From a bacterium (GTDB lineage Bacteria > Bacteroidota > Bacteroidia > Chitinophagales > Saprospiraceae): 64,000 nucleotides of DNA. The notes beneath the pieces were generated by a model, which was not told the DNA's origin, did not search any database, and saw nothing but the letters and a program-made list of their open reading frames with translations. The translations under genes were made by a program, and so were the position numbers. Numbering within the stretch: the stretch's first letter is position 1; every line of letters starts with the position of its first letter. Positions 1-64,000 of this stretch are shown here, piece by piece. The stretch covers positions 1 through 64,000 of the forward strand of contig JANSXW010000012.1 of NCBI GenBank assembly GCA_024742755.1. Direction: 5' to 3'.

Positions 1-843
1 CAGCCCTTCCTTAAGGAGGTTGGTGATGGTGTTGTAGGATAGGGTAGTGGGGCGTTTCTCCCGCTCGTCCAAAGCCGGCACATTGAGGTGGGCTACCATC
101 ATGCTGCCGATGCCCTGTTTGGCCAGTTGCCGGAAGGGGAACAGCTCGATGCTGTCGAGCCGGTCATAGTCGTGCCGGATCACCGGCAGGTCGTAGTGAG
201 AATCCACATCCGTGTCGCCATGCCCCGGGAAGTGCTTGGCGCAGGCCATAACGCCGTTGTCCTGCATGCCCTGAGCATACCGCCAGCTTTTGGCTGCTAC
301 ATTCATCCGGTCTTCACCGAAGGAACGGTTGTTGATGACCGGGTTTGCAGCATTATTGTTGACATCGGCCACTGGGGCGAAGTTAACGTGGATGCCGGCC
401 AGCTTCATCTGCCGGGCGATCTCGGTCCCCATTTCATAAACCAGGCTGTTGTCCTGTATGGCACCCAGGGTAAGCTGCCGCGGGAAGCTGATGGTGCTGG
501 ATTTCATGCGCATGCCCAGCCCCCATTCGCCGTCAATGGCCATCATTAGCGGGACTGGTTCGGCAAGTTTTTGGTACTGATTGATGAGCTCAACCTGCCG
601 CTCCGGTGTGCCCTGGAAAAAGCACAGTCCACCGACTTTATACTTTTTGATTTGGGCTTCCACGGATTGGACGTGTTCCGGGCCAAGGTCAGAATGGGCA
701 CGGATCATAAAGAGCTGCCCGAGGCGCTCGGTCTCGGTCATGGTATTGTACATGGAATCGGCCCATGCGGTTGCCGGATCAGTTTGCGCTTGTAGCCCGT
801 ACCCCATCAGGAGCAGGCAGCATAAAATCAGTGGTCGGATCAT
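1..843 (-). CDS. GH3 beta-N-acetylhexosaminidase (NagZ-like), 3' end off window
   Basis: Not in the ORF track because it runs off the left edge; I read it from the reverse complement. It opens with a signal peptide (MIRPLILCCLLLMGYGLQAQ), so the enzyme is exported. The GH3 signature KHFPGHGDT lies at about residues 203-211, preceded by typical GH3 barrel segments such as AIDGEWG and NFAPVADVNNN. The family hydrolyses beta-N-acetylglucosaminides in peptidoglycan or chitin-type glycans. Only 281 codons are present; the catalytic Asp lies beyond the edge. In many Bacteroidota this enzyme is about 1000 aa with a C-terminal beta-lactamase-like domain, which cannot be seen here. It starts 15 nt after the upstream minus-strand gene, so the two are probably co-transcribed. 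The plus-strand ORF at 88-549 is its shadow. Confidence 0.9.
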   Translation of the reverse strand, partial: MIRPLILCCLLLMGYGLQAQTDPATAWADSMYNTMTETERLGQLFMIRAHSDLGPEHVQSVEAQIKKYKVGGLCFFQGTPERQVELINQYQKLAEPVPLMMAIDGEWGLGMRMKSSTISFPRQLTLGAIQDNSLVYEMGTEIARQMKLAGIHVNFAPVADVNNNAANPVINNRSFGEDRMNVAAKSWRYAQGMQDNGVMACAKHFPGHGDTDVDSHYDLPVIRHDYDRLDSIELFPFRQLAKQGIGSMMVAHLNVPALDEREKRPTTLSYNTITNLLKEGL

Positions 844-858
844 TTCAGGTCGCTTGTT

Positions 859-2865
859 TTAATTGTTTGACTGCATTTTTTCAAGGAAACCAGGGTCGAG
901 TTCCAGTGCTTTATTGCGGTACTGCTGCCCCCTTTGCTGATCGCCTGCATTGTAATAGGCGGTGCCCAGGTCAAACCAGGCACTGGGGTTTTGGGGCGCA
1001 ACTTCGGTTGCTTTGGTAAAGTATTCAATGGCTTTGGGGGTGTTGCCGCGTATGCCGTGGGCCACGCCCAGCAGGCGGATGACTTCGTATTCGTCCGGCA
1101 TCCGTTCGTAGGCTTTGTTCAGATAGGTGATGGCTTTGTCCACCTGCCCGAGCTGCTCACCGTAGTATTTGCCGGCATCCTTGTAGGTGATGCCCAGATT
1201 GCGGTTGGCATCCCGGTAGTTGGGGTCAATCGACAAGGCATTTTGGTAGGCGGCAATGGATTGATCGTAAGCCTGCAGGTAATTGTAGGCATTGCCCATG
1301 AGGAGGTAGGCGTTTTTGTAATTGGGGTGGATGCGTACCGCTTCTTCCAGGTGCCCGATGGCTTCGCGCAGCATGGCTTCCTTTCGGGTGGCGTTCTCCG
1401 GTTCGACAGATTGGGTGACGAGCTCGCCGCCTACGGCGTTGCGGAGTTTGGCGCTGTTGGGGGAGTATTGGATATCGGTTGTGAAAAGGGTGTAGTTGTC
1501 AGCCCAGACCGGGTTGCGGAGCAGCGTTCTTACCCCAAACAGCAGCGTAATGCCCGCTACCACGCCAAGCACCGGTTTGAATCGGCGGAAGGCTGGGATT
1601 TTGCCGGCAGGCGCTCCCTTTACCGCCCAGCGGTAACCCAGCAGTGCCAGCGCGAGGCTGAACCCTACGGAGGGCATGAACAGCAGGCGCTCCGCCATGT
1701 GTGTACCTACCGGGAAAAAGAGGTTAGAGACGATCGCCAGCGTAATCAGGTAAAACAGGATGGCAAAGCTCATGGGGTCGCGTTTGGGGAGCCGCCACAG
1801 GGCGTAAGCACCCAGCGCCAGGTAGAGCAGCAGGCTGAGAACGGCCTCCCAGTCCCCAAAGGTCATCACGCCAATCGCCCGGGGGTAGTAGTCGTGCGTG
1901 AGGGTAACAGGCACAAACAGCAACTGCAGGTATTTCCCCAGAGAGTACATCACCGTCGCAAAGCGCTCCTGCGCTGTAAAGGCCACATAGCTATTGCCCT
2001 GCACTTTGACGAAGGGATTGTTCATCATCTCCATGGGCGGGTCGCTCAGCCCAAAGCCCAGCACCGAGAAGCGGATGGCCAGAAAGGCACCGGCAGCAAT
2101 GGCAAAAGGCAGAGCTTGCTTGACAATATCGCCCGTCTTTGCGGAAGTGAAAAAGTAGTACGCCAGTGGCGCTACAAATAAAAACATGATGGCATTTTCC
2201 TTCGCCATCAGCGCCAGGAAGAAGACCAGCCCGGCGAATATATTGTAAAGTGGTTTCTTATCGTGAAAGGCACGAAGGGAGAGGTAAAGCGCCCCAAGGC
2301 TGCCCAGCAGGGTGAGGATTTCATCCCGGCCTTTGACATTCGCTACCACCTCGGTATGAATGGGGTGGGCGGCAAATAACAGGCTTGCAGAAAGGGCAAT
2401 GAAATAAGCCTTCACCTGCCCCTGTTGCGGGCGGAAAAGCTGCAGTAGCACCAGGTACAATAGTACCGTAGTGGCACCGTAGTAGAGCCCGTTGAACAGA
2501 TGCCCCACGAAGGGGTTCTCCCCAAAAAACTGCACTTCAATGGCAAATAGGAGGAGCGACAGGGGCCGGTAACGCCCGCCTGCCACAAGCGCTGCCTTGC
2601 CTTCTTCCTTAAAGAAGCCAAAAAAGGTATCCTTGCTCAGAATGCCGGGAATGCCGCTGATGCCTTCTTTTACAAACATATTATCGTAAATCACGATGGC
2701 ATCATCCAGCGCATAACCATGCCCCAGCGTATTGGCATACAGCAAAAAGCTCAGGGCAAACAAGCCCCAGAGGTGGAGTTTTGAATTGGTAAACCAGGCC
2801 GGGTACCCTTTGGGGGCAGTGGCAGGCTGGCTTTTGGTTTGGCGCTCAGGCGTCCTTTTTCCCAT
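859..2865 (-). CDS. TMTC-like multi-span membrane protein with C-terminal TPRs
   Basis: 668 aa. About 10 hydrophobic segments occupy roughly residues 30-460, followed by tetratricopeptide repeats at about 480-660. Early features match the TMTC/DUF1736 family of GT-C-fold enzymes: an acidic pair after the first membrane span (ALDDAIVIY, D54-D55), GRYRPLS near 97-103 and HPIHTEVV at 167-174 followed by KGRDE. Eukaryotic TMTC proteins are O-mannosyltransferases that use dolichyl-phosphate mannose; a lipid-linked-sugar glycosyltransferase acting on exported proteins is therefore a reasonable inference, but the donor and acceptor are unknown. The gene is first in a likely two-gene unit with the GH3 enzyme. 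The large plus-strand ORF at 934-2181 is antisense and not credible. Confidence 0.8.
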   Translation of the reverse strand: MGKRTPERQTKSQPATAPKGYPAWFTNSKLHLWGLFALSFLLYANTLGHGYALDDAIVIYDNMFVKEGISGIPGILSKDTFFGFFKEEGKAALVAGGRYRPLSLLLFAIEVQFFGENPFVGHLFNGLYYGATTVLLYLVLLQLFRPQQGQVKAYFIALSASLLFAAHPIHTEVVANVKGRDEILTLLGSLGALYLSLRAFHDKKPLYNIFAGLVFFLALMAKENAIMFLFVAPLAYYFFTSAKTGDIVKQALPFAIAAGAFLAIRFSVLGFGLSDPPMEMMNNPFVKVQGNSYVAFTAQERFATVMYSLGKYLQLLFVPVTLTHDYYPRAIGVMTFGDWEAVLSLLLYLALGAYALWRLPKRDPMSFAILFYLITLAIVSNLFFPVGTHMAERLLFMPSVGFSLALALLGYRWAVKGAPAGKIPAFRRFKPVLGVVAGITLLFGVRTLLRNPVWADNYTLFTTDIQYSPNSAKLRNAVGGELVTQSVEPENATRKEAMLREAIGHLEEAVRIHPNYKNAYLLMGNAYNYLQAYDQSIAAYQNALSIDPNYRDANRNLGITYKDAGKYYGEQLGQVDKAITYLNKAYERMPDEYEVIRLLGVAHGIRGNTPKAIEYFTKATEVAPQNPSAWFDLGTAYYNAGDQQRGQQYRNKALELDPGFLEKMQSNN

Positions 2866-3071
2866 GGTCAGTGGTATCTGCAGTTTGTTGTCCGAGGTAA
2901 AATAGAGTTTTTTTGTTAGGTGAGGAATTATCCGGAGGAAGAATCAGTTCAATCACACAGTATTAGGAAGCTACAAAAGGGTCGGGCTTTTCATTGCAGG
3001 TATCGTATTTGGGGTAAGCATCATTTTCGGAACCGGATAAATTTCCGCTTCAGCTTAAAAATGGAGGTCAA

Positions 3072-3275
3072 ATGAAGGTTGAAATTGATGATCGTCTACT
3101 GTCTATGCTAAAGGCTGCTTGTCCATCTGAAACGATAGAATCACTGGCAGAGCAGGCGCTTCAACACTATTTGCTGCATCTACAGAGACGGAATATGTTG
3201 AGTTTAGAAGGCCGGGTAGAGTGGGAAGGGGATCTGGACGAAATGCGAAGCATCAGTGAAGACGATATCGAATAG
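3072..3275 (+). CDS. Small antitoxin-like protein, no toxin partner visible
   Basis: 67 aa, acidic. It starts MKVEIDDRLL and has a helical core ending in VEWEGDLDEMR, a pattern common in VapB/Phd-type antitoxins of type II systems. No small PIN- or RelE-type toxin ORF follows: the next gene is the thioesterase 31 nt downstream. It could be an orphan antitoxin, a remnant of a toxin-antitoxin pair, or a small regulator. The assignment rests only on composition and short similarity. Confidence 0.55.
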   Translation: MKVEIDDRLLSMLKAACPSETIESLAEQALQHYLLHLQRRNMLSLEGRVEWEGDLDEMRSISEDDIE

Positions 3276-3306
3276 GTGCTTATCTTTACCAAAAAGGAAC
3301 CACTTT

Positions 3307-4167
3307 ATGAAAGACATCCAAGCCCTCCTCCAACTACTTGACCTGGAACCGATCGAAGAGCATATTTTCCGCGGGCAGAGTGCCAGCATCGGCAGCAAGC
3401 GGGTATTTGGCGGGCAGGTACTGGCGCAGGCTTTGCAGTCGGCTATCCGTACGGTGCCGGAAGACCGGTTTGTGCATTCTCTCCACGCGTACTTTATCCT
3501 GCCGGGCGATGTAGCCCAGCCAATCATTTTTGAAGTGGACCGCATCCGCGACGGGGGCAGCTTTACCACCCGCCGTATCAAAGCCATTCAAAAAGGGCGG
3601 GCTATTTTTAACATGTCGGCCTCTTTCCAAAAGCAGCAGGAAGGATTCGATCACCAAATCAGCATGCCCAATGTACAGCCGCCTGACGCGCTCATGAACT
3701 GGGACGATCTTCTGGAGCAGATGGGCGACCGGCTGCCGGAGGGGATTCGAAAATTCCTGGAAATCGCTCATCCCATCGAATTCCGACCCGTGGAGCGGGT
3801 GCACCCCATGCTCAGTGGCAAGCAGCAGCCCATCCGACATGTATGGATGAAGTCGAAGGGGGCGATGCCCGATCAGGTTACGGCACATCAGGCGGTCCTG
3901 GCTTATGCTTCTGATTATAATTTGCTGACTACCGCTTTGTTGCCCCACGGCGATCAGGTATCAAAAACCAAAATCCAAATGGCCAGCCTTGACCACGCCA
4001 TGTGGTTCCACCGCCCCTTCCGCGCGGATGAATGGCTGCTCTACGCTATCGACAGCCCGAGCGGGTCTAATGCCAGAGGCTTCACGCGGGGCAGTATTTT
4101 CAATCAGGAGGGGGTATTGGTAGCCTCAACCGTTCAGGAGGGGCTGATTCGTCCGGTGGAGGCGTGA
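3307..4167 (+). CDS. tesB: Acyl-CoA thioesterase II (TesB family)
   Basis: Double hot-dog thioesterase that hydrolyses acyl-CoA to free fatty acid and CoA in the cytoplasm. I start at MKDIQALL (286 aa) because the longer ORF from 3256 overlaps the previous gene and the family begins here; 286 aa equals the E. coli TesB length. The known triad of E. coli TesB (Asp204, Thr228, Gln278) has counterparts here: D203 in YASDYNLL, S228 in SLDHAMWFHR (Ser for Thr) and Q277 in STVQEGLIR. The first hot-dog domain has RVFGGQVLAQAL near 32-43. No operon partner is obvious. Confidence 0.93.
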   Translation: MKDIQALLQLLDLEPIEEHIFRGQSASIGSKRVFGGQVLAQALQSAIRTVPEDRFVHSLHAYFILPGDVAQPIIFEVDRIRDGGSFTTRRIKAIQKGRAIFNMSASFQKQQEGFDHQISMPNVQPPDALMNWDDLLEQMGDRLPEGIRKFLEIAHPIEFRPVERVHPMLSGKQQPIRHVWMKSKGAMPDQVTAHQAVLAYASDYNLLTTALLPHGDQVSKTKIQMASLDHAMWFHRPFRADEWLLYAIDSPSGSNARGFTRGSIFNQEGVLVASTVQEGLIRPVEA

Positions 4168-4227
4168 TTTTTTAAGTCTAAAGTTGTATATTGTATTGCA
4201 ACACATGCTATAGTAAATGAAAGCTTC

Positions 4228-4824
4228 ATGCTCATCGTAGAAGGCTACAAAATCCATATCAATAAAAATCCGGAGGAGTTTACTGATGATGAACTCTATG
4301 ACTTCTGTGTGCTCAATAGGGAATTGAATGTTGAGCGGGATAAAGACCAAAATATTATAATTATGGCACCGGTAGGCGGGCATTCCGGTTTCTTTGAAAA
4401 GGACCTCATCTTCGAAGTAGAATCCTGGGTGAGGCGTACACAGAAAGGCTTTTCCTTTAGTTCCTCCACGGGTTTTCTTTTGCCAAATGGTGCGATGCGG
4501 TCACCTGATGCCTGTTGGGTAAGCGAAGAACGCTGGTCGGTGCTTTCAGATCAACAGAAACAAAAATTCCCGCCCGTTGTCCCTGATTTTATTGTTGAAA
4601 TCCGCTCATCGACGGATTCGTTGAGTACCATTCAGGAGAAGATGGAGGAGTGGATCAGCAATGGAGTACGGCTAGCATGGCTGTTGGATCCTAAAAATGA
4701 ACAGGCCTGGATTTACCGGGAGGATGGACGGGTTGAGCAGGTAATCGGTTTCAACCAGTCTTTATCTGGTGAAGGCGTAATGCCTGGGTTTACCCTGGAC
4801 TTATCCGGGTTGAAGCAGCCGTAA
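4228..4824 (+). CDS. Uma2 family (DUF820) PD-(D/E)XK nuclease-like protein
   Basis: 198 aa. The Uma2 fold is seen from the N-terminal segment through MRSPDACWVS (D94) and VPDFIVEIRS (D120, E124), the usual acidic residues of this restriction-endonuclease-like family. The usual LSPSD after the Glu is RSSTD here. Biological roles of Uma2 proteins are poorly known; they are abundant in cyanobacteria and Bacteroidota and often stand alone. It ends 19 nt before the convergent DUF6702-like gene. Confidence 0.85.
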   Translation: MLIVEGYKIHINKNPEEFTDDELYDFCVLNRELNVERDKDQNIIIMAPVGGHSGFFEKDLIFEVESWVRRTQKGFSFSSSTGFLLPNGAMRSPDACWVSEERWSVLSDQQKQKFPPVVPDFIVEIRSSTDSLSTIQEKMEEWISNGVRLAWLLDPKNEQAWIYREDGRVEQVIGFNQSLSGEGVMPGFTLDLSGLKQP

Positions 4825-4843
4825 CCTGATTAGCCACAGACCA

Positions 4844-5344
4844 TTAAATCCCCTTCGTCTCATCTCCTACCTGAAAGAAAAGCATGCCCGGTTCCTGTCC
4901 GGGCAGGACAAGGCTGGCCAGGTTCTTCTGGTCCCGGTAGGTATCGAAGAGTACGCGGTAGGTAAGCTGAAGGGATTCTACTTTGGTCAGGTTTTCCACT
5001 TCCATATAGCACCAAACGGCCGAAAGGTCATCGGAAATTTCCTTGCCCCAGTATTTGAACGCCCGCGGCTCACCGTTGACAACCAGCCTGAAGTGTTCGC
5101 GCAGGTAGGCTTCGAGGTGCTGCTCAGCTTCAACGGCTTCTCTTGGGGTACATAGAAAAAGTTTGTCGTGCCCCCGCTGCTCCAGCGCGAGCTCCAGGTC
5201 ATCCAGGAAAATGTGCATGCTCATCTGCAGCGACTGTGCCTCTGCGTCGTACTCCATCAGGCATTTGCTGACATGGAAGTCGTGTGCTTCCAATGCCGGC
5301 GCATTCGAAAACAGCAAGAGTAAGTATAAAAAAGCCGTATTCAT
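4844..5344 (-). CDS. DUF6702-like exported protein
   Basis: 166 aa. It has an N-terminal signal peptide (MNTAFLYLLLLFSNAPALEAHDFHV). The body resembles the Bacteroidota DUF6702 family: HDFHVSKCLMEYD directly after the signal, MHIFLDDLE, and a C-terminal PGQEPGMLFF segment. The function is unknown; homologues are small periplasmic or surface proteins, sometimes next to metallopeptidase genes. The start is fixed by the signal peptide. It lies downstream of the GT2 gene at 5431 on the same strand with an 86-nt gap, so read-through is possible. Confidence 0.7.
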   Translation of the reverse strand: MNTAFLYLLLLFSNAPALEAHDFHVSKCLMEYDAEAQSLQMSMHIFLDDLELALEQRGHDKLFLCTPREAVEAEQHLEAYLREHFRLVVNGEPRAFKYWGKEISDDLSAVWCYMEVENLTKVESLQLTYRVLFDTYRDQKNLASLVLPGQEPGMLFFQVGDETKGI

Positions 5345-5430
5345 GGATTCGCGTAGTTTTTGAGGTGGTCAACCTAATCCGAAACGAATAACCACCCTTT
5401 GCAATTACGCTTACCAACGGGAAAAGTTGA

Positions 5431-6621
5431 TCAGGCGCCGCGCACGGCCCTTTCCCAGTTCACACTTTGCTGCCCTTTCAGGTACCGGCGCAGGCCGAGA
5501 AATACCGAAAGGTTCATGATGAAAAAGTAGTAGGGCACAAAGAGGACCTTCACTTTGAGCTTCCGGTTTTCCAGGAACCAGCCCAGCAACGCCGCTGTGT
5601 AAAAGAGGACTTGTCCCCAAAAGAGCAGGCTGTACATGCCAAAACCGAACAACCCCTCCTGCAGTGCCAGCGCCAGGTTGACCGGAATCAACAGCAGCAG
5701 CAACAGGGGCGTAAGCGTCCACCGGAGGACCCGGTGAGAAATGTACTGGAAGGACAACCTTCCGTATTTGAAAATATTCAGCAGCGGCCACAAGCGGATG
5801 ACCGACTGAATACCGCCCGCTGAGATCCGGACCTTGCGCTTGAGCTCTTCCTTAACGTTGGCAGAAGCCGTCTCAATAGCGTAGGCATTGGGGTTGTACT
5901 GAATGGTGTAGCCCTGCATGGCCACCCGCAGGGAAATAATAAAGTCATCCAGTAGGGTGTCTTTTTCCACTTCCTGCCAGAGTTCGGTACGAATGGCAAA
6001 GAGCTCTCCGGCCGCGCCGACAACGGAGTACAGCTCGGCATCCCACTTTTTGAGCGTAGATTCGTACTTCCAGTAAATGCCCTCGCCGGCTCCGGCGGCA
6101 GCATCTGCATCCTTGGAGCGAATCCGCTTTTCGCCCGAGACACACCCTACCCGGGGATTGCGGAACAGGCGGACAATTTCCTGAATGGAGTCCTCGCCGA
6201 GGTCCGTATTCGCATCCGAAAAAATGACAATGGGGGTTTTGACAAACTGCATGCCCCGGTTCATGGCCGCAATTTTGCCGTTGCGGGCCGGGTTGTGGTG
6301 GACTTCGACCCCTTGGTATTGCTGAAGGAGGTCGGGCGTGCCATCGTCAGAACCATCCGTGACCCACATGTGGCGTACCTTTTCCTGTGGATAATTGAGG
6401 GATTTGGAGTTCCGGACTTTTGCATCCACATAGTCCTTTTCGTTATAAGCGGCTACGAAAAGGGTCACCTCCGGCTCATAATCAACATTGCCTTCGTAGG
6501 GTTTGTGCAGCCCCAGCAACCGCCTCACCTTTACAAGGAGGTACAGCAGAATACCATAGCCTACGTAGGTATAAAATACAATGAAGAGGAATAACCAGAA
6601 TAGAATCTCGAGAAGTGTCAT
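5431..6621 (-). CDS. Membrane-bound GT2 glycosyltransferase
   Basis: 396 aa inverting GT2 with one N-terminal membrane span (about 4-32), a cytoplasmic GT-A domain and about three C-terminal spans (about 290-375). Visible motifs are LFVAAYNE (54-61), DGSDDGT (89-95), the DxD-region SDANTD (135-140), GAAGELFAIR and KDTLLDDFI with an acidic pair at 225-226. This arrangement matches processive or EPS-type GT2 enzymes that add sugars on the inner face of the membrane. It is separate from the large EPS operon, but its location suggests it serves the same or a neighbouring polysaccharide. The acceptor is unknown. Confidence 0.88.
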   Translation of the reverse strand: MTLLEILFWLFLFIVFYTYVGYGILLYLLVKVRRLLGLHKPYEGNVDYEPEVTLFVAAYNEKDYVDAKVRNSKSLNYPQEKVRHMWVTDGSDDGTPDLLQQYQGVEVHHNPARNGKIAAMNRGMQFVKTPIVIFSDANTDLGEDSIQEIVRLFRNPRVGCVSGEKRIRSKDADAAAGAGEGIYWKYESTLKKWDAELYSVVGAAGELFAIRTELWQEVEKDTLLDDFIISLRVAMQGYTIQYNPNAYAIETASANVKEELKRKVRISAGGIQSVIRLWPLLNIFKYGRLSFQYISHRVLRWTLTPLLLLLLIPVNLALALQEGLFGFGMYSLLFWGQVLFYTAALLGWFLENRKLKVKVLFVPYYFFIMNLSVFLGLRRYLKGQQSVNWERAVRGA

Positions 6622-6941
6622 GGCATATTCGTTGGATTAGACAGCCGGCCCCGGTGACATGCCGGAATCAAGCGGCTGAAAACGCCCTTAAAAATAAGCA
6701 AATTTGTAATGTATTTGCCCAAATAGATTAATACTTTATCACAATTGATTATCAATCCGCAATTGATTATCTTTGAAACAATCAAAGAGATTCCCCTAAA
6801 CAGTTTTTTTTCCGAAGCCCTGTTGCTTTCCGGTGCCCTGATCATACTTTGCCTGCAAACAATGCCTGGTTAAGTTGATCTATGAGGAATGTGGAATGAG
6901 CAGGCGTAATTAATTGCATACTTTTAAACAAATAATGCACA
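6622..6941. other. Divergent intergenic region between GT2 and the glycosidase/synthase pair
   Basis: 320 bp, AT-rich. It holds a perfect 12-bp direct repeat CAATTGATTATC at 6742-6753 and 6760-6771 (18-bp period), a short inverted repeat CTTTGAaacaaTCAAAG at about 6771-6787 and a Bacteroidota-type promoter annotated separately. The arrangement looks like a regulator-controlled divergent promoter. No ORF is credible. Confidence 0.6.
6742..6775 (+). promoter_or_regulatory. Predicted promoter overlapping a 12-bp direct repeat
   Basis: TTG at 6745-6747, 20-nt spacer, TATCTTTG at 6768-6775, matching the Bacteroidota TTTG/TAnnTTTG promoter form. Both elements lie within or next to the two CAATTGATTATC repeats, so a dimeric regulator bound there could block or recruit polymerase. 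The leader to the glycosidase start would be about 160 nt. Confidence 0.45.
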
Positions 6942-8261
6942 TTGAAACCCTTAGCACTTTTCTGGTGGCTGTTGTCACTGTGGCTCCTTACGGGCTGTGA
7001 CTTACAGGTGGTAGGCCCTGCCAAATCAGCGCCGCCGCCAGATAAGAAAGTTTACCTTTCTAAGGCCGACCGCACCTTCACGCTTTACAAGGACAACCAG
7101 CCTTTTCGCATACACGGCGCATCAGGTGACCCTCGCTATATCCGGCAACTGGCAGAAGCAGGGGGGAACTGCCTACGCGTGTACGACACCTTAGGGCTGG
7201 CAGAGGTGCTTGATACCGCGCTACATTACGGCATAGCCATTATTGCCGATCTGCCTTTGCCTAAAAGCCGGCACCTCTCGTTTTACAGGGATCAGCAGCA
7301 GGTGAAAGCTCAGTTTAATGCCTACCAGGACTTTGTACGCCGGCATAAAGATCATCCGGCGCTCCTGATGTGGATGCTGGGCAACGAGCTTGACTTTCCC
7401 TACAAGCCCAACTACACCCCCTTTTACCGCGCCTACAATGATCTGCTCGCCATGATACATCGGGTGGATGGGCAGCACCCGGTCGCTACAGCCCTCACGA
7501 ACTTTCAGCGGCGCACGATTGCCAATATCCGGCTCAAAATACCCGACCTGGACCTCTTGGGGATCAATACCTTCGGATTGCTCAAAGACCTGGAGCAGGA
7601 TATGGCGGATTTTGCCTGGATGTGGGACGGGCCCTACTTTGTCAGTGAATGGAGCATCAATGGCTACTGGGAAGTGCCCATGACCGCATGGGGGGCTCCT
7701 GTTGAAGATGCCGGCTGGAAAAAAGGGGAGGAGTTAATACAGCGCTTTTACCAGGAAATGCCCTTTAACGATCCCCGTTTTTTGGGGAGCTGCCTGTTCT
7801 ACTGGGGGCATAAGCAGGAGCGGACTGAGACCTGGTTCAATACCTTTACCCGCGACGGGGCCCCAACAGCCCTTTATGAAGCTTACGAACAACTGAATGA
7901 TTGCTCCCTTTCTTACCCCACTGCTCCCGAACTGAATTATATGCTCCTCGACAGCGCCGGCAGCTCAGATCATATTATGCTCCATCCGGGGCAGCTCTAC
8001 ACGGCTCGTTTGGTTTTTGACCACCCGCCCGATGCTGCACTGCAAACCCGGTGGAGGCTGCTCAGTGAAGACTGGTATTCACTGGAGCTTGATACCATAG
8101 TTCCTGTGCTTCAATACGGCCATTTGCTGGACACCATCGGCACGCAAATGGTCCGGTTCCGGGCACCTGCACGCGAAGGGCCGTACCGGCTTTATGCAAC
8201 GCTGCATTACCCGGGCAGTATTGCAACCGCAGCCAACACCCCATTCTACGTTATTGAGTAA
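6942..8261 (+). CDS. Lipoprotein glycoside hydrolase, TIM-barrel (GH2/GH5-clan-like)
   Basis: 439 aa. The lipoprotein signal ends in LTGC (lipid-modified C19), so the protein sits in a membrane facing the periplasm or outside. A (beta/alpha)8 barrel is indicated by FRIHGASGD, NCLRVYDT and IAIIADLPLP. The two clan-A catalytic glutamates are recognisable: acid/base E149 in LMWMLGNELD and nucleophile E236 in YFVSEWSING. After the barrel (about residue 330) is a beta-sandwich-like tail. The next gene, a cellulose-synthase-like GT2, starts 11 nt downstream, so this enzyme probably trims, branches or releases that polymer. The exact linkage cannot be told from sequence. Confidence 0.82.
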   Translation: MKPLALFWWLLSLWLLTGCDLQVVGPAKSAPPPDKKVYLSKADRTFTLYKDNQPFRIHGASGDPRYIRQLAEAGGNCLRVYDTLGLAEVLDTALHYGIAIIADLPLPKSRHLSFYRDQQQVKAQFNAYQDFVRRHKDHPALLMWMLGNELDFPYKPNYTPFYRAYNDLLAMIHRVDGQHPVATALTNFQRRTIANIRLKIPDLDLLGINTFGLLKDLEQDMADFAWMWDGPYFVSEWSINGYWEVPMTAWGAPVEDAGWKKGEELIQRFYQEMPFNDPRFLGSCLFYWGHKQERTETWFNTFTRDGAPTALYEAYEQLNDCSLSYPTAPELNYMLLDSAGSSDHIMLHPGQLYTARLVFDHPPDAALQTRWRLLSEDWYSLELDTIVPVLQYGHLLDTIGTQMVRFRAPAREGPYRLYATLHYPGSIATAANTPFYVIE

Positions 8262-8272
8262 TACTTAGCCCT

Positions 8273-10390
8273 ATGGTCACCCCACCTACAAAACTACAGA
8301 CCTTAATCATGCGGAGCCTGATCCTGACTGGGGTGGCAAGCATGATTTTTCTCTGGTATGAATTGCTCCGCCCGGTGCACATTGGACATCCACCGCTCTA
8401 TTGGCTGCTGCTTTTTGCGCTTGCCCTGCTGTGTGGAAAGGTCCTTCACGAGTGGACTTACTACTTCAGCATCAGCGTACCGGACACGCCTGAGCACCCG
8501 CCTGCGTTCACGGTCGATGTACTGACCACCTTTGTCGCAGGGGAGCCCTATGAAATGATCGAGGAAACACTGGCTGCGATCAAAAACATCCGCTATCCTC
8601 ATGAGACCTACCTGTGTGATGAAGCAGACGACCCCCGCCTTAAGGCGTACTGTGAGCAGTTGGGCATCCACCATGTGACACGCGAGCACAAGGTCAATGC
8701 CAAAGCAGGCAATATCAATAATGCGCTGCAGCAGGCCACCGGAGAAATATGCCTGGTGCTCGACCCCGACCATGTGCCTCAGCCAGATTTTCTGGACCAT
8801 ATTGTCCCTCACTTTGCCGATGAGCAGATCGGTTTTGTGCAGACCGTGCAGGCTTACGAGAATATTCATGAGACCCTGATTTCCAAAGGAGCAGCGCAGC
8901 AGACCTTTCAGTTCTACGGGCCGATGATGATGACCATGAATTCCTATGGTACCGTACAGGCGATTGGGGCCAACTGCACTTTTCGCCGAAAGGCACTGGA
9001 CTCCATAGGCGGGCATGCTGCCGGCCTGGCAGAGGATATGCATACGGCAATGCAACTGCATGCCAGGGGGTGGAAATCCGTTTATGTGCCACGAGTGCTT
9101 GCCCGGGGATTGGTGCCGTCCACCCTTTCTGCCTATTACAAACAACAGCTAAAGTGGTCGCGGGGGGTCTTTGAATTGTTGTTTACTACTTATCCGCGGA
9201 TATTCAGGAAGCTGACCTGGCCACAGCGGTTTTACTACGGAGTGCTGCCTGGATATTATTTCCTGAGTACGGCTTATTTCCTCAATTTGCTTATTCCGGT
9301 CATTGCGCTTTTCTCAGGTCATATGCCCATGCGTATGGACTTGGTGGAGTTCGTGCTGATTGGGCTGCCCCTGTTTGTTTCCGGCCTGGCGATCCGGCAG
9401 TATGCCCAAAACTGGGTGATGGAAGAGCGGGAGCGGGGGCTGCACACCGTTGGGGGCTTACTGTTGATCGGGACCTGGTGGATTCACCTCATGGGGCTGA
9501 TTTTTGCTATCCTGCGCCGGAAGGTGCCCTATGACCCTACTCCAAAAGACAATCAGGAAGCCAACAACTGGCCCCTGAATATCCCCAATCTTATCGCCAT
9601 TGGGGTATCCCTGGCAGCGGTGGTCTACGGGCTGAATACGCATCCCAATATCTACTACGCTATGATGAGCAGCCTGGCTCTGCTCAATATCAGCATTCTA
9701 AGCTTTACAGTTCTGGCAAGCCGGCAGGCCAGCTGGCGCCGGGTCATTGACAGCCGCCGGTCGCTCCGTTTGCTGGATCATCGCATCCGGCAGGTTCGGC
9801 GGGCGGTATGGCTTTTCAACCACCGGATATTCGCCCTGATCCGGAAGACTGCTTTCCCGTTGGTGGCCCTCATTTCTATTGGTGCGGTGTGGCTTTTGCA
9901 GGACTGGCCGACGTATCGTTTTCAGCTCATCAAGGACAAAGCGGTACAGCAATGGGTTCGGGAGGAATACCAGCATAATCCTGTACTTCAGCCGAGATCA
10001 GAATTGGATACGCGTCCGGCAGATGCTGCACAACTGAGCATCCTGAGAACGGCTCAGGTGCTTTATCCTGGTGATATTGCCGTGTTTTCAGCTGTTGAGC
10101 CCAAAGGAGATCGCTGGGCCCTGGCAGACACAACGCACTACGACCGTCTCGATTGGTTCCTTTTGAGATTGGGAGGAACACCATCAGAGTACCGGTTTGC
10201 CAAAATGGGGTCTGGTCTCTGGGCAGGGATCGAAGTGCCGGAGCAGATGGATAACTTCAGGGTGCTGTTGAAAGCCACACGCAAAGGGGAACGCCCGGTT
10301 ATTGTAGCCAAGCCGCTGAGGACGCCATTCCCAAAAGAGCAGGAACAAAGCCTGCTTACACCCGCTCCCACTGCCCTGTCTCCTGATTAA
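8273..10390 (+). CDS. Cellulose-synthase-like processive GT2 (no PilZ domain visible)
   Basis: 705 aa. Two N-terminal spans (about 12-60) precede the GT-A domain. It has the processive-synthase motifs: LCDEADD (D116), DPDH (D164, D166), AEDMHT (E254-D255, in place of TED) and QQLKW (291-295, a QxxRW motif with Lys for Arg). Further spans follow at about 320-415, about 440-480 and near 530. The last 150 residues form a soluble tail. There is no recognisable RxxxR PilZ site, so direct c-di-GMP control as in BcsA is not indicated. The product is probably a linear beta-glucan-type polymer (inference). Co-transcribed with the lipoprotein glycosidase; its 3' end overlaps the convergent acyltransferase by 35 nt. 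Confidence 0.85.
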   Translation: MVTPPTKLQTLIMRSLILTGVASMIFLWYELLRPVHIGHPPLYWLLLFALALLCGKVLHEWTYYFSISVPDTPEHPPAFTVDVLTTFVAGEPYEMIEETLAAIKNIRYPHETYLCDEADDPRLKAYCEQLGIHHVTREHKVNAKAGNINNALQQATGEICLVLDPDHVPQPDFLDHIVPHFADEQIGFVQTVQAYENIHETLISKGAAQQTFQFYGPMMMTMNSYGTVQAIGANCTFRRKALDSIGGHAAGLAEDMHTAMQLHARGWKSVYVPRVLARGLVPSTLSAYYKQQLKWSRGVFELLFTTYPRIFRKLTWPQRFYYGVLPGYYFLSTAYFLNLLIPVIALFSGHMPMRMDLVEFVLIGLPLFVSGLAIRQYAQNWVMEERERGLHTVGGLLLIGTWWIHLMGLIFAILRRKVPYDPTPKDNQEANNWPLNIPNLIAIGVSLAAVVYGLNTHPNIYYAMMSSLALLNISILSFTVLASRQASWRRVIDSRRSLRLLDHRIRQVRRAVWLFNHRIFALIRKTAFPLVALISIGAVWLLQDWPTYRFQLIKDKAVQQWVREEYQHNPVLQPRSELDTRPADAAQLSILRTAQVLYPGDIAVFSAVEPKGDRWALADTTHYDRLDWFLLRLGGTPSEYRFAKMGSGLWAGIEVPEQMDNFRVLLKATRKGERPVIVAKPLRTPFPKEQEQSLLTPAPTALSPD

Positions 10391-10970
10391 AGCGTTTGAT
10401 GACCCGGGCCGGGTTGCCCACCGCTACGGAGAAGGGGGGGATGTCTTTGGTAACCACACTGCCCGCACCTACCTGTACGCGCTTGCCGATGCGCACACCA
10501 GCCACTACCACGGAGTTGGCGCCAATGTGGGCCTCCTCCTCAATGATCACCGGTTTGATGTCCAAAGGTTGCACGCTGGAGTTTTTGGAACCATCCTGGT
10601 AGCCATGGTTGAAGCCCGAGATGAAGACATGCTGACCCAATCCTGAGCCATTGCCCATCGTAACCGGGCCGATGACCACGCTTCCGATCCCAATACGCAC
10701 CCGATTGCCCATGAGGACATCGCCGGAGCCGTTGTTGACGGTCGTGAAATCCTCAATGGTGGTAAGGTCGCCAATCTCGAAGCGGTTCCAGGGGAATACG
10801 TCTATGCGGGAACGCCGGCGTATGGTAGAGCCTTTGCCGCGTTTGTGGAAAAAGCGGTTCAGAATGTTGCGCACCCACCACCGCGGACGGGGGTTGCGGT
10901 TGGGCGTGATGAGCCAAAGGGCAAACGCTTTGGTTTTGGGGTTGGATTTGATTTTGGAAATGAAACTCAT
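10356..10970 (-). CDS. Left-handed beta-helix acyltransferase (WcaF-like)
   Basis: 204 aa. A basic N-terminus is followed by hexapeptide repeats from about 60 to 190, with H122 in GFNHGYQD as the likely catalytic His and the usual C-terminal GNPARVIKRF. Members transfer acetyl or other acyl groups from acyl-CoA to sugars; here the substrate is probably the EPS repeat unit or a lipid-linked intermediate. It is last in the EPS direction, 172 nt after the preceding glycosyltransferase gene. Confidence 0.88.
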   Translation of the reverse strand: MSFISKIKSNPKTKAFALWLITPNRNPRPRWWVRNILNRFFHKRGKGSTIRRRSRIDVFPWNRFEIGDLTTIEDFTTVNNGSGDVLMGNRVRIGIGSVVIGPVTMGNGSGLGQHVFISGFNHGYQDGSKNSSVQPLDIKPVIIEEEAHIGANSVVVAGVRIGKRVQVGAGSVVTKDIPPFSVAVGNPARVIKRFNQETGQWERV

Positions 10971-11142
10971 GGCCGTTTTGTTTGCTGAAGGGGTTACAGA
11001 TCATTCGGGTAGACGGAGCAGGGCGAGGTCGTTTTTCCTGAATTTTGCAACAGAGACAACCGAGTTGCTATCATTGCCCAAACCGTGGGGCAAATACCTG
11101 TCCTCCTGATGTCTTGAGCCCGAATGTGCATATTGTATTGGT

Positions 11143-12348
11143 CTAAGTTGTGGTCGCGGCTGCCTTTTCCCGGCATAGCTCGGTCAGCAATTGATCAAAC
11201 TCCGTTGCTTTGGCTGGCCAGCTGTTTTTTTGGGCAAAGGCAGTCCGCTCTTTAATTTGCTCAGTGCTGTCGTAGGCAATGGCTTCCCGAAGCGCAGCCG
11301 TAAAGGCTTCAGGGGAATCCGTTTGCGAAGCATAGCCTTTAAACTCCGGCAGGCCTGCAAAGGCGGTCATGACCACCGGCACGCCCACCGCCAGGTATTC
11401 ATTGATCTTTAGTGGGTAAATGCTGCGGTTGATGTCATTGACCAGATAGGGAATAATGCCGACCTCGCAATTGGACATCAGTGCCGGGACCTCATCGGGG
11501 CGTACAGGCGGGCGGAAGGCCGTGTTGGGGTAAGGCTCCAAACGGTCGCGGACGGCCTCATTGCGCAGGCTGCCCACAAATTCAAATTCGAAATCCGGCA
11601 GTGCTTTGACGGCATGCTCTACGGTGTCAATATCGAACCGGTGGTCCATACTGCCAAGGTAGCCGACTTTCGGGCGGTTGCCGTAGTCTCGCAGCGCCTG
11701 CCTGGCGAAGGGCTGGAAGAGGGCATAGTCTACGCCGTTTTTGACGGTGTAGGTAGCCGGGTTGCGGGGCTGTTTCTCCTGCCGTATAAAATCAGAACTG
11801 GCGATAATGGCATCCACCGCTTCAGAAAAACGCCGGTCTCTGGCAAAAATGCGTTGCCCGTGCCGGCGGGTGCCAATGCCATCGTAGCAGTAGTAAACGT
11901 TGAGCTGCTCGTCCAGCTTTCCAATCATGGGCAGGCCATAGAAAGGGTTGTAGGCCGTGACCACGATGGCGTTTTCAAACCCCAGCTGCCGCATCGCCCG
12001 CCGGACGGTCTGCCGGTAGCGGCGGGCATTGCGCTGGAAAAGAACTTCAAAGATGGCATCGACAGGGATGAAATCCACCGGCAAGACCGGAGGCACCACC
12101 AGGTGGTGGACCCTCGTGCCATAAGCGGTTTCGATCGCTTGTATCCGCGGCTCCAGGCCCAGCATACGCTTTACAGGCGCCTGCTGCCGCCCCAGCCAGG
12201 TCATGACCACGTCCTTCACTGTAAAGGGGTACTCCACAAAGAGGACCTCCCGTTCCCTTGCGAGCAGCGACATGAGCTGTACCGTAGATTTGGTATAGGC
12301 TCCGTGCCAGGTGGTGTTCGATATGCAAACAATGGGTGCCTTCTTCAT
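11143..12348 (-). CDS. Glycosyltransferase, GT-B type
   Basis: 401 aa. The N-terminal half begins PIVCISNTTWHGAYTKST and the C-terminal half has the nucleotide-sugar-binding layout GYLGSMDHRFD and IPYLVNDINRSIYPLKINEYLAVGVP split around residues 265-335. It resembles TuaH-like or GT1/GT4 glycosyltransferases of exopolysaccharide loci. The E-x7-E motif of GT4 is not exact, so the family number is uncertain. Its start overlaps the upstream glycosyltransferase stop by 4 nt (ATGA type), indicating translational coupling. Confidence 0.85.
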   Translation of the reverse strand: MKKAPIVCISNTTWHGAYTKSTVQLMSLLAREREVLFVEYPFTVKDVVMTWLGRQQAPVKRMLGLEPRIQAIETAYGTRVHHLVVPPVLPVDFIPVDAIFEVLFQRNARRYRQTVRRAMRQLGFENAIVVTAYNPFYGLPMIGKLDEQLNVYYCYDGIGTRRHGQRIFARDRRFSEAVDAIIASSDFIRQEKQPRNPATYTVKNGVDYALFQPFARQALRDYGNRPKVGYLGSMDHRFDIDTVEHAVKALPDFEFEFVGSLRNEAVRDRLEPYPNTAFRPPVRPDEVPALMSNCEVGIIPYLVNDINRSIYPLKINEYLAVGVPVVMTAFAGLPEFKGYASQTDSPEAFTAALREAIAYDSTEQIKERTAFAQKNSWPAKATEFDQLLTELCREKAAATTT

Positions 12349-13499
12349 GCCACGGTGGTTTTTTGATGGATACCCTGGTACAATTCCAGCACTTGTTCGG
12401 CCATAGCGCGCCAGGAAAACTGTGCGGCCCGCTTTGGGCCCCGTTCGCTAAGCGATTGATAAAGGGCTTCGTCACTCAGCAACTGTTCTATCGCTGCGGT
12501 GATTTCAGCGGGTTGGAAAGGGTCAACCAATAAGGCGTCCCCCCCTGCTACCTCCGGCATCGATGAAGTGTTGGAGGTGATGACCGGCACGCCACAAGCC
12601 ATGCCTTCCAGAATTGGTATGCCGAAACTCTCCCGAAGAGACGGGTACAGGAATAGCTCCGCCTGACTAATGATCGCTGGGAGTTCCGGATTTGGGACAT
12701 AACCCGTCAGGTGGATATACGCCCGGAGCCCGGGGTGCCCGATATCCCGCAGGATCTGCTGTAGTTTAGCTTCTTCGTAATCGAGCATGACCAGGTAGTA
12801 GGGCGCCTCCTGCCGGGCGTTAAAGTCGGCAAATGCCCTGAGCACGCCGGGGGTGTTCTTTTTCGGGGCGGTATTGCCCAGGAAAAAGAGGAAACGCTCC
12901 GGCAGACGGTACTTTTCCCGCGCATTCAGGAGCTGGTCAGGATCGGTAACTTTCCGGAAATGCGGGCTCACGCCGTTGTATACTGCGGTCAGCTTACCGG
13001 GTTGGAGCCCGAAAAACGCATTGATCCGGTCTTTTTCAAAGTTGGAGACGGTAATGACGCATTGGCTGCGCCGCAGGACCGGGGGCACCACAAAACGGCG
13101 GTACACATTGCCCAGCCGCTGATACCAGGTGCTGCCTGTTTCGAAGAGGCTGAGCTTTTCCATGTAGATGATATCGTGAAGGGTGATCATCAGGGGCACC
13201 CGGGAGCGGAGCGGGGCTGTGTTGCTGGTGCAGTGCAGCAGGTCGCAGCCAGCCTTTCTGGCAGCCCGGGGCAGCGCCCATTGTTCCCAAACCGGATACC
13301 CCCCGGGGGCAGATAGTTCCACGATCTTAAAATTGGGGGCTTCAGGGATACAAGTATTGTCTTCATCCGGTTTGACGAAGATGATGTATTCGTTTGCCTG
13401 GTCGATCTCCTGAAGGTTTTTGATAAGTTCCAGAGCCACCATGTCCATCCCATGTTTTTTGGGGCGGAACAGCCGTTGGCCTTCTATACCGATTCTCAT
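12345..13499 (-). CDS. GT4 family glycosyltransferase
   Basis: 384 aa retaining GT-B enzyme. N-terminal domain starts MRIGIEGQRLFRPKKHGMD; the C-terminal donor domain has FLGNTAPKKN (207-216) and the E-x7-E motif ESFGIPILE (E290, E298) followed by GMACGVPVITS and MPEVAGGDALLVDP. It transfers a sugar onto the growing lipid-linked repeat unit in the cytoplasm. It overlaps both neighbours by 4 nt, so it is firmly within the operon. Confidence 0.93.
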   Translation of the reverse strand: MRIGIEGQRLFRPKKHGMDMVALELIKNLQEIDQANEYIIFVKPDEDNTCIPEAPNFKIVELSAPGGYPVWEQWALPRAARKAGCDLLHCTSNTAPLRSRVPLMITLHDIIYMEKLSLFETGSTWYQRLGNVYRRFVVPPVLRRSQCVITVSNFEKDRINAFFGLQPGKLTAVYNGVSPHFRKVTDPDQLLNAREKYRLPERFLFFLGNTAPKKNTPGVLRAFADFNARQEAPYYLVMLDYEEAKLQQILRDIGHPGLRAYIHLTGYVPNPELPAIISQAELFLYPSLRESFGIPILEGMACGVPVITSNTSSMPEVAGGDALLVDPFQPAEITAAIEQLLSDEALYQSLSERGPKRAAQFSWRAMAEQVLELYQGIHQKTTVA

Positions 13500-14716
13500 G
13501 CCTTTGGAGTTTTGTCTTCAATGGTGCCATGCTGAGTGTGGATGAACTTTTTGTTGGCGCCCCTGAGTTTGAAGAGCGACAGGAACATCAGCGCGAAGGC
13601 ACGCGGAAGGGTGAACAATGCCTTGAGGGTGTCAAGGTTGTAGAATTTGCGGGGGACTGCCAGGGCCATGCCCACATAGGTCAGCAGCAGCGGCCACTGC
13701 CATTCCCGAAAGGATAATGCCAGCCAGGGAGCCTCCGGAAACAACCAGCTAAGGAGCAGGTAACCGCCTCCCAGTATGGTCACCATGCCCAGGAGGAGTA
13801 CCCGGGGCGGAGAAATCATCTGGTACACCTTATCGGCAAAATCTATATTGCCCCGCAGGAGGCCGCCGAGGCCCGCCCCCGCATAACGCCGGAAGTAGAT
13901 GAGCTGAGCCGAGAGCCACCGCCGCCGCTGATTGGCAAATACCTCTGACTTTTGCACTTTCTCATCCAGCACGATGGCATCCGGCAGGTACTCTATGGTC
14001 TGCCGGTCGCGCAGCAGTTTGAGCTCCAGTTCTTTGTCGAAGCCTCCCACGGCCTTTACATTCGCCATGGTTTCCTTGAAAAAGGCATAGTCGAACGCCA
14101 TGCCGGAGCCAATGAGTGCAGAGGACAATCCCAGCACCCGGTGCCCTTTGCGGAAAATCTGGTTGTTGACCTCCTCGCTTACCGCATCCAAAATAGCGAA
14201 AGGGGTATTGAGGTTTTTGGCCGCCCGGTGCCCCTGTACAATCCAGTAGCCCCGGTCAAAGGCGTCGTTGACTTTGGTCAGGAAGCTGCGCTCCATGAGG
14301 TTGTCGGCATCCAGCACCAGCGCAATGTCATAGCCATCGCCGATGGTCGCCATAGCACGGTTGAGGGCTTTGGACTTGGTGCTTTTCTCGAAAGAGACTT
14401 CCACCAACCGTATGGGGAGCTCGCGGAGGGCGGCAAGCGTCTGTGGCTGAAAGGAATCGGCAATGACGACCACGTCGTACTGCCCGGTGGGGTAGTCCTG
14501 TTCCAATGCATCTTTCGCTACTTCCACAATGACGGCATCTTCTTTGTAACCCGGGATGAGCACGGCTATTTTTCGGGGGGTGGACGTCGCAGCCGGCTTA
14601 GGGCGATAGGGCAGGAGGCTGGCCAGCGCAAACAGGAAAACATAGGCGGCCGCAAACCCAAAGTAAATCAGGAGTGCCCATTCCAGGGCCGATGTAAGGT
14701 AAAATAAGTAGTCCAT
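13496..14716 (-). CDS. GT2 glycosyltransferase with terminal membrane spans
   Basis: 406 aa. One N-terminal span (about 12-36), GT-A domain with AVLIPGYKEDAV (51-62), IADSFQP, VLDADN (134-139) and QRRRW (263-267), then two to three C-terminal spans (about 300-390). The QxxRW motif is typical of processive or EPS-type GT2s (chitin/hyaluronan-synthase-like). It could build the backbone, but within a Wzx/Wzy operon it more likely adds one repeat-unit sugar. It overlaps the downstream GT4 by 4 nt. Confidence 0.9.
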   Translation of the reverse strand: MDYLFYLTSALEWALLIYFGFAAAYVFLFALASLLPYRPKPAATSTPRKIAVLIPGYKEDAVIVEVAKDALEQDYPTGQYDVVVIADSFQPQTLAALRELPIRLVEVSFEKSTKSKALNRAMATIGDGYDIALVLDADNLMERSFLTKVNDAFDRGYWIVQGHRAAKNLNTPFAILDAVSEEVNNQIFRKGHRVLGLSSALIGSGMAFDYAFFKETMANVKAVGGFDKELELKLLRDRQTIEYLPDAIVLDEKVQKSEVFANQRRRWLSAQLIYFRRYAGAGLGGLLRGNIDFADKVYQMISPPRVLLLGMVTILGGGYLLLSWLFPEAPWLALSFREWQWPLLLTYVGMALAVPRKFYNLDTLKALFTLPRAFALMFLSLFKLRGANKKFIHTQHGTIEDKTPKA

Positions 14717-14728
14717 GGTTCGTTGTGT

Positions 14729-15628
14729 TTAAGTTCGGGCTGTTGCCGGGTGATGAAGATTCCAGGTGATGCCCCGCCAATAGGCCGACAAGTGCTCCCA
14801 CTGCCGTTGCAGCAAAAAAGTAAGGGTGTTTTTCGGAATAGAGATCAGGCAGAGGTACAGTACGCTAAAGAGCAAATGCAGGCGGCTGAAGTTGCGCCGG
14901 GCATAGAGCACCCGGTTGCGGGTCAGGTAGTAGGTCTTGAGCGGGCTGTTCTTGCCGGTGGAAATTGATTCCTTGTGCAAAATGTAGGAAGCCGGTTGGT
15001 AATACGCCTCGTACCCTGCCCGGCGGATCATCGCTGCCCAATCGTGCTCCTCGTAGTACAGGAAGTAGCCCTCAGGCATCTTGCCAATTTCATCGACAAT
15101 CCGCCGGGGCACCATCATGGCTGCGCCGTGAATAGACTCCGTTGGCCCGGCGGTATCGTAATCCGGCCCATCGGGTTGCCGGTAGCCAATACTGTTGTTG
15201 CGGATGGTCCACGGGTTCATCGGTGTGTAGCCCGCATACTGAATCAGGCTGGGGTCCCAGTGAAATTTAATCTTAGGGCTGATGATGCCGATATTCGGGT
15301 GCTGCTGCAGGGTCGTTACGAGCGGCTCCAGAATGCCGGGCGGGACTTCGGTGTCGTTATTGATAAAGAACAGGAACTCCCCCTTTGCCGCATCAATGCC
15401 CAGGTTGTTGCCACCGGCGAAGCCCAGATTTTCAGGGCTCTTGATGAGACGTACCTCCGGGAAGGCTTTTTTAATGCAGTCAGGGTTGTCATTGGGCGAT
15501 GCGTTGTCCACCACGATGACCTCCACTGAAGGGTAGGTGAGGGCACGCAGGGACTCCAGCAACTCGAGCGTGACGCCGGACTCGTTGTAGTTGATCGTGA
15601 TAATGGAAACTAGTGGTTGTGCATACAT
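14729..15628 (-). CDS. GT2 glycosyltransferase, rhamnosyltransferase-like
   Basis: 299 aa GT-A enzyme. Motifs: IITINYNESG (9-18), VVDNASPND (39-47), NLGFAGGNNLGI (67-78), INNDTEV (89-95) and an HGAAMMVPR segment. It closely follows the WbbL/rhamnosyltransferase pattern. The C-terminal end carries one or two hydrophobic stretches (LHLLFSVLYLCLISI). It sits 14 nt after the O-antigen ligase/polymerase gene and 12 nt before the next GT2. Confidence 0.9.
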   Translation of the reverse strand: MYAQPLVSIITINYNESGVTLELLESLRALTYPSVEVIVVDNASPNDNPDCIKKAFPEVRLIKSPENLGFAGGNNLGIDAAKGEFLFFINNDTEVPPGILEPLVTTLQQHPNIGIISPKIKFHWDPSLIQYAGYTPMNPWTIRNNSIGYRQPDGPDYDTAGPTESIHGAAMMVPRRIVDEIGKMPEGYFLYYEEHDWAAMIRRAGYEAYYQPASYILHKESISTGKNSPLKTYYLTRNRVLYARRNFSRLHLLFSVLYLCLISIPKNTLTFLLQRQWEHLSAYWRGITWNLHHPATART

Positions 15629-15642
15629 GTCTCGTTGGGGTT

Positions 15643-17118
15643 TTAAGGATCTGCTGTTTGTGTTGCATTTTCGGCCTGGGCTTCTTCATCCATTCTGGTG
15701 GAAAGGAACATGAAGGCCATGCTGGCGTAAATCATGGGCCCGGTGGGGAATTGCCCCAGCACGCCATTGCCATAGGAAGCGACCATGACGCCAAACATGC
15801 CGCAAGCCATCGCCGTGGTGGTCCCGCGTATCCAGTCGTCCCTGATTTTGAACATCGCCAGGTAACAGGCCTTGCCCAGGATATAAAACAGCACGCCGAG
15901 GTGCAAAAACAGGCCTACTATGCCCAGCTCCGCCCAAATCATCACATACCAGCTGTCGGTAGGGGTATTGGCCAGGAAGGTATTAGGGCTAAACCGGCGG
16001 CCCCAGTTGCCCGAGGAGCCGATGCCCCCTCCTATGGGCCGGGAAGCCAGATAGCTTTTGAGCTTCCGTTGGTTTTCCAGCCGTACCTGAAGGGATTTGT
16101 CCTCCGGGTCGAAGGCCGTGCGCATACGCCTGATCTGATCCACATTATTGCCAATCGTCGTGTACTTGAAGAAGCCAATGAAGGCAATCCCCAAAATCGC
16201 GCCGATGACCATCACATAAATGTTCTTTTTGAGGACAAAGTAGAGGGCGCCTCCCATAATCGGTACCGCAATCGCGCCGCGCGTACCGGAAATGAACATG
16301 CCGTAAATGCCGCCGAGCGCCACTACGATGTAGAAGACCCGGAGCCAGAAATTCCGGTTTTGGGCCAGCGCGAGTATGCCGAATACCACCCCTGCGTGTG
16401 CCTGAGCGCCTCCAAACTGGCCCGCATCAGAATAAAAGGAGAAGACCCTTAGCTTGCCAAACAGGATGTGGGTCTCGGCCGCGCCTTTGTCCAGCCAGGC
16501 CTGCTCAAAGGGGTCGGGGCCTAAAATCAGTTGTTGGGCACCTTTCAAAGTCCCCAAAAAAGACATAATCCCCCAAATGATGAAGAAGCCATGCATGTGC
16601 TTCTGCTTATCAAAGATGATCAGGATGAGCGGGATGATCAGCAGCATGTAAAGCCCCAGCCCGCGCATGGCGTAAAACCAGGCGGCCCGGCTGGCTGCTT
16701 CCGGATTGACAATTTGGAATAACAAATACCCATACCAGATGAAGGCGACCAGGGTGATGTCGCTTTTAGCTTTTTCCCAGGGCACGTCCTTATGAAAGGT
16801 TTTGAAGAACAGCGAGCCGTACATGAGGAAAAGCACCCCGTCAATCGTCAGCCCCCACTGAGCGGGCACATACCGGCTGGCTCCCAGAATGACAAATGCC
16901 TGGAAGAAAAGGGTGTAAAACCCAATTTGGGGGTAAAGCATGACCGCAAGGACAAACGAGATGACAATCGGCAGAGCAATGCCCAGAATCCCAATCGATA
17001 ACCCTTTAGTGGCGAGCCCATAGGCCATGACCAGTTGTACCCCCAACATGATCAGCACCGGGACAGGCTTTTGCAGCCACCCGGCGCCACTCGCTTTTTT
17101 GTAGACCTCGCTGCTCAT
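15643..17118 (-). CDS. Wzy/O-antigen ligase family polymerase
   Basis: 491 aa polytopic protein with 11-12 predicted spans. A large periplasmic loop in the C-terminal third (about 320-385) precedes the conserved PTDSWYVMIWAELGIVG segment of the Wzy_C/O-antigen ligase family. Function: polymerisation of lipid-linked repeat units on the periplasmic side. It overlaps the Wzx gene by 4 nt, and the Wzz-like gene is two genes upstream, the expected trio for Wzx/Wzy-dependent EPS synthesis. Confidence 0.87.
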   Translation of the reverse strand: MSSEVYKKASGAGWLQKPVPVLIMLGVQLVMAYGLATKGLSIGILGIALPIVISFVLAVMLYPQIGFYTLFFQAFVILGASRYVPAQWGLTIDGVLFLMYGSLFFKTFHKDVPWEKAKSDITLVAFIWYGYLLFQIVNPEAASRAAWFYAMRGLGLYMLLIIPLILIIFDKQKHMHGFFIIWGIMSFLGTLKGAQQLILGPDPFEQAWLDKGAAETHILFGKLRVFSFYSDAGQFGGAQAHAGVVFGILALAQNRNFWLRVFYIVVALGGIYGMFISGTRGAIAVPIMGGALYFVLKKNIYVMVIGAILGIAFIGFFKYTTIGNNVDQIRRMRTAFDPEDKSLQVRLENQRKLKSYLASRPIGGGIGSSGNWGRRFSPNTFLANTPTDSWYVMIWAELGIVGLFLHLGVLFYILGKACYLAMFKIRDDWIRGTTTAMACGMFGVMVASYGNGVLGQFPTGPMIYASMAFMFLSTRMDEEAQAENATQTADP

Positions 17119-18467
17119 ACGGCCAAAAAGCTTTTGAGGTTCTTAAAAAAGGCGAGCCCTTCGGTCCAGATGTGCCTGGATTGTACCTGCAGCTCCCTCT
17201 TCAACTCCCGCATGCCGATGGCAATACCAATGATGGTGAACACGATGGTCCCGACCGCTACCACCTCCAGGGACTGGAAGACAAAAACGCCAATGAGGTC
17301 AATCATGACGTTGGCGACCGTCATGACCACCACCTTGTGCAGGTTTACTCTGGGGCGGTTGATGCTATCCAGGGCAACGCCAGAGAAGCGGTCAATGGGC
17401 AACAGTAGTGTATAAAGCGTAAAAATCCGGAAAATCAAAGTGACCTGTGGGAGGCTGTCCGCGTAATTGCTGCCGCCCAGGAAGAGCACCAATGGCTCAG
17501 CCAGCAAAAAGCAGAGGATCGCTACCGGTATAAAGAGCAAGGTTACTGCACCGGTATAGCCGTAGAAGGTTTTGCGCACCCCTTCCATATCCTCCTCGTG
17601 ATACCGTTTGGCCATTCGCGGGTAAGCGGTCATGGTGAAGCTGCGCAGGGGGATGCCAAGCAGGTCGGTCAGTTTGAGCGGAATGGCGTAGAGGGCTACC
17701 GCGGTAGAACCCATTATCGGGCTCAAGCCAATGATAAAGGTGTCTGCACTTTTGAGGAGGCTGGAGCCTACGAGTGTCCCCATAGAGTATTTGCCAAAGT
17801 CGATGAGTTCTTTTTGGATCGGTCGCGTGGCTTTGCCCAGGTAAGCCATCCCATCCCATTTGGCGAAAGCCGTCCACAGGCTGGCCAGCAGGTTGCATGC
17901 GAGATGGGCATAGAGGATTTCCATCAAACCCCACTTGAAATACAAACCATTGGCAGCCAGGAAAATGACAAAACTGCCCGTTGCCGCCAGGCGTACGTAC
18001 ATCATGCGGCGGAACTGCTGCTCGGCCTGGAAAAGGGACGTGGCGTTGTTCCAGTTCATGTTGAGCAGCGCCAGTATAGGGTACCACTGCAAAAACAGCA
18101 GGTAGCCCTGACTGATGTTCGTGCCCGACCAATACGCCCAAAGGGCGAGCGGCCAGCAAACGACCGCTACGGCACCCAGCAGCCAGAGGTTAATCCGGAA
18201 GCTCGTGCCCATGATTGCCCATTGCTGCTCTGCCGACGCTCCAGACAACAGCCGAACAGCTGAAGTCTTGGTCAGCCCAAACCGCAGCAGGTCGATAAAG
18301 GAAGCCAGGGCTACATAAAGCACCCAGTCTCCAAACGCAGCTTTGTCCAACTGACGGGCCAGCAGCATAAAGCTCGCCAGGCCAGCTGCCGCTACGGAGA
18401 CATTGCTGAGCAGAGAAGACATATTCTTCTCAAAAAGCACTTTTTTTATGATGGAAACGAGCCTCAT
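17115..18467 (-). CDS. Wzx-type oligosaccharide flippase
   Basis: 450 aa, about 12-14 membrane spans, MOP/polysaccharide-biosynthesis superfamily. The N-terminus (NVSVAAAGLASFMLLARQLD) and the repeated 100-aa membrane pattern are typical of Wzx/RfbX. It moves undecaprenyl-pyrophosphate-linked repeat units across the inner membrane. It overlaps the Wzz-like gene and the polymerase gene by 4 nt each. Confidence 0.9.
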   Translation of the reverse strand: MRLVSIIKKVLFEKNMSSLLSNVSVAAAGLASFMLLARQLDKAAFGDWVLYVALASFIDLLRFGLTKTSAVRLLSGASAEQQWAIMGTSFRINLWLLGAVAVVCWPLALWAYWSGTNISQGYLLFLQWYPILALLNMNWNNATSLFQAEQQFRRMMYVRLAATGSFVIFLAANGLYFKWGLMEILYAHLACNLLASLWTAFAKWDGMAYLGKATRPIQKELIDFGKYSMGTLVGSSLLKSADTFIIGLSPIMGSTAVALYAIPLKLTDLLGIPLRSFTMTAYPRMAKRYHEEDMEGVRKTFYGYTGAVTLLFIPVAILCFLLAEPLVLFLGGSNYADSLPQVTLIFRIFTLYTLLLPIDRFSGVALDSINRPRVNLHKVVVMTVANVMIDLIGVFVFQSLEVVAVGTIVFTIIGIAIGMRELKRELQVQSRHIWTEGLAFFKNLKSFLAV

Positions 18468-20695
18468 AATTTTCGTTTTGAGAAGAACCTAAGCCGAAGT
18501 ACATTTTTAATAAACCGCCGTACCCAGGTCCGCCGGCGAGGCAGGTCGCCCAGAACAGACTCCATTTCCAGGAGTTCCACACCATTGAGAATGACACTGG
18601 GCTCCGGCTGCGGCGCAATTTCCCGGAATACCTTCATGGCATTCCTGTCGGCTTCGCTCCAGGGGCGGTTGGCGCGGACCACCAGATAGATATGGTCTGC
18701 CTCATGAAAGAGCTTCACCGGGAAGGCCTTTGAGATGATCGGCGGGGCTTCCACAAAAATGAAGTCATAGGTGCTCAGCTGTTCGGGGCTGAGGCCCGGA
18801 TTGAGCTCGGAAAGCCGTTCTTTAGCGTACAGCTTACTGTCAGAAGGGAACACCCGATGGTCGTAGGCGCCTTCCTCCATGGGGCCGTCTTCGTTTTCAG
18901 GGGTGAGGAAGAGGGTGCGGTAGCCCATGCCGGCCAGTTTGTTGAGCAAGCGGTGCCCAATGAATGTCTTGCCGTCATTTTTCTGGGTGGAGATGAAAAA
19001 GTTGACGGAAGGGGCTTCGGGATTGGCCTCCTTTTCCCGGTCAGCGAAAGCCACATTGAGCAGGATCGCATCTGTAGCCCGGTCTTTCAGGTAGTCCACA
19101 TCAATGCGGCGGCTGCGGCGCACCAGTTTGGGGTATATAGCGGTGACCGGCAGCCCGATTTTCTTTTCTGCCCGGCGGGCATCCTTGATATTGGTATCCA
19201 GAAACTCCAAAAGCAGGATCGTGAAAGCCGTAAGCGCAAAGCCCATGACTCCCGCGGCCGCGATCAGGATTTTACGTTTACTGGCTTTGGGGATGAGCGG
19301 ATAGTAGGGCGGCTCTGCAATGGTATAGTTGGACTTCATCTCGATGCTCTGCTGCTTGAGCTTGGCCAGCCCCAGGCTGTGCAGGATGCTGAGGTATTCG
19401 CGTTCGGCTACGTCGATTTTGCGCTCCAGCCGCTTCATTTCGGCCCCGAGCGGGGAAAAGGTGGCGTAGAGTTCTTCAAATTCCTCCCGTTTTTCTTCAA
19501 ACACCTTGATCTGGGCTTCCTTGCGCTCGACCTCCATGACGGTGTTGAGCCAGTTGTCGAGGATAGAAGTTGAAGGCAGCCCGTTTTTGTCAATATCGGC
19601 ACGGTAGAGGGTGTCGATGACCGCGCCCAGCTTCCGTTCCAGGGAATCGGCTCTCAATTGAAGCTGATAAATCCTTTGGGCATTGGCTTCCCGTTTCAGG
19701 GAGTCTTCAGGCGGCGTGATTTCCAGCATGGCAATCTGGAAGTTTGTTTCGGCAATTTCGTCCCGGGTTGCCAGGACCGCCTGACTGGTCAACCGTTGCT
19801 TTTGGCGCAGCTCCATACGGCCTTCCAGGTTTTTGAGAATGGCCTTGGCGCCGTGGTAGTTGGTCAGGACGTTTTGGTACTCCAGTTCCGTATGTTCCCG
19901 CTGGGAAGCGATGTGCTTCGTCTGTTCGTAATAGTTGATGATGTTGTGGGTCTTGTTGAACGCCTGCATATTGCCTTCAGCTATGCGCAGTTCCTCCGCT
20001 GCGTGCTGGAGCTGGGCCTGAAAGTACTTGACGACCTCATCAGAGTTATTGACTTTGATCTCTGTATTGAAGACAGTAAAGACCTCCACCAGGATGCGCA
20101 GGGTATTCTGGCAAATGCCGGGGTCTTCGGTTTCGTACCCCAGTTCAATAAAATCGCTGTTGGAGAGCCGCTTGACCCATATTTTAGCACCGATTTTTTC
20201 ATAGCTGTAATCGGGGTGCCGGAGGTTGATCAGTTCGTGCAGGAAGTTTTCCGTACCTTGGTTCATGTAATCCCGGAACCGTTGCAGATTTCCGGCATAG
20301 TCACCGGGCTTAGCCAGTGCTTTTACATCCTCCGGCACAATCCTCAGCAGCGCATAGTATTTCTCCCGCCCGATAATCATGGGGTCAGGCTCCGTGAGGG
20401 TCATATGCTGCGCGAATAGCCGGAGCCCTACCTCGGACAGGGTGCGTTTGGACTCCACAATATTGATGAGGTTGTCGAAAGCGGTATTGGCAGCCCGGTA
20501 ATCGAAGCGCTGATTATCCAGTTCGATCGAAGCGCCAGAGGCAATACCTGTGTAAATTTTGACCGTGGAATAATAGGATTTAGCCTCATCCTGAGTTAAG
20601 TAAAAGACGAGGCCCGCCAGCAGCACCGGTACAATGATCAGCAGGTGCAGGTGCCTTAAAAAAAGCCGTACGAAATATAGCAGGTTAAATTTCAA
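18464..20695 (-). CDS. Wzz/GumC-like chain-length protein with degenerate BY-kinase domain
   Basis: 743 aa. First span about 14-32, a long periplasmic coiled-coil region (about 200-450), second span about 475-500, then a cytoplasmic P-loop-like domain (about 535-715). The domain keeps only part of the BY-kinase motifs: STQKNDGKTF at about 567-576 in place of the PGEGKS-type Walker A, no DxD Walker A' (TLFLTPENE instead), and FIFVEAPP with Glu for the Walker B Asp. The C-terminus is basic (RRFIKNVLRLRFFSKRKL) and lacks a tyrosine cluster. It should set polymer chain length and couple to export, but kinase activity is doubtful. The adjacent TolC-like gene lies 4 nt upstream. Confidence 0.9.
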   Translation of the reverse strand: MKFNLLYFVRLFLRHLHLLIIVPVLLAGLVFYLTQDEAKSYYSTVKIYTGIASGASIELDNQRFDYRAANTAFDNLINIVESKRTLSEVGLRLFAQHMTLTEPDPMIIGREKYYALLRIVPEDVKALAKPGDYAGNLQRFRDYMNQGTENFLHELINLRHPDYSYEKIGAKIWVKRLSNSDFIELGYETEDPGICQNTLRILVEVFTVFNTEIKVNNSDEVVKYFQAQLQHAAEELRIAEGNMQAFNKTHNIINYYEQTKHIASQREHTELEYQNVLTNYHGAKAILKNLEGRMELRQKQRLTSQAVLATRDEIAETNFQIAMLEITPPEDSLKREANAQRIYQLQLRADSLERKLGAVIDTLYRADIDKNGLPSTSILDNWLNTVMEVERKEAQIKVFEEKREEFEELYATFSPLGAEMKRLERKIDVAEREYLSILHSLGLAKLKQQSIEMKSNYTIAEPPYYPLIPKASKRKILIAAAGVMGFALTAFTILLLEFLDTNIKDARRAEKKIGLPVTAIYPKLVRRSRRIDVDYLKDRATDAILLNVAFADREKEANPEAPSVNFFISTQKNDGKTFIGHRLLNKLAGMGYRTLFLTPENEDGPMEEGAYDHRVFPSDSKLYAKERLSELNPGLSPEQLSTYDFIFVEAPPIISKAFPVKLFHEADHIYLVVRANRPWSEADRNAMKVFREIAPQPEPSVILNGVELLEMESVLGDLPRRRTWVRRFIKNVLRLRFFSKRKL

Positions 20696-20699
20696 GGCT

Positions 20700-21440
20700 T
20701 TACAGGTTTAATTTTACGCCTGTGGTTTCTTCCAGCAGTAAATAAGTGGTTACAAATTCAATTTTTCGGGTTTCCAGTGCTTCCAGCGCATTGATCAGCA
20801 TATCCTGTACGCGGGTATAGTCTCCCACGGTGATCAGCCCATCGGTAAACTCCCGCTCGGTGCGTTTCGCTTGTAAGCTGATGGTTTGCAGCCGGTTGTT
20901 GGAGATCAGCATGAGCCGGTGGGCCTGTACGACGGCCTGGTACTGCGCGATAACAAGTTTGCGCAGCTCGATAGTCTGAAACTGCCGCCGGTAGCGGACC
21001 TGCTCCTGTTCTATCTTGGTGGCCTGAATCGCGTTGCTCCGGTTGATGGGGGTGAACAGGGGCATTTTGAAAAAAGCGCCAACGGTGTACCGGTTTTGAG
21101 AGGAGGTGGTCGTGGCCACCCCTACCGGTGCATCCGGGTTGACGGTGAGGGCATCGAACTGCCCGTAGCTCCAGCCCAGGTTGACCCCAAGGTGCCGCAT
21201 CCAGTCGCGCCGCTGCGACTGCTCTTCCAGTTTGGCCAGGACCAGGTTGGCATCCTGCTCCTTAAGCAGGGGGGAATACTGCTCTGCGGCCTGCAGTAGC
21301 GTGTCAAGGGGAGGGAGCCGCTCAGTGATGTCGTTACTGGCCAGGCTTCGCTCAATAAAGGCTTGCTGACTTTGGGCAAGCAAGGCCGCCGGCCATGTTA
21401 AACAGGCAATAAAAAAGAGTATTGCAGGGAGTCGGATCAT
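20700..21440 (-). CDS. Half-length TolC-like protein of the EPS operon
   Basis: 246 aa from MIRLPAILF; I chose this start because it gives a clean signal peptide (to LLAQSQQ) and an ATGA overlap with the sugar transferase stop, while the ORF-track start at 21500 lies inside that gene. The body is helical, with TolC/OEP-type repeats such as VIAQYQAVVQAHRL and TVGDYTRVQDMLINALEALE. Ordinary TolC proteins are about 430-480 aa with two repeats; only one is visible here. It may form an outer-membrane or periplasmic channel component for EPS export, as no Wza/SLBB gene is in the operon. Confidence 0.78.
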   Translation of the reverse strand: MIRLPAILFFIACLTWPAALLAQSQQAFIERSLASNDITERLPPLDTLLQAAEQYSPLLKEQDANLVLAKLEEQSQRRDWMRHLGVNLGWSYGQFDALTVNPDAPVGVATTTSSQNRYTVGAFFKMPLFTPINRSNAIQATKIEQEQVRYRRQFQTIELRKLVIAQYQAVVQAHRLMLISNNRLQTISLQAKRTEREFTDGLITVGDYTRVQDMLINALEALETRKIEFVTTYLLLEETTGVKLNL

Positions 21441-22624
21441 ACATTTTCTTTTTGAAACACAGCAGGTACCGTACGGAGGATAATCCACATGTCCTTCCAA
21501 AACGCATACTTGCTGTTGGCAATTTCCACGTATTTGTTGTCCAGTTCCTTTCGTTCTTCCGGGGACATTTTTGAAGTACGGCCCCTGGCTTCCACCTGCC
21601 AGAGCCCCGTAATGCCTGCCGGGCCGTTAAAGCGTTTGATCCAGTCGTCTGTGGTCAGGAGCTCGGCTTCGTAAAGGGGCAGGGGGCGGTTGCCAACGAT
21701 GGACATATCGCCTTTCAGTACATTGATCAGTTGCGGGAGCTCGTCAATGCTCAGCTTGCGGATGATGTGCCCCACTTTGGTAATCCTGGGGTCATTATCA
21801 AACTTAACAAAGGCGCGGGCCTGCTCCTGTTTTTTACTCCGCAGATGGGCTTGCTCATCCACGCTTATATCATCTCCGTAAAGGGTAGCGCCTCCTGTGG
21901 CTGCAAGCTGTTGCTCCTGTGGCTCAGCGATCACTCCTTCCTCCTCCTCCTCTTCGCTGTTGTATTGGTTGAGGTGCTGGAATTCCTTCAGGCGTTTGTC
22001 TGCATCGGGGTACATGGACCGCAGCTTCAGGAAGTTGAAAATTTTGTAGCCGGTGCCTACCCGCTTGGAGATGTAATACACCTTCCCTTTGGACTCCAGC
22101 CGGATGGCCAGGATGGTAATCAAAAGCAGGGGAGAAAGGACGATCAGCGCAGTCAGGGCTACAAAAATATCGAAGGACCGTTTGAGGAAGCCAATTTTGT
22201 ACTCTTCCAGTTGGGAACTGGCGGCCGGCTGCCCTGAAGTTGCTGAGCCCATGACCTGCTTAAGTTGGGCAAGCCGCCGTAGCCGGCCGAGCAACTGTTC
22301 GGGGTTAACGGGTTTGGGATAGAAGTCATCAACTTTAGCATCCATGGCTTCTTTGATGAGCTCCCCGGACCGCTCCGGGGCAACCACAATGTAAGGGGTT
22401 TTGCGTTGCGGGTCGAAGTTCTGGACAAAGTACTTGTAATACCCCGGCCCGGTACGCCCGGGCAGTTGGTACTCGGCTATAATGCCGTCAAGGGGCGGGC
22501 GGCTTTGCAGCCATGCACTGGCCCGGAGCGGGTTGGGTTCCTGATGAATTTCAAGCCCGGCTTCCTGCCGGAGCATCGACTCAGTAAGTTGAAGGTCATC
22601 GCCTATGTAAAGGAGGTGCATCAT
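21437..22624 (-). CDS. Undecaprenyl-phosphate sugar phosphotransferase fused to receiver-like domain
   Basis: 395 aa. Residues 1-120 form a CheY-like fold: GDD at 8-10, IIAEYQLPG with E51 in the phospho-acceptor place, A82 for the usual Thr/Ser, and the conserved Lys in YPKP (K104). From 148 comes a sugar transferase of the WbaP/WcaJ C-terminal family: one hydrophobic segment (152-172), KRVGTGYKIFNFLKLRSM, SIDELPQLINVLKGDMS and VGNRPLP. An acidic, low-complexity insert (about 222-262, with EEEEEE) splits the catalytic domain. It starts EPS synthesis by moving sugar-1-phosphate from a UDP-sugar to undecaprenyl phosphate. The receiver-like domain probably gives regulation by protein contact, perhaps locked in the active-like state. 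Confidence 0.92.
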   Translation of the reverse strand: MMHLLYIGDDLQLTESMLRQEAGLEIHQEPNPLRASAWLQSRPPLDGIIAEYQLPGRTGPGYYKYFVQNFDPQRKTPYIVVAPERSGELIKEAMDAKVDDFYPKPVNPEQLLGRLRRLAQLKQVMGSATSGQPAASSQLEEYKIGFLKRSFDIFVALTALIVLSPLLLITILAIRLESKGKVYYISKRVGTGYKIFNFLKLRSMYPDADKRLKEFQHLNQYNSEEEEEEGVIAEPQEQQLAATGGATLYGDDISVDEQAHLRSKKQEQARAFVKFDNDPRITKVGHIIRKLSIDELPQLINVLKGDMSIVGNRPLPLYEAELLTTDDWIKRFNGPAGITGLWQVEARGRTSKMSPEERKELDNKYVEIANSKYAFWKDMWIILRTVPAVFQKENV

Positions 22625-22671
22625 TTTTCATTTGGGTTACTAAAGTGTCAGGTATCATCCGGGCTTTGTTG

Positions 22672-23034
22672 CTATTTGAGTGCCTTCTCGATTCGGATCA
22701 GCAACTCTTCCGGGTTGAAGGGCTTCATCATATAATCATCTGCGCCCAGTTTGAGGCACTTGATGCGGTCTTCCGAGCTGTCCAGGCTGCTGAGGATGAT
22801 AATAGGAATATCGGAGAAAAAGCCGCTTTCCCGTACGGCTTTGATCAGCTCAAAGCCTGACATTTGGGGCATTTCAAGGTCGGAGATGATAAGGTCAGGC
22901 AGGTTGCCATCCTGCAGGTAGGCCATGGCTTCCACGCCATTGGACCTGGACTCCACGTCATAGCTTTGCTTAAGTAATTGTACGATGAGGTCGCTGATTG
23001 ATGATTTATCATCCACCACAAGGATTTTTTTCAT
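22672..23034 (-). CDS. Single-domain CheY-like response regulator
   Basis: 120 aa receiver with all key residues: acidic pair D8-D9, phospho-acceptor D52 in IISDLEMP, S82/S83 in IIILSSLD and K104 in MMKPFNP. No output domain follows. It is first in the EPS operon, 47 nt before the sugar transferase whose own receiver-like domain has Glu at the matching site. No histidine kinase is in the window. It may gate EPS synthesis post-translationally by protein contact. Confidence 0.93.
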   Translation of the reverse strand: MKKILVVDDKSSISDLIVQLLKQSYDVESRSNGVEAMAYLQDGNLPDLIISDLEMPQMSGFELIKAVRESGFFSDIPIIILSSLDSSEDRIKCLKLGADDYMMKPFNPEELLIRIEKALK

Positions 23035-23204
23035 GGTATTCCGAAAGTTGGTAGTTGGTTAAATGAATAAAAGGTTCTCTTTTATGCCTTGTCCTTGCAA
23101 GGAAAGGCTCAACAAACGGTCTGGGAGAAAAAAATTAGTGGATTGTTTATCGTAATAAGCCTGTGAAAACTGAAAATAACATCTCGCACCAGATAAAACG
23201 GGCT

Positions 23205-23314
23205 GCTACAGGGCGTTGCCGGAAGCGCGAGTGACCGCACCGAAAGGCAGGTGCCTGGGCTGTAGCGAATTAGGTGGAGGCTAATGGATTGTAAGTTTAT
23301 TTAGGCTTACCTCC
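23205..23314 (-). ncRNA. Candidate structured leader RNA upstream of EPS operon
   Basis: GCTACAG (23205-23211) pairs perfectly with CTGTAGC (23260-23266), enclosing two hairpins: GCGTT/AAgCGC around loop GCCGG, and GCACC/GGTGC (23237-23254) around GAAAGGCA. A second hairpin follows (GGAGG 23276-23280 with CCTCC 23310-23314, enclosing GTAAG/CTTAC). The GC-rich core stands out from AT-rich surroundings. I place it on the minus strand because the EPS operon starts 170 nt away, but strand and function are inferred. No known riboswitch consensus was recognised. Confidence 0.4.
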
Positions 23315-23413
23315 GGGCAAGTGTTGTTTTTGTGTTTTGAATGCTCTGAAAAAACGAGAATTCCAAGATTTAAAGATAGCGATAAATCCTAATAAACCCC
23401 TTTTCAGGTGTCA

Positions 23414-23421
23414 CAAATTTA
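23414..23421 (-). promoter_or_regulatory. Possible -7 element for the EPS operon
   Basis: The reverse strand reads TAAATTTG, matching TAnnTTTG. No good -33 TTTG is found at the normal spacing, so support is weak. Transcription from here would include the structured leader and about 370 nt before the response regulator. Confidence 0.3.
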
Positions 23422-23784
23422 GGAAAATTCAAAAAAAAGGCAGGTAAAGTCTGATTAAGCGGATCAAAGTATCACAAAATAAAGTATATTTACTGATATT
23501 AATGTGTTCTGTGCTCAGCAATCAGTGCAATTCTCACTGCCTGTGCCGGTCAGGTAAAAGTCAGATGGATTCATTCTGCTTTTGCCCTTGCAGGAACAAT
23601 TCCCGGGCGGCTTTTCCCAAACCGGCCCCGCTTTGTAACAGACCAACCTGCCGGCTCTTCCCAAAAACTTATTGGCAAACGGACCCAAACCCGATACCCG
23701 AATTGGTGTATACGCAACACGAAGTGGTCACCGACGATAAATGTCGGGTTGACGATCCAGACATTCATCGTCTGGGATCTTGGA

Positions 23785-23945
23785 TTTGCGACATCGGCCC
23801 ATGACGAAGCATAGCTTGTCAGGGCAGGCGCAAGCCACTTACCAGCGTAAATGCTGACCTGTCTGCCGAAGTATCGATACGAAGGCAGGCATTAAGTGGG
23901 TTTGCTGCTCCGATCTTTATCGGAGACCACTTAATCGTCAGTATA
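23785..23945 (+). repeat. 161-bp dispersed repeat, copy A
   Basis: Matches the reverse complement of 50020-50180 at 158 of 161 positions without gaps; identity stops abruptly at both ends. It contains nested inverted repeats: ATTAAGTGG...CCACTTAAT enclosing CTCCGATctttATCGGAG, a CTGCC/GGCAG stem around the palindrome GTATCGATAC, and GACgAAGC/GCTTGTC. There is no ORF and there are no terminal inverted repeats, so it is more like a structured REP-type or non-coding RNA element than a simple transposon end. Confidence 0.9.
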
Positions 23946-24130
23946 ATTTGGGGCAAAATGAATAAATCTCACTTCGGTAAGAAGCGAAACCTGCCTCAAA
24001 CAGGTCTGAAGTGAAGGAGAAAGTGTAGCGAAGCAAGCCTGGCCGGGGAAGCGTGCGCCAGAGTGTTTGAAAGGCAACCGCCTCACTAAGCTCCTGAAGA
24101 AACGGTTTTTGGTGAACAATTTCACCTTCG

Positions 24131-24168
24131 CCGGGCAGCCCAATAGAGCTTGGGTTTGCCCGGTTTTT
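24131..24168 (+). terminator. Orphan intrinsic terminator
   Basis: CCGGGCA/TGCCCGG and CCCAA/TTGGG arms around a TAGAGC loop, followed by TTTTT on the plus strand. No plus-strand gene precedes it within 1 kb, so it could end an unannotated small RNA. Confidence 0.65.
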
Positions 24169-24688
24169 ATCTAAGTTTTTGATATTCAATAAAAAACAAT
24201 GTGAATAGATCTTCGATGAATGCACAACAGACTGCACATTTAGGCTGTCAAAAGTGGCAGGGTTTTAAATATTTGCCTATTTTTGTGACAACTAAACCGG
24301 TAAGTCCTGTGCCGGTTCCGTAACCTACAATCGGATAGAATACCCCCCTGCACAAAGCAGGATATTCTCATTCAAACAAAACTTTAGCTGTGAGCTCCGG
24401 TTCACACCTAACCCCCTTTACAAATCTCAATTAAGTTTCCAGTGGGTGGTTATCGCAGTGCGATGAGCAATTATTTTTTTATGTACTCCTTTGCTCAAAT
24501 TTGCGTCTCAAAAAAAATTGGCGCAGATTTTGATGTAAAGACTTGTACAAGCACTGTGACTATGCACATGGATGTAGCCAAATGCACCTTCACGGCGCTG
24601 AGTAACTGCTTTCGCGACATCTAAGCCCGGACAAGGTGGTTGAATGCTTCAGCCAGCTTCATTATCAGAGTATTCAAATTTTAATCAC

Positions 24689-27600
24689 ATGAGACATAGC
24701 TACACCAACTTCAATGTAGTGAATCGATTAACCAACGTTACGAACTCCAAGGTCCTGCTGTTGCTACTGAGTTCCTTCCTTTCTTTTTCCGCTCTGGCCC
24801 AAAACCAGTGTGACCTTTCAATCGACGAAGTTGAAGTAGACTGCTCGTTTCAGGACGGGGGCAGTACTTTTGACGTGACGGTGCTTTTCTCCTGGGAGGG
24901 CGTCAGTGCCAGCGAATTGGAAATTACCGTAGCTGGCCAGGCTCAAACGTATGCCATTAACGCAAGCAGTGGCAGCGGTGAGCTTACCGGGTTCACACTG
25001 TCTGCCCCCGGTGCCGGTTACCCGGTACTGCTGAAGGCAGGCACTGATTGTCAGGTGCTTGATGAAGCAGAGGCGATTGCCTGTACGCCGCCCTGTACCG
25101 GCGAACCGGATGAAATCGGTGGCCTGGTGTGGGAAGATCTGGACTACAACGGCGCTTTCGGTGCCGAGCCGGGCCTGCCTAACGTCAAAGTAGAAGCCTA
25201 CGATTGTAATGGTGAACTGGCAGGCACTGCCTTTTCCAATGCGGACGGGGTTTGGGCGATTCCTAATCTGAATACAGAGGAGGATTACCGCATTGAGTTC
25301 ACTGCTCAGAACCTTCAGGGAGTCGGTTTCTCAATGACCGGAGAAGATAATGTCTCGGATGTGCGCTTTGCCCAACCCGGGGACTGCACCATTTTGGCAG
25401 GTTTTACCCCGCAGGTTATCGAAGAGGATTGTGAAAATCCGGAAAATTACGGCAATACATGCATCGAAAACTTTAATATTCTGGACTGGGCAGACTATGC
25501 CGATGGGGCAAATCCTTTCCCGCTGCCGCCTTACTCCAAAATCATAGGCGGAGATGAAATATCCTGTGCAGTCGCTTCGGCAGATGGCACCCCCTACACG
25601 CATCGGGTTATTCATGAAATGCTGGGTGGGGAGGAAGTCTTTTACTCCCTGGAAATGGATGCTGACAGCCATGATGGCAATGACCCCAGAGATGTAGGCG
25701 TTGTCTTTTCCTTCGACCGCCCCGTACAGCGCCTGGTGTTTCAGGTGTTGGATATTGATATCACTGGTAATGCCATTGACCGGGTCGCGATTCAGGGGTC
25801 CCTGTCTGGCGTCCCCGTTGCTATGGATATGGACGACACCTTCGTAGGTGTTCATGTCAATCAGCTTGGCGATGGCATTTTCGAGGGTACAACCACCGTG
25901 AATGATGCCTCGACCTCAGGCAACGTTACCGTACACTTCACTGATCCTGTTGATCAGGTGGCGATTAACTTCTCTGCGATGGGGGCTGCTGTGGATAACC
26001 CGGGGCGGCAAATGATCGGACTGGGCAAAATACAGTGGTGCGAAGACCCTGTGCCCATTGAGCCGCAGTGTGCCCGTATTATGGACTGGCATCAGTTCGG
26101 GGATAACAACGCCAACCCGATGCCTTACACGATCGGAGGGTCTATACTGGATGTTGTCAGCGAAGACCCTGCAGGTGTGGCGACCCCGGCCGGATTTATG
26201 GTGGACAGTGACCTGTCCCCGTTGGGAGGCACCCGCGGGTTCTGGGCACTGGGGATGGATGCCGAAGCTGCCGGACAGTATGTACAGAGCAGTTTTACAT
26301 TCGGTATTCCGGTAGATGATTTGAGCTTTTCTGTACTGGGCATTGACCAATTGGAAGGAGCTTATCAGGATAAGGTAAGTGTTCATGGCTTCCTGCATGG
26401 CGCAGAGGTGCCACTTTCTCTAAACGATATCACGCCATATTCCGGCATGTACAATAATCAGGTCGCCCTGTTGAACGCCAACGAATATGAGTCACAGGGC
26501 ATGATGCTGAGCGCATCGGACCCTAGTGGCAACCTATGGGTACATTTTGCAGAGAAAGTAGACTCTGTGGTCGTTCGCCTGGAAACAGGGGTACAAAGCC
26601 CACAGAACCCTGCCCCTCAGATGGTAGGCGTGAGCGACTTTATGTTCTGCATTTGCCGACCGGCACCCATTCAGCTTGGCGATTATGTCTGGGCTGATAA
26701 GAATGCCAATGGCGTGCAGGATGCCTGCGAAGTGCCCGTCAAAGCTATGCCAATCAGCCTGTATGATGGCAGTGGCACCCTGCTGGCCACCACCACTTCC
26801 GGTGCGGATGGGCATTATCATTTCACAAAGCATGGTACACAGGGCGAAAACTGGTTGCTGGAAACGCAGGTCCTGCCTCAAACCCAGTACTACATCGTAT
26901 TCGGAAGTGATGCCAACAATCCGGAGAACCAGTTTGTCGTAGCCAGCGGGAAAACCTACGCAGCAACAGGCAAGCTGGGCGGTTCTTCCTTGCATGATTC
27001 CAATCCAGACCCGGAAGCTTTATCTGACAATATGCCAGGAAACATACCCGATGGGCTGCCCTATATCGCGTACTCCACAGGCGAAGCCGGCATCATGAAT
27101 GCTTCACTGGACGCAGGCTTCCAGGAAGTGCTCTTTGACTTGTCTTTGAAGAAAGAACTGGATACCGTGCTGACGCCCCCTCCATTCACGCCGGGGCAGT
27201 TGGTAAAATATAACATTACGGTTTACAACGAAGGCATGCTTAGCACGACCTTCCTCAGGGTCGTTGACTATGCGCCCGCCGGGCTGAATATGGAGGATGG
27301 AGGACAATATCATGTGTCTGGAAACCTTTTTGAGCTGCCACAACTTGCACCCGGAGACTCACTGACCATGAGCGTCACTTATCGCATTGATAATGCCTTT
27401 ACCGGAACAACCATTGTCAACGCTGCCGAGATTGCTCAGGTCAACAACGCCATGAATTATACCGATGCAGACTCTACACCTGACTTTATCAACGGCAATG
27501 ACAACAACGAGGATGACTACAGTACCGCAGAAATCACCGTAAATCCGGCATTGATTTTTGACCTCAGTCTGAACAAAAGAGTAGTGGGTAACGGTCCTTT

Positions 27601-30600
27601 CGAGCCCGGCCAGGATGTAACTTTTGAAATCACAGTAAAGAATGAGGGTATTCTTCTGGCAGAAAATGTGGTCGTGCAGGACTACGTTCCCAATGGGCTT
27701 ATCCTGAATGATACCGACTGGGAAATGGATAACGGCCTGGCCGTCCTGAAAGACGAAATAGAGGAAATAGAGCCCGGACAATCGGCAACAGTGCAGGTCA
27801 CGTTTACCATTGCCCCGTTCTTCACCGGCAATTCTATCGTGAATTCAGCAGAAGTACTGAGTTTTTACAACTTTCCCTGGACCGATGATCAGGATTCCAC
27901 TCCGGATAATAACAACCCGGAAGAGGATGATCAGGACGAAGTGCTGCTTGTCGTGCAGCCCTCGTTTGACCTTGCGCTCCATAAGAATGTAATCAGCTAT
28001 GGCCCCTACGAGCCCGGTGATCTGGTAACTTTTGAATTTGAGGTGGCCAATCAGGGCTCCATTATGGCGACGAGCGTCCAAATCAACGAGCAGGTCCCCA
28101 ATGGCCTGACACTGGAAGATTCGGATTGGGAAATGGTGACGCCGACACGTGCCAATCTGGTTGCCCCCATCCCGCTTGTAATGCCGGGCGCTACAGAAAC
28201 CGTAGAGGTGACCTTCCGGATTAATAACAACTTCAGCGGCGTAAGCATCATCAACTACGGTGAAATTGCCTCCTATGACGACATGAACGTCTATCCTGAT
28301 GGCGATTCCACACCCGCAAATGGCAGTACGCAGGAAGACGATGATGATACGGCGGTCGTTCCTGTGGAACAGCCCATGCCGGTATTCGACCTTTCTCTGA
28401 CCAAGCAAATCAATGAGGAAGTAAACCCGGGGCCATTCCTGCCGGGACAGACCGTAGCCTTTGATATTACGGTTACGAATGAGGGCAACCTGACCGCTTC
28501 TGGCGTTCAGATTATCGATTATGTGCCCAACTTCCTGACCGTGACCAGCAATACCTGGGCCCCAATGATGAACTCAGCTATGCTGGCACAGCCTATCCCA
28601 ACGATTGCACCGGGGCAATCCGTGACCCGAACGATCACCTTTATGATAGATGCGGAAGCACCGGAAGGCGCCATTATCAATAATGCTGAAATCGCTGCTG
28701 CCTCTAATGTCATGGGCATGGGAGATACAGATTCCACTCCATTCAATGGAATAGGCAACGGCGAAGACGACACTGACAGTGCTGCATTGGAAGTTGGCGG
28801 AGAAGCGGAAAACTTCGACCTCGAACTTGACAAATCTGTCAACGCCTCCTTAACGCCCGGCCCTTATGAGCCTGGCGATCAGGTGACGTTCACCATTACC
28901 CTGGACAATACCGGTTCTCTGGAAGCAACAGGCGTACAGATTAGAGATACCTATCCATCGAGCCTGGTGCCAAACGATGCCAACTGGACGTTCAACAACG
29001 GCATTGCTACGCTGAACAATCCGATTTCGAGCATTCCGGTAGACGGCAGCGTTAGCGTGAATATCACCTTTACTATCGGTGACTACTTCACAGGGACCTC
29101 CATCAATAATATCGCAGAGATACAAAGTGCGTCCAATGCTTCACAGTTACCGGATGATGACTCCACACCTAATAACGGCATCAGTGCAGAAGACGATCAG
29201 GATAACGCCCTGATTACAGTAGTTCAGAACTACGATCTGGCGCTGACTAAAACAGTAGTGACCGCAGGGCCTTATGAAGCCGGACAGTATGTAACCTATA
29301 ACCTTAATGTAATCAACCAGGGGAATATCACGGGTACGGATATCCAGCTGTATGACTACTATCCGTTCAACCACATGACGCTGGCGGATAATGACTGGGA
29401 GCCAGTACAGGGCAATATCCTGCGCCTGAAAACGCCCATCGCCAGCCTGGCACCGGGCGCTTCGGTCTCCGTACCTATTACTTTCCAGATTGATGCCCAC
29501 GTAGACTGCGGCGAGGTGCTCACCAACTGTGCGGAAATTGCCGGTGACAGTACCCCGCAGCCTGATGTGGACTCTCACCCTGCGGATGGCAGCCACGATC
29601 AGGATGACGATGACGCAGTGGATATCACCGTCAGCTGTTTGCAAAACTTTGACCTGGCTCTGGAGAAAACAGTCCTGGGCAGCAGCAACCTGTCGCCGGG
29701 ATCGCCGGTAACATTCCGTATCGAAATTACGAACGAAGGCGACCTGACCGCTCAGAATATCGAAGTCGTGGACTACGTTCCTCAGGGGCTGGTGGTCATC
29801 GACCCGGACTGGACCAACAACGGCGGCGTTGCGGCCCTCAATAATAACATTTCCAGCCTTGCCCCCGGTGCTTCGGTAACGGTGGACATTGATATGGCGA
29901 TTATTGCTTCATTTACGGGTGCGACGATCACCAACTATGCGGAGATTGCCGGTGCCACCAATAATGCCGGTGCACAGGACGCTGACTCCACCCCCGGCAA
30001 CGGTGCCAATGCGCCCAACGAAGACGATTACGATGGCGCGGTCATCAGCCTGCAGCAACAGACCTTTGACCTGGCGCTCAGCAAATCCCTGAACAGTAGT
30101 GCAACCCCTGGCCCGTTTGAGCCGGGTGACGCCGTTACCTTCAATATCTCTGTGACCAATCAGGGCAGCATTACCGCTCAGAACATTCAGTTGCGGGAGT
30201 ACATCCCAGCCGGGCTTACCCTTATTGACCCGGACTGGACCGCAGTGGGCTCAGTGGCAGAGCTGAATGTGCCTGTTGCCAGCATTGCGCCGGGCGCGAC
30301 CACCACACTAAGCGTGGATTTCCAAATCAATAACTCCTTTGCAGGTACTTCGCTGACCAACTTTGCGGAAGTGGGCAGTGCCTTCAATACCCTGGGCATT
30401 GATGATCAGGATTCCACACCGGGTAATGGCAGCATGGGAAGCAATGAGGACGATTACGATGGCGCGACCATCTCCGTCCTGCAGCAGAACTTCGACCTGG
30501 CCCTTTCCAAGTCGGTAAATACCAGCCTGACCCCTGGCCCGTTCATGCCCGGCAGCCCGGTTACCTTCACGATTACCGTGACCAATCAGGGCAGCATGAC

Positions 30601-33600
30601 CGCGCAGACCATTCAATTGCGTGACTACATGCCGCTGGGGCTGGTCCTGGCAGATAACAACTGGACACAGAACGGTTCCACGGCTATTTTCAACAACGCC
30701 ATTACCAACCTTGCTCCGGGGCAGTCTGCTTCTGTAGACATCTCCTTTACGGTGTCTACTGCCTTCACCGGTTCCATCATTAATAATAATGCAGAAATCG
30801 GTGCCTTCACCAACGACCTTGGCATCGGTGACGCCGACTCCACACCTGCCAACGGCGCGGCCGGCTCAGGTGAGGATGATTACGACAATGCCATCATAAC
30901 GGTCATCAGCAGCGTTCAGGAGTTTGACCTGGCATTAACGAAAGACCTCAATTCCAGCCTTACACCCGGGCCATTCCTGCCGGGCAGTACGGTAACCTTT
31001 AGCATAACGGTGACGAACGAAGGGGATATTAACGCCCAGAACGTACAGATCCGGGATTACATTCCACTTGGTCTTGTGCTGGCTGACAGCGACTGGTCAC
31101 AGATTGGTTCCTATGCACAACTCGATGTGCCTATCGCCAGCCTGCCTGCCGGTGCTTCAGCTACCAGAGACATTACCTTTACCGTTTCCGGAAGCTTCAA
31201 TGGAACTGGCATTACCAACTTCGCTGAGATAGGCTCGGCGACCAATACCCAAGGCTTCACGGATGTTGACTCCACACCGGGCAACGGCAGCTCGGGCAAT
31301 AACGAGGACGACTTCGACGGGGCTTACATTAATGTCTCTCAGGAAGATGACCCCGTATTTGACCTGTCGCTGGAAAAGGCAATTGATGTGAATGCCACGC
31401 CTGGCCCTTATCAGCCTGGCAACCTCGTGAGGTTCATTATCACGGTGACAAATGAGGGCGACATTACGGCTCAGAATATTGTCATTAAAGACTACGTGCC
31501 TGCCGGTCTGATTTCGGCAGATATGGATTGGTCTCAGCAAGGGGGCACCGTGGTGCTGAATACACCCATCGCGTCCCTGGCACCTGGCAACTCTGCTTCG
31601 GTAACCGTGGATTTCGTGGTCAACCAGAACTTCCAGGGGGCGAGCATTGTGAATTACGCCGAGATTCACTCAGCGACCAACGCTCAGGGCATTCAGGATA
31701 TTGATTCCACGCCAAATAACGGATTAGTAGGTTCAGCCGAAGATGATATCGACAGCGCTACCCTGACCGTCACACAGCAAAACTTCGACCTGGCACTGAT
31801 CAAGACCCTGGCTACTGTCGGGCCATTTGAGCCGGGCGACAACGTGACCTTCAACATCAACATCAGCAATCAGGGCAGTATTGCGGCTCAGTTTGTAGAG
31901 GTTCAGGACTTCATTCCAAACGGGTTGACGCTGATTGACCCGGACTGGTCCGAAGACAACGGCATTGCGACGCTGAACACGCCTATATTCACCCTTTCTT
32001 CGGGGCAGTCCACTATGGTCTCCATCGACTTTGTGATTGATCCGGAGTTCGACGGGACAAGTATCGAGAACTTCGCAGAAATCCTGAGCGCAGTCAACCC
32101 AATTGGCCTGGGCGACGGAGACTCCACACCGAATAACGGTGCTGCCGGCGCTAATGAAGATGACTACGATGGCGCTTCACTGGTGGTAGATCAGACCCCG
32201 GAAGCTGCCTTCGACCTGGCGCTGACCAAAGTCGTCAGTTCGGTAGGGCCGTTCGGACTGGGCGATGCCGTTACTTACAGCATCACCATCACCAATCAGG
32301 GAGACTTCCCGGCTTACAACGTCGAAATCACCGATTACATCCCAACCGGATTGAATCTGACGGACGCGGACTGGGTACAAAACGGTAATCAGGCCACCTA
32401 CACCATACCCGGCCCAATCGCCGCACTCGGCGGTACAGAAACGGTTACCATCGACTTTGAGATAGCGGATGACTATATGGGAGCCGCTATTACCAACTAC
32501 GCTGAGATCAGCGCTGCGGATGATGATAATGATCCCACGAATACACCGCCAACGGATGCGGATTCCTTCTACGACAACAACCCGTCAAACGATGCGGGTG
32601 GTGCACCTAATACCGCTGCTGATGATGCCATCAATGGAAACGGGACCGGTGCGCCGGGCAGCGGTATTGCCGCAACCGATGAGGATGACCACGACCCTGC
32701 AATGATTACGCTGAACAACTGCAATGACCTGTCAGCAGGTATCGGTACGATGCAGCAGTTGTGCCTGTCCTGTACGCCGGATGAGATCAACTACGACCTG
32801 TTTGGAGCACTGTCGGGCACACCAAGCCCGGGCGGTTTCTGGCAGGATGTGGATGGCGCCGGTGTCAACCTGCTCGATCCAACGAACGTCGACTTTGCCG
32901 GAGTGCCCGAAGGCAGCTATGACTTTGTCTATACCGTAGGAGGGATGGGCATGTGCCCGGCAACATCTGCTACGGTGACCATTGAGCTCACAGATATTAC
33001 TTCTTATGGCTGCAATGATCAGGTCAACGTAACCTTTGGCACCAGCTGCGAAATATTGGTCACACCAGATATGGTCCTGGAGGGTACGCCGGATTGCATG
33101 GGCTCCCTGCAGGTGAACCTGATCAATGAGAACGGGGTGTCCATTGGCAATACCATTACCGGAGATGAGGTGGGCCAGTTGCTGATAGCAGAAGTGATTG
33201 ATCCCTACTGTGGCCTGTTGTGCTGGGGTAATATTTGGGTGACGGACGTGACCGCACCAACGATTGTCTGCCCCACGCAGGAAGTAGACCTGGTTTGCAA
33301 CGATTTTGACTTCGTGATGGATGCTGAATCCAGCCTGGCCGACCTTGGGCAGCCGATTGTCCTGGACAACTGTGTAGATTACAACACCATTACCTTCACC
33401 GATGAGATGGTAATGGGGCTTCCAAGTTGCGAAGGGCAGCGCATCAACCGGACCTTTACGGTGACTGACCCGGCAGGCAACTCCACGACCTGTGTGCAGG
33501 AAATCAATTTCCGTAACCTGTCCTTCAGCGATATCATGCAGCCAGACCCGGCACCGGTGGTCTCCTGTGATCAGCCATTTGCGGCCGACCCCGTCACGGG

Positions 33601-36600
33601 TAACCCAACCGCAGATGTCACGGGCTCCCCAATGATTGATGGCTATTACAATGACTATCTCTTTGACGGAGCGCTCTGCGACCTGGGGGCCACCTTTGAG
33701 GATGGCCCGCCAATTCAGGTGTGCGACGGTACGATCAAATTCGTGCGGGAGTGGACGATTATAGACTGGTGCCCCGATGGTGGCGACAACGTTACGACCT
33801 TCACGCAGCTGATTAAAATTGGTGACGAGGAAGGGCCAACGGTTACTGCGCCTAACGTAGACAGCGATGGCGATGGCGAGCTTGACCCATTGGTGTACTC
33901 TACAGGCACCTTTGACTGCACCGCCGCAATTGTTGTGCCGGAGCCTGACGTGGTGGACAACTGCTCCAGCTTCGAGATTGATACAGACATCCTCGTAGAG
34001 GAGATTGTGCCCAATTACAATCAGTACGGTCAGTTGATCGGTTATGACACGGTACAAACGGTATTTGCCTCTATCGGGCCGGATGACAACCGTTTCATCT
34101 CAGGCATTCCTATCGGCTGCCACACCTTCCGGTACAAAGTGACAGACGATTGTAACAACTTCACCATCATTGATGCACCATTCTGCATCGAAGACAATAT
34201 TGCACCTTCAGCGGTCTGCGATGATGACCTGAACATCTCGCTGGGCGGGAATGGCGCAGCCCGGGTATTCGCTACGGATATCGATGAGGGCAGCAGTGAC
34301 AACTGCGAGATCGCCACGCTTGAGGTGCGCCGCTTGTACGAGCTCGACCCTGATGATTGCAGTGATGTAACGGACTATTATTCCGATTGGGGCAATTATG
34401 TCGACTTCTCCTGCTGCGATGCCGGAAGCATGGTCACCATCGAGCTCCGTGTGACGGACATCTACGGTAACCAGAATATTTGCTGGCTGGAAGTGATGAT
34501 TGAGGATAAGATCAATCCATTCTGCGTGGCGCCTGCCAATACCACCATCAGCTGTGCGGACATCCCGGCCGGTTTTGAGCCGGAAAGCCCTCAGGCGCTG
34601 GAGGCACTGTTTGGCGTCGCTACGGCAATGGATGATTGCGGCGTCGCTACAGTGAGCGAGTTTACACCGGAATCTACCCTTGATGCCTGTGGCTTTGGTA
34701 CCATTACACGTACGTTCACCGCATTTGATAATGCCGGGAATCAGTCTACCAATACCTGTCAGCAGGTCATCACCGTAACAGAAGAATACAACTATACGAT
34801 TAAGTTCCCGAAAGACGAGATATCCAACTGTGGGGTACCCTCACCGGACACGATCCTGGTCAACGGGCAGGGCTGCGATATGCTCTCGGTAAGCGTCTTT
34901 GATGAATACTTCTACCCGAATGCAGGTGGCAATGATGCTTCGTGCTACAAAATCTTCCGCCGCTACCGGGTACAGAATATGTGCGAGTGGGACGGCATTT
35001 CCGGACCGTTTGTGGTTGGCCGCAATGAAGACTGCGATGCCACGCCGGGAGATGAAGATGTATGGGTGGTCCGCACCCCCGGTACAACATACATTGACCG
35101 CGACAACAATCCAAACAACAGCAACCCTGCCTTTGGCGTGAAAGGGACCTCCTGTGATGGACAGACCAACCCTGCAGGCTACTGGCGTACGGTTGCTTCC
35201 GTTGGCTACTGGCAATACACTCAGATTATTGAGGTGAAGGATGAGGAAGCGCCGGAGATCAGCTTTGCCGGCCCTCAGGAATTCTGCAGTATCAATCAGG
35301 CAACCTGTAACGCAACGGTGCAGTTCCCATTCACGATTGTAGAAAACTGTGATCCGGACAACCTTGATATTACGGTGCAGCTGGATGCAGGTGCCAATGG
35401 CACGATTGACTTCAACGTGACCAATCAGCTCACCGGCTCCTATCCAAACTATGTGATTGGCGGGGAGTATCCGATTGGTACGCACGAATTCCGTGTAACG
35501 GTCTCAGACGGCTGTGGCGGCAATACAGACTTTGCGGTACTGCCTTTTGAAGTGATCGACTGTGCACCACCAACGCTGACCTGTCTGAATGGCATCACCT
35601 TCAGCCTGCAGGAACTGCCGCCAAACACTGATATTGACGGCGACGGCGAGATCGATGCCTATGGCGCAGGGATTTGGGCGAACGACTTCCACATTGCTGA
35701 ATCGGATTGCAGCGATGATACCATCGCCTTCTCCGTGAACCTGGTAGGGGAGACGCCCAACTTCAACCAAACCTCGATCTACTTCACCTGTGATGATGTC
35801 GGTAACGTGCCTATTGAAGTCTACTTCTACGACAGTGCATTCAATCCGAATGCCGTACAACCGGATGGCAGCGTGGGCGGCCCGAACTGGGACTTCTGCG
35901 AAACCTATGTGCTGATCACGGATCCGGAAGGCTTCTGTACGACCACACAAGCCGATCCGATGATGGCAGGCCTCATTTCCAGAGAGAACGACGATGCGGT
36001 AGAAGCCGTGGAAGTTTCGCTGAGCGGACAGATGAGTACCTCTATGATGACTAACGCTACCGGTACTTACGAATTCGTTGACCTTCCAATGGGATACGAC
36101 TACACGATTACGCCACTCAGGAATGATGAGCACCGCAACGGTGTGTCGACCTTCGATTTGATCATCATTCAGCAACACTTGCTGGGCATAGCGGCGCTAA
36201 ACAGCCCGTACAAGATGATCGCAGCGGATGTCAACAAGACCAATTCTATTACGACCCTGGATATGATTCAGATTCAGAAGCTGATACTGGGTGAAATTCA
36301 GGAGTTTGCCGGCAATACGAGCTGGAGGTTTGTAGACCGGGATTTTGTATTCCCGGTACCGACGAACCCCTGGTTCTCCCTGTTCCCCGAAAGCATCTCC
36401 GTAAACAACCTGGACGATGATGTGATGTCCAATGACTTCGTAGCCATCAAAATTGGAGATGTAAACAATAGCGCGACTACGACCCTGTTCACCGGCATCG
36501 ATGAGCGGAGTTTCCGTGGAGCATTCCAACTGGAAACCGGGGAGCAGCAGCTCAGGCAGGGCACACAAATCCGGGTGCCGGTGCGCGCGCCTAAGGATGA

Positions 36601-37204
36601 GCCCGTGTACGGCTATCAGTTCTCCATGAACTTTGATGCCGATATGCTGGAACTGGCAGAGGTAGAGTACGGACTGGCTCAGGAAAACAGCCTTGGCTTG
36701 TACGATGCAGACCGCGGCCTGATTACCGTCAGCTGGTACGACGAGGAGTTGATGGCAGATGGTGGTACAACCGGCGGCCCGGTATTGTTTACCCTGGTCT
36801 TTGATGTGACAGGCAGGGCGAACACCACGCTCAGCGAAGTGCTTGAGGTCAATTCCAGTGTGACGCTGGCGGAGGCCTACAGCCGGGACGGAAGACTGCT
36901 GGACGTAAGCCTGAACTTTGCACAAGGCACAAGCTCCAAGGCTCCGTTCCAGCTCTACCAAAACCGTCCTAACCCATTCCGGCAGGGGACCATCATTGGG
37001 TTTGACCTGCCCGAAGCTGGGGAAGCCGCCCTGCATATATTCGATCTGAATGGCCGCTTGCTGAAGACCTACGAAGGGGACTACGCAGCCGGCTACAACG
37101 AGATTCGATTAGAGCGGGATGAACTGCCTGCTGCCGGAGTGTTCTACTACCGTTTGCAGGTGAATGGACAGGTAGCAACCAGAAAGATGATTATTCAGGA
37201 TTAA
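24689..37204 (+). CDS. Giant T9SS surface protein with 13 DUF11 repeats, dockerin, cohesin-like and sorting domains
   Basis: 4171 aa from MRHSYTNF (24689), chosen over 24644 because it places a normal signal peptide (KVLLLLLSSFLSFSALAQ) near the N-terminus. Order: SdrD-B-like domain (about 138-210), two similar beta-rich modules, a second SdrD-B-like domain (about 660-715), 13 DUF11-type repeats (about 816-2675), a Cys-rich HYR-like region with Ca-binding-like DSDGDGELD (about 2700-3780), a dockerin-like duplicated EF-hand pair (about 3800-3870; ADVNKTNSITTLDMIQIQ), a cohesin-like beta domain (about 3944-4077) and a T9SS type A sorting domain (about 4085-4171; NRPNPFRQG, ending KMIIQD). It should be exported by the Sec and T9SS machinery and anchored on the surface as an adhesin or matrix protein. 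The next gene is a paralogue. Confidence 0.93.
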   Translation: MRHSYTNFNVVNRLTNVTNSKVLLLLLSSFLSFSALAQNQCDLSIDEVEVDCSFQDGGSTFDVTVLFSWEGVSASELEITVAGQAQTYAINASSGSGELTGFTLSAPGAGYPVLLKAGTDCQVLDEAEAIACTPPCTGEPDEIGGLVWEDLDYNGAFGAEPGLPNVKVEAYDCNGELAGTAFSNADGVWAIPNLNTEEDYRIEFTAQNLQGVGFSMTGEDNVSDVRFAQPGDCTILAGFTPQVIEEDCENPENYGNTCIENFNILDWADYADGANPFPLPPYSKIIGGDEISCAVASADGTPYTHRVIHEMLGGEEVFYSLEMDADSHDGNDPRDVGVVFSFDRPVQRLVFQVLDIDITGNAIDRVAIQGSLSGVPVAMDMDDTFVGVHVNQLGDGIFEGTTTVNDASTSGNVTVHFTDPVDQVAINFSAMGAAVDNPGRQMIGLGKIQWCEDPVPIEPQCARIMDWHQFGDNNANPMPYTIGGSILDVVSEDPAGVATPAGFMVDSDLSPLGGTRGFWALGMDAEAAGQYVQSSFTFGIPVDDLSFSVLGIDQLEGAYQDKVSVHGFLHGAEVPLSLNDITPYSGMYNNQVALLNANEYESQGMMLSASDPSGNLWVHFAEKVDSVVVRLETGVQSPQNPAPQMVGVSDFMFCICRPAPIQLGDYVWADKNANGVQDACEVPVKAMPISLYDGSGTLLATTTSGADGHYHFTKHGTQGENWLLETQVLPQTQYYIVFGSDANNPENQFVVASGKTYAATGKLGGSSLHDSNPDPEALSDNMPGNIPDGLPYIAYSTGEAGIMNASLDAGFQEVLFDLSLKKELDTVLTPPPFTPGQLVKYNITVYNEGMLSTTFLRVVDYAPAGLNMEDGGQYHVSGNLFELPQLAPGDSLTMSVTYRIDNAFTGTTIVNAAEIAQVNNAMNYTDADSTPDFINGNDNNEDDYSTAEITVNPALIFDLSLNKRVVGNGPFEPGQDVTFEITVKNEGILLAENVVVQDYVPNGLILNDTDWEMDNGLAVLKDEIEEIEPGQSATVQVTFTIAPFFTGNSIVNSAEVLSFYNFPWTDDQDSTPDNNNPEEDDQDEVLLVVQPSFDLALHKNVISYGPYEPGDLVTFEFEVANQGSIMATSVQINEQVPNGLTLEDSDWEMVTPTRANLVAPIPLVMPGATETVEVTFRINNNFSGVSIINYGEIASYDDMNVYPDGDSTPANGSTQEDDDDTAVVPVEQPMPVFDLSLTKQINEEVNPGPFLPGQTVAFDITVTNEGNLTASGVQIIDYVPNFLTVTSNTWAPMMNSAMLAQPIPTIAPGQSVTRTITFMIDAEAPEGAIINNAEIAAASNVMGMGDTDSTPFNGIGNGEDDTDSAALEVGGEAENFDLELDKSVNASLTPGPYEPGDQVTFTITLDNTGSLEATGVQIRDTYPSSLVPNDANWTFNNGIATLNNPISSIPVDGSVSVNITFTIGDYFTGTSINNIAEIQSASNASQLPDDDSTPNNGISAEDDQDNALITVVQNYDLALTKTVVTAGPYEAGQYVTYNLNVINQGNITGTDIQLYDYYPFNHMTLADNDWEPVQGNILRLKTPIASLAPGASVSVPITFQIDAHVDCGEVLTNCAEIAGDSTPQPDVDSHPADGSHDQDDDDAVDITVSCLQNFDLALEKTVLGSSNLSPGSPVTFRIEITNEGDLTAQNIEVVDYVPQGLVVIDPDWTNNGGVAALNNNISSLAPGASVTVDIDMAIIASFTGATITNYAEIAGATNNAGAQDADSTPGNGANAPNEDDYDGAVISLQQQTFDLALSKSLNSSATPGPFEPGDAVTFNISVTNQGSITAQNIQLREYIPAGLTLIDPDWTAVGSVAELNVPVASIAPGATTTLSVDFQINNSFAGTSLTNFAEVGSAFNTLGIDDQDSTPGNGSMGSNEDDYDGATISVLQQNFDLALSKSVNTSLTPGPFMPGSPVTFTITVTNQGSMTAQTIQLRDYMPLGLVLADNNWTQNGSTAIFNNAITNLAPGQSASVDISFTVSTAFTGSIINNNAEIGAFTNDLGIGDADSTPANGAAGSGEDDYDNAIITVISSVQEFDLALTKDLNSSLTPGPFLPGSTVTFSITVTNEGDINAQNVQIRDYIPLGLVLADSDWSQIGSYAQLDVPIASLPAGASATRDITFTVSGSFNGTGITNFAEIGSATNTQGFTDVDSTPGNGSSGNNEDDFDGAYINVSQEDDPVFDLSLEKAIDVNATPGPYQPGNLVRFIITVTNEGDITAQNIVIKDYVPAGLISADMDWSQQGGTVVLNTPIASLAPGNSASVTVDFVVNQNFQGASIVNYAEIHSATNAQGIQDIDSTPNNGLVGSAEDDIDSATLTVTQQNFDLALIKTLATVGPFEPGDNVTFNINISNQGSIAAQFVEVQDFIPNGLTLIDPDWSEDNGIATLNTPIFTLSSGQSTMVSIDFVIDPEFDGTSIENFAEILSAVNPIGLGDGDSTPNNGAAGANEDDYDGASLVVDQTPEAAFDLALTKVVSSVGPFGLGDAVTYSITITNQGDFPAYNVEITDYIPTGLNLTDADWVQNGNQATYTIPGPIAALGGTETVTIDFEIADDYMGAAITNYAEISAADDDNDPTNTPPTDADSFYDNNPSNDAGGAPNTAADDAINGNGTGAPGSGIAATDEDDHDPAMITLNNCNDLSAGIGTMQQLCLSCTPDEINYDLFGALSGTPSPGGFWQDVDGAGVNLLDPTNVDFAGVPEGSYDFVYTVGGMGMCPATSATVTIELTDITSYGCNDQVNVTFGTSCEILVTPDMVLEGTPDCMGSLQVNLINENGVSIGNTITGDEVGQLLIAEVIDPYCGLLCWGNIWVTDVTAPTIVCPTQEVDLVCNDFDFVMDAESSLADLGQPIVLDNCVDYNTITFTDEMVMGLPSCEGQRINRTFTVTDPAGNSTTCVQEINFRNLSFSDIMQPDPAPVVSCDQPFAADPVTGNPTADVTGSPMIDGYYNDYLFDGALCDLGATFEDGPPIQVCDGTIKFVREWTIIDWCPDGGDNVTTFTQLIKIGDEEGPTVTAPNVDSDGDGELDPLVYSTGTFDCTAAIVVPEPDVVDNCSSFEIDTDILVEEIVPNYNQYGQLIGYDTVQTVFASIGPDDNRFISGIPIGCHTFRYKVTDDCNNFTIIDAPFCIEDNIAPSAVCDDDLNISLGGNGAARVFATDIDEGSSDNCEIATLEVRRLYELDPDDCSDVTDYYSDWGNYVDFSCCDAGSMVTIELRVTDIYGNQNICWLEVMIEDKINPFCVAPANTTISCADIPAGFEPESPQALEALFGVATAMDDCGVATVSEFTPESTLDACGFGTITRTFTAFDNAGNQSTNTCQQVITVTEEYNYTIKFPKDEISNCGVPSPDTILVNGQGCDMLSVSVFDEYFYPNAGGNDASCYKIFRRYRVQNMCEWDGISGPFVVGRNEDCDATPGDEDVWVVRTPGTTYIDRDNNPNNSNPAFGVKGTSCDGQTNPAGYWRTVASVGYWQYTQIIEVKDEEAPEISFAGPQEFCSINQATCNATVQFPFTIVENCDPDNLDITVQLDAGANGTIDFNVTNQLTGSYPNYVIGGEYPIGTHEFRVTVSDGCGGNTDFAVLPFEVIDCAPPTLTCLNGITFSLQELPPNTDIDGDGEIDAYGAGIWANDFHIAESDCSDDTIAFSVNLVGETPNFNQTSIYFTCDDVGNVPIEVYFYDSAFNPNAVQPDGSVGGPNWDFCETYVLITDPEGFCTTTQADPMMAGLISRENDDAVEAVEVSLSGQMSTSMMTNATGTYEFVDLPMGYDYTITPLRNDEHRNGVSTFDLIIIQQHLLGIAALNSPYKMIAADVNKTNSITTLDMIQIQKLILGEIQEFAGNTSWRFVDRDFVFPVPTNPWFSLFPESISVNNLDDDVMSNDFVAIKIGDVNNSATTTLFTGIDERSFRGAFQLETGEQQLRQGTQIRVPVRAPKDEPVYGYQFSMNFDADMLELAEVEYGLAQENSLGLYDADRGLITVSWYDEELMADGGTTGGPVLFTLVFDVTGRANTTLSEVLEVNSSVTLAEAYSRDGRLLDVSLNFAQGTSSKAPFQLYQNRPNPFRQGTIIGFDLPEAGEAALHIFDLNGRLLKTYEGDYAAGYNEIRLERDELPAAGVFYYRLQVNGQVATRKMIIQD
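27134..32712 (+). repeat. Thirteen tandem DUF11-type coding repeats
   Basis: Thirteen units of about 143 codons, each opening with (F/Y)DL-x-L-x-K, then a P(G/F)-x-x-PG turn, a V-x(Y/F)-x-I-x-V-x-N-x-G strand and closing with an acidic D-x-DSTP-x-NG...EDD stretch. Unit starts read FDLSLKK, FDLSLNK, FDLALHK, FDLSLTK, FDLELDK, YDLALTK, FDLALEK, FDLALSK (twice), FDLALTK, FDLSLEK, FDLALIK, FDLALTK. They would form a long stalk of Ig-like beta-sandwiches, and the acidic linkers may bind calcium. Confidence 0.92.
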
Positions 37205-37215
37205 TCAAAGCTAAT

Positions 37216-37258
37216 GGCCTGCCAGGGCGCTCCAACAGCGTACTGGCAGGCCTCTTTT
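37216..37258 (+). terminator. Intrinsic terminator after the 4171-aa gene
   Basis: Perfect 10-bp stem GGCCTGCCAG/CTGGCAGGCC with an 17-nt loop, followed by TCTTTT. It lies 12 nt after the stop codon. Confidence 0.85.
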
Positions 37259-37673
37259 AATTCAGTCCTGGGTTACAGTATTTCAGATAAAAGAACGATC
37301 TGTTGAATAATTAAGATGATTTTAGCATTTTTGTCATATCAGGAATAAGACGAATTATCCCTGTTTCCCCATAGAAAGCGTGCAAAACCAGGTGATTAAT
37401 CCCTTTGTCACATCTGCCTAAACAGCAATAGACGGCCTCAAACACATTTAGGTGGTTAAACAATACCTTTCTTCCCCCCATAATATGGTATTGTTTGTAC
37501 CCAGACAGTAAGCACACACTTGGACAAATTCAGACACTAAAAGAATGGTGACCACAGGCAGCCTCTTAGCTGTTGGAGTGGTCTAAAGAGTAGTAAGCAC
37601 GCAAAACCGCTTGCTGAAAATGGAAAGGAATTTGTCATATATGTTATAAATTACTAAACCAGTATTGCAGGGG

Positions 37674-37698
37674 ATTGTAAGACGTATATCTTTACAAT
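37674..37698. promoter_or_regulatory. Inverted repeat overlapping the promoter region of the 1832-aa gene
   Basis: ATTGTAA and TTACAAT arms separated by 11 nt, with a TATCTTTA -7-like element between and over the right arm. It sits about 30 nt before the start codon, a plausible operator. It could equally be a leader hairpin. Confidence 0.35.
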
Positions 37699-37727
37699 CG
37701 AACTGATGATTCGCATCTCGTGAAACT

Positions 37728-40700
37728 ATGAAGACGTCCGGCACCACGGTTTTTAGCGTGTTTTGTTATGCATTGGGGCTCGTTATGCTCCTCTGCACAA
37801 CGGCTTGGTCAGTCCCGACTCACGGAGCGCCGGCGGAATCAGCCACCCTGGTTGAAGCATCCTGGTCAGCATCTATGCTGTCTAATTGTGAATCAGATAC
37901 GATCGCCCCGGCCATCGTTTACCCGGCTGCCGGATTGCAGGCTACCACAGAAGGCTGTGACGCCGGGCAACCTGCGGTTTTCTTCTTTTCCATTACCGTA
38001 GCGGACGATTGTGACCCTAATCCTGCCTACGAGGTAGAACTTTCATCCGGAGACGCCGGCAGCCTTTCCCTCAGCAATCCTTACGAAAACCACTTTTTGC
38101 TTACGGCTCTGCCAGGCAGCTACGAAATTACCGTTACAGCTTCTGATGCCACCGGTAATGCCCGGGCGGAAACCTTTGCTGTAGAAGTAGGGCAGGAGCC
38201 GGAGCCTGGCACAAACTACGGCTGCAATGACACCATTATCGTTACGCTCGACGAGGCTTGTCAGCGGTTAATCACGCCGGATATGATTCTGGAAGGGGAT
38301 ATTGGCTGTCTCCCGGCAGCGTACTTCGATATTCAAGTGGAGGATGAAGTGCCGGGCAACGGGCCGGTAGTAGACGGAACAGGCACTTATCCGGTAGCGC
38401 TCAACCCTCAGCAGGTAGACGCTGTTTCAGGGTTTACGCTGTCTGCTGACCACAGCTTTTGGCAATTATCCAATCGGGGGAGTGCAGCCACCGGCTTTTC
38501 GGCAGATACGCTTTTTCAGTCTGTAAGTGCTTCCGGTGGTTGGTCGGCAGCGGTCCTGCCAATTGATTTTGGAGGGCTGCTTCATTTTGACTGGGCAACG
38601 TCCATTGAATGGGCAGACTCCGCTACTTTCAGTATTCAGTTACGAAATGCCGATGGCACGATCGCAGGTGAAAGCCTTTACAGCAATTCTGATGCGGGCA
38701 GCTTTGAAAGCCCGGTCACTCAGGGGCAGGTTCTGGTTCTGAATTTGGTTTCCTCGGGTGTGGCAGCGCCTATCCCTGCCTTCAGCGCCTCTGTCACCAA
38801 TTGGAGTGTAACTTTAGATGACCTTGACCTGAGTGCTGCTTTTCCCTGTTGGGGAATGGTCGTGGCCCGGGATCAGATGCCCCCCTCTATAATTTGCCCT
38901 CCCGATACCGATGCGGCAACGATTTTGCAGCCGGCCCAGCAACTAAATGGTGCCATTACCGCTCAAAGCCCAACCATTAACGTGAATGTCCATTCGTGCC
39001 TTTCCGGGGATTTGCCGGTGAGCGGGGACCGTTTCTACGATGTGATCGCCTTTGAAGTGGACCAACCGGGCGTCTTTACGTTTTTTCTCAACACCGGTTT
39101 CTCTGATGGTGGCGGGCACATGGCCCTCTTTCAGGGAGGTTTCAGTCCGCTGAGCCCTTGCAGCAGCATCCTGGCGCAGCACGATTTCCCGGCCTCTCCA
39201 AACCCTTTCAACGGAAGCAACGACCCGTATGTAAGACTGTCGCTTCCGCTGGAAGCCAATCAGCTGTACTACCTTTTTACAACTACAGATACACCCGGTG
39301 CTACCGGAGCGTACACCTACACGATTTTGCCGGACGGCAATGGCCTGATCAGTGGCGCAACCGAGGTGGTGCTGCCCTTTACGCAAACGCTGTTTTGCGA
39401 AGACCTGTTCTTTATTCAGCAAACCGATAGCCTGCAATGGACAGGCGTACCTGAAGTCTCGGACAATTGCGGGCCGGTCAACCTGACCTTTGAGGATGGC
39501 CTGGAGCAGTCAGGCGACTGTGGGGCGTTGACTATCCTGCGGACCTTCACCGTTGTGGATGGCGCCGGGAATTCCAATTCATGTACACAGGAAATTGACT
39601 TGCGCCGCCCCGGTGTGGACGATATATCACTACCTCCTCAGACGTTCCCTATTGATTGCAATCTGAATTATCCGGTAAATGGTATGGGCAATCCCTCCCC
39701 CAGCCTTACCGGATATCCTTTTTTGCTGACGGTGCAGGGCGCCCGTGATCTGGACCAGGTGTACTGCAACCTCGGTGCAACTTACAGTGATAGCCCGCCT
39801 ATCCCGGTCTGTGAAGCCTCTTTCCAGTTTTTGAGAACCTGGGATATCATTGACTGGTGCGACCCGGCCGGCTCCTTTACTTTCGGGCAAATCATTAAGG
39901 TCGGGGACTTCACCGCACCTTTGTTGAATTGCCCGGCTCAGGACACTGATGGGGATGGCGAGGAGGACGCACTGGTATTCCCGACCCAGCCTTTTGAATG
40001 CACAGGGGCCTTTGCGGTGCCCCTGCCGGAAGTAACCGATAACTGCTCCGCCTGGGAGGTGTTCACGCAGGTCGTAACCTTCCGCGACAGCATTGTGCAT
40101 AATGCTTCCGGCTTGCCTGTAGACACATTGGAGGTTGAGGAGGTGCTGGCTACCATTCCCAATGATGCGCCCAACCGTTTCGTCTCCGGAATCCCCACCG
40201 GTTGCCATGCTTTCCGCTACGTAGTGACGGATGCCTGCGATAATCAAATCGAACAGTACTGCACCTTCTGTGTGGAAGACCGCACCGAGCCGGTTGCAGA
40301 TTGCAATGAACAGCTCAATGTTTCCCTGACTCATGACGGGTTCGTCCGCCTCCTGTCGTCAAGCGTTGACGAGGGCAGCTGGGACAACTGCGCCATTGAG
40401 CAAATGGAGGTCCGCCGGCTGATCACCAACGGGCCAGGCTGTACACCTGCGGATTCCACCTATTCTGATTGGGCACCGTATGTGGATTTCACCTGTTGCG
40501 ATATTGATTCCCTGGTGCTCATAGAACTGTTGGTGGCCGATACAGCCGGCAATGAAAACACCTGCTGGGCGGAAGTGCTGGTTGAGGACAAAATCCGGCC
40601 CAATTGCAGCCCCCCCAGCGACCGGGTCCTATCTTGCGACAGCCTGCCCAACGGGTTCGAACCAGATAGCCTCGGAGGGCTTCAGTCGCTGTTTGGCCAG

Positions 40701-43226
40701 CCTTCTGTAACAGATAACTGCTCGGCGACATGGGAAGAGCTGGAGTCCGAATCTTTGATTGACGAGTGTGGGGTAGGGACGATCGTCCGGCGCTTCAGAG
40801 CTGTAGATGCAGCAGGGAATGTGTCCAATACCGCCTGTGAACAGCTCATTACCATTGAGCCCGACCACAACTATGAAATAAAATTCCCCCGGGATGGCAT
40901 GTCTAACTGCGGCATTCCCAACCCGGATACCATTGAAGTCTTTGAGATGGCCTGCGACCTGCTGGCTGTGAGTGTGACGGATACGGTTTTTGCGGCCTCC
41001 GGAGATGAATGCTACAAGCTTTTCCGCACGTACAAGGTGATCAACTGGTGCGAGTACGATGGCGAAAGCCCGCCTGTCCTGATCCGCCGTGACGAAGACT
41101 GCGATGAAATACCAGGGGATGAAGATGTTTGGGTGCTTCGCCGTTCGGAGCATGCCTTTGTAGACCGGGACAACAACCACAGCAACAGCATACCGGCTGC
41201 CGGTACAAAGGGCACGGTGTGCAATGGGCAATCCAACCCTGAAGGTTTTTGGCGGACGGTCGTATCGAATGGATACTGGCAATACCAGCAACATGTAAAG
41301 GTCTTTGACGATGAAGCGCCGGAAATACTCTTCATTCCACCATTGGATGTCTGCAGCATCAACAACGAAACCTGCCGGGCTTCCGCAGAGTACCTCTTTA
41401 GCGTACTTGACAACTGCACGCCATCGGACCTGACTATTGAGGTTTATTACGATGAATATTCTGATGGCACCGTCGATTCTGTCTTTACCGATATTTTTGG
41501 GACTTATCCCAAGTGGAAGCTTGGCGGAGACTGGCCGATAGGATCGCATGAATTTGAAATCCGGGTAGAGGATGGGTGTGGCAATGAGGCGGCTGCTACT
41601 ATGCCATTCCGAATTGTAGACTGCCTGGCACCGGTGCCTACCTGTATTAATGGCTTATCGACCCCGCTCATGCCCGTCCCTCCGCAAACGGATGTGGATG
41701 GCGATGGAGATTTCGACCGCGGTGCTGCAACCATATTTGCTACGGACCTGATTGTCTCGCCCTATACAGACTGTAGCGGCCCGGTTACGTACAGTGTCAA
41801 CAGGGTAGGAGAGCAGCCCGCCCGCGACAAAACCTCTGTCATCCTGACCTGCGAAGACCTCGGCGTGGCCCTGCTTGAAGTATATGCCTGGGACAGTGCG
41901 GAGAACCCCTTCCAGGTACAGCCTGACGGAAGTACCGGCGGTCCCAATTATGATTATTGTGAGACTTACGTGTTGGTCACCAACAACCTGGCCGACTGCA
42001 ACGCACCGCTGCCCACCATTGCCGGTGCTATAGAGCGGGAGGATGCATCTCCGGTATCGGGTGTATCAACTGACCTTAGCGGTTTTATCAGCCAGTCTGT
42101 GCTTACCGATAGCACGGGGGGCTACGCACTCGAAGGGTTGGAACCAGCGTTTGATTATACCGTCACACCGTACCTCGATGGAGACGACCAGAATGGGCTG
42201 ACTACCTACGATGTTGTTTTAATCAGCCGGCACATTCTGGGTATTGATCATCTGGATTCTCCCTACCAGCTGATTGCGGCCGATGTGAATAACTCAGGCT
42301 CCGTCAGTACGCTCGATATGATCCTGCTGCGCCAGGTTATCCTGAGCATCCTGTTGGAAATACCGAATGGGCCCAGTTGGCGCTTCGTTCCGAAAAGCCA
42401 TCATTTTGAAGACCCAACGAACCCCTGGGCAGAACCGATACCTTACTCGGTAACCTATAACGACCTGGTCACTTCCCGCCTTGATGAAGACTACGTTGCT
42501 ATCAAAATAGGGGATATTGATTTGAGTGCTGTTGCCAGTGCTGGCCCGGTAACAGAAACAAGAAATAGCCACAGTGGCCCGGCAGCCCTGCTTCGCCTTG
42601 AAGATGTGGCCCTGCCGGCAGGGGCTTCGGTGGAAGTGCCCCTGAACAGCGACTGGTCCGGCTTAGCTGGTTTTCAGGCACTGTTAACTTTTGATCAGGA
42701 GGCGGTAGTGCTGGAAAGCGTGGCGCCGGGTACGCTGAGGGAACCATTCTTCCATCATGCATCCGGCCGTTTAGCCATGAGCTGGAATGGCGATACGCCA
42801 CCGGAAGACGGCAAACCTTTGCTCTATTTGACCCTGAGGGCCAAGCGTTCGGTACGGTTGTCAGAAGCCGTATTCCTGGATGCTCAGGGCATGCAGCCCG
42901 AGTGTTATACCCCATCCCTGGCCAAAGGCCCTGTTTTGCTGCAGTACATGGATACCGCATCAGCGGTCTACGGGCTGGACGTTTTCCCGAACCCTTTCGT
43001 ACAGCAAGCCACGGTCCGTTACTACGCCTCTGCAACAGACCCTGCCCATTTGTCTATCCTTGATCAGCAAGGGCGGCTGATATGGGAAGGATGGCAGGTG
43101 CCGTCCGCTGCCGGTTGGCAGGAGTGGTTGCTGAATGAGCAGCTGTTGCCCTCCAGTGGGCTGTATTTCCTCCGCCTGAGCAGCAGCGGGCAAGTGTGGT
43201 CCCATCGTCTTTTAAAGCTGGATTAG
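37728..43226 (+). CDS. Large T9SS surface protein, paralogue of the 4171-aa protein, with dockerin and cohesin-like domains
   Basis: 1832 aa. Signal peptide (to about residue 28), HYR-like first domain, then a region colinear with the C-terminal third of the upstream protein: YGCNDTIIVTLDEACQRL matches YGCNDQVNVTFGTSCEIL, and DTDGDGEED matches DSDGDGELD. It lacks the DUF11 array. Two extra modules interrupt the shared part: a beta-rich stretch (about 205-385) and a PPC-like domain (about 405-540). It ends with dockerin-like (about 1480-1555; NNSGSVSTLDMILLRQ), cohesin-like (about 1617-1740) and T9SS sorting (about 1745-1832; VFPNPFVQQ) domains. Role: surface protein, perhaps the partner of its paralogue through cohesin-dockerin contact (inference). 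Confidence 0.92.
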   Translation: MKTSGTTVFSVFCYALGLVMLLCTTAWSVPTHGAPAESATLVEASWSASMLSNCESDTIAPAIVYPAAGLQATTEGCDAGQPAVFFFSITVADDCDPNPAYEVELSSGDAGSLSLSNPYENHFLLTALPGSYEITVTASDATGNARAETFAVEVGQEPEPGTNYGCNDTIIVTLDEACQRLITPDMILEGDIGCLPAAYFDIQVEDEVPGNGPVVDGTGTYPVALNPQQVDAVSGFTLSADHSFWQLSNRGSAATGFSADTLFQSVSASGGWSAAVLPIDFGGLLHFDWATSIEWADSATFSIQLRNADGTIAGESLYSNSDAGSFESPVTQGQVLVLNLVSSGVAAPIPAFSASVTNWSVTLDDLDLSAAFPCWGMVVARDQMPPSIICPPDTDAATILQPAQQLNGAITAQSPTINVNVHSCLSGDLPVSGDRFYDVIAFEVDQPGVFTFFLNTGFSDGGGHMALFQGGFSPLSPCSSILAQHDFPASPNPFNGSNDPYVRLSLPLEANQLYYLFTTTDTPGATGAYTYTILPDGNGLISGATEVVLPFTQTLFCEDLFFIQQTDSLQWTGVPEVSDNCGPVNLTFEDGLEQSGDCGALTILRTFTVVDGAGNSNSCTQEIDLRRPGVDDISLPPQTFPIDCNLNYPVNGMGNPSPSLTGYPFLLTVQGARDLDQVYCNLGATYSDSPPIPVCEASFQFLRTWDIIDWCDPAGSFTFGQIIKVGDFTAPLLNCPAQDTDGDGEEDALVFPTQPFECTGAFAVPLPEVTDNCSAWEVFTQVVTFRDSIVHNASGLPVDTLEVEEVLATIPNDAPNRFVSGIPTGCHAFRYVVTDACDNQIEQYCTFCVEDRTEPVADCNEQLNVSLTHDGFVRLLSSSVDEGSWDNCAIEQMEVRRLITNGPGCTPADSTYSDWAPYVDFTCCDIDSLVLIELLVADTAGNENTCWAEVLVEDKIRPNCSPPSDRVLSCDSLPNGFEPDSLGGLQSLFGQPSVTDNCSATWEELESESLIDECGVGTIVRRFRAVDAAGNVSNTACEQLITIEPDHNYEIKFPRDGMSNCGIPNPDTIEVFEMACDLLAVSVTDTVFAASGDECYKLFRTYKVINWCEYDGESPPVLIRRDEDCDEIPGDEDVWVLRRSEHAFVDRDNNHSNSIPAAGTKGTVCNGQSNPEGFWRTVVSNGYWQYQQHVKVFDDEAPEILFIPPLDVCSINNETCRASAEYLFSVLDNCTPSDLTIEVYYDEYSDGTVDSVFTDIFGTYPKWKLGGDWPIGSHEFEIRVEDGCGNEAAATMPFRIVDCLAPVPTCINGLSTPLMPVPPQTDVDGDGDFDRGAATIFATDLIVSPYTDCSGPVTYSVNRVGEQPARDKTSVILTCEDLGVALLEVYAWDSAENPFQVQPDGSTGGPNYDYCETYVLVTNNLADCNAPLPTIAGAIEREDASPVSGVSTDLSGFISQSVLTDSTGGYALEGLEPAFDYTVTPYLDGDDQNGLTTYDVVLISRHILGIDHLDSPYQLIAADVNNSGSVSTLDMILLRQVILSILLEIPNGPSWRFVPKSHHFEDPTNPWAEPIPYSVTYNDLVTSRLDEDYVAIKIGDIDLSAVASAGPVTETRNSHSGPAALLRLEDVALPAGASVEVPLNSDWSGLAGFQALLTFDQEAVVLESVAPGTLREPFFHHASGRLAMSWNGDTPPEDGKPLLYLTLRAKRSVRLSEAVFLDAQGMQPECYTPSLAKGPVLLQYMDTASAVYGLDVFPNPFVQQATVRYYASATDPAHLSILDQQGRLIWEGWQVPSAAGWQEWLLNEQLLPSSGLYFLRLSSSGQVWSHRLLKLD

Positions 43227-43253
43227 AGCTTTGCTATCGCAAGGAATAGTCAG

Positions 43254-43291
43254 ACCGCCCCGTGTGCCAGGAAAGCACGCGGGGCGGTTTT
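43254..43291 (+). terminator. Intrinsic terminator after the 1832-aa gene
   Basis: ACCGCCCCG/CGGGGCGGT stem extended by GTG/CAC pairs, loop near CCAGGAAAG, followed by TTTT. It lies about 28 nt after the stop codon. Confidence 0.85.
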
Positions 43292-43376
43292 GCTTGCAGG
43301 GCTGCTGTATGTGCGCTAATGCTAGCGTTTGTCCCATTTTCCACTATTTGTAATTTGTCTAAAAAAAAGTTTCCAG

Positions 43377-43411
43377 ATTGCAACCAACTCTGGGTAGGAG
43401 TGTTATATTTG
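43377..43411 (+). promoter_or_regulatory. Predicted promoter of the sigma-factor gene
   Basis: ATTG at 43377-43380, 23-nt spacer, TATATTTG at 43404-43411, matching the Bacteroidota TAnnTTTG form. The start codon is about 60 nt downstream, and an insulating terminator lies upstream. Confidence 0.5.
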
Positions 43412-43472
43412 CATCTGTAATAGTTTTACTATTGTGTAATGGAGTTAAACTTGTTTAAAAAATCGTAGCCCT

Positions 43473-44006
43473 ATGTCACAGATCGAGTTTACCGAGTCAT
43501 TCTGCCAGTTTCGCCCCATGCTTTCCTCTTTCGCCTTCCACCTCACCAAGAATGAGGAAGAAGCTCAGGACCTTTTACAGGATACGGCCTACAAAGCCTT
43601 TAAGTACCGCAGCATGTACAAGCCACACACCAACCTTCGGGCCTGGCTGATGACCATCATGCGGAATACCTTTATCAATAATTACCGCCAAAAGAAGCGC
43701 CGTCAAACCCTGAACGACAAAACCCCCAACAACTACTTTCTGAACAGCGGGGGGCGCACCGTACTTAATGGCGGGGAGTCCACCGTGACGATGAACGAGC
43801 TCTCCCGTCTTGTGGATGGGTTGGAGGACTGGCTAAAAGTGCCCTTCCTGATGCACTATCAGGGGTTCAAATACGAAGAAATCGCTCAGGAGCTCGACAT
43901 TCCCCTTGGTACGGTCAAAAGCCGGATCTTCTTCGCACGCAAGAAACTGCAGGAAGGGCTGAAAGGGATGTATCACTCTCAAAACCTGAACGAACTATTG
44001 AACTAA
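43473..44006 (+). CDS. ECF-type RNA polymerase sigma factor
   Basis: 177 aa. Region 2 is seen in EEEAQDLLQDTAYKAFK and RAWLMTIMRNTFIN (about 25-70), the helix-turn-helix of region 4 in YEEIAQELDIPLGTVKSRIFFARK (about 128-151). A low-complexity linker (about 80-105) joins them. No anti-sigma gene is adjacent, so control may be at expression level or by a distant anti-sigma factor. In Bacteroidota similar RpoE-like factors control envelope genes. The TetR-type gene starts 53 nt downstream. Confidence 0.93.
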   Translation: MSQIEFTESFCQFRPMLSSFAFHLTKNEEEAQDLLQDTAYKAFKYRSMYKPHTNLRAWLMTIMRNTFINNYRQKKRRQTLNDKTPNNYFLNSGGRTVLNGGESTVTMNELSRLVDGLEDWLKVPFLMHYQGFKYEEIAQELDIPLGTVKSRIFFARKKLQEGLKGMYHSQNLNELLN

Positions 44007-44059
44007 AATGGCTGCAGCCAGGTCATTACTACCAAAACCTTCATCAACCGGGAATCCAA

Positions 44060-44848
44060 ATGGCTCTGTTATCTATCGAGTTAAAAATCAACGAGAAGCT
44101 TTACAAAAACGACCCTCAGCGTACAGACCTTGGGCGTAAAATCCTGCAGTATAGCGTCATCATGATTGATGAGCTTGGGCTGGAGCGTTTCAATTTTAAA
44201 AAGCTGGCTCAACGGATAGGGTCTACAGAGGCGTCCATCTATCGCTACTTTGAGAATAAATACCTCTTGCTCATCTATCTCGTCAACTGGTACTGGGAGT
44301 GGATGCGCTTTAGGATTGATCTCAAAACGATGGAAATTGATGACCCTATCAGGAGGCTGCGGGCGGTTGTTAGTTGTATAGTGGATACGGCGAAGCGGAA
44401 TACAACGGTAGCGTTCATTGATGAGGACATCCTTCACCGTATCGTAGTGGCTGAAGGGACCAAAGCTTACCACAACAAGGCGGTGGATGCGCAGAATCAG
44501 GATGGTTTCTTTTCTTCCTATAAGGAACTCTCAAAGAAAGTAGCAAGTGTAATTCTGGAAAACAATCCTGATTTTCCCTACCCAAGGGCTATGGCTTCCA
44601 ATATTCTGGAAATGACCAATAACCACATTTACTTTGCTGAACACCTGCCCAGCCTTACCGAGGTCAAAGCCAACGGTGATATTCTCGCACAGGTGGAGGA
44701 GTTGATGTTGTACTATATCTGGAAACTTATCTTCCCGCCAACCGTTCAGCATAATAAGGCTTATCAACAAGCCAGTCATAAGGTGCTACAACCTGAGCGC
44801 TGGAGCATGGATGTCACAACGAATGGGTTGCAATATTCTGAAAAATAG
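44060..44848 (+). CDS. TetR/AcrR family transcriptional regulator
   Basis: 262 aa, longer than a typical 190-220 aa TetR. The DNA-binding domain lies at about 25-75: ILQYSVIMIDELGLERFNF then FKKLAQRIGSTEASIYRYF, the classic TetR recognition helix. The C-terminal helical domain is unassigned and ligand unknown. It sits after the sigma factor and 307 nt before an ABC/HlyD/TolC operon, so it may repress or tune that exporter. Confidence 0.87.
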   Translation: MALLSIELKINEKLYKNDPQRTDLGRKILQYSVIMIDELGLERFNFKKLAQRIGSTEASIYRYFENKYLLLIYLVNWYWEWMRFRIDLKTMEIDDPIRRLRAVVSCIVDTAKRNTTVAFIDEDILHRIVVAEGTKAYHNKAVDAQNQDGFFSSYKELSKKVASVILENNPDFPYPRAMASNILEMTNNHIYFAEHLPSLTEVKANGDILAQVEELMLYYIWKLIFPPTVQHNKAYQQASHKVLQPERWSMDVTTNGLQYSEK

Positions 44849-45155
44849 CGCATCATTCAGGGTGTCTGGCCTCTGCGAGAAACGATAGGGCGTTCACCTC
44901 AGTTGGTTTTGCTCCCTTATTGCTTTAAACTAAGTATCCCTAACCACACTTTTGAATATCAGGAGCAGTACGCCCTGCAAGGCTTTTACTCCTGGCAAGC
45001 CGTATCTCTCAGGAGGTTGCCCTCTGTGATAAGCGGGAAGGCTTCTTTTCGCCGGAAGTGTGGCTTTTTGGGGCTGAAATAATTGGTTTGTAATATTCAC
45101 GAGAAGCTGTTGTGCCCGAATTGCCGGTAGCAGCTGAACGCAAAATACTCTTGGA
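44849..45155. other. Intergenic region before the exporter operon
   Basis: 307 bp. I see no gene, no strong terminator and no clear TAnnTTTG promoter. The minus-strand ORF at 45009-45635 crosses into the ABC gene and is a shadow. An in-frame TGA eight codons upstream supports the annotated ABC start. Confidence 0.5.
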
Positions 45156-46949
45156 ATGGCAGATTATGGTTCTTCGAAACCTTTGCAGCGGTTTTTCCGT
45201 TTGCTGGAACTCGACAAGAAAGACATTTACTATATATATGTCTACGCGATCTTTGCCGGGCTGATTACGCTTAGCCTGCCGCTTGGGGTACAGGCCATCA
45301 TTGGACTGATCGCCGGGGGCGCGCTGTCCGCATCTCTGGTGATTCTCGTGGCAGTGGTCACCCTGGCAACCGCACTCTCCGGTATTCTCAAAGTGATGCA
45401 GCTGACGGTCACGGAGACCATTCAGCGGAGAATCTTTGCCCGTTCGGCTTTTGATTTTGCCTATCGTATACCGCGCATCAAGCTGGATGAGGTGGTGCGG
45501 TTTTATCCGCCGGAACTGGTCAACCGCTTTTTTGATACGCTCTCCGTACAAAAAGGGGTGCCCAAAATCCTGATGGACTTTTCCACCGCCGTCCTCCAAA
45601 TCCTTTTCGGGCTGATCCTGATTTCTTTTTACCATCCTTTCTTTGTTTTCTTTGGGCTTGCGCTGATCGTCATTCTGCTGGCCATCATGCGGGTGACCGG
45701 CCCCGGGGGGCTCAAGACCAGCCTCAAAGAATCCAAATACAAATACGAAGTAGCTTACTGGCTGGAAGAAATCGCCCGCGCCATGAATACCTTTAAGCTG
45801 GCAGGCGGCAATTCCTTCTCACTGAACAAAACCGATGGCCTGGTTTGCGATTACCTGGACGCCCGGAAAAAGCACTTTAAAATTCTGGTCTTCCAATACG
45901 GGAACATCGTTGCCTTTAAAACCATCATCACTGCCGGGCTCTTGTTTTTAGGAGCCTATCTGGTGATTGACAATCAGATCAACATTGGTCAGTTCGTTGC
46001 AGCGGAGATTGTGGTGATCCTGGTCATGAACTCTGTGGAGAAGCTCATTCTGAGTATGGAGACGATCTATGATGTACTCACGGGGCTGGAAAAACTGGGC
46101 GCTGTTACGGACCTGCCCATCGAAGAGGAAGAAGGCCGGCTTTTCGAGCAAATTGACACCGGTAAGGGCATAGCGCTCAACCTGGAGAAGCTGACTTTTA
46201 AATTCCGGGATTCCGACAAGAATACACTGGATAACCTGAACTTAAAGATCAAAGCCAACGAACGCATCTGCATTGCAGGCTACAACGGTTCGGGCAAGTC
46301 CACCCTGCTTCAGATTATGGCGGGCTTGTATACTGATTTTAAAGGCAGTATTTCCTACAATGGTTTTCCGGTGCGGAACATCAACATACATAGCCTGCGG
46401 CAACAAATAGGCGACTATTCGGCTCAGGAAGACATTTTCCGGGGTACCATTTTGGAAAACATCACCTTTAGTTGCCCGGATGTGCCTTTGAAGCGGGTAG
46501 TGGAGGTCGCGAATCAGATCGGATTGAGTACGTACATTGACAAACTCCCCAAAGGTTATGAGACCATGCTTTTGCCTGAGGGCAGTAACGTCACGCAAAG
46601 CATACGTACCCGCATCATTCTGGCGCGCTGTATCATCACAAGCCCGCGCATGCTGGCTGTGGAAGGCTTCTTCTACGGCATTGAGCAGGGCGACCGCGAG
46701 ATGATTTCGGACTACCTCACATCGAAAGACCACGACTGGACCATGGTCACCGTAACGGATGACCCGGTTCTGGCTTCCCGGTGCGACCGGGTAATCGTCA
46801 TGAAAGAAGGGCAGATCGTACAGTCTGGTACATTTGAAGAGATTGAGGCGGGCCCTCACTTCTACAATATTTTTACACGAACAGACGCAGCACGGGTTCA
46901 CGGCAATGGAGTTGGGAAGTCGCGCAAATCTGCTGAATCAAACGCTTAA
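45156..46949 (+). CDS. ABC exporter (permease-ATPase) with degenerate catalytic motifs
   Basis: 597 aa half-transporter: membrane domain of about six spans (about 20-310) then an ATPase domain (about 335-570). No N-terminal C39 peptidase domain. Walker A is intact (GYNGSGKST, about 375-383) and the Q-loop region is normal (SAQEDIFRGT). Three other motifs are abnormal: LSGGQ is replaced by VTQSI in GSNVTQSIRTR, Walker B reads RMLAVEGFF (Glu-Gly where Asp-Glu is expected), and the switch His is Asp in TVTDDPV. It is the first gene of an ABC/HlyD/TolC operon (gaps 5 and 1 nt), a type I secretion-like layout. It might bind but hydrolyse ATP poorly, or belong to an atypical Bacteroidota clade. Confidence 0.88.
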   Translation: MADYGSSKPLQRFFRLLELDKKDIYYIYVYAIFAGLITLSLPLGVQAIIGLIAGGALSASLVILVAVVTLATALSGILKVMQLTVTETIQRRIFARSAFDFAYRIPRIKLDEVVRFYPPELVNRFFDTLSVQKGVPKILMDFSTAVLQILFGLILISFYHPFFVFFGLALIVILLAIMRVTGPGGLKTSLKESKYKYEVAYWLEEIARAMNTFKLAGGNSFSLNKTDGLVCDYLDARKKHFKILVFQYGNIVAFKTIITAGLLFLGAYLVIDNQINIGQFVAAEIVVILVMNSVEKLILSMETIYDVLTGLEKLGAVTDLPIEEEEGRLFEQIDTGKGIALNLEKLTFKFRDSDKNTLDNLNLKIKANERICIAGYNGSGKSTLLQIMAGLYTDFKGSISYNGFPVRNINIHSLRQQIGDYSAQEDIFRGTILENITFSCPDVPLKRVVEVANQIGLSTYIDKLPKGYETMLLPEGSNVTQSIRTRIILARCIITSPRMLAVEGFFYGIEQGDREMISDYLTSKDHDWTMVTVTDDPVLASRCDRVIVMKEGQIVQSGTFEEIEAGPHFYNIFTRTDAARVHGNGVGKSRKSAESNA

Positions 46950-46954
46950 CCGAC

Positions 46955-48340
46955 ATGTTGAATATATCTGACAATACCGTTAATCAGGAAGTAGAGTTCA
47001 GCCGGTTCAATTCCTTTAAGCGGACTGTACTATCCAATGCCAACCGGATGTTTACCCGCTGGCTGTTGTTCACGCTTTTCCTGGTGATTGTGTTCTTATT
47101 CCTGCCCTGGACGCAAAACGTGCAGTCCAAGGGCAAGGTCACTACGCTTCAGCCCGGGCAACGGCCGCAGACCATACAGTCGACCATCGCAGGGCGTATT
47201 GAGAAATGGTATGTCCGGGAGGGAGACCTGGTCAGGCAGGGTGACACGATTGTGTTTCTTTCAGAAATTAAGGCTGAATACTTCGACCCCGATCTTGTGC
47301 CACGCACCAACCAACAGGTGAAGGCAAAAGAAGGGGCAATCAATTCCTACGGAGATAAGGTGGTGGCGCTGGAACAGCAGATCGAAGCCATGAAGTCAGA
47401 GCTGGAATTCAAACAGCGGCAGCTTAGGAATAAAATCCTCCAAACAGAGGCCAAGCTTAATTCTGCAGAAGCCGATTACGCACAGGCTATTGTGCAGGAT
47501 TCGATTGCCAACCGGCAGTATTCCCGTTCGCAGGAGCTGTTTGACAAAGGTATCGACAGCCGGACTAAGCTGGAAGACAAGCAGTCGAAAGTGCAGGAGA
47601 CCGCTGCCAAGCTTATTTCCGCTCAGAACAAAGTGCAGGAGGCTCAAAATGAGCTGGAGAATGCCAGGTTGGCACTCAATACGGTGCAGTACGAGTACAA
47701 TCAGAAAATCGCAAAGGCAGAGTCTGATAAATTCAGTACGCTGTCTGCTCTTTTTGACGCAGAAGGCAGTGTCAACAAACTGCGCATTGAAGCTTCCAAC
47801 TATTCCGCTCGTAACCAGTTTTACTATATTTTAGCTCCACAGGATTGCTACATCACTAAAGCCATCACTCCTGGTATCGGTGAAACGGTGAAGGAAGGAG
47901 GAGATATTGTAACCATCATGCCGGCCGATTACGAGCTGGCTGTGGAGCTCTTCGTAAAGCCTATGGACTTGCCGCTGATCGAACTTGGGCAGGAAGTCCG
48001 CTTCATCTTTGACGGCTGGCCAGCGTTCATCTTTTCCGGCTGGCCCGGGCAGTCCTTCGGCACCTACTCCGGCAGTGTGGTGGCTATCGATAATATGATC
48101 AGCAAAAACGGCGAGTACCGCATTCTCGTCGGCGCTGCCCCTGGCGGCAAGCCCTGGCCGGAAGCCCTCCGGGTAGGCTCAGGCGCTCAGGGTATTGCGC
48201 TGCTCAACAACGTGCCGCTCTGGTACGAAATATGGCGGCGCCTGAATGGATTCCCGCCAGATTACTACGATGCGGAAGATGGGGATATGGGAGACGGCGA
48301 GGACGTCAAAATGAAAGCTCCGGCTAAATCAATAAAATAA
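46955..48340 (+). CDS. HlyD-family membrane-fusion protein
   Basis: 461 aa. One N-terminal span (about 33-52), a biotinyl-lipoyl-like half-motif (GRIEKWYVREGDLVRQGDTI, about 71-90), a long coiled-coil hairpin (about 105-275) and a second lipoyl/beta-barrel part with ITPGIGETVKEGGDIVTIMP. It links the inner-membrane ABC protein to the TolC channel. Starts 5 nt after the ABC gene and is followed 1 nt later by TolC. The tail is acidic then basic and unassigned. Confidence 0.92.
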   Translation: MLNISDNTVNQEVEFSRFNSFKRTVLSNANRMFTRWLLFTLFLVIVFLFLPWTQNVQSKGKVTTLQPGQRPQTIQSTIAGRIEKWYVREGDLVRQGDTIVFLSEIKAEYFDPDLVPRTNQQVKAKEGAINSYGDKVVALEQQIEAMKSELEFKQRQLRNKILQTEAKLNSAEADYAQAIVQDSIANRQYSRSQELFDKGIDSRTKLEDKQSKVQETAAKLISAQNKVQEAQNELENARLALNTVQYEYNQKIAKAESDKFSTLSALFDAEGSVNKLRIEASNYSARNQFYYILAPQDCYITKAITPGIGETVKEGGDIVTIMPADYELAVELFVKPMDLPLIELGQEVRFIFDGWPAFIFSGWPGQSFGTYSGSVVAIDNMISKNGEYRILVGAAPGGKPWPEALRVGSGAQGIALLNNVPLWYEIWRRLNGFPPDYYDAEDGDMGDGEDVKMKAPAKSIK

Positions 48341-48341
48341 A

Positions 48342-49790
48342 ATGAGATTGAGATTCATCCCGACGCTTTTCATACTGGTACTATTGAGTCCGGTGGCGGT
48401 AGCGCAACCGGCCGATACGGCACAAGTGCTGACCGCTGATCAGTATCTGTCCTGGGTGGCGAGTTACCATCCGGTGGCCCGGCAGGGGCGGTTGCTGAAT
48501 GTACAGGCGGAAGCTCTGGAACGGCTGGCCCGGGGCGGGTTCGACCCCAAACTTTACGGCGACTGGGACCAGAAAAACTTCAAGGAAAGCGAATACTTCG
48601 CATTTGGGGAGGCTGGCGTGAAAATCCCTACCTGGTACGGCATTGAGCTGAAAGGGGCCTATGCCGTCGCAGATGTGGATGCCCTCTACCAAAACGCCGA
48701 GCGCACCGTGCCGGATGTGGGGCAGGCGATATTAGGCATTAAGGTACCCCTCGGCCGTAACCTCATCATTGATGAGCGCCGGGCTGCCCTGGAGCAAGCT
48801 AAAATCATGGCGGATGCCAACCGGGCAGAGCAGCAGGGGATGGTCAACGATTTATTGCTGGAAGCCGCGAAGGCTTACTGGGAGTGGAGCGTGGCTTTCA
48901 ATCAACTGATTGTTTTCGACCGGGCACTGGTGATTACAGTCGAAAGATTCGAAGGGATAAGAGAGAGCTTCTTCGCAGGCGACCTGCCGGCAATCGATAC
49001 CTTGGAAACGATGATTCAGTTACAGGTCCGGGAGTTTGATTACAACAATGCCTTGATTGAATACCGGAACGCGACCCTCAAACTTTCCAACTTCCTCTGG
49101 ACAGAAGCCGGAGAGCCGCTGGAAGTAACCGACGAGCTGCGTCCGCTTTTGCTGGAAGAACTGGAGCCGGACCCTGTTCCCAACACCCGGCAGCAGTTGT
49201 GGGAGGATGCGCAGCGGATACATCCTGACCTGTTGAAATACCGTTTCAAACTACAGCAGTATGATGTGGACCGCCGCCTGGCGCTTGAGCAACTGAAGCC
49301 CCGGCTCGACCTGGAGTACAACTTCCTCGGTGAGGGCACCAACTTCCTGCCCGGCAGCACAACAGACAATGGCATCTCCCAGCTGGTCGCGCAAAACTAC
49401 AAATGGGGCGTACGGTTTGATTTCCCGGTTTTCCTGCGCAAAGAGCGGGGTAAATTACAACTCACGCGCATCAAAATACAGGATGCGGAGTACACCCTGC
49501 AGCGCAAACAGCTGGAGGTGGAGAACAAGATCAACAACTACTACAATGAACAGGACAACTTCATTGCTCAGATTGCGCTTTACGAAGGTGCTGTTCAAAA
49601 CTACAACACCCTCCTCGAGGCCGAATACATCAAGTTTGACCTGGGAGAAAGCTCCATTTTCCTCGTGAATTCCCGTGAGCAGAAGCTTATCGAAGCGCAG
49701 TTGAAGCTTATTGAGCTGCGCGGTAAGTTCTTCAAGACCCGTCAGAAGCTCGAATGGGCAGCAGGCCGTTTAGGGCTACTGGCCAATTAA
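48342..49790 (+). CDS. TolC-family outer-membrane channel protein
   Basis: 482 aa, normal family length. Signal peptide (to VAVAQPADT), then two OEP repeats of paired long helices; recognisable pieces are QAILGIKVPLGRN, LLLEAAKAYWEWSVAFNQ and VENKINNYYNEQDN. It forms the outer-membrane exit duct of the tripartite exporter. The full length contrasts with the half-length homologue in the EPS operon. A hairpin follows the stop codon. Confidence 0.92.
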   Translation: MRLRFIPTLFILVLLSPVAVAQPADTAQVLTADQYLSWVASYHPVARQGRLLNVQAEALERLARGGFDPKLYGDWDQKNFKESEYFAFGEAGVKIPTWYGIELKGAYAVADVDALYQNAERTVPDVGQAILGIKVPLGRNLIIDERRAALEQAKIMADANRAEQQGMVNDLLLEAAKAYWEWSVAFNQLIVFDRALVITVERFEGIRESFFAGDLPAIDTLETMIQLQVREFDYNNALIEYRNATLKLSNFLWTEAGEPLEVTDELRPLLLEELEPDPVPNTRQQLWEDAQRIHPDLLKYRFKLQQYDVDRRLALEQLKPRLDLEYNFLGEGTNFLPGSTTDNGISQLVAQNYKWGVRFDFPVFLRKERGKLQLTRIKIQDAEYTLQRKQLEVENKINNYYNEQDNFIAQIALYEGAVQNYNTLLEAEYIKFDLGESSIFLVNSREQKLIEAQLKLIELRGKFFKTRQKLEWAAGRLGLLAN

Positions 49791-49798
49791 ATGCCTGG

Positions 49799-49839
49799 TT
49801 TCCGGGGTACGTCCGCGCCTTTCTGACGTGCCCCGGAAA
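49799..49839 (+). terminator. Hairpin after TolC, probable terminator
   Basis: TTTCCGGGGTACGTC pairs with GACGTGCCCCGGAAA (15 bp with one G-U) around an 11-nt loop, 8 nt after the stop. No strong U-tract follows, so it may work as a stabilising or weak termination hairpin. Confidence 0.55.
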
Positions 49840-49841
49840 AC

Positions 49842-49982
49842 AACAAATTGCACTTTTTGAATAGCTTGGCAGCATTTGCTGTTTGCCTTTCCTGGATAAG
49901 CTGGAGCAGAGCAGAAAGCTCTGCCCCAGCAGCCATAGCGCTTAAATGCAGAGGGGTACCTTTCTGTTTTGTGCAATTTGTT
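49842..49982. repeat. MITE-like 141-bp element with 12-bp terminal inverted repeats
   Basis: Ends AACAAATTGCAC (49842-49853) and GTGCAATTTGTT (49971-49982) are exact reverse complements. Inside is a strong hairpin CTGGaGCAGAGC-agaaa-GCTCTGCcCCAG (49901-49929). No target-site duplication is seen at the borders and no ORF is convincing. Confidence 0.5.
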
Positions 49983-50019
49983 ATCCACACCGGAAAACTT
50001 TCCGCTCTTTTTTTTATTG

Positions 50020-50180
50020 TATACTGACGATTAAGTGGTCTCCGATAAAGATCGGAGCAGCAAACCTACTTAATGCCTGCCTTCGTATCGATACTTCGGC
50101 AGACAGGTCAGCATTTACGCTGGGAAGTGGCTTGCGCCTGCCCTGACAAGCTATGCTTCGTCATGGGCCGATGTTGCAAA
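50020..50180 (-). repeat. 161-bp dispersed repeat, copy B (inverted)
   Basis: Reverse complement matches copy A (23785-23945) with three substitutions and no gaps. The two copies are in opposite orientation 26 kb apart and bracket the adhesin, sigma/TetR and exporter genes. Confidence 0.9.
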
Positions 50181-50281
50181 CCACTTCATATTGCGTATAA
50201 ATTCGTTGGAATGATCGTTTGGCTGTGGCAATGCCCTGACTATGCTATGCATTGACTGTTTGTTGAGCTAAAGAGCTTGCT

Positions 50282-50317
50282 AAAAAAAAAGCGCCACAGC
50301 AAATGCCGCAGCGCCTT
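50282..50317 (-). terminator. Intrinsic terminator of the 2776-aa gene
   Basis: On the minus strand AAGGCGCTGCGGC pairs throughout with GCTGTGGCGCTTT (with G-U pairs) around an ATTT loop and runs into a T-tract of nine. It lies about 35 nt after the stop codon. Confidence 0.85.
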
Positions 50318-50352
50318 AAAATTCCCCATAAAATAGTTTTGTCAGCAGTGGG

Positions 50353-53300
50353 TTACCGCTGCTCGCAAATTACTTTTAGCACTTCTCTGTACCCGTTTTC
50401 CAGAACGATATCCAGAAAGTAAAGGCCTGAGAGAAGCTGATTGCTTTCCCACTCGGTTTGTACGTGCCCTGCCTTTAGTTTCATCCGGCTAACTTCCTGG
50501 CCCAGCCCATTGCGTAGTATGGCTACACCAGCTGTTTCCAATGGCTGGTCAAAGGCGATTGTAAACATGCCATGGTTGGGGTTCGGGAAAACAGTTGCCC
50601 GCATGGTTTCCCGTTCCTGCAGGAAGGAATGTTGGATATCATCGGGCATCACCAGGGCCTCATTATTTAGGTTGGACCGGTATCTCACTCTGCTAAAGGT
50701 GGCACTGGCCTGCCCATTCGGATCGGTCGTAAAAACAGCCATCCCCATCTCAACACATTCATTCATGGGCAGGTAAACCTGATGCACCAGTATCCATCCT
50801 CCTGTGTTGCTATTTTTGAAAAAGCCCCGGATAAGGTCTCCATCTCTGCGAAGCCGCAGATGGATTGGAAATGCCTGGTAAAAATTGCCACTGTTCCGCA
50901 TACCATTAGTGGTATACCGGGTCTCCCATCGCAGCAGATTGGTAAGGTTGGAATACATGGCTACCATTTTTGCGCCAGGTGCATCACTCTCTCTGATCAT
51001 GATACCTGCGTAGCCACCTTCGACCGCATCTATTCGCACCTGAATACCACCATCATTGCACAGTTCCTGGCCAATGAAAGCTACATTGTCCTCGTTGAGA
51101 GGGATTAGGTTGTAAGCTTCCGTCTGTATGTTAAAGACACCGGTTGGGGGCGTGCAAGGGTCGTAGGCATAATCAGATCCTTCTCCATGATCTCCAATGT
51201 CAGCATTCTGCCATGGAGCAGGGAGCTTGCCGGACGACACTACCGTTACTTGAGCGGTGCAATTATCGCTGTTTCCACTTAGATCCGATACACTCACCGG
51301 AATGGGGAACGTAAACCCTTCCTCGTCGCAGGTGAAGACAGCATCGGTGAAATCTACTTCAGCAATCAAACAATTGTCAGTGCTCATGCCGGCATCGAAG
51401 ACATCTTCAAGCTGCAAATGATATACTCCTTCCGGACCGAGGTCGACTTCCGTATTCAGGCAGTGTGCATCGGGCGGCAAGTTATCGGTTACGGTGATAT
51501 CGAACTGGCAGGTGGCCTCGCCGCACGCATTGGTAGCCGTAACGGCAACGGTGGTCTGGCCCACCTCGAAGGTCTGGCCTGTACCTGTTCCATCACCGCT
51601 GCCTATGGTCGCTCCTGTGAACGCATAGGTGTAATCTGGTACCGGTACACCATCAGCGATGACGTCATAGCTGACGACTGCACTACAGGAAGCGGCATCC
51701 ACGTTGACCTGCAAATAGTCAGGGCAGGCCGTAAACTCAGAGGTAGGTTGGCAGGAGCAATCTTCCGGCGCTGTCATCAGCACCTCGCTGGTGTAGGTGC
51801 AGCTGGAAGAAAATGCTGCAGAGAGCACTACTTCTTGCCCGTTGGCAGGCAGCTGCACATTCATAAACGTGTATGACGTGGTACAGGTAAGGTCTTCAGA
51901 AGTGGATTCCAAAACCGTATTCCCCTGTTGGAGCGTCAGCGTTGCTCCCGAAGGCGCATAGGCGAAAGTCACCGTCACATCGGCTGTGAAGTAGTCATCT
52001 GTACTGCTGATGGTGCCGTTGTCATCACAAGCACTGGTATTGGACAGTGCAATATTCGTTAACTCGCAGTCTGGCCCACTGCCGCCACTGAGGTTTCCAC
52101 AACCTCCGCTCAGGGCAATCGCTCCCGGGGATAATGCGCACTCGAAGGGGTCTGTCCAGCCATTATTGCAGGGCAGGTTGTCAATGGAACCGTTCGGATT
52201 GGTGGACCAAAGGGTGACTTCTTCTGAAAAATCAGAGGACAAAATAGCCCATTCGCCTTCTACATAACCGATGAAAAAATCGTTCTGGGACTGCCAGACG
52301 GGCGCCCCCCCCTCATAGCCAACAAAGGTGTAAGTTCCGTTTGGCCCAAAGCAGCCGAAACCGGACACGGTGATGTCAGCAGGGGTAAAAGTGCCGCCAC
52401 ATTCGGGCGCTGTGCCCAGCGAGCTATCATTGTAGTCGCAGCCATCAGAAAAAGTAGCCGTCAGGTCAATGTCGCTGCCGTCAGCGGCCAGGGTCACGCC
52501 GGTAAAGGTGTATGCGTTCGCAGTGAGGTCGGCCACATTGACTGCAGGGGCCGATCCGGCAAGGGTAGGCCCGGTTAGTGTAAGCGTACCGCTGCCAGGC
52601 AGGTAGCCGTAGGTCACCGTCACATCGGCAGTGAAGGTATCGTCGGTGGTGCAGGTGGTATTGCCACAGTCTGCCTCACTGATATTGTCAATGGAGATGC
52701 CAATCTGGCCATAGCTGAGGACTACTTTATCGGTCAGATACTCAATGGAGAAGCCTTCCGGCAAATTCAGTGTCGAGAAAGTCCCCGTATTCGATGCATG
52801 GAGGATGATGTCGAAAGCATCCGCACATGCAGGCTCAAAGCCGTCCACAAGCGTCACGTTGAGCGTGCCTCCAAGGGTAGAGCTGGTCGGCAAATCGAGC
52901 ATATCGTGTTCCATGTAAGGCGTTGTGCCGCCTATTTCAATATCAATGTTGCCAATGTTGTTGAGCTTATGGATGGTCAGCGTACCGGGGCTTGCACCGG
53001 GCTGAATGCTCCCGGAGGCATTGTTGTCAAATATGCGCCCGGCGCTGTTGTCCAGGGTGCCGTTGCCTTTCAGGATGCCGTTGTTGGAAAATTGACTGGA
53101 ATTTTGGTTGCTCGCTGCCATGGTGCCATCCAGAATGAACGTGCCCGTGGCCGTATTGTCAAACACGAATCCGGAACCAGTAATGTCGATGAGAGCCCCT
53201 GCGGGAACCAACAAGCTGTCGTTGTTTTCGAGCAGGGAAAAAGCAGAACAAATCAGCGTGCCGTTTTGGTAAACCAGGTTATTGTTCCTGAAAAACGCCG

Positions 53301-56300
53301 CATCTTTTTGCTCAATGGTGCCGTTGTTGGTCAACGTCCCATTGTTTTCCATGCCAACGTTGCCAAATTCGAGTTTCAGGGTGCCATCCACGTCATTGAG
53401 GAACATCCCGCTTTGGGTCATCCCCTTTCTCATGGTCATCGTGCCCATGTTGTTGAAGGTACCGCCTGCCTCATTGGTAAGGTTAGGATTGCTATTGAAA
53501 ACAGTAGTTCCATTGTTGGTCACTGTGCCCGAATTGGTGAAGAAAGCGTTTGTGGACTGGTTGAATTCAATAGTCCCTGCCGCTACGTTAAAGATGCCGC
53601 TGTTGTTGACCCCCATGAACCAACTGACGGTGTTGCCCGGCCAGTTGTGGGTAAACTCACCTTCATTGGTGAAAACCCCGGTATTCAGGGAAACTCCGGC
53701 CTGGTTGTCAATCACTCCGGTGGAGAGGTTCGTGATGTTGGCAAACGATGTCAGCCTTTTCAGGTTGGTGATAGTGCCAGCGTTGAACAAGTTGGCATCA
53801 GGGCCACTCATAGAAAGGCCGTTTGCTCCTCCATCTATGGTGAAGCCGCCGTTGTTGTAGAGCGGGATAAAATAGGTCGCCGTGCCGTTGCCCGTGAGGG
53901 TAACCATCCCGTTGTTTTCAAAGCCACCCGTGTTAGCAGTGGATTTGCTGAAAGTGACGCTTTGCTGGATGTCGAGCGAACCGCCCATTTCAATCAATAC
54001 CGAATCCCCAATGCTGGTAATGCTCATGCCGGGATGGATTACCGCATCGCCCAAATAGGTAAAATGGCGGTTGTTGCCGCTTGTTGCGGGCTGGTTGTTG
54101 TCCTGCCAGTTGGTAGGCACATCCCAGTTGCCGGTACCTGTAAACACGTAGCGGCTGCAGGGGAGGGGCGTGGCAATCATCTCGCTGGCAGAGCCGCTGT
54201 TGTCCGAGAAGGATGCTGTCACTTCTGCTTCCTGCCCTGTGGCCAAAAGTTTTACACTATTAAAGGTGTACGAGTCGCCGCTCAAAGCGGAAACATCCAC
54301 CGAAGCCGTGCCCACCAGGGCGCTGCTGCTCAAATCCAGTGTGCCCGAAGCCGGGATACTGGAAAATTTAACCGTGACACTGCCAGAGGCAAAATCATCT
54401 TCATTGACGTAGGTCATGTCACCATTGCAGGTAGTAAAGCCGCCAAAGGTGATACATTCGATTTCCCCGACTGCGGTGGTCGCTTTTTCATAGGCTCCCA
54501 TGTCCACGGTGCCGTTTTCGATGCGGGTGTTGCCTGCCAGGTCGGTAGCTGACACGTCAGTGTTGTCCCCAGCATTGATGGCAGGAGAGCAGGATGTGAG
54601 GGTGTAGTCATTGCTCGCCGCATCGGTGAAGAGCGGGTCAAGGTAGATGTTGTTGCCATCATCGGTAGCGTCTGTGGGAAAGCCGTCCTGCAAAAGCGAG
54701 TAGGCGATATTGATAGTACCCCCATTGTTGTAGACCTGCTGCTGCCCAATGGTGCCATCGCCCTGCTGGACATTGCCCCAAAAAATGCAGTTGCTCAAAG
54801 TGAGTTCATCATCGCAGGTGACCCCGCCGCCGGGCCGTAGCGTTGCGATATTTTCGGCAAAAGTGCTGTTGATGATCGACAGGTCTGCAGCATCCGAAAA
54901 GATGGCGCCACCTGCACCATAATCTATGTCGTCACTGGTTGCCTTATTTTTAGCAAAAAGACAGTCAGAAATCCGAGCACCATCGTCATATATAATGATG
55001 GCCCCACCATATATTGCCTCGTTATCGAGGAAAGAGGAGCGGATTATTTGGGTGCCTTCTCCACGCCTGGCGCGGATTGCTCCACCCTCATCCCCACTGG
55101 TGTTGCCAGTGAACTGGCAATCCATGATGGTGGTAAAGTTGATGTCATTTTCGCTCGTATAATACAGGTAGATGGCCCCGCCGTCGTTCGTAGTGGAATT
55201 ATCGATGAACTGGCAGTTGCTGATGGTGTCATTGCCGTAGGAGTATTCTGAGTAGATGGCACCAGCATAGTAACTGCTGTTACCGTTGAAAGAGCTGTTC
55301 GTGATGCTGGTGTAGTTGATTTCGTTGTAGCCCGAATATACCAGGTAGATGGCTCCACCATATTCGGTTGCCCCATTGCTGTTGAACTGGCAACTGTCTA
55401 TCACATCATTGCCATAAGAGTATTCCGAATAGATGGCGCCGCCATATTCCGCTCCGTTTTCGGTAAAACTGCACCTTTTAAAACCGGTATAGTTATCTTC
55501 GTTATATCCTGAATAAATGAGGTAAACTGCCCCGCCGTACCCCGTGCAGGTATCTTTGGTGAACTGGCAGTCCTCAAAAATGTAGTTGCCTTCTGGTTCT
55601 TCAATATAAACAGCCCCGCCGTCGTCTGCATTGTTGTCTTCGAACGTACAGTTCTCAATAATGGTAGCGGTTCCGTTCTCTTGGCCATAGAAGTAGATAG
55701 CACCTCCCTCTCCACTGGTATTCCCGGTAAAAGTGCAGTTGCTGATGGTATCGTTGGCTTCCGAATAAGCATAGATGGCGCCGGCATATCTGGTGGCTTC
55801 ATTGTTCGTGAACTGGCAATTGTCAATGTTGGTGTAGCCGCCGTTTTCGCCTGAATATTCTAAGTAGATACCGGCTGCAGAGAAGTTGCTGAAGTTATCG
55901 GTGAACTCGCAGTTGGTGATGTTACAAACGCCACCTGTCTCTTCGATGTAAATGCCCGCAGCATAATAGTAGCCAAAGTTTTCCACAAAATTCACATCGT
56001 TGATGGTGAAAGCAGTAACGGCCCTTAGGTAGAGCGCCCCTTGCCGTTTAAAAATATTTTCACCTTCCAAGGTGTGGCGGTCATTGTTTTCTGCGCTGTA
56101 GGCATGTTGGATGGTCAGGCCATCCAGCAGAATACCATTATCGTTGACCGATATAAAGATGTGGTAGGCATTGCCGTCATCCCAACTATCGTTGTTGTCC
56201 ACGTCGCCGGAGAGGATGGTCTCGTTGCCTGGTGTCCGTTCGGAAAGCATCGTTTCCGTACCGGCAAAGCCACCGTAAATCTTGATGTTGTCCTTGAGCA

Positions 56301-58683
56301 TGAAAGCGTAATCACGGGGGGAAGTGCAAGTGGTACAGCCTGTTGGATATGCGGCAGGTTTATAAGTGCCCGCTGCCATCCAGATTTCGGTCACGCCACA
56401 GGGATTGTCAATGGCCGCCTGCAGGTCGCTGGTCGCATTGGCCCAGGAAGAGCCGTTGCCTGTGCCGGTAGGGGTCACGTAGATGCGGTTGGTGATGCCC
56501 GCGCAAGGGTCAAACACCTCCATCGTGATTTCGTTGCTCGTCGCCATCGACGGGTCGGCGCACGGATCGCTGCTCGTCATTTCACAGGTCACCACATCGC
56601 CATCTGCCAGGGTGGTGCTGGTGTAGGTGTCCTGGTCGGTACCGACGGGGTTGCCGTTCACCTTCCATTGGTAGCTCGGCGTGGTGCCGCCGTTGGTGGG
56701 CGTGGCGGTGAAGGTTACGCTGGTGCCCGGGGCGATGTTGTTGCCGGGGTCGGCGGCGATGGAGACGGCAGCTGAGTTATCGTTCAGGTACAGTTGGGTG
56801 AACGGGTTGCCCATTGCATTTTCCCCAGTCAACATCAAGTCCATGTCCATGTCGCCGTCCACGTCTGCAAAGGCGCCGCCGCCCCTGGCAATCCCTTCCA
56901 AGGAACTGCCTGTGGCCTCGGCAAAGATGCCGCTGCCATCGTTGATGTAGAGCTTGGTAATATTTTCAAAGTTCACGTCCTGCCCTGAAATCAACACATC
57001 TAAGTCGGAGTCCCCGTCTAGGTCAGCAAAGGCAACATCGCCATTGATAACCCCCTCAAAGGTGGTGGCTGGAACCTCGGTGAAAGTGCCGTTTCCGTCG
57101 TTGGTGTACAGTTTGGCAATCCTTGTATTGCTGTTGTCCCGGCCCGTTATCAGCACGTCAGGGTAGGTGTCGCCGTTCACATCGGCAAAGGCGATGGAAC
57201 TGTTGGCAACCCCTGGGAACGGAGTACCAGAGACCTCGGTGAAAGTACCGTTACCGCTGTTGGTGTACAGCTTGGTAATCCTATTATTGTTTCCATCCCG
57301 TCCGGTAACCAGGACATCTTGGTCCAAGTCGCCGTCCACATCGGCAAAGGCAATGGAGCTGTTGGCGACGCCAGTGAATGGGGTGCCCGTGACCTCGGTG
57401 AAGGTGCCGCCGTTGTTGGTGTACAGCTTGGCAATCGGGGTAAAGCTGGCATTGCTTCCTGTGATCAGGATATCCATGTCCAAGTCGCCGTCCACATCCG
57501 CAAAGGCAATAGAGCCGCTTTCAACGCCAGTGAACGGGGTGCCCGTGACCTCGGTGAAGGTGCCGCCGTTGTTGGTGTACAGCTTGGCAATCGGGGTAAA
57601 GCTGGTATTGCTTCCTGTAATCAGGACATCCAAATCCATGTCGCCGTCCACGTCTGCAAAAGCGGTAGAACCACGGGAAGCCCCATCGAAGGATGTGCCC
57701 ATGGCTTCGGTGAAAATACCGTTGCCGTCATTGGTGTACAACTTGGTCAAAGGGCCAGTCATTAAACTTCTGGCTTCGCCTGGCCTGAGCCCACCAAAGG
57801 AACTGTTGTCCCCGGTAATCAGCACATCCATATCCATGTCGCCATCCACGTCTGCAAAGGTGACGGTACTTTCCGTGACCTGCTCGAAGGGGTTTGCCGA
57901 GGCTTCTATGAAGGCAGGCGGGCAGGCGGGCGCTAAACAGCCACTCACCAGGCTAAATGTAGAAGAGCAAAAACCTTGTAGGTCCCAACCTTCACACGGA
58001 GGCAAAGGGGTATCCGCTGTGTTTATATACAAGGGAGACCCAAAATCATCTACGACCCATTGAGCACCGTCCCAGAAGATGCTGAAAAAGTTTTCTGATG
58101 AGTGGACATACTTTGGCTTGCCGTTCTCGACTCCAGTAAACGCATATATCCCATCCAACAAGCAGCCGTTGGTAGTGGTCACGATTACTTCGTACGTAGG
58201 CACCGTTTCTACAGTCATCATTATGACATTGCTGTTCGTAGTCGCCGGGGCGGCGTACGGATCGCTACTGGTCATTTCACAAGTGACCACATCGCCATCA
58301 GCCAGCGCATAGTCTGTGCAGGCGTGGTCAGTTGTTGGGGTAGCGTTATCGCCAGCCAGGGTGGAAAAGGCAAAAGAGGGATGGGGCGTCATCGCATCAA
58401 TGGGCGTACCTGATTCCAGGGAAAACCGCGCAGTGGCATTGACGCTACCCATCAGTAACAATACTAACAGCATGCCCGAAACAAGACCGGGCGGAATTTG
58501 TGCAAATTTGTCTGGGGGAAGGAGGTGTTCTAACTGCTTCCAAAGTGTATCCCGGAGCATTCCCCGTTTCGCAGGCTGCTGATCCTTAACGTATGTACTG
58601 TCCGTCGGCTTTGTGTAGCTGCCGTAAACAGGAGGGAGTACTTTTTCCTTTTTTCCCGATAGAGGAAGTAAACTTTTGTTCAT
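50353..58683 (-). CDS. Giant T9SS secreted protein with FG-GAP repeats, beta-helix, HYR and sorting domains
   Basis: 2776 aa. The hydrophobic export signal (GMLLVLLLMGSVNATA, about 70-85) follows an unusually long N-terminal extension; M42 is an alternative start. Order: partial Ig-like piece (about 120-150), unknown module (about 155-255), seven FG-GAP/VCBS-like repeats with FADVDGDxDxD (about 265-620), Ig-like domain (about 640-715), right-handed beta-helix with GGAIY turns (choice-of-anchor Q-like, about 720-1420), a Gly/Asn-rich repetitive sheet region (about 1500-1950), three related beta modules with TFTADVTVTY-type strands, a HYR domain, a laminin-G/DUF1349-like domain (about 2490-2670) and a T9SS sorting domain (VFPNPNHGMFTI). 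Expected on the surface or in the matrix; binding of sugars or Ca2+ is likely. It is transcribed toward the exporter. Confidence 0.92.
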   Translation of the reverse strand: MNKSLLPLSGKKEKVLPPVYGSYTKPTDSTYVKDQQPAKRGMLRDTLWKQLEHLLPPDKFAQIPPGLVSGMLLVLLLMGSVNATARFSLESGTPIDAMTPHPSFAFSTLAGDNATPTTDHACTDYALADGDVVTCEMTSSDPYAAPATTNSNVIMMTVETVPTYEVIVTTTNGCLLDGIYAFTGVENGKPKYVHSSENFFSIFWDGAQWVVDDFGSPLYINTADTPLPPCEGWDLQGFCSSTFSLVSGCLAPACPPAFIEASANPFEQVTESTVTFADVDGDMDMDVLITGDNSSFGGLRPGEARSLMTGPLTKLYTNDGNGIFTEAMGTSFDGASRGSTAFADVDGDMDLDVLITGSNTSFTPIAKLYTNNGGTFTEVTGTPFTGVESGSIAFADVDGDLDMDILITGSNASFTPIAKLYTNNGGTFTEVTGTPFTGVANSSIAFADVDGDLDQDVLVTGRDGNNNRITKLYTNSGNGTFTEVSGTPFPGVANSSIAFADVNGDTYPDVLITGRDNSNTRIAKLYTNDGNGTFTEVPATTFEGVINGDVAFADLDGDSDLDVLISGQDVNFENITKLYINDGSGIFAEATGSSLEGIARGGGAFADVDGDMDMDLMLTGENAMGNPFTQLYLNDNSAAVSIAADPGNNIAPGTSVTFTATPTNGGTTPSYQWKVNGNPVGTDQDTYTSTTLADGDVVTCEMTSSDPCADPSMATSNEITMEVFDPCAGITNRIYVTPTGTGNGSSWANATSDLQAAIDNPCGVTEIWMAAGTYKPAAYPTGCTTCTSPRDYAFMLKDNIKIYGGFAGTETMLSERTPGNETILSGDVDNNDSWDDGNAYHIFISVNDNGILLDGLTIQHAYSAENNDRHTLEGENIFKRQGALYLRAVTAFTINDVNFVENFGYYYAAGIYIEETGGVCNITNCEFTDNFSNFSAAGIYLEYSGENGGYTNIDNCQFTNNEATRYAGAIYAYSEANDTISNCTFTGNTSGEGGAIYFYGQENGTATIIENCTFEDNNADDGGAVYIEEPEGNYIFEDCQFTKDTCTGYGGAVYLIYSGYNEDNYTGFKRCSFTENGAEYGGAIYSEYSYGNDVIDSCQFNSNGATEYGGAIYLVYSGYNEINYTSITNSSFNGNSSYYAGAIYSEYSYGNDTISNCQFIDNSTTNDGGAIYLYYTSENDINFTTIMDCQFTGNTSGDEGGAIRARRGEGTQIIRSSFLDNEAIYGGAIIIYDDGARISDCLFAKNKATSDDIDYGAGGAIFSDAADLSIINSTFAENIATLRPGGGVTCDDELTLSNCIFWGNVQQGDGTIGQQQVYNNGGTINIAYSLLQDGFPTDATDDGNNIYLDPLFTDAASNDYTLTSCSPAINAGDNTDVSATDLAGNTRIENGTVDMGAYEKATTAVGEIECITFGGFTTCNGDMTYVNEDDFASGSVTVKFSSIPASGTLDLSSSALVGTASVDVSALSGDSYTFNSVKLLATGQEAEVTASFSDNSGSASEMIATPLPCSRYVFTGTGNWDVPTNWQDNNQPATSGNNRHFTYLGDAVIHPGMSITSIGDSVLIEMGGSLDIQQSVTFSKSTANTGGFENNGMVTLTGNGTATYFIPLYNNGGFTIDGGANGLSMSGPDANLFNAGTITNLKRLTSFANITNLSTGVIDNQAGVSLNTGVFTNEGEFTHNWPGNTVSWFMGVNNSGIFNVAAGTIEFNQSTNAFFTNSGTVTNNGTTVFNSNPNLTNEAGGTFNNMGTMTMRKGMTQSGMFLNDVDGTLKLEFGNVGMENNGTLTNNGTIEQKDAAFFRNNNLVYQNGTLICSAFSLLENNDSLLVPAGALIDITGSGFVFDNTATGTFILDGTMAASNQNSSQFSNNGILKGNGTLDNSAGRIFDNNASGSIQPGASPGTLTIHKLNNIGNIDIEIGGTTPYMEHDMLDLPTSSTLGGTLNVTLVDGFEPACADAFDIILHASNTGTFSTLNLPEGFSIEYLTDKVVLSYGQIGISIDNISEADCGNTTCTTDDTFTADVTVTYGYLPGSGTLTLTGPTLAGSAPAVNVADLTANAYTFTGVTLAADGSDIDLTATFSDGCDYNDSSLGTAPECGGTFTPADITVSGFGCFGPNGTYTFVGYEGGAPVWQSQNDFFIGYVEGEWAILSSDFSEEVTLWSTNPNGSIDNLPCNNGWTDPFECALSPGAIALSGGCGNLSGGSGPDCELTNIALSNTSACDDNGTISSTDDYFTADVTVTFAYAPSGATLTLQQGNTVLESTSEDLTCTTSYTFMNVQLPANGQEVVLSAAFSSSCTYTSEVLMTAPEDCSCQPTSEFTACPDYLQVNVDAASCSAVVSYDVIADGVPVPDYTYAFTGATIGSGDGTGTGQTFEVGQTTVAVTATNACGEATCQFDITVTDNLPPDAHCLNTEVDLGPEGVYHLQLEDVFDAGMSTDNCLIAEVDFTDAVFTCDEEGFTFPIPVSVSDLSGNSDNCTAQVTVVSSGKLPAPWQNADIGDHGEGSDYAYDPCTPPTGVFNIQTEAYNLIPLNEDNVAFIGQELCNDGGIQVRIDAVEGGYAGIMIRESDAPGAKMVAMYSNLTNLLRWETRYTTNGMRNSGNFYQAFPIHLRLRRDGDLIRGFFKNSNTGGWILVHQVYLPMNECVEMGMAVFTTDPNGQASATFSRVRYRSNLNNEALVMPDDIQHSFLQERETMRATVFPNPNHGMFTIAFDQPLETAGVAILRNGLGQEVSRMKLKAGHVQTEWESNQLLSGLYFLDIVLENGYREVLKVICEQR
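56820..57900 (-). repeat. Seven FG-GAP-like coding repeats
   Basis: Seven units of about 50 codons containing AFADVDGD-type Ca-binding loops, each ending KLYTNDGNG- or KLYTNNGG-like. Units around 57340-57660 are nearly identical at the DNA level, pointing to recent duplication or gene conversion. Such repeats often form beta-propellers, normally with seven blades. Confidence 0.85.
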
Positions 58684-59041
58684 TAGGTCTAGTGTTTGAC
58701 AAATCGTTGAATTTGAAAATCATCCTGCCCGGCGGTGCATGGCCTATAGCCGGCAACGCTAAGCATGATGCTCACTTAATAATCGGTCTGAAGGAATTGA
58801 GAAAAGATATTGTGGTATGCAGGTAAGTCTGTGCCTCTTTGTGTGTCTTTATCCCAAAAATCTGAATGCAAATCAAGCACTGAATTCTCTGAATTTTATC
58901 TTTCTTAACCGGACAACTAACCGGACAAATGCCCTGAACACGTGGAATCGCAGCTTTTGGAGTGGGTGAAGCGCGGATGTCGTCCTATTTTTACGACCGG
59001 TGCAGGATTTACGATAAGCCGATGACGAAACACTGTGAGCA
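58684..59041. other. Divergent intergenic region
   Basis: 358 bp between the 2776-aa gene and the TPR-HTH regulator. It contains a tandem AACCGGACAA direct repeat near 58908-58929. No promoter of the TAnnTTTG type stood out and no gene is visible. Confidence 0.5.
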
Positions 59042-60988
59042 ATGAAGACGATGAGCCAAGCCAAAGTAGGGAACAGGGCATGCCAGCTGTTATTCTGTTG
59101 GGGGCCCAAACAAGCGCTAACCACTATGATGGTATGGAGTTGTGGGCTGGCCGCCTTATTGATGTCCGGCTGCGGCAATCCGGGAGGCGCTGGTGCCGGG
59201 ACTGATTTGGATTTTTTTGAACGGCAGAATGCAGCTCATGACGGAGGCTATATTGCCACTTACCCGCTTTCAGACCCCGATGCCTGCATCGCCCGGCTCA
59301 AAGAAGAAGTACCGCCCGAACTCCAGCCCTGGGGCTGCCTTTCCATATGGTACCATATGTCCCGGGACAGCCCGGCAGTTAATTTCCGGCTGCTGGATCT
59401 GTATGAGCAAAACTACCCCCACGATACTGTTTTTGCTTTTTGCCAGATGATGCGGGCGGAGTTTTATGTAGACCTCGCCAAGTTCGACTCTGCCAAAATC
59501 TGCCTGGAGGATGCCTATCAGCGCTATATGGCTTTGGGCCGCCCGCTGGATGCAAGTGACGCCCAATACCTGCTGGCCCGGAGCTATCTGTACCAAAACC
59601 GGTTTCCGGAAGCACTGGAGACCTACTTCGGGTTACTGAGCTACCTGAATGAGCAGTCCCCTGTCTTTTCTGACCGCCATGCCAACCTGTACCATGACAT
59701 CAGTGTGGCCTATGAGCGCAGCAATAATCGCGAACAGTATAAGGAGTGGCTGGAAAAATGCTGGCAGACGGATACCGGTAGCCTGTCGGCACCCTGGCTG
59801 TTCCGGGCCCGCGTAGCAAGGCAGTTTAGCGTATACTTTCTTAAGCACGATCCGGATTCCAGCATTTACTGGGCCAGAAAAATGCAAGAGATTTACCGGG
59901 AAGCCAACCCTGGGAAACCGGTGCCCGTGAGCATGCAGTACAAACTGGGCCGGGCTTACTTTGAAAGCGGGCGATGCCGCGAAGCCCTCCCCCTGTTTTT
60001 GCAAGCCTATCGTGCCAACCCTTACAGCGGCAACCGCATGGTGTACTATCAGGTCCCTATGGCACTGGGAGAGTGCTATCTCTGCCTGGGGCAGCTGGAC
60101 TCCGCAGAGTGGTACGTGCGGGAGTCTCTGGCTTCTCCGGATACAGGTAACCTTTCTGTGGCACATGGGATGCTGCAGGAAATCTACGAACAAAAGGGGC
60201 TGTACCAGGAGGCGTTGAGCGAAGCCCTGAAAAGCCGGCAGTTGTTCGAAGCCAAATTTACAGCAGATAAAGCCGAGGCGATCGCCCACCTGGACGCGCG
60301 CTTCAAAACGGCTCAAAAGGAGCATCGGATTACCGAACTGGAGCAGGAGCGGCAGGCCTTAAATTTAAAGATGCTCATTGGGGGGCTGGCTTTGTCGCTG
60401 GCCCTGGTTGTCCTGGCTTCCCTATACTTCCGCCAACGCAACCGGCACCTTATTCTCCAACAACAAAACCAGCTGCTGGCAAAGGACAAAGCCCTCGTGC
60501 TGGCCCGGGAACAGCTGCACGTGCAAGCCCTGGAACTTTCAAAAACAGCCTTGCAGGCTACTCAGAAAGAATTGGATGAAAAAGCCAGGCTGCTGGAGCT
60601 GAAAAGCCAGTTGATACAAGAGCTTCATATGGAGCTTAGCCAGGTCAGTGCATCTGCCAGGAAACCTTCCGACCCCGGCAGCGGACCTTCTGCCTTAAAG
60701 AATATGAAAATCCTCACGGAAGAGGACTGGTCGGTTTTCAAAAAACGTTATGATGAACACTTCCCCGGATTCATGGATTATCTGAAAATCAAATTTCCCG
60801 ACCTCACTTCTGGCGAAACCCGCCTCATCTTGCTGCTCAAACTTGACTTTAGCAACAAGGAAATTGCCGGTACCCTTGGCATATCCCCGCAAAGCGTCTG
60901 GCGCAACCGCCACCGGCTAAGCAAGAAACTGGGGTTGGAAACCACCGGAGAGCTCAACGATTTTATCGGGGAACAAATGAAAAGATAG
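59042..60988 (+). CDS. TPR-transmembrane-HTH lipoprotein-type regulator
   Basis: 648 aa. An N-terminal lipobox-like LMSGC (C44) suggests lipid attachment; starts at M29/M30 would shorten the signal to usual size but remove positive charges. TPR-like helices fill about 90-410, one span lies at about 443-463, then a coiled coil (about 465-535) and a C-terminal helix-turn-helix (LDFSNKEIAGTLGISPQSVWRNRHRLSKK, split about 605-635). This arrangement is a common Bacteroidota membrane-bound regulator: the external TPR part senses, the internal HTH binds DNA. It is divergent from the giant 2776-aa gene, a likely target. Confidence 0.85.
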   Translation: MKTMSQAKVGNRACQLLFCWGPKQALTTMMVWSCGLAALLMSGCGNPGGAGAGTDLDFFERQNAAHDGGYIATYPLSDPDACIARLKEEVPPELQPWGCLSIWYHMSRDSPAVNFRLLDLYEQNYPHDTVFAFCQMMRAEFYVDLAKFDSAKICLEDAYQRYMALGRPLDASDAQYLLARSYLYQNRFPEALETYFGLLSYLNEQSPVFSDRHANLYHDISVAYERSNNREQYKEWLEKCWQTDTGSLSAPWLFRARVARQFSVYFLKHDPDSSIYWARKMQEIYREANPGKPVPVSMQYKLGRAYFESGRCREALPLFLQAYRANPYSGNRMVYYQVPMALGECYLCLGQLDSAEWYVRESLASPDTGNLSVAHGMLQEIYEQKGLYQEALSEALKSRQLFEAKFTADKAEAIAHLDARFKTAQKEHRITELEQERQALNLKMLIGGLALSLALVVLASLYFRQRNRHLILQQQNQLLAKDKALVLAREQLHVQALELSKTALQATQKELDEKARLLELKSQLIQELHMELSQVSASARKPSDPGSGPSALKNMKILTEEDWSVFKKRYDEHFPGFMDYLKIKFPDLTSGETRLILLLKLDFSNKEIAGTLGISPQSVWRNRHRLSKKLGLETTGELNDFIGEQMKR

Positions 60989-61208
60989 CGCGGTCAGGTT
61001 TCCCCTGCTTTTTCAGGATTAACAGCAAGTACTGACAGAAGAGGTGCCAATCAGCGTTTTGTACAATGCCCGGGCCTCAGCTTTCTCTGACTTGTCTTCC
61101 TGCTAATTTATCCAACCGGTTCGGGCATTTTCAAAAGAAAAGCATTACTTTGGCAATAAGCAAAGGAAGGATTTCCTTTTGTACTAACGAATAACCAATT
61201 TCAACACT

Positions 61209-62117
61209 ATGCGTTTTTTGGCCTTTCTGGTTTTTCTGGGCTTTCTGGCCTTCGCCCTGCTGGCACGCTGGTACTTCATTTGTGAGCTCCGGCAGCAGTG
61301 TGGCCCCGGCGAGTTGGTGGATGCCCGCCTGCAGACCCTTCAGCTCACGGAAAGCGATAGCGTTTTGCTAAGGGGGTATGACCAATTTGCCTTTGATTCG
61401 GCAGCCCTGCAGCCCCGTTTAAATGGCAACAATCAGCTTTTTTTGGATACCCTGGCGGCTATCCTTAAAGTGCGTACCGACCGGAATGTGACCCTTACGG
61501 CTCTTTATCGCGAAAGCGAAAGTGCTGTGGCTCCCGGCTTCTTCGAAAACCTGGGCCTGGCACGCGCCGACCAAATCCGGAAGCTGATGATGCGCCGGGG
61601 CATTGACCAAAACCGCTTCACCCTCGACTATGGAATAAGCGAAGACCGCCAGCTGCGTGAACCGGTGCTGTTTGACCTTTATGACCCCTCGGCGGTGGAA
61701 GGAGGCTTTGAGAAAGTGCTGTTTACCTTTAAGAACATGACTTTCTCAGACGCCAACTTCGAGTACAATTCAGCCGTTTTCAAGCCGGGGCAGTCCCTGC
61801 AGCTGTATGCGGATTCGGTGAAGACCTACCTTGACCTCAACCCGGAGGCCAGCATGGCCATCATTGGGCATACTGACAGTATCGGCTCAGATGCCTACAA
61901 TCTGGATTTAGGGATGCGCCGGGCCGAAAATGCCCGTTTTTACTTTCAGGACTCCCTGGGCGTGACGGCCAGTATCCGGATCGATTCCGAAGGGGAGAGC
62001 CGCCCTGTCGCCCCCAATTCGCTGCCCAGCGGTGGCGATAATCCGGAAGGCCGCCAAAAGAACCGGCGGGTCAACTTCGTCTTAAGCACTGCGGCGGACT
62101 CCACCGCTGTACAGTAA
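61209..62117 (+). CDS. OmpA-like protein with duplicated peptidoglycan-binding-type domain
   Basis: 302 aa. One N-terminal hydrophobic segment (about 3-20; signal or anchor). The C-terminal OmpA domain is clear (about 175-300): FEYNSAVFKPGQSLQL, IIGHTDSIGSDAYN and NRRVNF. The first half (about 50-160) has the same strand/helix order (QFAFDSAALQP, ARADQIRKLMM) without the NxxLSxxRA core, indicating a degenerate second copy. It may tie the envelope to peptidoglycan. The next gene starts 51 nt downstream and probably shares the transcript. Confidence 0.85.
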   Translation: MRFLAFLVFLGFLAFALLARWYFICELRQQCGPGELVDARLQTLQLTESDSVLLRGYDQFAFDSAALQPRLNGNNQLFLDTLAAILKVRTDRNVTLTALYRESESAVAPGFFENLGLARADQIRKLMMRRGIDQNRFTLDYGISEDRQLREPVLFDLYDPSAVEGGFEKVLFTFKNMTFSDANFEYNSAVFKPGQSLQLYADSVKTYLDLNPEASMAIIGHTDSIGSDAYNLDLGMRRAENARFYFQDSLGVTASIRIDSEGESRPVAPNSLPSGGDNPEGRQKNRRVNFVLSTAADSTAVQ

Positions 62118-62168
62118 GGCAACCCATTAATAACCTTGGGCATCCGCCCGTATCAATACCAATGAACC

Positions 62169-63407
62169 ATGGACCTGAGCAATTTATTTAGTCAGTTTAC
62201 CGCCCGCGAAAGCATCTTTATCCTCATCGTCATGTTGACCGCCTTTTTATTCGGGCTGCTGGTAGGCTACCTGTTGCGGAACCGCCGGGTGCGCGAGTTG
62301 CGGCGCGAGCTGAACGCTAAAAAAAAAGAACTAGCTGATGCGCGGGCAGAAATAGAAACGCTGCGGGAGCAATTGTCCCTGAAGGATGCAGACCTTAAAA
62401 AGCTGGGCTTCTCCCTGCAGGAAGCAGAAGCCGGGCAACAACGTTTGGAAGAAGAGAAGGAACAGCTCAATAAAGAGGTGTTTATGCTCAGGCGGCAGTT
62501 GGAGGAAGGCGGGCACAGCGGGGACGCTTACCAGCAAATCATTGATGACCTCAATGATGAGGCAGCAGCGCTGCGTTCCAGAAATCAGGAGTTGGCCAAT
62601 GCCCTCGAAGCGGCTTCGGGCAACGGTGGGCAAATGCCTTCCGCCGCGGTGATAAGCCCGGAGCGGTTGGATGCCCTTGAGCGCAAAATGGATAACCTCT
62701 CCCATGATAATGCCGAACTCCGTTCCGAAATAAAAACCTTAGTAGGTGGAGCCGTCTCCCGTGGAATCACTACTCCGGAAGCAACTGCCCACCCCGAAGT
62801 CCATCCTATGCCGGGACTGCCTGATGCTACGGTGGTGGAGGAAGAGCCGGAGCTGCGGTTTACCTCCCCCAAGCCTTTCATGGATAAAATCCGGGAGCAG
62901 GCTGCAGAGCGCGATGACCTGACCCGGATTGAAGGGATTGGCAGTTTCCTGGAAAAGCAACTCAATGATATCGGCGTCTTTACCTACGAGGAAATAAGCA
63001 GTTGGGATTCTGAGCGCACCAAACAGGTGACTGAATCGATTGGCTACTTTGAAGGCCGGATTGAACGAGACAAATGGGTGGAACAAGCCGCTCAGCTCGC
63101 CCTTCAAAAACAGGAAAACCCGGAGGACTTCAGGACTAAGGTGGCCCCGTTTTCTGAGGACCCCACCGACCTGACCATCTTTGAAGGCATAGGGCCTATG
63201 GTGGCTGATGCCCTCAAGACCGCCGGAATTGGCAGCTGGGGCGAGCTCGCTGCTTCGGATACAGACCGCCTGCGAGAGATACTGGAAGCCTCCGGGCCCA
63301 ATTACAACATGCATGACCCTGCCACCTGGCCGGCGCAGGCCCGCCTTGCTGTAGAAGGGGAGTGGGCGCTGTTGCAGGAGTATCAGGAAGAGATGCGGGA
63401 AGGGTAA
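62169..63407 (+). CDS. Membrane-anchored coiled-coil protein with two helix-hairpin-helix motifs
   Basis: 412 aa. One span (about 12-32), a long coiled coil (about 36-165), a Pro/Glu linker, then two HhH-type segments with LTRIEGIGSFLEKQL (about 255) and LTIFEGIGPMVADAL (about 338), as in the C-terminal extensions of some ribosomal L21 and DUF4332-like proteins. HhH motifs bind DNA non-specifically or act as protein contacts. Orientation suggests a cytoplasmic C-terminus. It might link the membrane to nucleoid or, with the OmpA neighbour, help organise the envelope. Function unknown. Confidence 0.75.
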   Translation: MDLSNLFSQFTARESIFILIVMLTAFLFGLLVGYLLRNRRVRELRRELNAKKKELADARAEIETLREQLSLKDADLKKLGFSLQEAEAGQQRLEEEKEQLNKEVFMLRRQLEEGGHSGDAYQQIIDDLNDEAAALRSRNQELANALEAASGNGGQMPSAAVISPERLDALERKMDNLSHDNAELRSEIKTLVGGAVSRGITTPEATAHPEVHPMPGLPDATVVEEEPELRFTSPKPFMDKIREQAAERDDLTRIEGIGSFLEKQLNDIGVFTYEEISSWDSERTKQVTESIGYFEGRIERDKWVEQAAQLALQKQENPEDFRTKVAPFSEDPTDLTIFEGIGPMVADALKTAGIGSWGELAASDTDRLREILEASGPNYNMHDPATWPAQARLAVEGEWALLQEYQEEMREG

Positions 63408-63471
63408 GCGGATCGAACATGCCATTTAAGCCACTGTTTTACAGATGAATAAAAAATCAATACTGTAAAAT

Positions 63472-64000
63472 ATGCGAGTTCTTAGTCTGCTGATCTTTTC
63501 TGTTTGTTTGACACTTTCTGCTTTCGGGCAGGAGCCAGATACTTCCTACGGGGATTATGACGTACGCCCGTACCCGGCCACCAACGTACCCGTTAGCCCG
63601 GAAGCGGCTTCCTTTATTGCCCTTTTTGAGGAAAGCAATGTCGGTAACCTGCGGGTCTATTCGCACTACGATGATGAACTGCCCTACGAATACCCATTCG
63701 AAGGTGACGAGATACCGGAATCGTACTACGAGATGTTTGCCGGCACGCACCGGGATTTGCTGGAGGATGACGCAGCTTCCGCTTACAGTATTTACAGCAT
63801 CAAAGGCAACAGAGCGGAGCACTACCTCATCCGGACACCCTCCGATAAAGGGCCCAATACCATTGTTTTATTTGACCTGAACGGGGAAGTGATGGAGCCG
63901 GTGCAGGTTTTAGCCTACGCCTACTGCAAGGGAGACTTCTGCTATCAGCAGGACAGCTTTATCACAGACCTGGATGGTGATACCGACCTCGACATCCTGA
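63472..64000 (+). CDS. Secreted protein of unknown function, 3' end off window
   Basis: Begins at 63472 with a signal peptide (MRVLSLLIFSVCLTLSAFGQ). The 176 residues visible are acidic and Tyr-rich (YSHYDDELPYEYPFEG). Near the window edge an FG-GAP-like TDLDGDTDLDIL appears, so it may carry VCBS-type repeats downstream. Not in the ORF track because it is incomplete; the ORF at 63557 is in another frame. Confidence 0.85.
   Translation, partial: MRVLSLLIFSVCLTLSAFGQEPDTSYGDYDVRPYPATNVPVSPEAASFIALFEESNVGNLRVYSHYDDELPYEYPFEGDEIPESYYEMFAGTHRDLLEDDAASAYSIYSIKGNRAEHYLIRTPSDKGPNTIVLFDLNGEVMEPVQVLAYAYCKGDFCYQQDSFITDLDGDTDLDIL

Follow-up and report, generated by a model that had tools for sequence, protein, structure and literature searches.

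A dockerin-cohesin cassette predicted to dock on itself at the C-terminus of T9SS adhesin-like proteins of Saprospiraceae

Background

Dockerin and cohesin are known as a plug and its socket in machines that degrade cellulose. Adaptor scaffoldins are known to hold both a cohesin and a dockerin in one chain (PMC11557425). In the amylosome of Ruminococcus bromii, Amy4/Sca1 is likewise a single polypeptide carrying a dockerin and a cohesin, and self-aggregation through its own pair has been proposed (PMC5814915). Cohesins and dockerins with a role outside cellulosomes have been called of unknown function (PMC5244752), and a study of one Bacteroidetes cellulase genome states that it has no cohesins or dockerins, as in other Bacteroidetes (PMC5831590).

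Here we describe a C-terminal cassette that joins a dockerin, a cohesin and a type IX secretion system (T9SS) sorting domain in a marine member of the Saprospiraceae (Phaeodactylibacter). The genome that contains the window (the whole stretch of 64,000 nucleotides that was analysed) is 6.95 Mb in size and 92.5% complete. Among named relatives, Phaeodactylibacter xiamenensis KD52 comes closest, with 91% identity over the best segment, and the orthologue of ORF B in that strain is 91% identical.

Results and discussion

The same cassette ends two adhesin-like proteins

ORF B consists of a signal-like N-terminal sequence followed by a HYR-like region and the C-terminal cassette, whose parts are arranged in the order X-module, dockerin-like module, LNK segment, cohesin and T9SS type A sorting domain. 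ORF A, an upstream paralogue on the same strand, has the identical order. Features of both are given below, where residue 1 of the B cassette corresponds to nucleotide 41994.

37728-43226, + strand: ORF B, exported adhesin-like protein of 1832 aa (ORF call, profile searches)
42015-42179, + strand: X-module of B, a CarboxypepD_reg-like beta domain, residues 8-62 (weak PF13620 match; family HMM, 63 bits; AF2 strands at 8-60)
42180-42362, + strand: dockerin-like module of B, residues 63-123 (PF00404, ScaB profile match, three AF2 helices at 71-82, 90-96 and 106-116)
42177-42212, + strand: dockerin loop 1 of B, non-canonical
42282-42317, + strand: dockerin loop 2 of B, canonical
42363-42527, + strand: LNK segment of B, 55 aa, SWRFV...AIKIGD, residues 124-178 (family HMM, 76 bits)
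42534-42578, + strand: flexible tether of 15 residues from X-dockerin-LNK to cohesin, residues ~181-195 (pLDDT ~68 in a model otherwise >90)
42585-42950, + strand: cohesin of B, residues 198-319 (family HMM, 80-82 bits; best Foldseek matches mostly cohesins)
42978-43223, + strand: T9SS type A C-terminal sorting domain of B, residues 329-410 (TIGR04183, 31.1 bits, cut-off 23)
24644-37204, + strand: ORF A, paralogue of B, 4186 aa
35963-37201, + strand: cassette of A (profile searches, family HMMs)
35963-36124, + strand: X-module of A (family HMM)
36137-36307, + strand: dockerin of A (family HMM)
36311-36475, + strand: LNK of A (family HMM)
36542-36916, + strand: cohesin of A (PF00963, 40 bits, above the curated cut-off in the genome scan)
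36959-37201, + strand: T9SS C-terminal domain of A

Residues 555-1832 of B align with residues 2883-4186 of A at 42% identity over 1310 aa (1000 bits), which excludes chance resemblance; the family HMMs and Foldseek matches also speak against it. Pfam and NCBIfam models back the dockerin and the T9SS tail in B but the cohesin in A only, whereas HMMs made from the family detect every module in B. The dockerin of B scores 27.0 bits against PF00404 (Dockerin_1) in the stretch-wise genome scan, passing the cut-off of 22.9, and 19.7 bits, under that cut-off, in the whole-protein scan. By sequence profile it also matches the ScaB dockerin 4uyq_B (E 5.8e-9). Loop 2 has D97, N99, S101 and D108 in place, while loop 1 keeps D62, D64, G68 and D73 and has no ligand at position 5.

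The cohesin of B has no match to PF00963 in either the whole-protein or the genome scans. Its jelly-roll fold, of which FQALLTFDQEAVVLESV (42672-42722) makes up strands 3-4, is supported by structure: the AF2 models that contain this domain have a pLDDT of 92-94, the 323-aa one resembles the solved cohesins 2xdh (TMt 0.65), 6kgc (0.64) and 4dh2 (0.60), and its first 26 PDB matches in Foldseek are cohesin-bearing chains. The T9SS domain lies at the extreme C-terminus (residues 1752-1830 of 1832).

The first-pass annotation had read a dockerin, a cohesin-like part and a sorting domain, in that order, at the end of the 1832-aa protein, and had taken this for the same terminal cassette in a second adhesin. 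Both readings were borne out, the first by PF00404, by the family HMM and AF2 model, and by TIGR04183, and the second by the homology with A. The span that it gave was 42170-43226; the cassette starts near 42015, since the X-module precedes the dockerin. The conserved 55-residue LNK between dockerin and cohesin is an addition to its list of modules.

Residues W129, K171 and D174 of LNK are invariant across 71 cassettes. The last two fall within the LNK end, GD-[VI]-[ND] (residues 171-178; 42504-42527), which is half-calcium-loop-like and might complete the deficient dockerin loop 1.

Directly downstream of B, on the same strand, is an ECF sigma factor gene (43473-44003). At 45156-49787 and 50353-58683, genes for an ABC exporter, a HlyD-like protein and an outer membrane efflux protein adjoin an opposite-strand protein of 2776 aa with FG-GAP/Chlamydia-PMP repeats.

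Distribution of the cassette

A search of 30 genomes detected the dockerin profile in 16/18 from Saprospiraceae and in 0/12 from other families of the order, and the cassette is so far limited to this one family. Counting only proteins with an intact 3' end, 91 distinct proteins have dockerin, cohesin and T9SS tail in order. Eleven cassettes are in the source genome, 17 in P. xiamenensis, 10 in another genome (G007) and the remainder in other relatives; the copy numbers in the first two rule out a cassette private to A and B. P. xiamenensis has two further cassettes in which a cohesin was not detected.

Six paralogues of P. xiamenensis (L119, L120, L121, L122, L123 and L112, on contigs C83, C8, C34, C84, C98 and C20, respectively) share 93-98% DNA identity over nearly all of their comparable length. 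We considered whether the cassette had been shuffled between these adhesins as a DNA unit and rejected this, as the similarity continues well beyond the cassette on its upstream side in every copy whose contig is long enough; the six copies thus look like whole-gene duplicates. Contigs C8, C84 and C98 end within the gene, and assemblies are therefore probably broken by recent amplification as well.

A predicted docked pair within one chain

An AF2 model of X-module, dockerin, LNK and cohesin (323 aa, 71 homologues) has a pLDDT of 93.6 and a pTM of 0.87, with low confidence confined to the tether (pLDDT 68) and the ends, and LNK packs with X-dockerin at high confidence. By the pTM formula, a value of 0.87 needs an error of ~3 Å between X-dockerin-LNK and cohesin, where independent units would give ~0.6; docking is thus read from the summary pTM rather than from atomic positions or PAE. 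The full B cassette (58 homologues) gives a pLDDT of 91.6 and a pTM of 0.74, a decrease that fits a free tail that is not rigidly placed. On this basis the X-dockerin unit is predicted, with moderate confidence, to dock in cis on its own cohesin. AF2 can be over-confident, however, and dockerin loop 1 is non-canonical.

Conservation across the 71 cassettes is highest in the dockerin (0.68), followed by LNK (0.60), the X-module (0.49) and the cohesin (0.42). Within the cohesin, the top residues Q228, S263, Y305, G226, E303 and W264, which include its Q/S/E/Y signature, are on strands 3, 5 and 8. In solved complexes these strands belong to the dockerin-binding sheet (PMC5429695). Q228, S263 and Y305 are kept in A, B and nearly all other cassettes. 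Tyrosine is present at position 305 in 84/85 cohesins whose chain also has a dockerin (two locus-edge fragments were assigned to this group) and in 0/53 of those whose chain has none and that have a residue at this position; in the latter group S263 is also mostly absent. The cassette cohesins form one clade (76/77, support 0.95). On the dockerin, T71 (recognition position 10, in loop 1) is found in 97% of cassettes versus 67% of dockerin-only proteins. Evolutionary distances of dockerin and cohesin have a partial correlation of 0.31, compared with -0.13 for dockerin and T9SS domain and -0.04 for LNK and cohesin. The dockerin-cohesin correlation, the clade and the conserved sheet fit a retained cis interface, although shared descent accounts for part of the conservation and clade structure.

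These data also bear on the idea that the modules descend from a dockerin and a cohesin but now act as folded spacers before the T9SS tail and bind nothing specifically. In its favour, the cohesin co-evolves with the T9SS domain (partial correlation 0.62), and the one is gained or lost with the other: among dockerin proteins, 91 have both a cohesin and a T9SS tail, seven the tail only, none a cohesin only and 19 neither, so that a cohesin is detected in 91/98 proteins with the tail versus 0/19 without (p = 2e-16, uncorrected for phylogeny). The seven are mostly no clear exceptions, because their gap from dockerin or LNK to the tail (~80-175 aa, mostly 138-175) could house a diverged cohesin. 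Degeneracy of dockerin loop 1 points the same way. Against it stand the polar residues of the binding sheet, which hardly vary, a dockerin that is the best-conserved module, and a confident docked model, and we consider this explanation quite improbable.

Most likely, adhesins exported by the T9SS have a self-docked clasp as their C-terminal stalk, close to the surface; assembly in trans is the chief alternative and may coexist with it. X-dockerin-LNK would fold back through the 15-residue flexible tether onto the cohesin of its own chain to form this calcium-loop-bearing 'clasp'. The type A sorting domain, judging from its family, would direct the protein to the type IX secretion system for export and would be expected to be removed, which would leave the docked X-dockerin-cohesin pair as a stalk near the surface holding the long HYR/DUF11 adhesin arm. 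In this picture the homology, the order of domains, their spread and their conservation are observed and docking in cis is predicted by the model, whereas a need for calcium, attachment to the surface and a role as stalk are what we infer.

Dockerins and cohesins in separate proteins

Nineteen proteins end in X-dockerin-LNK or X-dockerin, with neither cohesin nor T9SS tail. They have signal-like N-termini, and domains such as Redoxin, Sortilin/BNR and DUF5122 propellers occur in front of the X-module. The dockerin-bearing hydrolases of plant polysaccharides that mark a cellulosome were not seen: P. xiamenensis has six dockerin-only proteins, and none has a glycoside hydrolase match in Pfam, although one just reaches the cut-off for the NCBIfam model 'glycosylhydrolase'. 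Some adjoin possible partners: one neighbours a 4-cohesin protein (L045, L134) and two a cassette protein (L046). At the last locus (1597-4180, source genome contig C160), a cassette protein of 3721 aa is immediately followed by proteins of 423 and 446 aa that end in X-dockerin-LNK; the front of these two resembles the pre-cassette stretch of such adhesins, and they have no cohesin and no T9SS tail.

A scaffoldin trait of the cellulosome, multi-cohesin proteins, is also present in the source genome and its relatives. These contain 3 to 10 cohesins, in several cases along with SprB-like repeats, and have T9SS tails of type A or of type B (identified by TIGR04131), and the largest of P. xiamenensis is followed by a PorP/SprF gene (E 7e-47). 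A cluster consisting of a 260-275 aa cohesin-T9 protein, a protein with 4-10 cohesins and cassette proteins recurs in several related genomes (L112, 4031-14065 on P. xiamenensis contig C20; L114, L116, L117, L118; and L044, source genome contig C397). Its multi-cohesin protein is a predicted scaffoldin-like T9SS substrate, going by its sequence; the type B tail is confirmed in L112 and L044, and a ~320-aa neighbour is PorP/SprF in L112.

Such proteins suggest assembly in trans, in which dockerins of A, B and the dockerin-only proteins plug into cohesins of other chains, either multi-cohesin SprB-like proteins or neighbouring cassette proteins, and so build a network resembling a cellulosome, displayed by the T9SS, that would serve adhesion or present enzymes. 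The Redoxin, Sortilin/BNR and propeller front parts, the dockerin-only proteins encoded next to a 4-cohesin or a cassette protein, the type B multi-cohesin proteins that cluster with cassette proteins beside PorP/SprF, and the co-occurrence of dockerin and cohesin across the 30 genomes (16/16 versus 3/14, p = 7e-6, uncorrected for phylogeny) are consistent with it, and the fact that a genome can encode both proteins with only a dockerin and proteins with only cohesins likewise suggests that binding is not in cis alone. However, cassette cohesins differ from those of multi-cohesin proteins at the binding sheet and form a clade of their own, and dockerin-only proteins lack the T9SS tail that would account for their passage through the outer membrane. 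As the main function of the cassette, trans assembly is in our view possible but doubtful. A combined scheme is unlikely: a non-cellulosomal cohesin-dockerin network of Saprospiraceae displayed via T9SS, in which giant adhesins would have the self-docked clasp and dockerin-only clients (redoxin, propeller and protease-like) would get to the surface by docking on exported cohesins, possibly opening the clasp.

Divergence between the A and B cassettes

The first-pass annotation had further proposed that divergence between the two cassettes could give binding specificity, to be judged by rates of change at interface residues in related genomes, and had named loss from most relatives as a point against it. 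Both cassettes are present in 6/6 genomes, and we compared orthologues from these six genomes, which hold A and B side by side. The dockerin is the best-conserved module in both (identity 0.79 for A-A, 0.76 for B-B). Divergence is located in the cohesin (A-A 0.48, B-B 0.37, A-B 0.26), and the T9SS tail of B is also divergent (B-B 0.32).

Columns with no residue common to A and B are not enriched at the classical dockerin recognition positions (3/16 versus 9/43 elsewhere, p = 1.0) or on cohesin strands 3/5/6/8 of the binding sheet (5/27 versus 14/99, p = 0.55), and the hot spots Q228, S263 and Y305 are common to both. Changes among orthologues thus show no concentration at recognition sites, and the specificity proposal is unsupported. 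Since a few differences do sit on recognition positions, at dockerin 78 (Q versus S/G), 113 (Q versus R) and 118 and at cohesin 229, 261 and 265 (Y versus N/A/H), some difference in specificity could exist, but that divergence gave A and B distinct specificities is very improbable.

Comparison with known systems

Dockerin, cohesin and T9SS modules are, singly, of known kinds. In our literature search we did not find their combination into this cassette, its abundance in one Bacteroidota family or the predicted cis docking. With so many cohesins and dockerins tied to T9SS tails in one family, a non-cellulosomal function becomes testable with defined pairs. Two partners that dock in cis on a covalent tether are also interesting in themselves, both for the mechanics of such a stalk and as a building block in protein engineering.

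The cassette proteins share an export tag and giant repeats with adhesins bearing T9SS type A C-terminal domains and with the SprB/SprF gliding adhesins, and the latter also have a PorP/SprF neighbour, as does the multi-cohesin protein. No dockerin or cohesin modules in either group are described in the literature searched.

Cohesin and dockerin folds are found outside cellulosomes, as here, in Archaeoglobus fulgidus (2xdh), Clostridium perfringens NagJ and ANME archaea. To our knowledge these lack a T9SS tail.

In CipA of Clostridium thermocellum (3kcp/4fl4) and ScaB of Acetivibrio cellulolyticus an X-module directly precedes the (type II) dockerin, as an X-module does in the cassette. However, cellulosomal scaffoldins have the order Coh-X-Doc, sortase or SLH anchors, and CBMs, in contrast to the order X-Doc-LNK-Coh-T9SS, T9SS anchor and adhesin repeats of the cassette proteins, whose partner, unlike that of cellulosomal scaffoldins, is predicted in the same chain. 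The closest precedent for a protein interacting through its own pair comes from a Firmicute, R. bromii, whose Amy4 is a secreted amylase, whereas the cassette is an adjoining C-terminal pair found in dozens of T9SS substrates.

Follow-up and report, generated by a model that had tools for sequence, protein, structure and literature searches.

An ABC exporter family of Bacteroidota, encoded with HlyD and TolC, in which the nucleotide-binding domain has decayed and has repeatedly been deleted

Several described transport systems bear on the exporter reported here. In type I secretion (HlyB-HlyD-TolC, LssB, PCAT1), the ABC exporter belongs to an operon that also encodes HlyD and TolC, and this make-up is shared by the present locus. 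SbmA/BacA transporters (SLiPTs) arose from a full ABC transporter, have lost both the nucleotide-binding domain (NBD) and the coupling helices, and are proton-driven (PMC13316013). The NBD truncations LmrA-MD and MsbA-MD were found to transport drugs with protons, and LmrA requires the glutamate E314 in TM6 (PMC2704374, PMC6155054, PMC4979069). Finally, in TM287/288, TmrAB, LmrCD and CFTR one protomer carries a degenerate Walker B, catalytic Glu and signature, as the protein studied here does; in contrast to the present operon, however, these transporters have a linked partner and retain one canonical site. A literature search of partial coverage found no description of the present family or of degenerate Bacteroidota type I systems.

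In this study, an operon of a Saprospiraceae bacterium was analysed within a 64,000-nucleotide stretch of contig JANSXW010000012.1 (hereafter the window). The features of the locus were as follows.

43473..44006, + strand: ECF sigma factor, directly upstream of the TetR gene (Pfam, neighbourhood comparison)
44060..44848, + strand: TetR-type regulator, upstream of the exporter gene; a neighbour kept in many relatives (Pfam, neighbourhood comparison)
45156..46949, + strand: ABC half-exporter gene with a decayed NBD, 597 aa (ORF, domain profiles, AF2 model)
45156..46145, + strand: transmembrane domain (TMD), residues 1-330 (conservation)
45783..45800, + strand: short helix 210-215 between TM4 and TM5, including F213-K214 (AF2 secondary structure, conservation)
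46005..46007, + strand: codon of E284 in TM6, a candidate ion-coupling residue (putative role)
46173..46880, + strand: degenerate NBD (alignment, Pfam, AF2 with pLDDT about 90)
46278..46304, + strand: Walker A, GYNGSGKST, residues 375-383, intact (alignment)
46590..46604, + strand: signature position, VTQSI in place of LSGGQ, residues 479-483 (alignment)
46662..46667, + strand: E503 in place of the Walker B Asp (46662) and G504 in place of the catalytic Glu (46665) (alignment)
46758..46760, + strand: D535 in place of the switch His (alignment)
46955..48340, + strand: HlyD-type periplasmic adaptor (profiles, neighbourhood comparison)
48342..49790, + strand: TolC-type outer-membrane channel (profiles, neighbourhood comparison)

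The protein has the ABCB-like type IV fold, a six-helix TMD joined to an ABC_tran fold, by Pfam, the AF2 model and Foldseek. Pfam assigned ABC_membrane to residues 27-288 and ABC_tran to residues 358-500, both well over cut-off, and the top Foldseek matches of the model were PCAT1 (8vox) and HlyB/HlyD (8dck), with a TM-score of about 0.86. Among NCBIfam profiles the best was that of LssB (TIGR03375), at 195 bits far under its cut-off of 693, so that no curated cut-off for a type I secretion ATPase was reached. Compared with type I exporters, the window protein lacks functional ATPase motifs and an N-terminal domain, and some of its orthologues lack the NBD or have the TMD fused to HlyD. An additional N-terminal domain was present in several family members, and in one of them (L152) it aligned to the N-terminal part of the LssB profile. 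The ABC gene is a single open reading frame with HlyD and then TolC directly 3′ of it, and the operon is thus intact, as a first sequence-only reading of this DNA had held. In fold and operon the system is of the type I secretion kind, but the motifs by which an ABC motor is defined are missing.

The motif register was set by alignment with solved exporters (PDB) and 165 homologues. Walker A was intact, with its Lys at K381 (base 46296), and the Q-loop residue Q424 was retained, whereas LSGGQ, the Walker B Asp, the catalytic Glu and the switch His were all absent. The sequence-only reading had described an intact Walker A, VTQSI in place of LSGGQ and an Asp in place of the switch His, and each of these agreed with the alignment. 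Its "VEG for DE" was right as to the loss but shifted in register, in that V502 precedes the Walker B Asp site (E503) and the catalytic Glu site is G504. Any further misplacement of motifs was ruled out by alignment to the PDB exporters and to near-canonical relatives. With signature, Walker B Asp, catalytic Glu and His all lost, a homodimer would contain no canonical ATP site, as that reading had also concluded. An orthologue in Phaeodactylibacter xiamenensis KD52 (L060), 98.7% identical, carried identical motif residues; close relatives had the signature VPQSI or VPKNI, VEG at Walker B and D at the switch, and the same kind of motif changes was found down to about 40% identity. The relatives' alignment, proposed earlier as a check, revealed comparable decay in more than 100 relatives, and the motif loss, conserved across the family, marks a distinct clade.

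Members of this family were found in 36 of 60 near relatives, in 100 of 393 genomes sampled across the phylum and, with a TMD query, in 212 of 396 Bacteroidia genomes sampled across the class. HlyD followed the ABC gene wherever the flank was long enough, TolC usually did so too, and TetR was often adjacent; the exceptions were L162, with no HlyD nearby, and L158, with no TolC. In a few Saprospiraceae loci an additional gene lay between ABC and HlyD. By eye, a pyruvate-kinase-like gene stood immediately behind the decayed ABC gene at three loci of Saprospiraceae (L072:7794-9692, L099:7930-9843 and L080:3665-5128), and in L072 and L099 it separated ABC from HlyD. Two loci contained interrupted genes that could be pseudogenes or assembly errors, namely an ABC gene with three in-frame stops (G054:C6:43763-45430) and a TolC gene split across two frames (L084:9066-10489). 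The presence of a TetR regulator suggests small toxic molecules as the putative substrate of the exporter, and no gene for a protein substrate with a C-terminal or leader signal, as in type I secretion, is obvious in the operon. The ECF sigma neighbour was kept in the nearest relatives only; this factor may control the exporter operon. The window operon was flanked on both sides by giant ORFs of secreted, repeat-rich appearance (37728-43226, + strand, 1832 aa; 50353-58683, - strand, 2776 aa).

A motif census was carried out on the 147 members that have an NBD. LSGGQ was found in none of them, LPRSI being the commonest signature. The Walker A Lys was kept in 130, the other 17 having lost Walker A or carrying a changed form (K to R and others); the Walker B DE was kept in 16, with ED the commonest pair (50 members), and the switch His in 14. 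Both the Walker B Asp and the switch His were missing in 116, and Lys, Asp, Glu and His were all retained in only 11. Nine of these 11 members (all but L091 and L094) fall within a deep, near-canonical group found in other classes of the phylum; K, D, E and mostly H are retained in this group, whose signatures include LSTGQ, LSTGE and LPxGL. With canonical exporters as the outgroup, intact motifs are the natural choice of ancestral state, although the deepest forks of the TMD tree were unresolved. In five members (L174, L227, L228, L168 and L222) the P-loop was unrecognisable and the reading frame still long; these NBDs possibly represent the last stage before NBD deletion, or else misalignment. 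The earlier suggestion that a distinct clade works with "another chemistry" found no support, in that the motifs drift without a new conserved set and the end point is loss of the domain; the progressive loss of the motor across the family lay beyond that reading.

The whole NBD has been deleted in at least three related lineages. TMD-only orthologues of 324-361 aa were found in 12 sampled genomes (L146-L151, L216-L221), some of them assembled in one to four contigs, and the stop codon of these genes touches or almost touches the HlyD start. In five more sampled genomes (L189, L192, L195, L224, L230), TMD and HlyD were fused in one reading frame with no NBD. The junctions to HlyD were clean in both kinds of gene, and no NBD remnant was left at the 14 NBD-less loci searched. 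The single weak NBD match, at L151, was a separate ABC ATPase gene (L151:7707-8564) downstream of TolC, about 4 kb away; a gene of this kind was not seen at any other TMD-only locus. The 17 NBD-less members fell into three groups on the TMD tree, and the starred branches force at least three changes; a single NBD-less clade was rejected (AU test, p = 0.0006), on a quick tree with some long branches and for a group defined after the sequences were seen. L215 (G614) was left out of the NBD-less count because a contig end cuts the gene, and the partial members L083, L111, L112, L115, L116, L185, L193 and L194 were also left out.

Divergence and selection were then compared between the two domains. 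The TMD (45156..46145) was the best-conserved part of the window protein and the part retained alone in NBD-less relatives; nearly all family-invariant alignment columns lay in it. Between the window gene and L060, dN/dS was 0.003 for the TMD and 0.015 for the NBD, indicating strong purifying selection in both. The NBD of the window gene diverged 1.35-3.7 times as much as its TMD, compared with a ratio of 0.6-1.25 for the canonical exporter of the same genomes used as a control (row L238, for which the wrong ORF had been picked, was left out). We read the window NBD as a retained domain that does not drive transport. The C-terminal residues 577-597 (46884-46946) were only 17-25% identical to L061-L063, a very rapid divergence among close relatives, and were modelled as disordered.

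The helix at residues 210-215 occupies what we take to be the place of coupling helix 2, which docks the NBD in type IV exporters. It is intact in the window gene, and in NBD-bearing members F213 was conserved at 98% and K214 at 92%. In the TMD-only group and the fusions, by comparison, the least conserved TMD stretches started at 208-214 (region 208-225); in L221 the lowest stretch started at 103-110, by coupling helix 1, and 206-217 was low too. At matched divergence, F213 was kept in 18 of 22 NBD-bearing rows versus 1 of 15 NBD-less rows; in one TMD-only subgroup the docking residues changed mildly (Tyr-Arg). Judging by these alignments, the NBD-docking coupling-helix region is erased in NBD-less relatives. 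Elsewhere in the TMD, 63 of 80 conserved positions persist in NBD-less members, including E284 (TM6) and D306. SLiPTs couple transport to protons through a ladder of glutamates; in the present family E284, D306 and E87 (Glu or Asp) are conserved. E284, an acid in 163 of 164 rows (one Asp), is a candidate ion-coupling residue. A gain of E284 accompanying motor loss was ruled out: the residue is already present in the near-canonical group and therefore does not signal a change to ion drive.

The NBD-less relatives resemble SLiPTs in having an exporter-like TMD with neither NBD nor coupling helices, which the window gene itself retains. SLiPTs are, however, peptide importers with TM0 helices and no HlyD or TolC, whereas the present family has both partners, retains NBD-bearing decayed forms and has lost the NBD repeatedly. 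Nor do the TMDs of the window protein and its NBD-less relatives belong to the SbmA_BacA family, as they match PF00664 only. The family may work like SbmA without being part of that family. LmrA-MD and MsbA-MD, for their part, are laboratory truncations of ATP-driven proteins, whereas NBD loss in the window family is natural; E314 of LmrA and E284 are both TM6 acids, but their positions may differ.

Taken together, these data lead us to regard as fairly probable that the window gene encodes the inner-membrane part of a tripartite TMD-HlyD-TolC exporter of HlyB/PCAT1-like, ATP-driven origin that is now independent of ATP hydrolysis. The alignments show that the signature is lost throughout the family, that most members also lack the Walker B Asp, the catalytic Glu and the switch His, and that no fewer than three lineages have lost the whole NBD, while TMD, HlyD and TolC stay together under selection. 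Given this stepwise decay and repeated deletion of the ATP domain, ATP hydrolysis very probably does not power these pumps, and we infer as much from the sequences for transport in the family at large. Because its docking helix and Walker A are intact and it is modelled at a pLDDT near 90, the window NBD may still bind ATP, as a folded, docked remnant with a putative role in stability or gating rather than power. Least certain are the remaining steps, in which alternating access of a TMD dimer would move substrate towards the HlyD-TolC duct and a proton or other ion gradient would supply the drive, as in SbmA and in LmrA and MsbA truncated before the NBD; E284 and other conserved acids in the membrane would be the candidates for coupling. 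Ion-gradient drive, argued by analogy with these systems, is the more speculative part of this proposal.

Two possibilities have to be weighed for the window protein, slow hydrolysis and an unlinked canonical partner, since purifying selection acts on its NBD, and its Walker A and docking helix are intact. ATP binding alone, or very slow hydrolysis with displaced residues, could drive or gate the window lineage, the NBD-less lineages being a derived exception. The frequent retention of the Walker A Lys, the common acid pair E-D at Walker B and a selected NBD that is folded in the model are in keeping with this. We nevertheless consider it rather unlikely, as no new conserved set took the place of the old motifs, 17 members have lost or changed even Walker A, and three lineages do without an NBD.

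The window protein could also pair with a canonical half-exporter from another locus and be the non-catalytic subunit of the resulting heterodimer, on the model of TM287/288 or TmrAB; heterodimers with a single degenerate site are well known (PMC7756269). The selected NBD with its Walker A and docking helix would suit such a role. The host genome indeed encodes seven other exporters with canonical motifs that might serve, two of them with their own HlyD. They are only 21-25% identical to the window protein, however, and none is linked to the window operon; a canonical copy of the same family was absent from the host genome (next best match, 22% identity). No canonical exporter was conserved beside the operon at the window locus or at relatives' loci, and in near-canonical relatives, where a tandem canonical partner was sought, the large neighbours were UvrA, RecG, OmpA, histidine kinase and similar proteins. 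When the 17 NBD-less genomes were searched with a family-NBD profile, no family NBD was found elsewhere: the best matches, at 160-176 bits, lay in ORFs of at least 583 residues, as expected for ordinary full exporters, compared with 206-373 bits for family NBDs in control genomes, although one control (G435) reached only 175 bits, which limits the sensitivity of this search. Moreover, a partner would give only a signature to the window Walker A, with Walker B, catalytic Glu and His also gone; and several relatives, among them the TMD-HlyD fusions, have lost the NBD together with the helix on which one would dock. A heterodimer is therefore quite improbable, and the earlier proposal of a pseudo-ATPase needing a partner is not supported, the search for one elsewhere in the genome that it called for having given these unrelated exporters. 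That sequencing error, a frameshift or a decaying pseudogene accounts for the odd motifs, the one point in its favour, is refuted by the same residues in a second genome, parallel changes in more than 100 relatives, the intact frame and dN/dS far below 1 in both domains, and its probability is next to nil.

Returning to an exporter independent of ATP hydrolysis, we give roughly even chances to a broader reading, that the family is a natural series leading from an ATP-driven secretion-type ABC exporter to an ion-driven tripartite exporter, separate from the SbmA lineage and with the NBD lost more than once, whose near-canonical, motif-decayed, NBD-deleted and TMD-HlyD-fused stages would all be alive in Bacteroidota. 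Whether an ABC-exporter membrane domain can carry out secondary transport is a question so far argued on the basis of SbmA and of LmrA and MsbA truncations. Evolution appears to have repeated the NBD-removal experiment inside a HlyD/TolC machine, and because intermediates are still alive, the contributions of the NBD, ATP binding, hydrolysis and the coupling helices are directly testable. These data also carry a warning for annotation, in that genes which would be labelled "ABC transporter ATP-binding protein", present in roughly half the Bacteroidia genomes sampled, probably encode exporters that are not ATP-driven.
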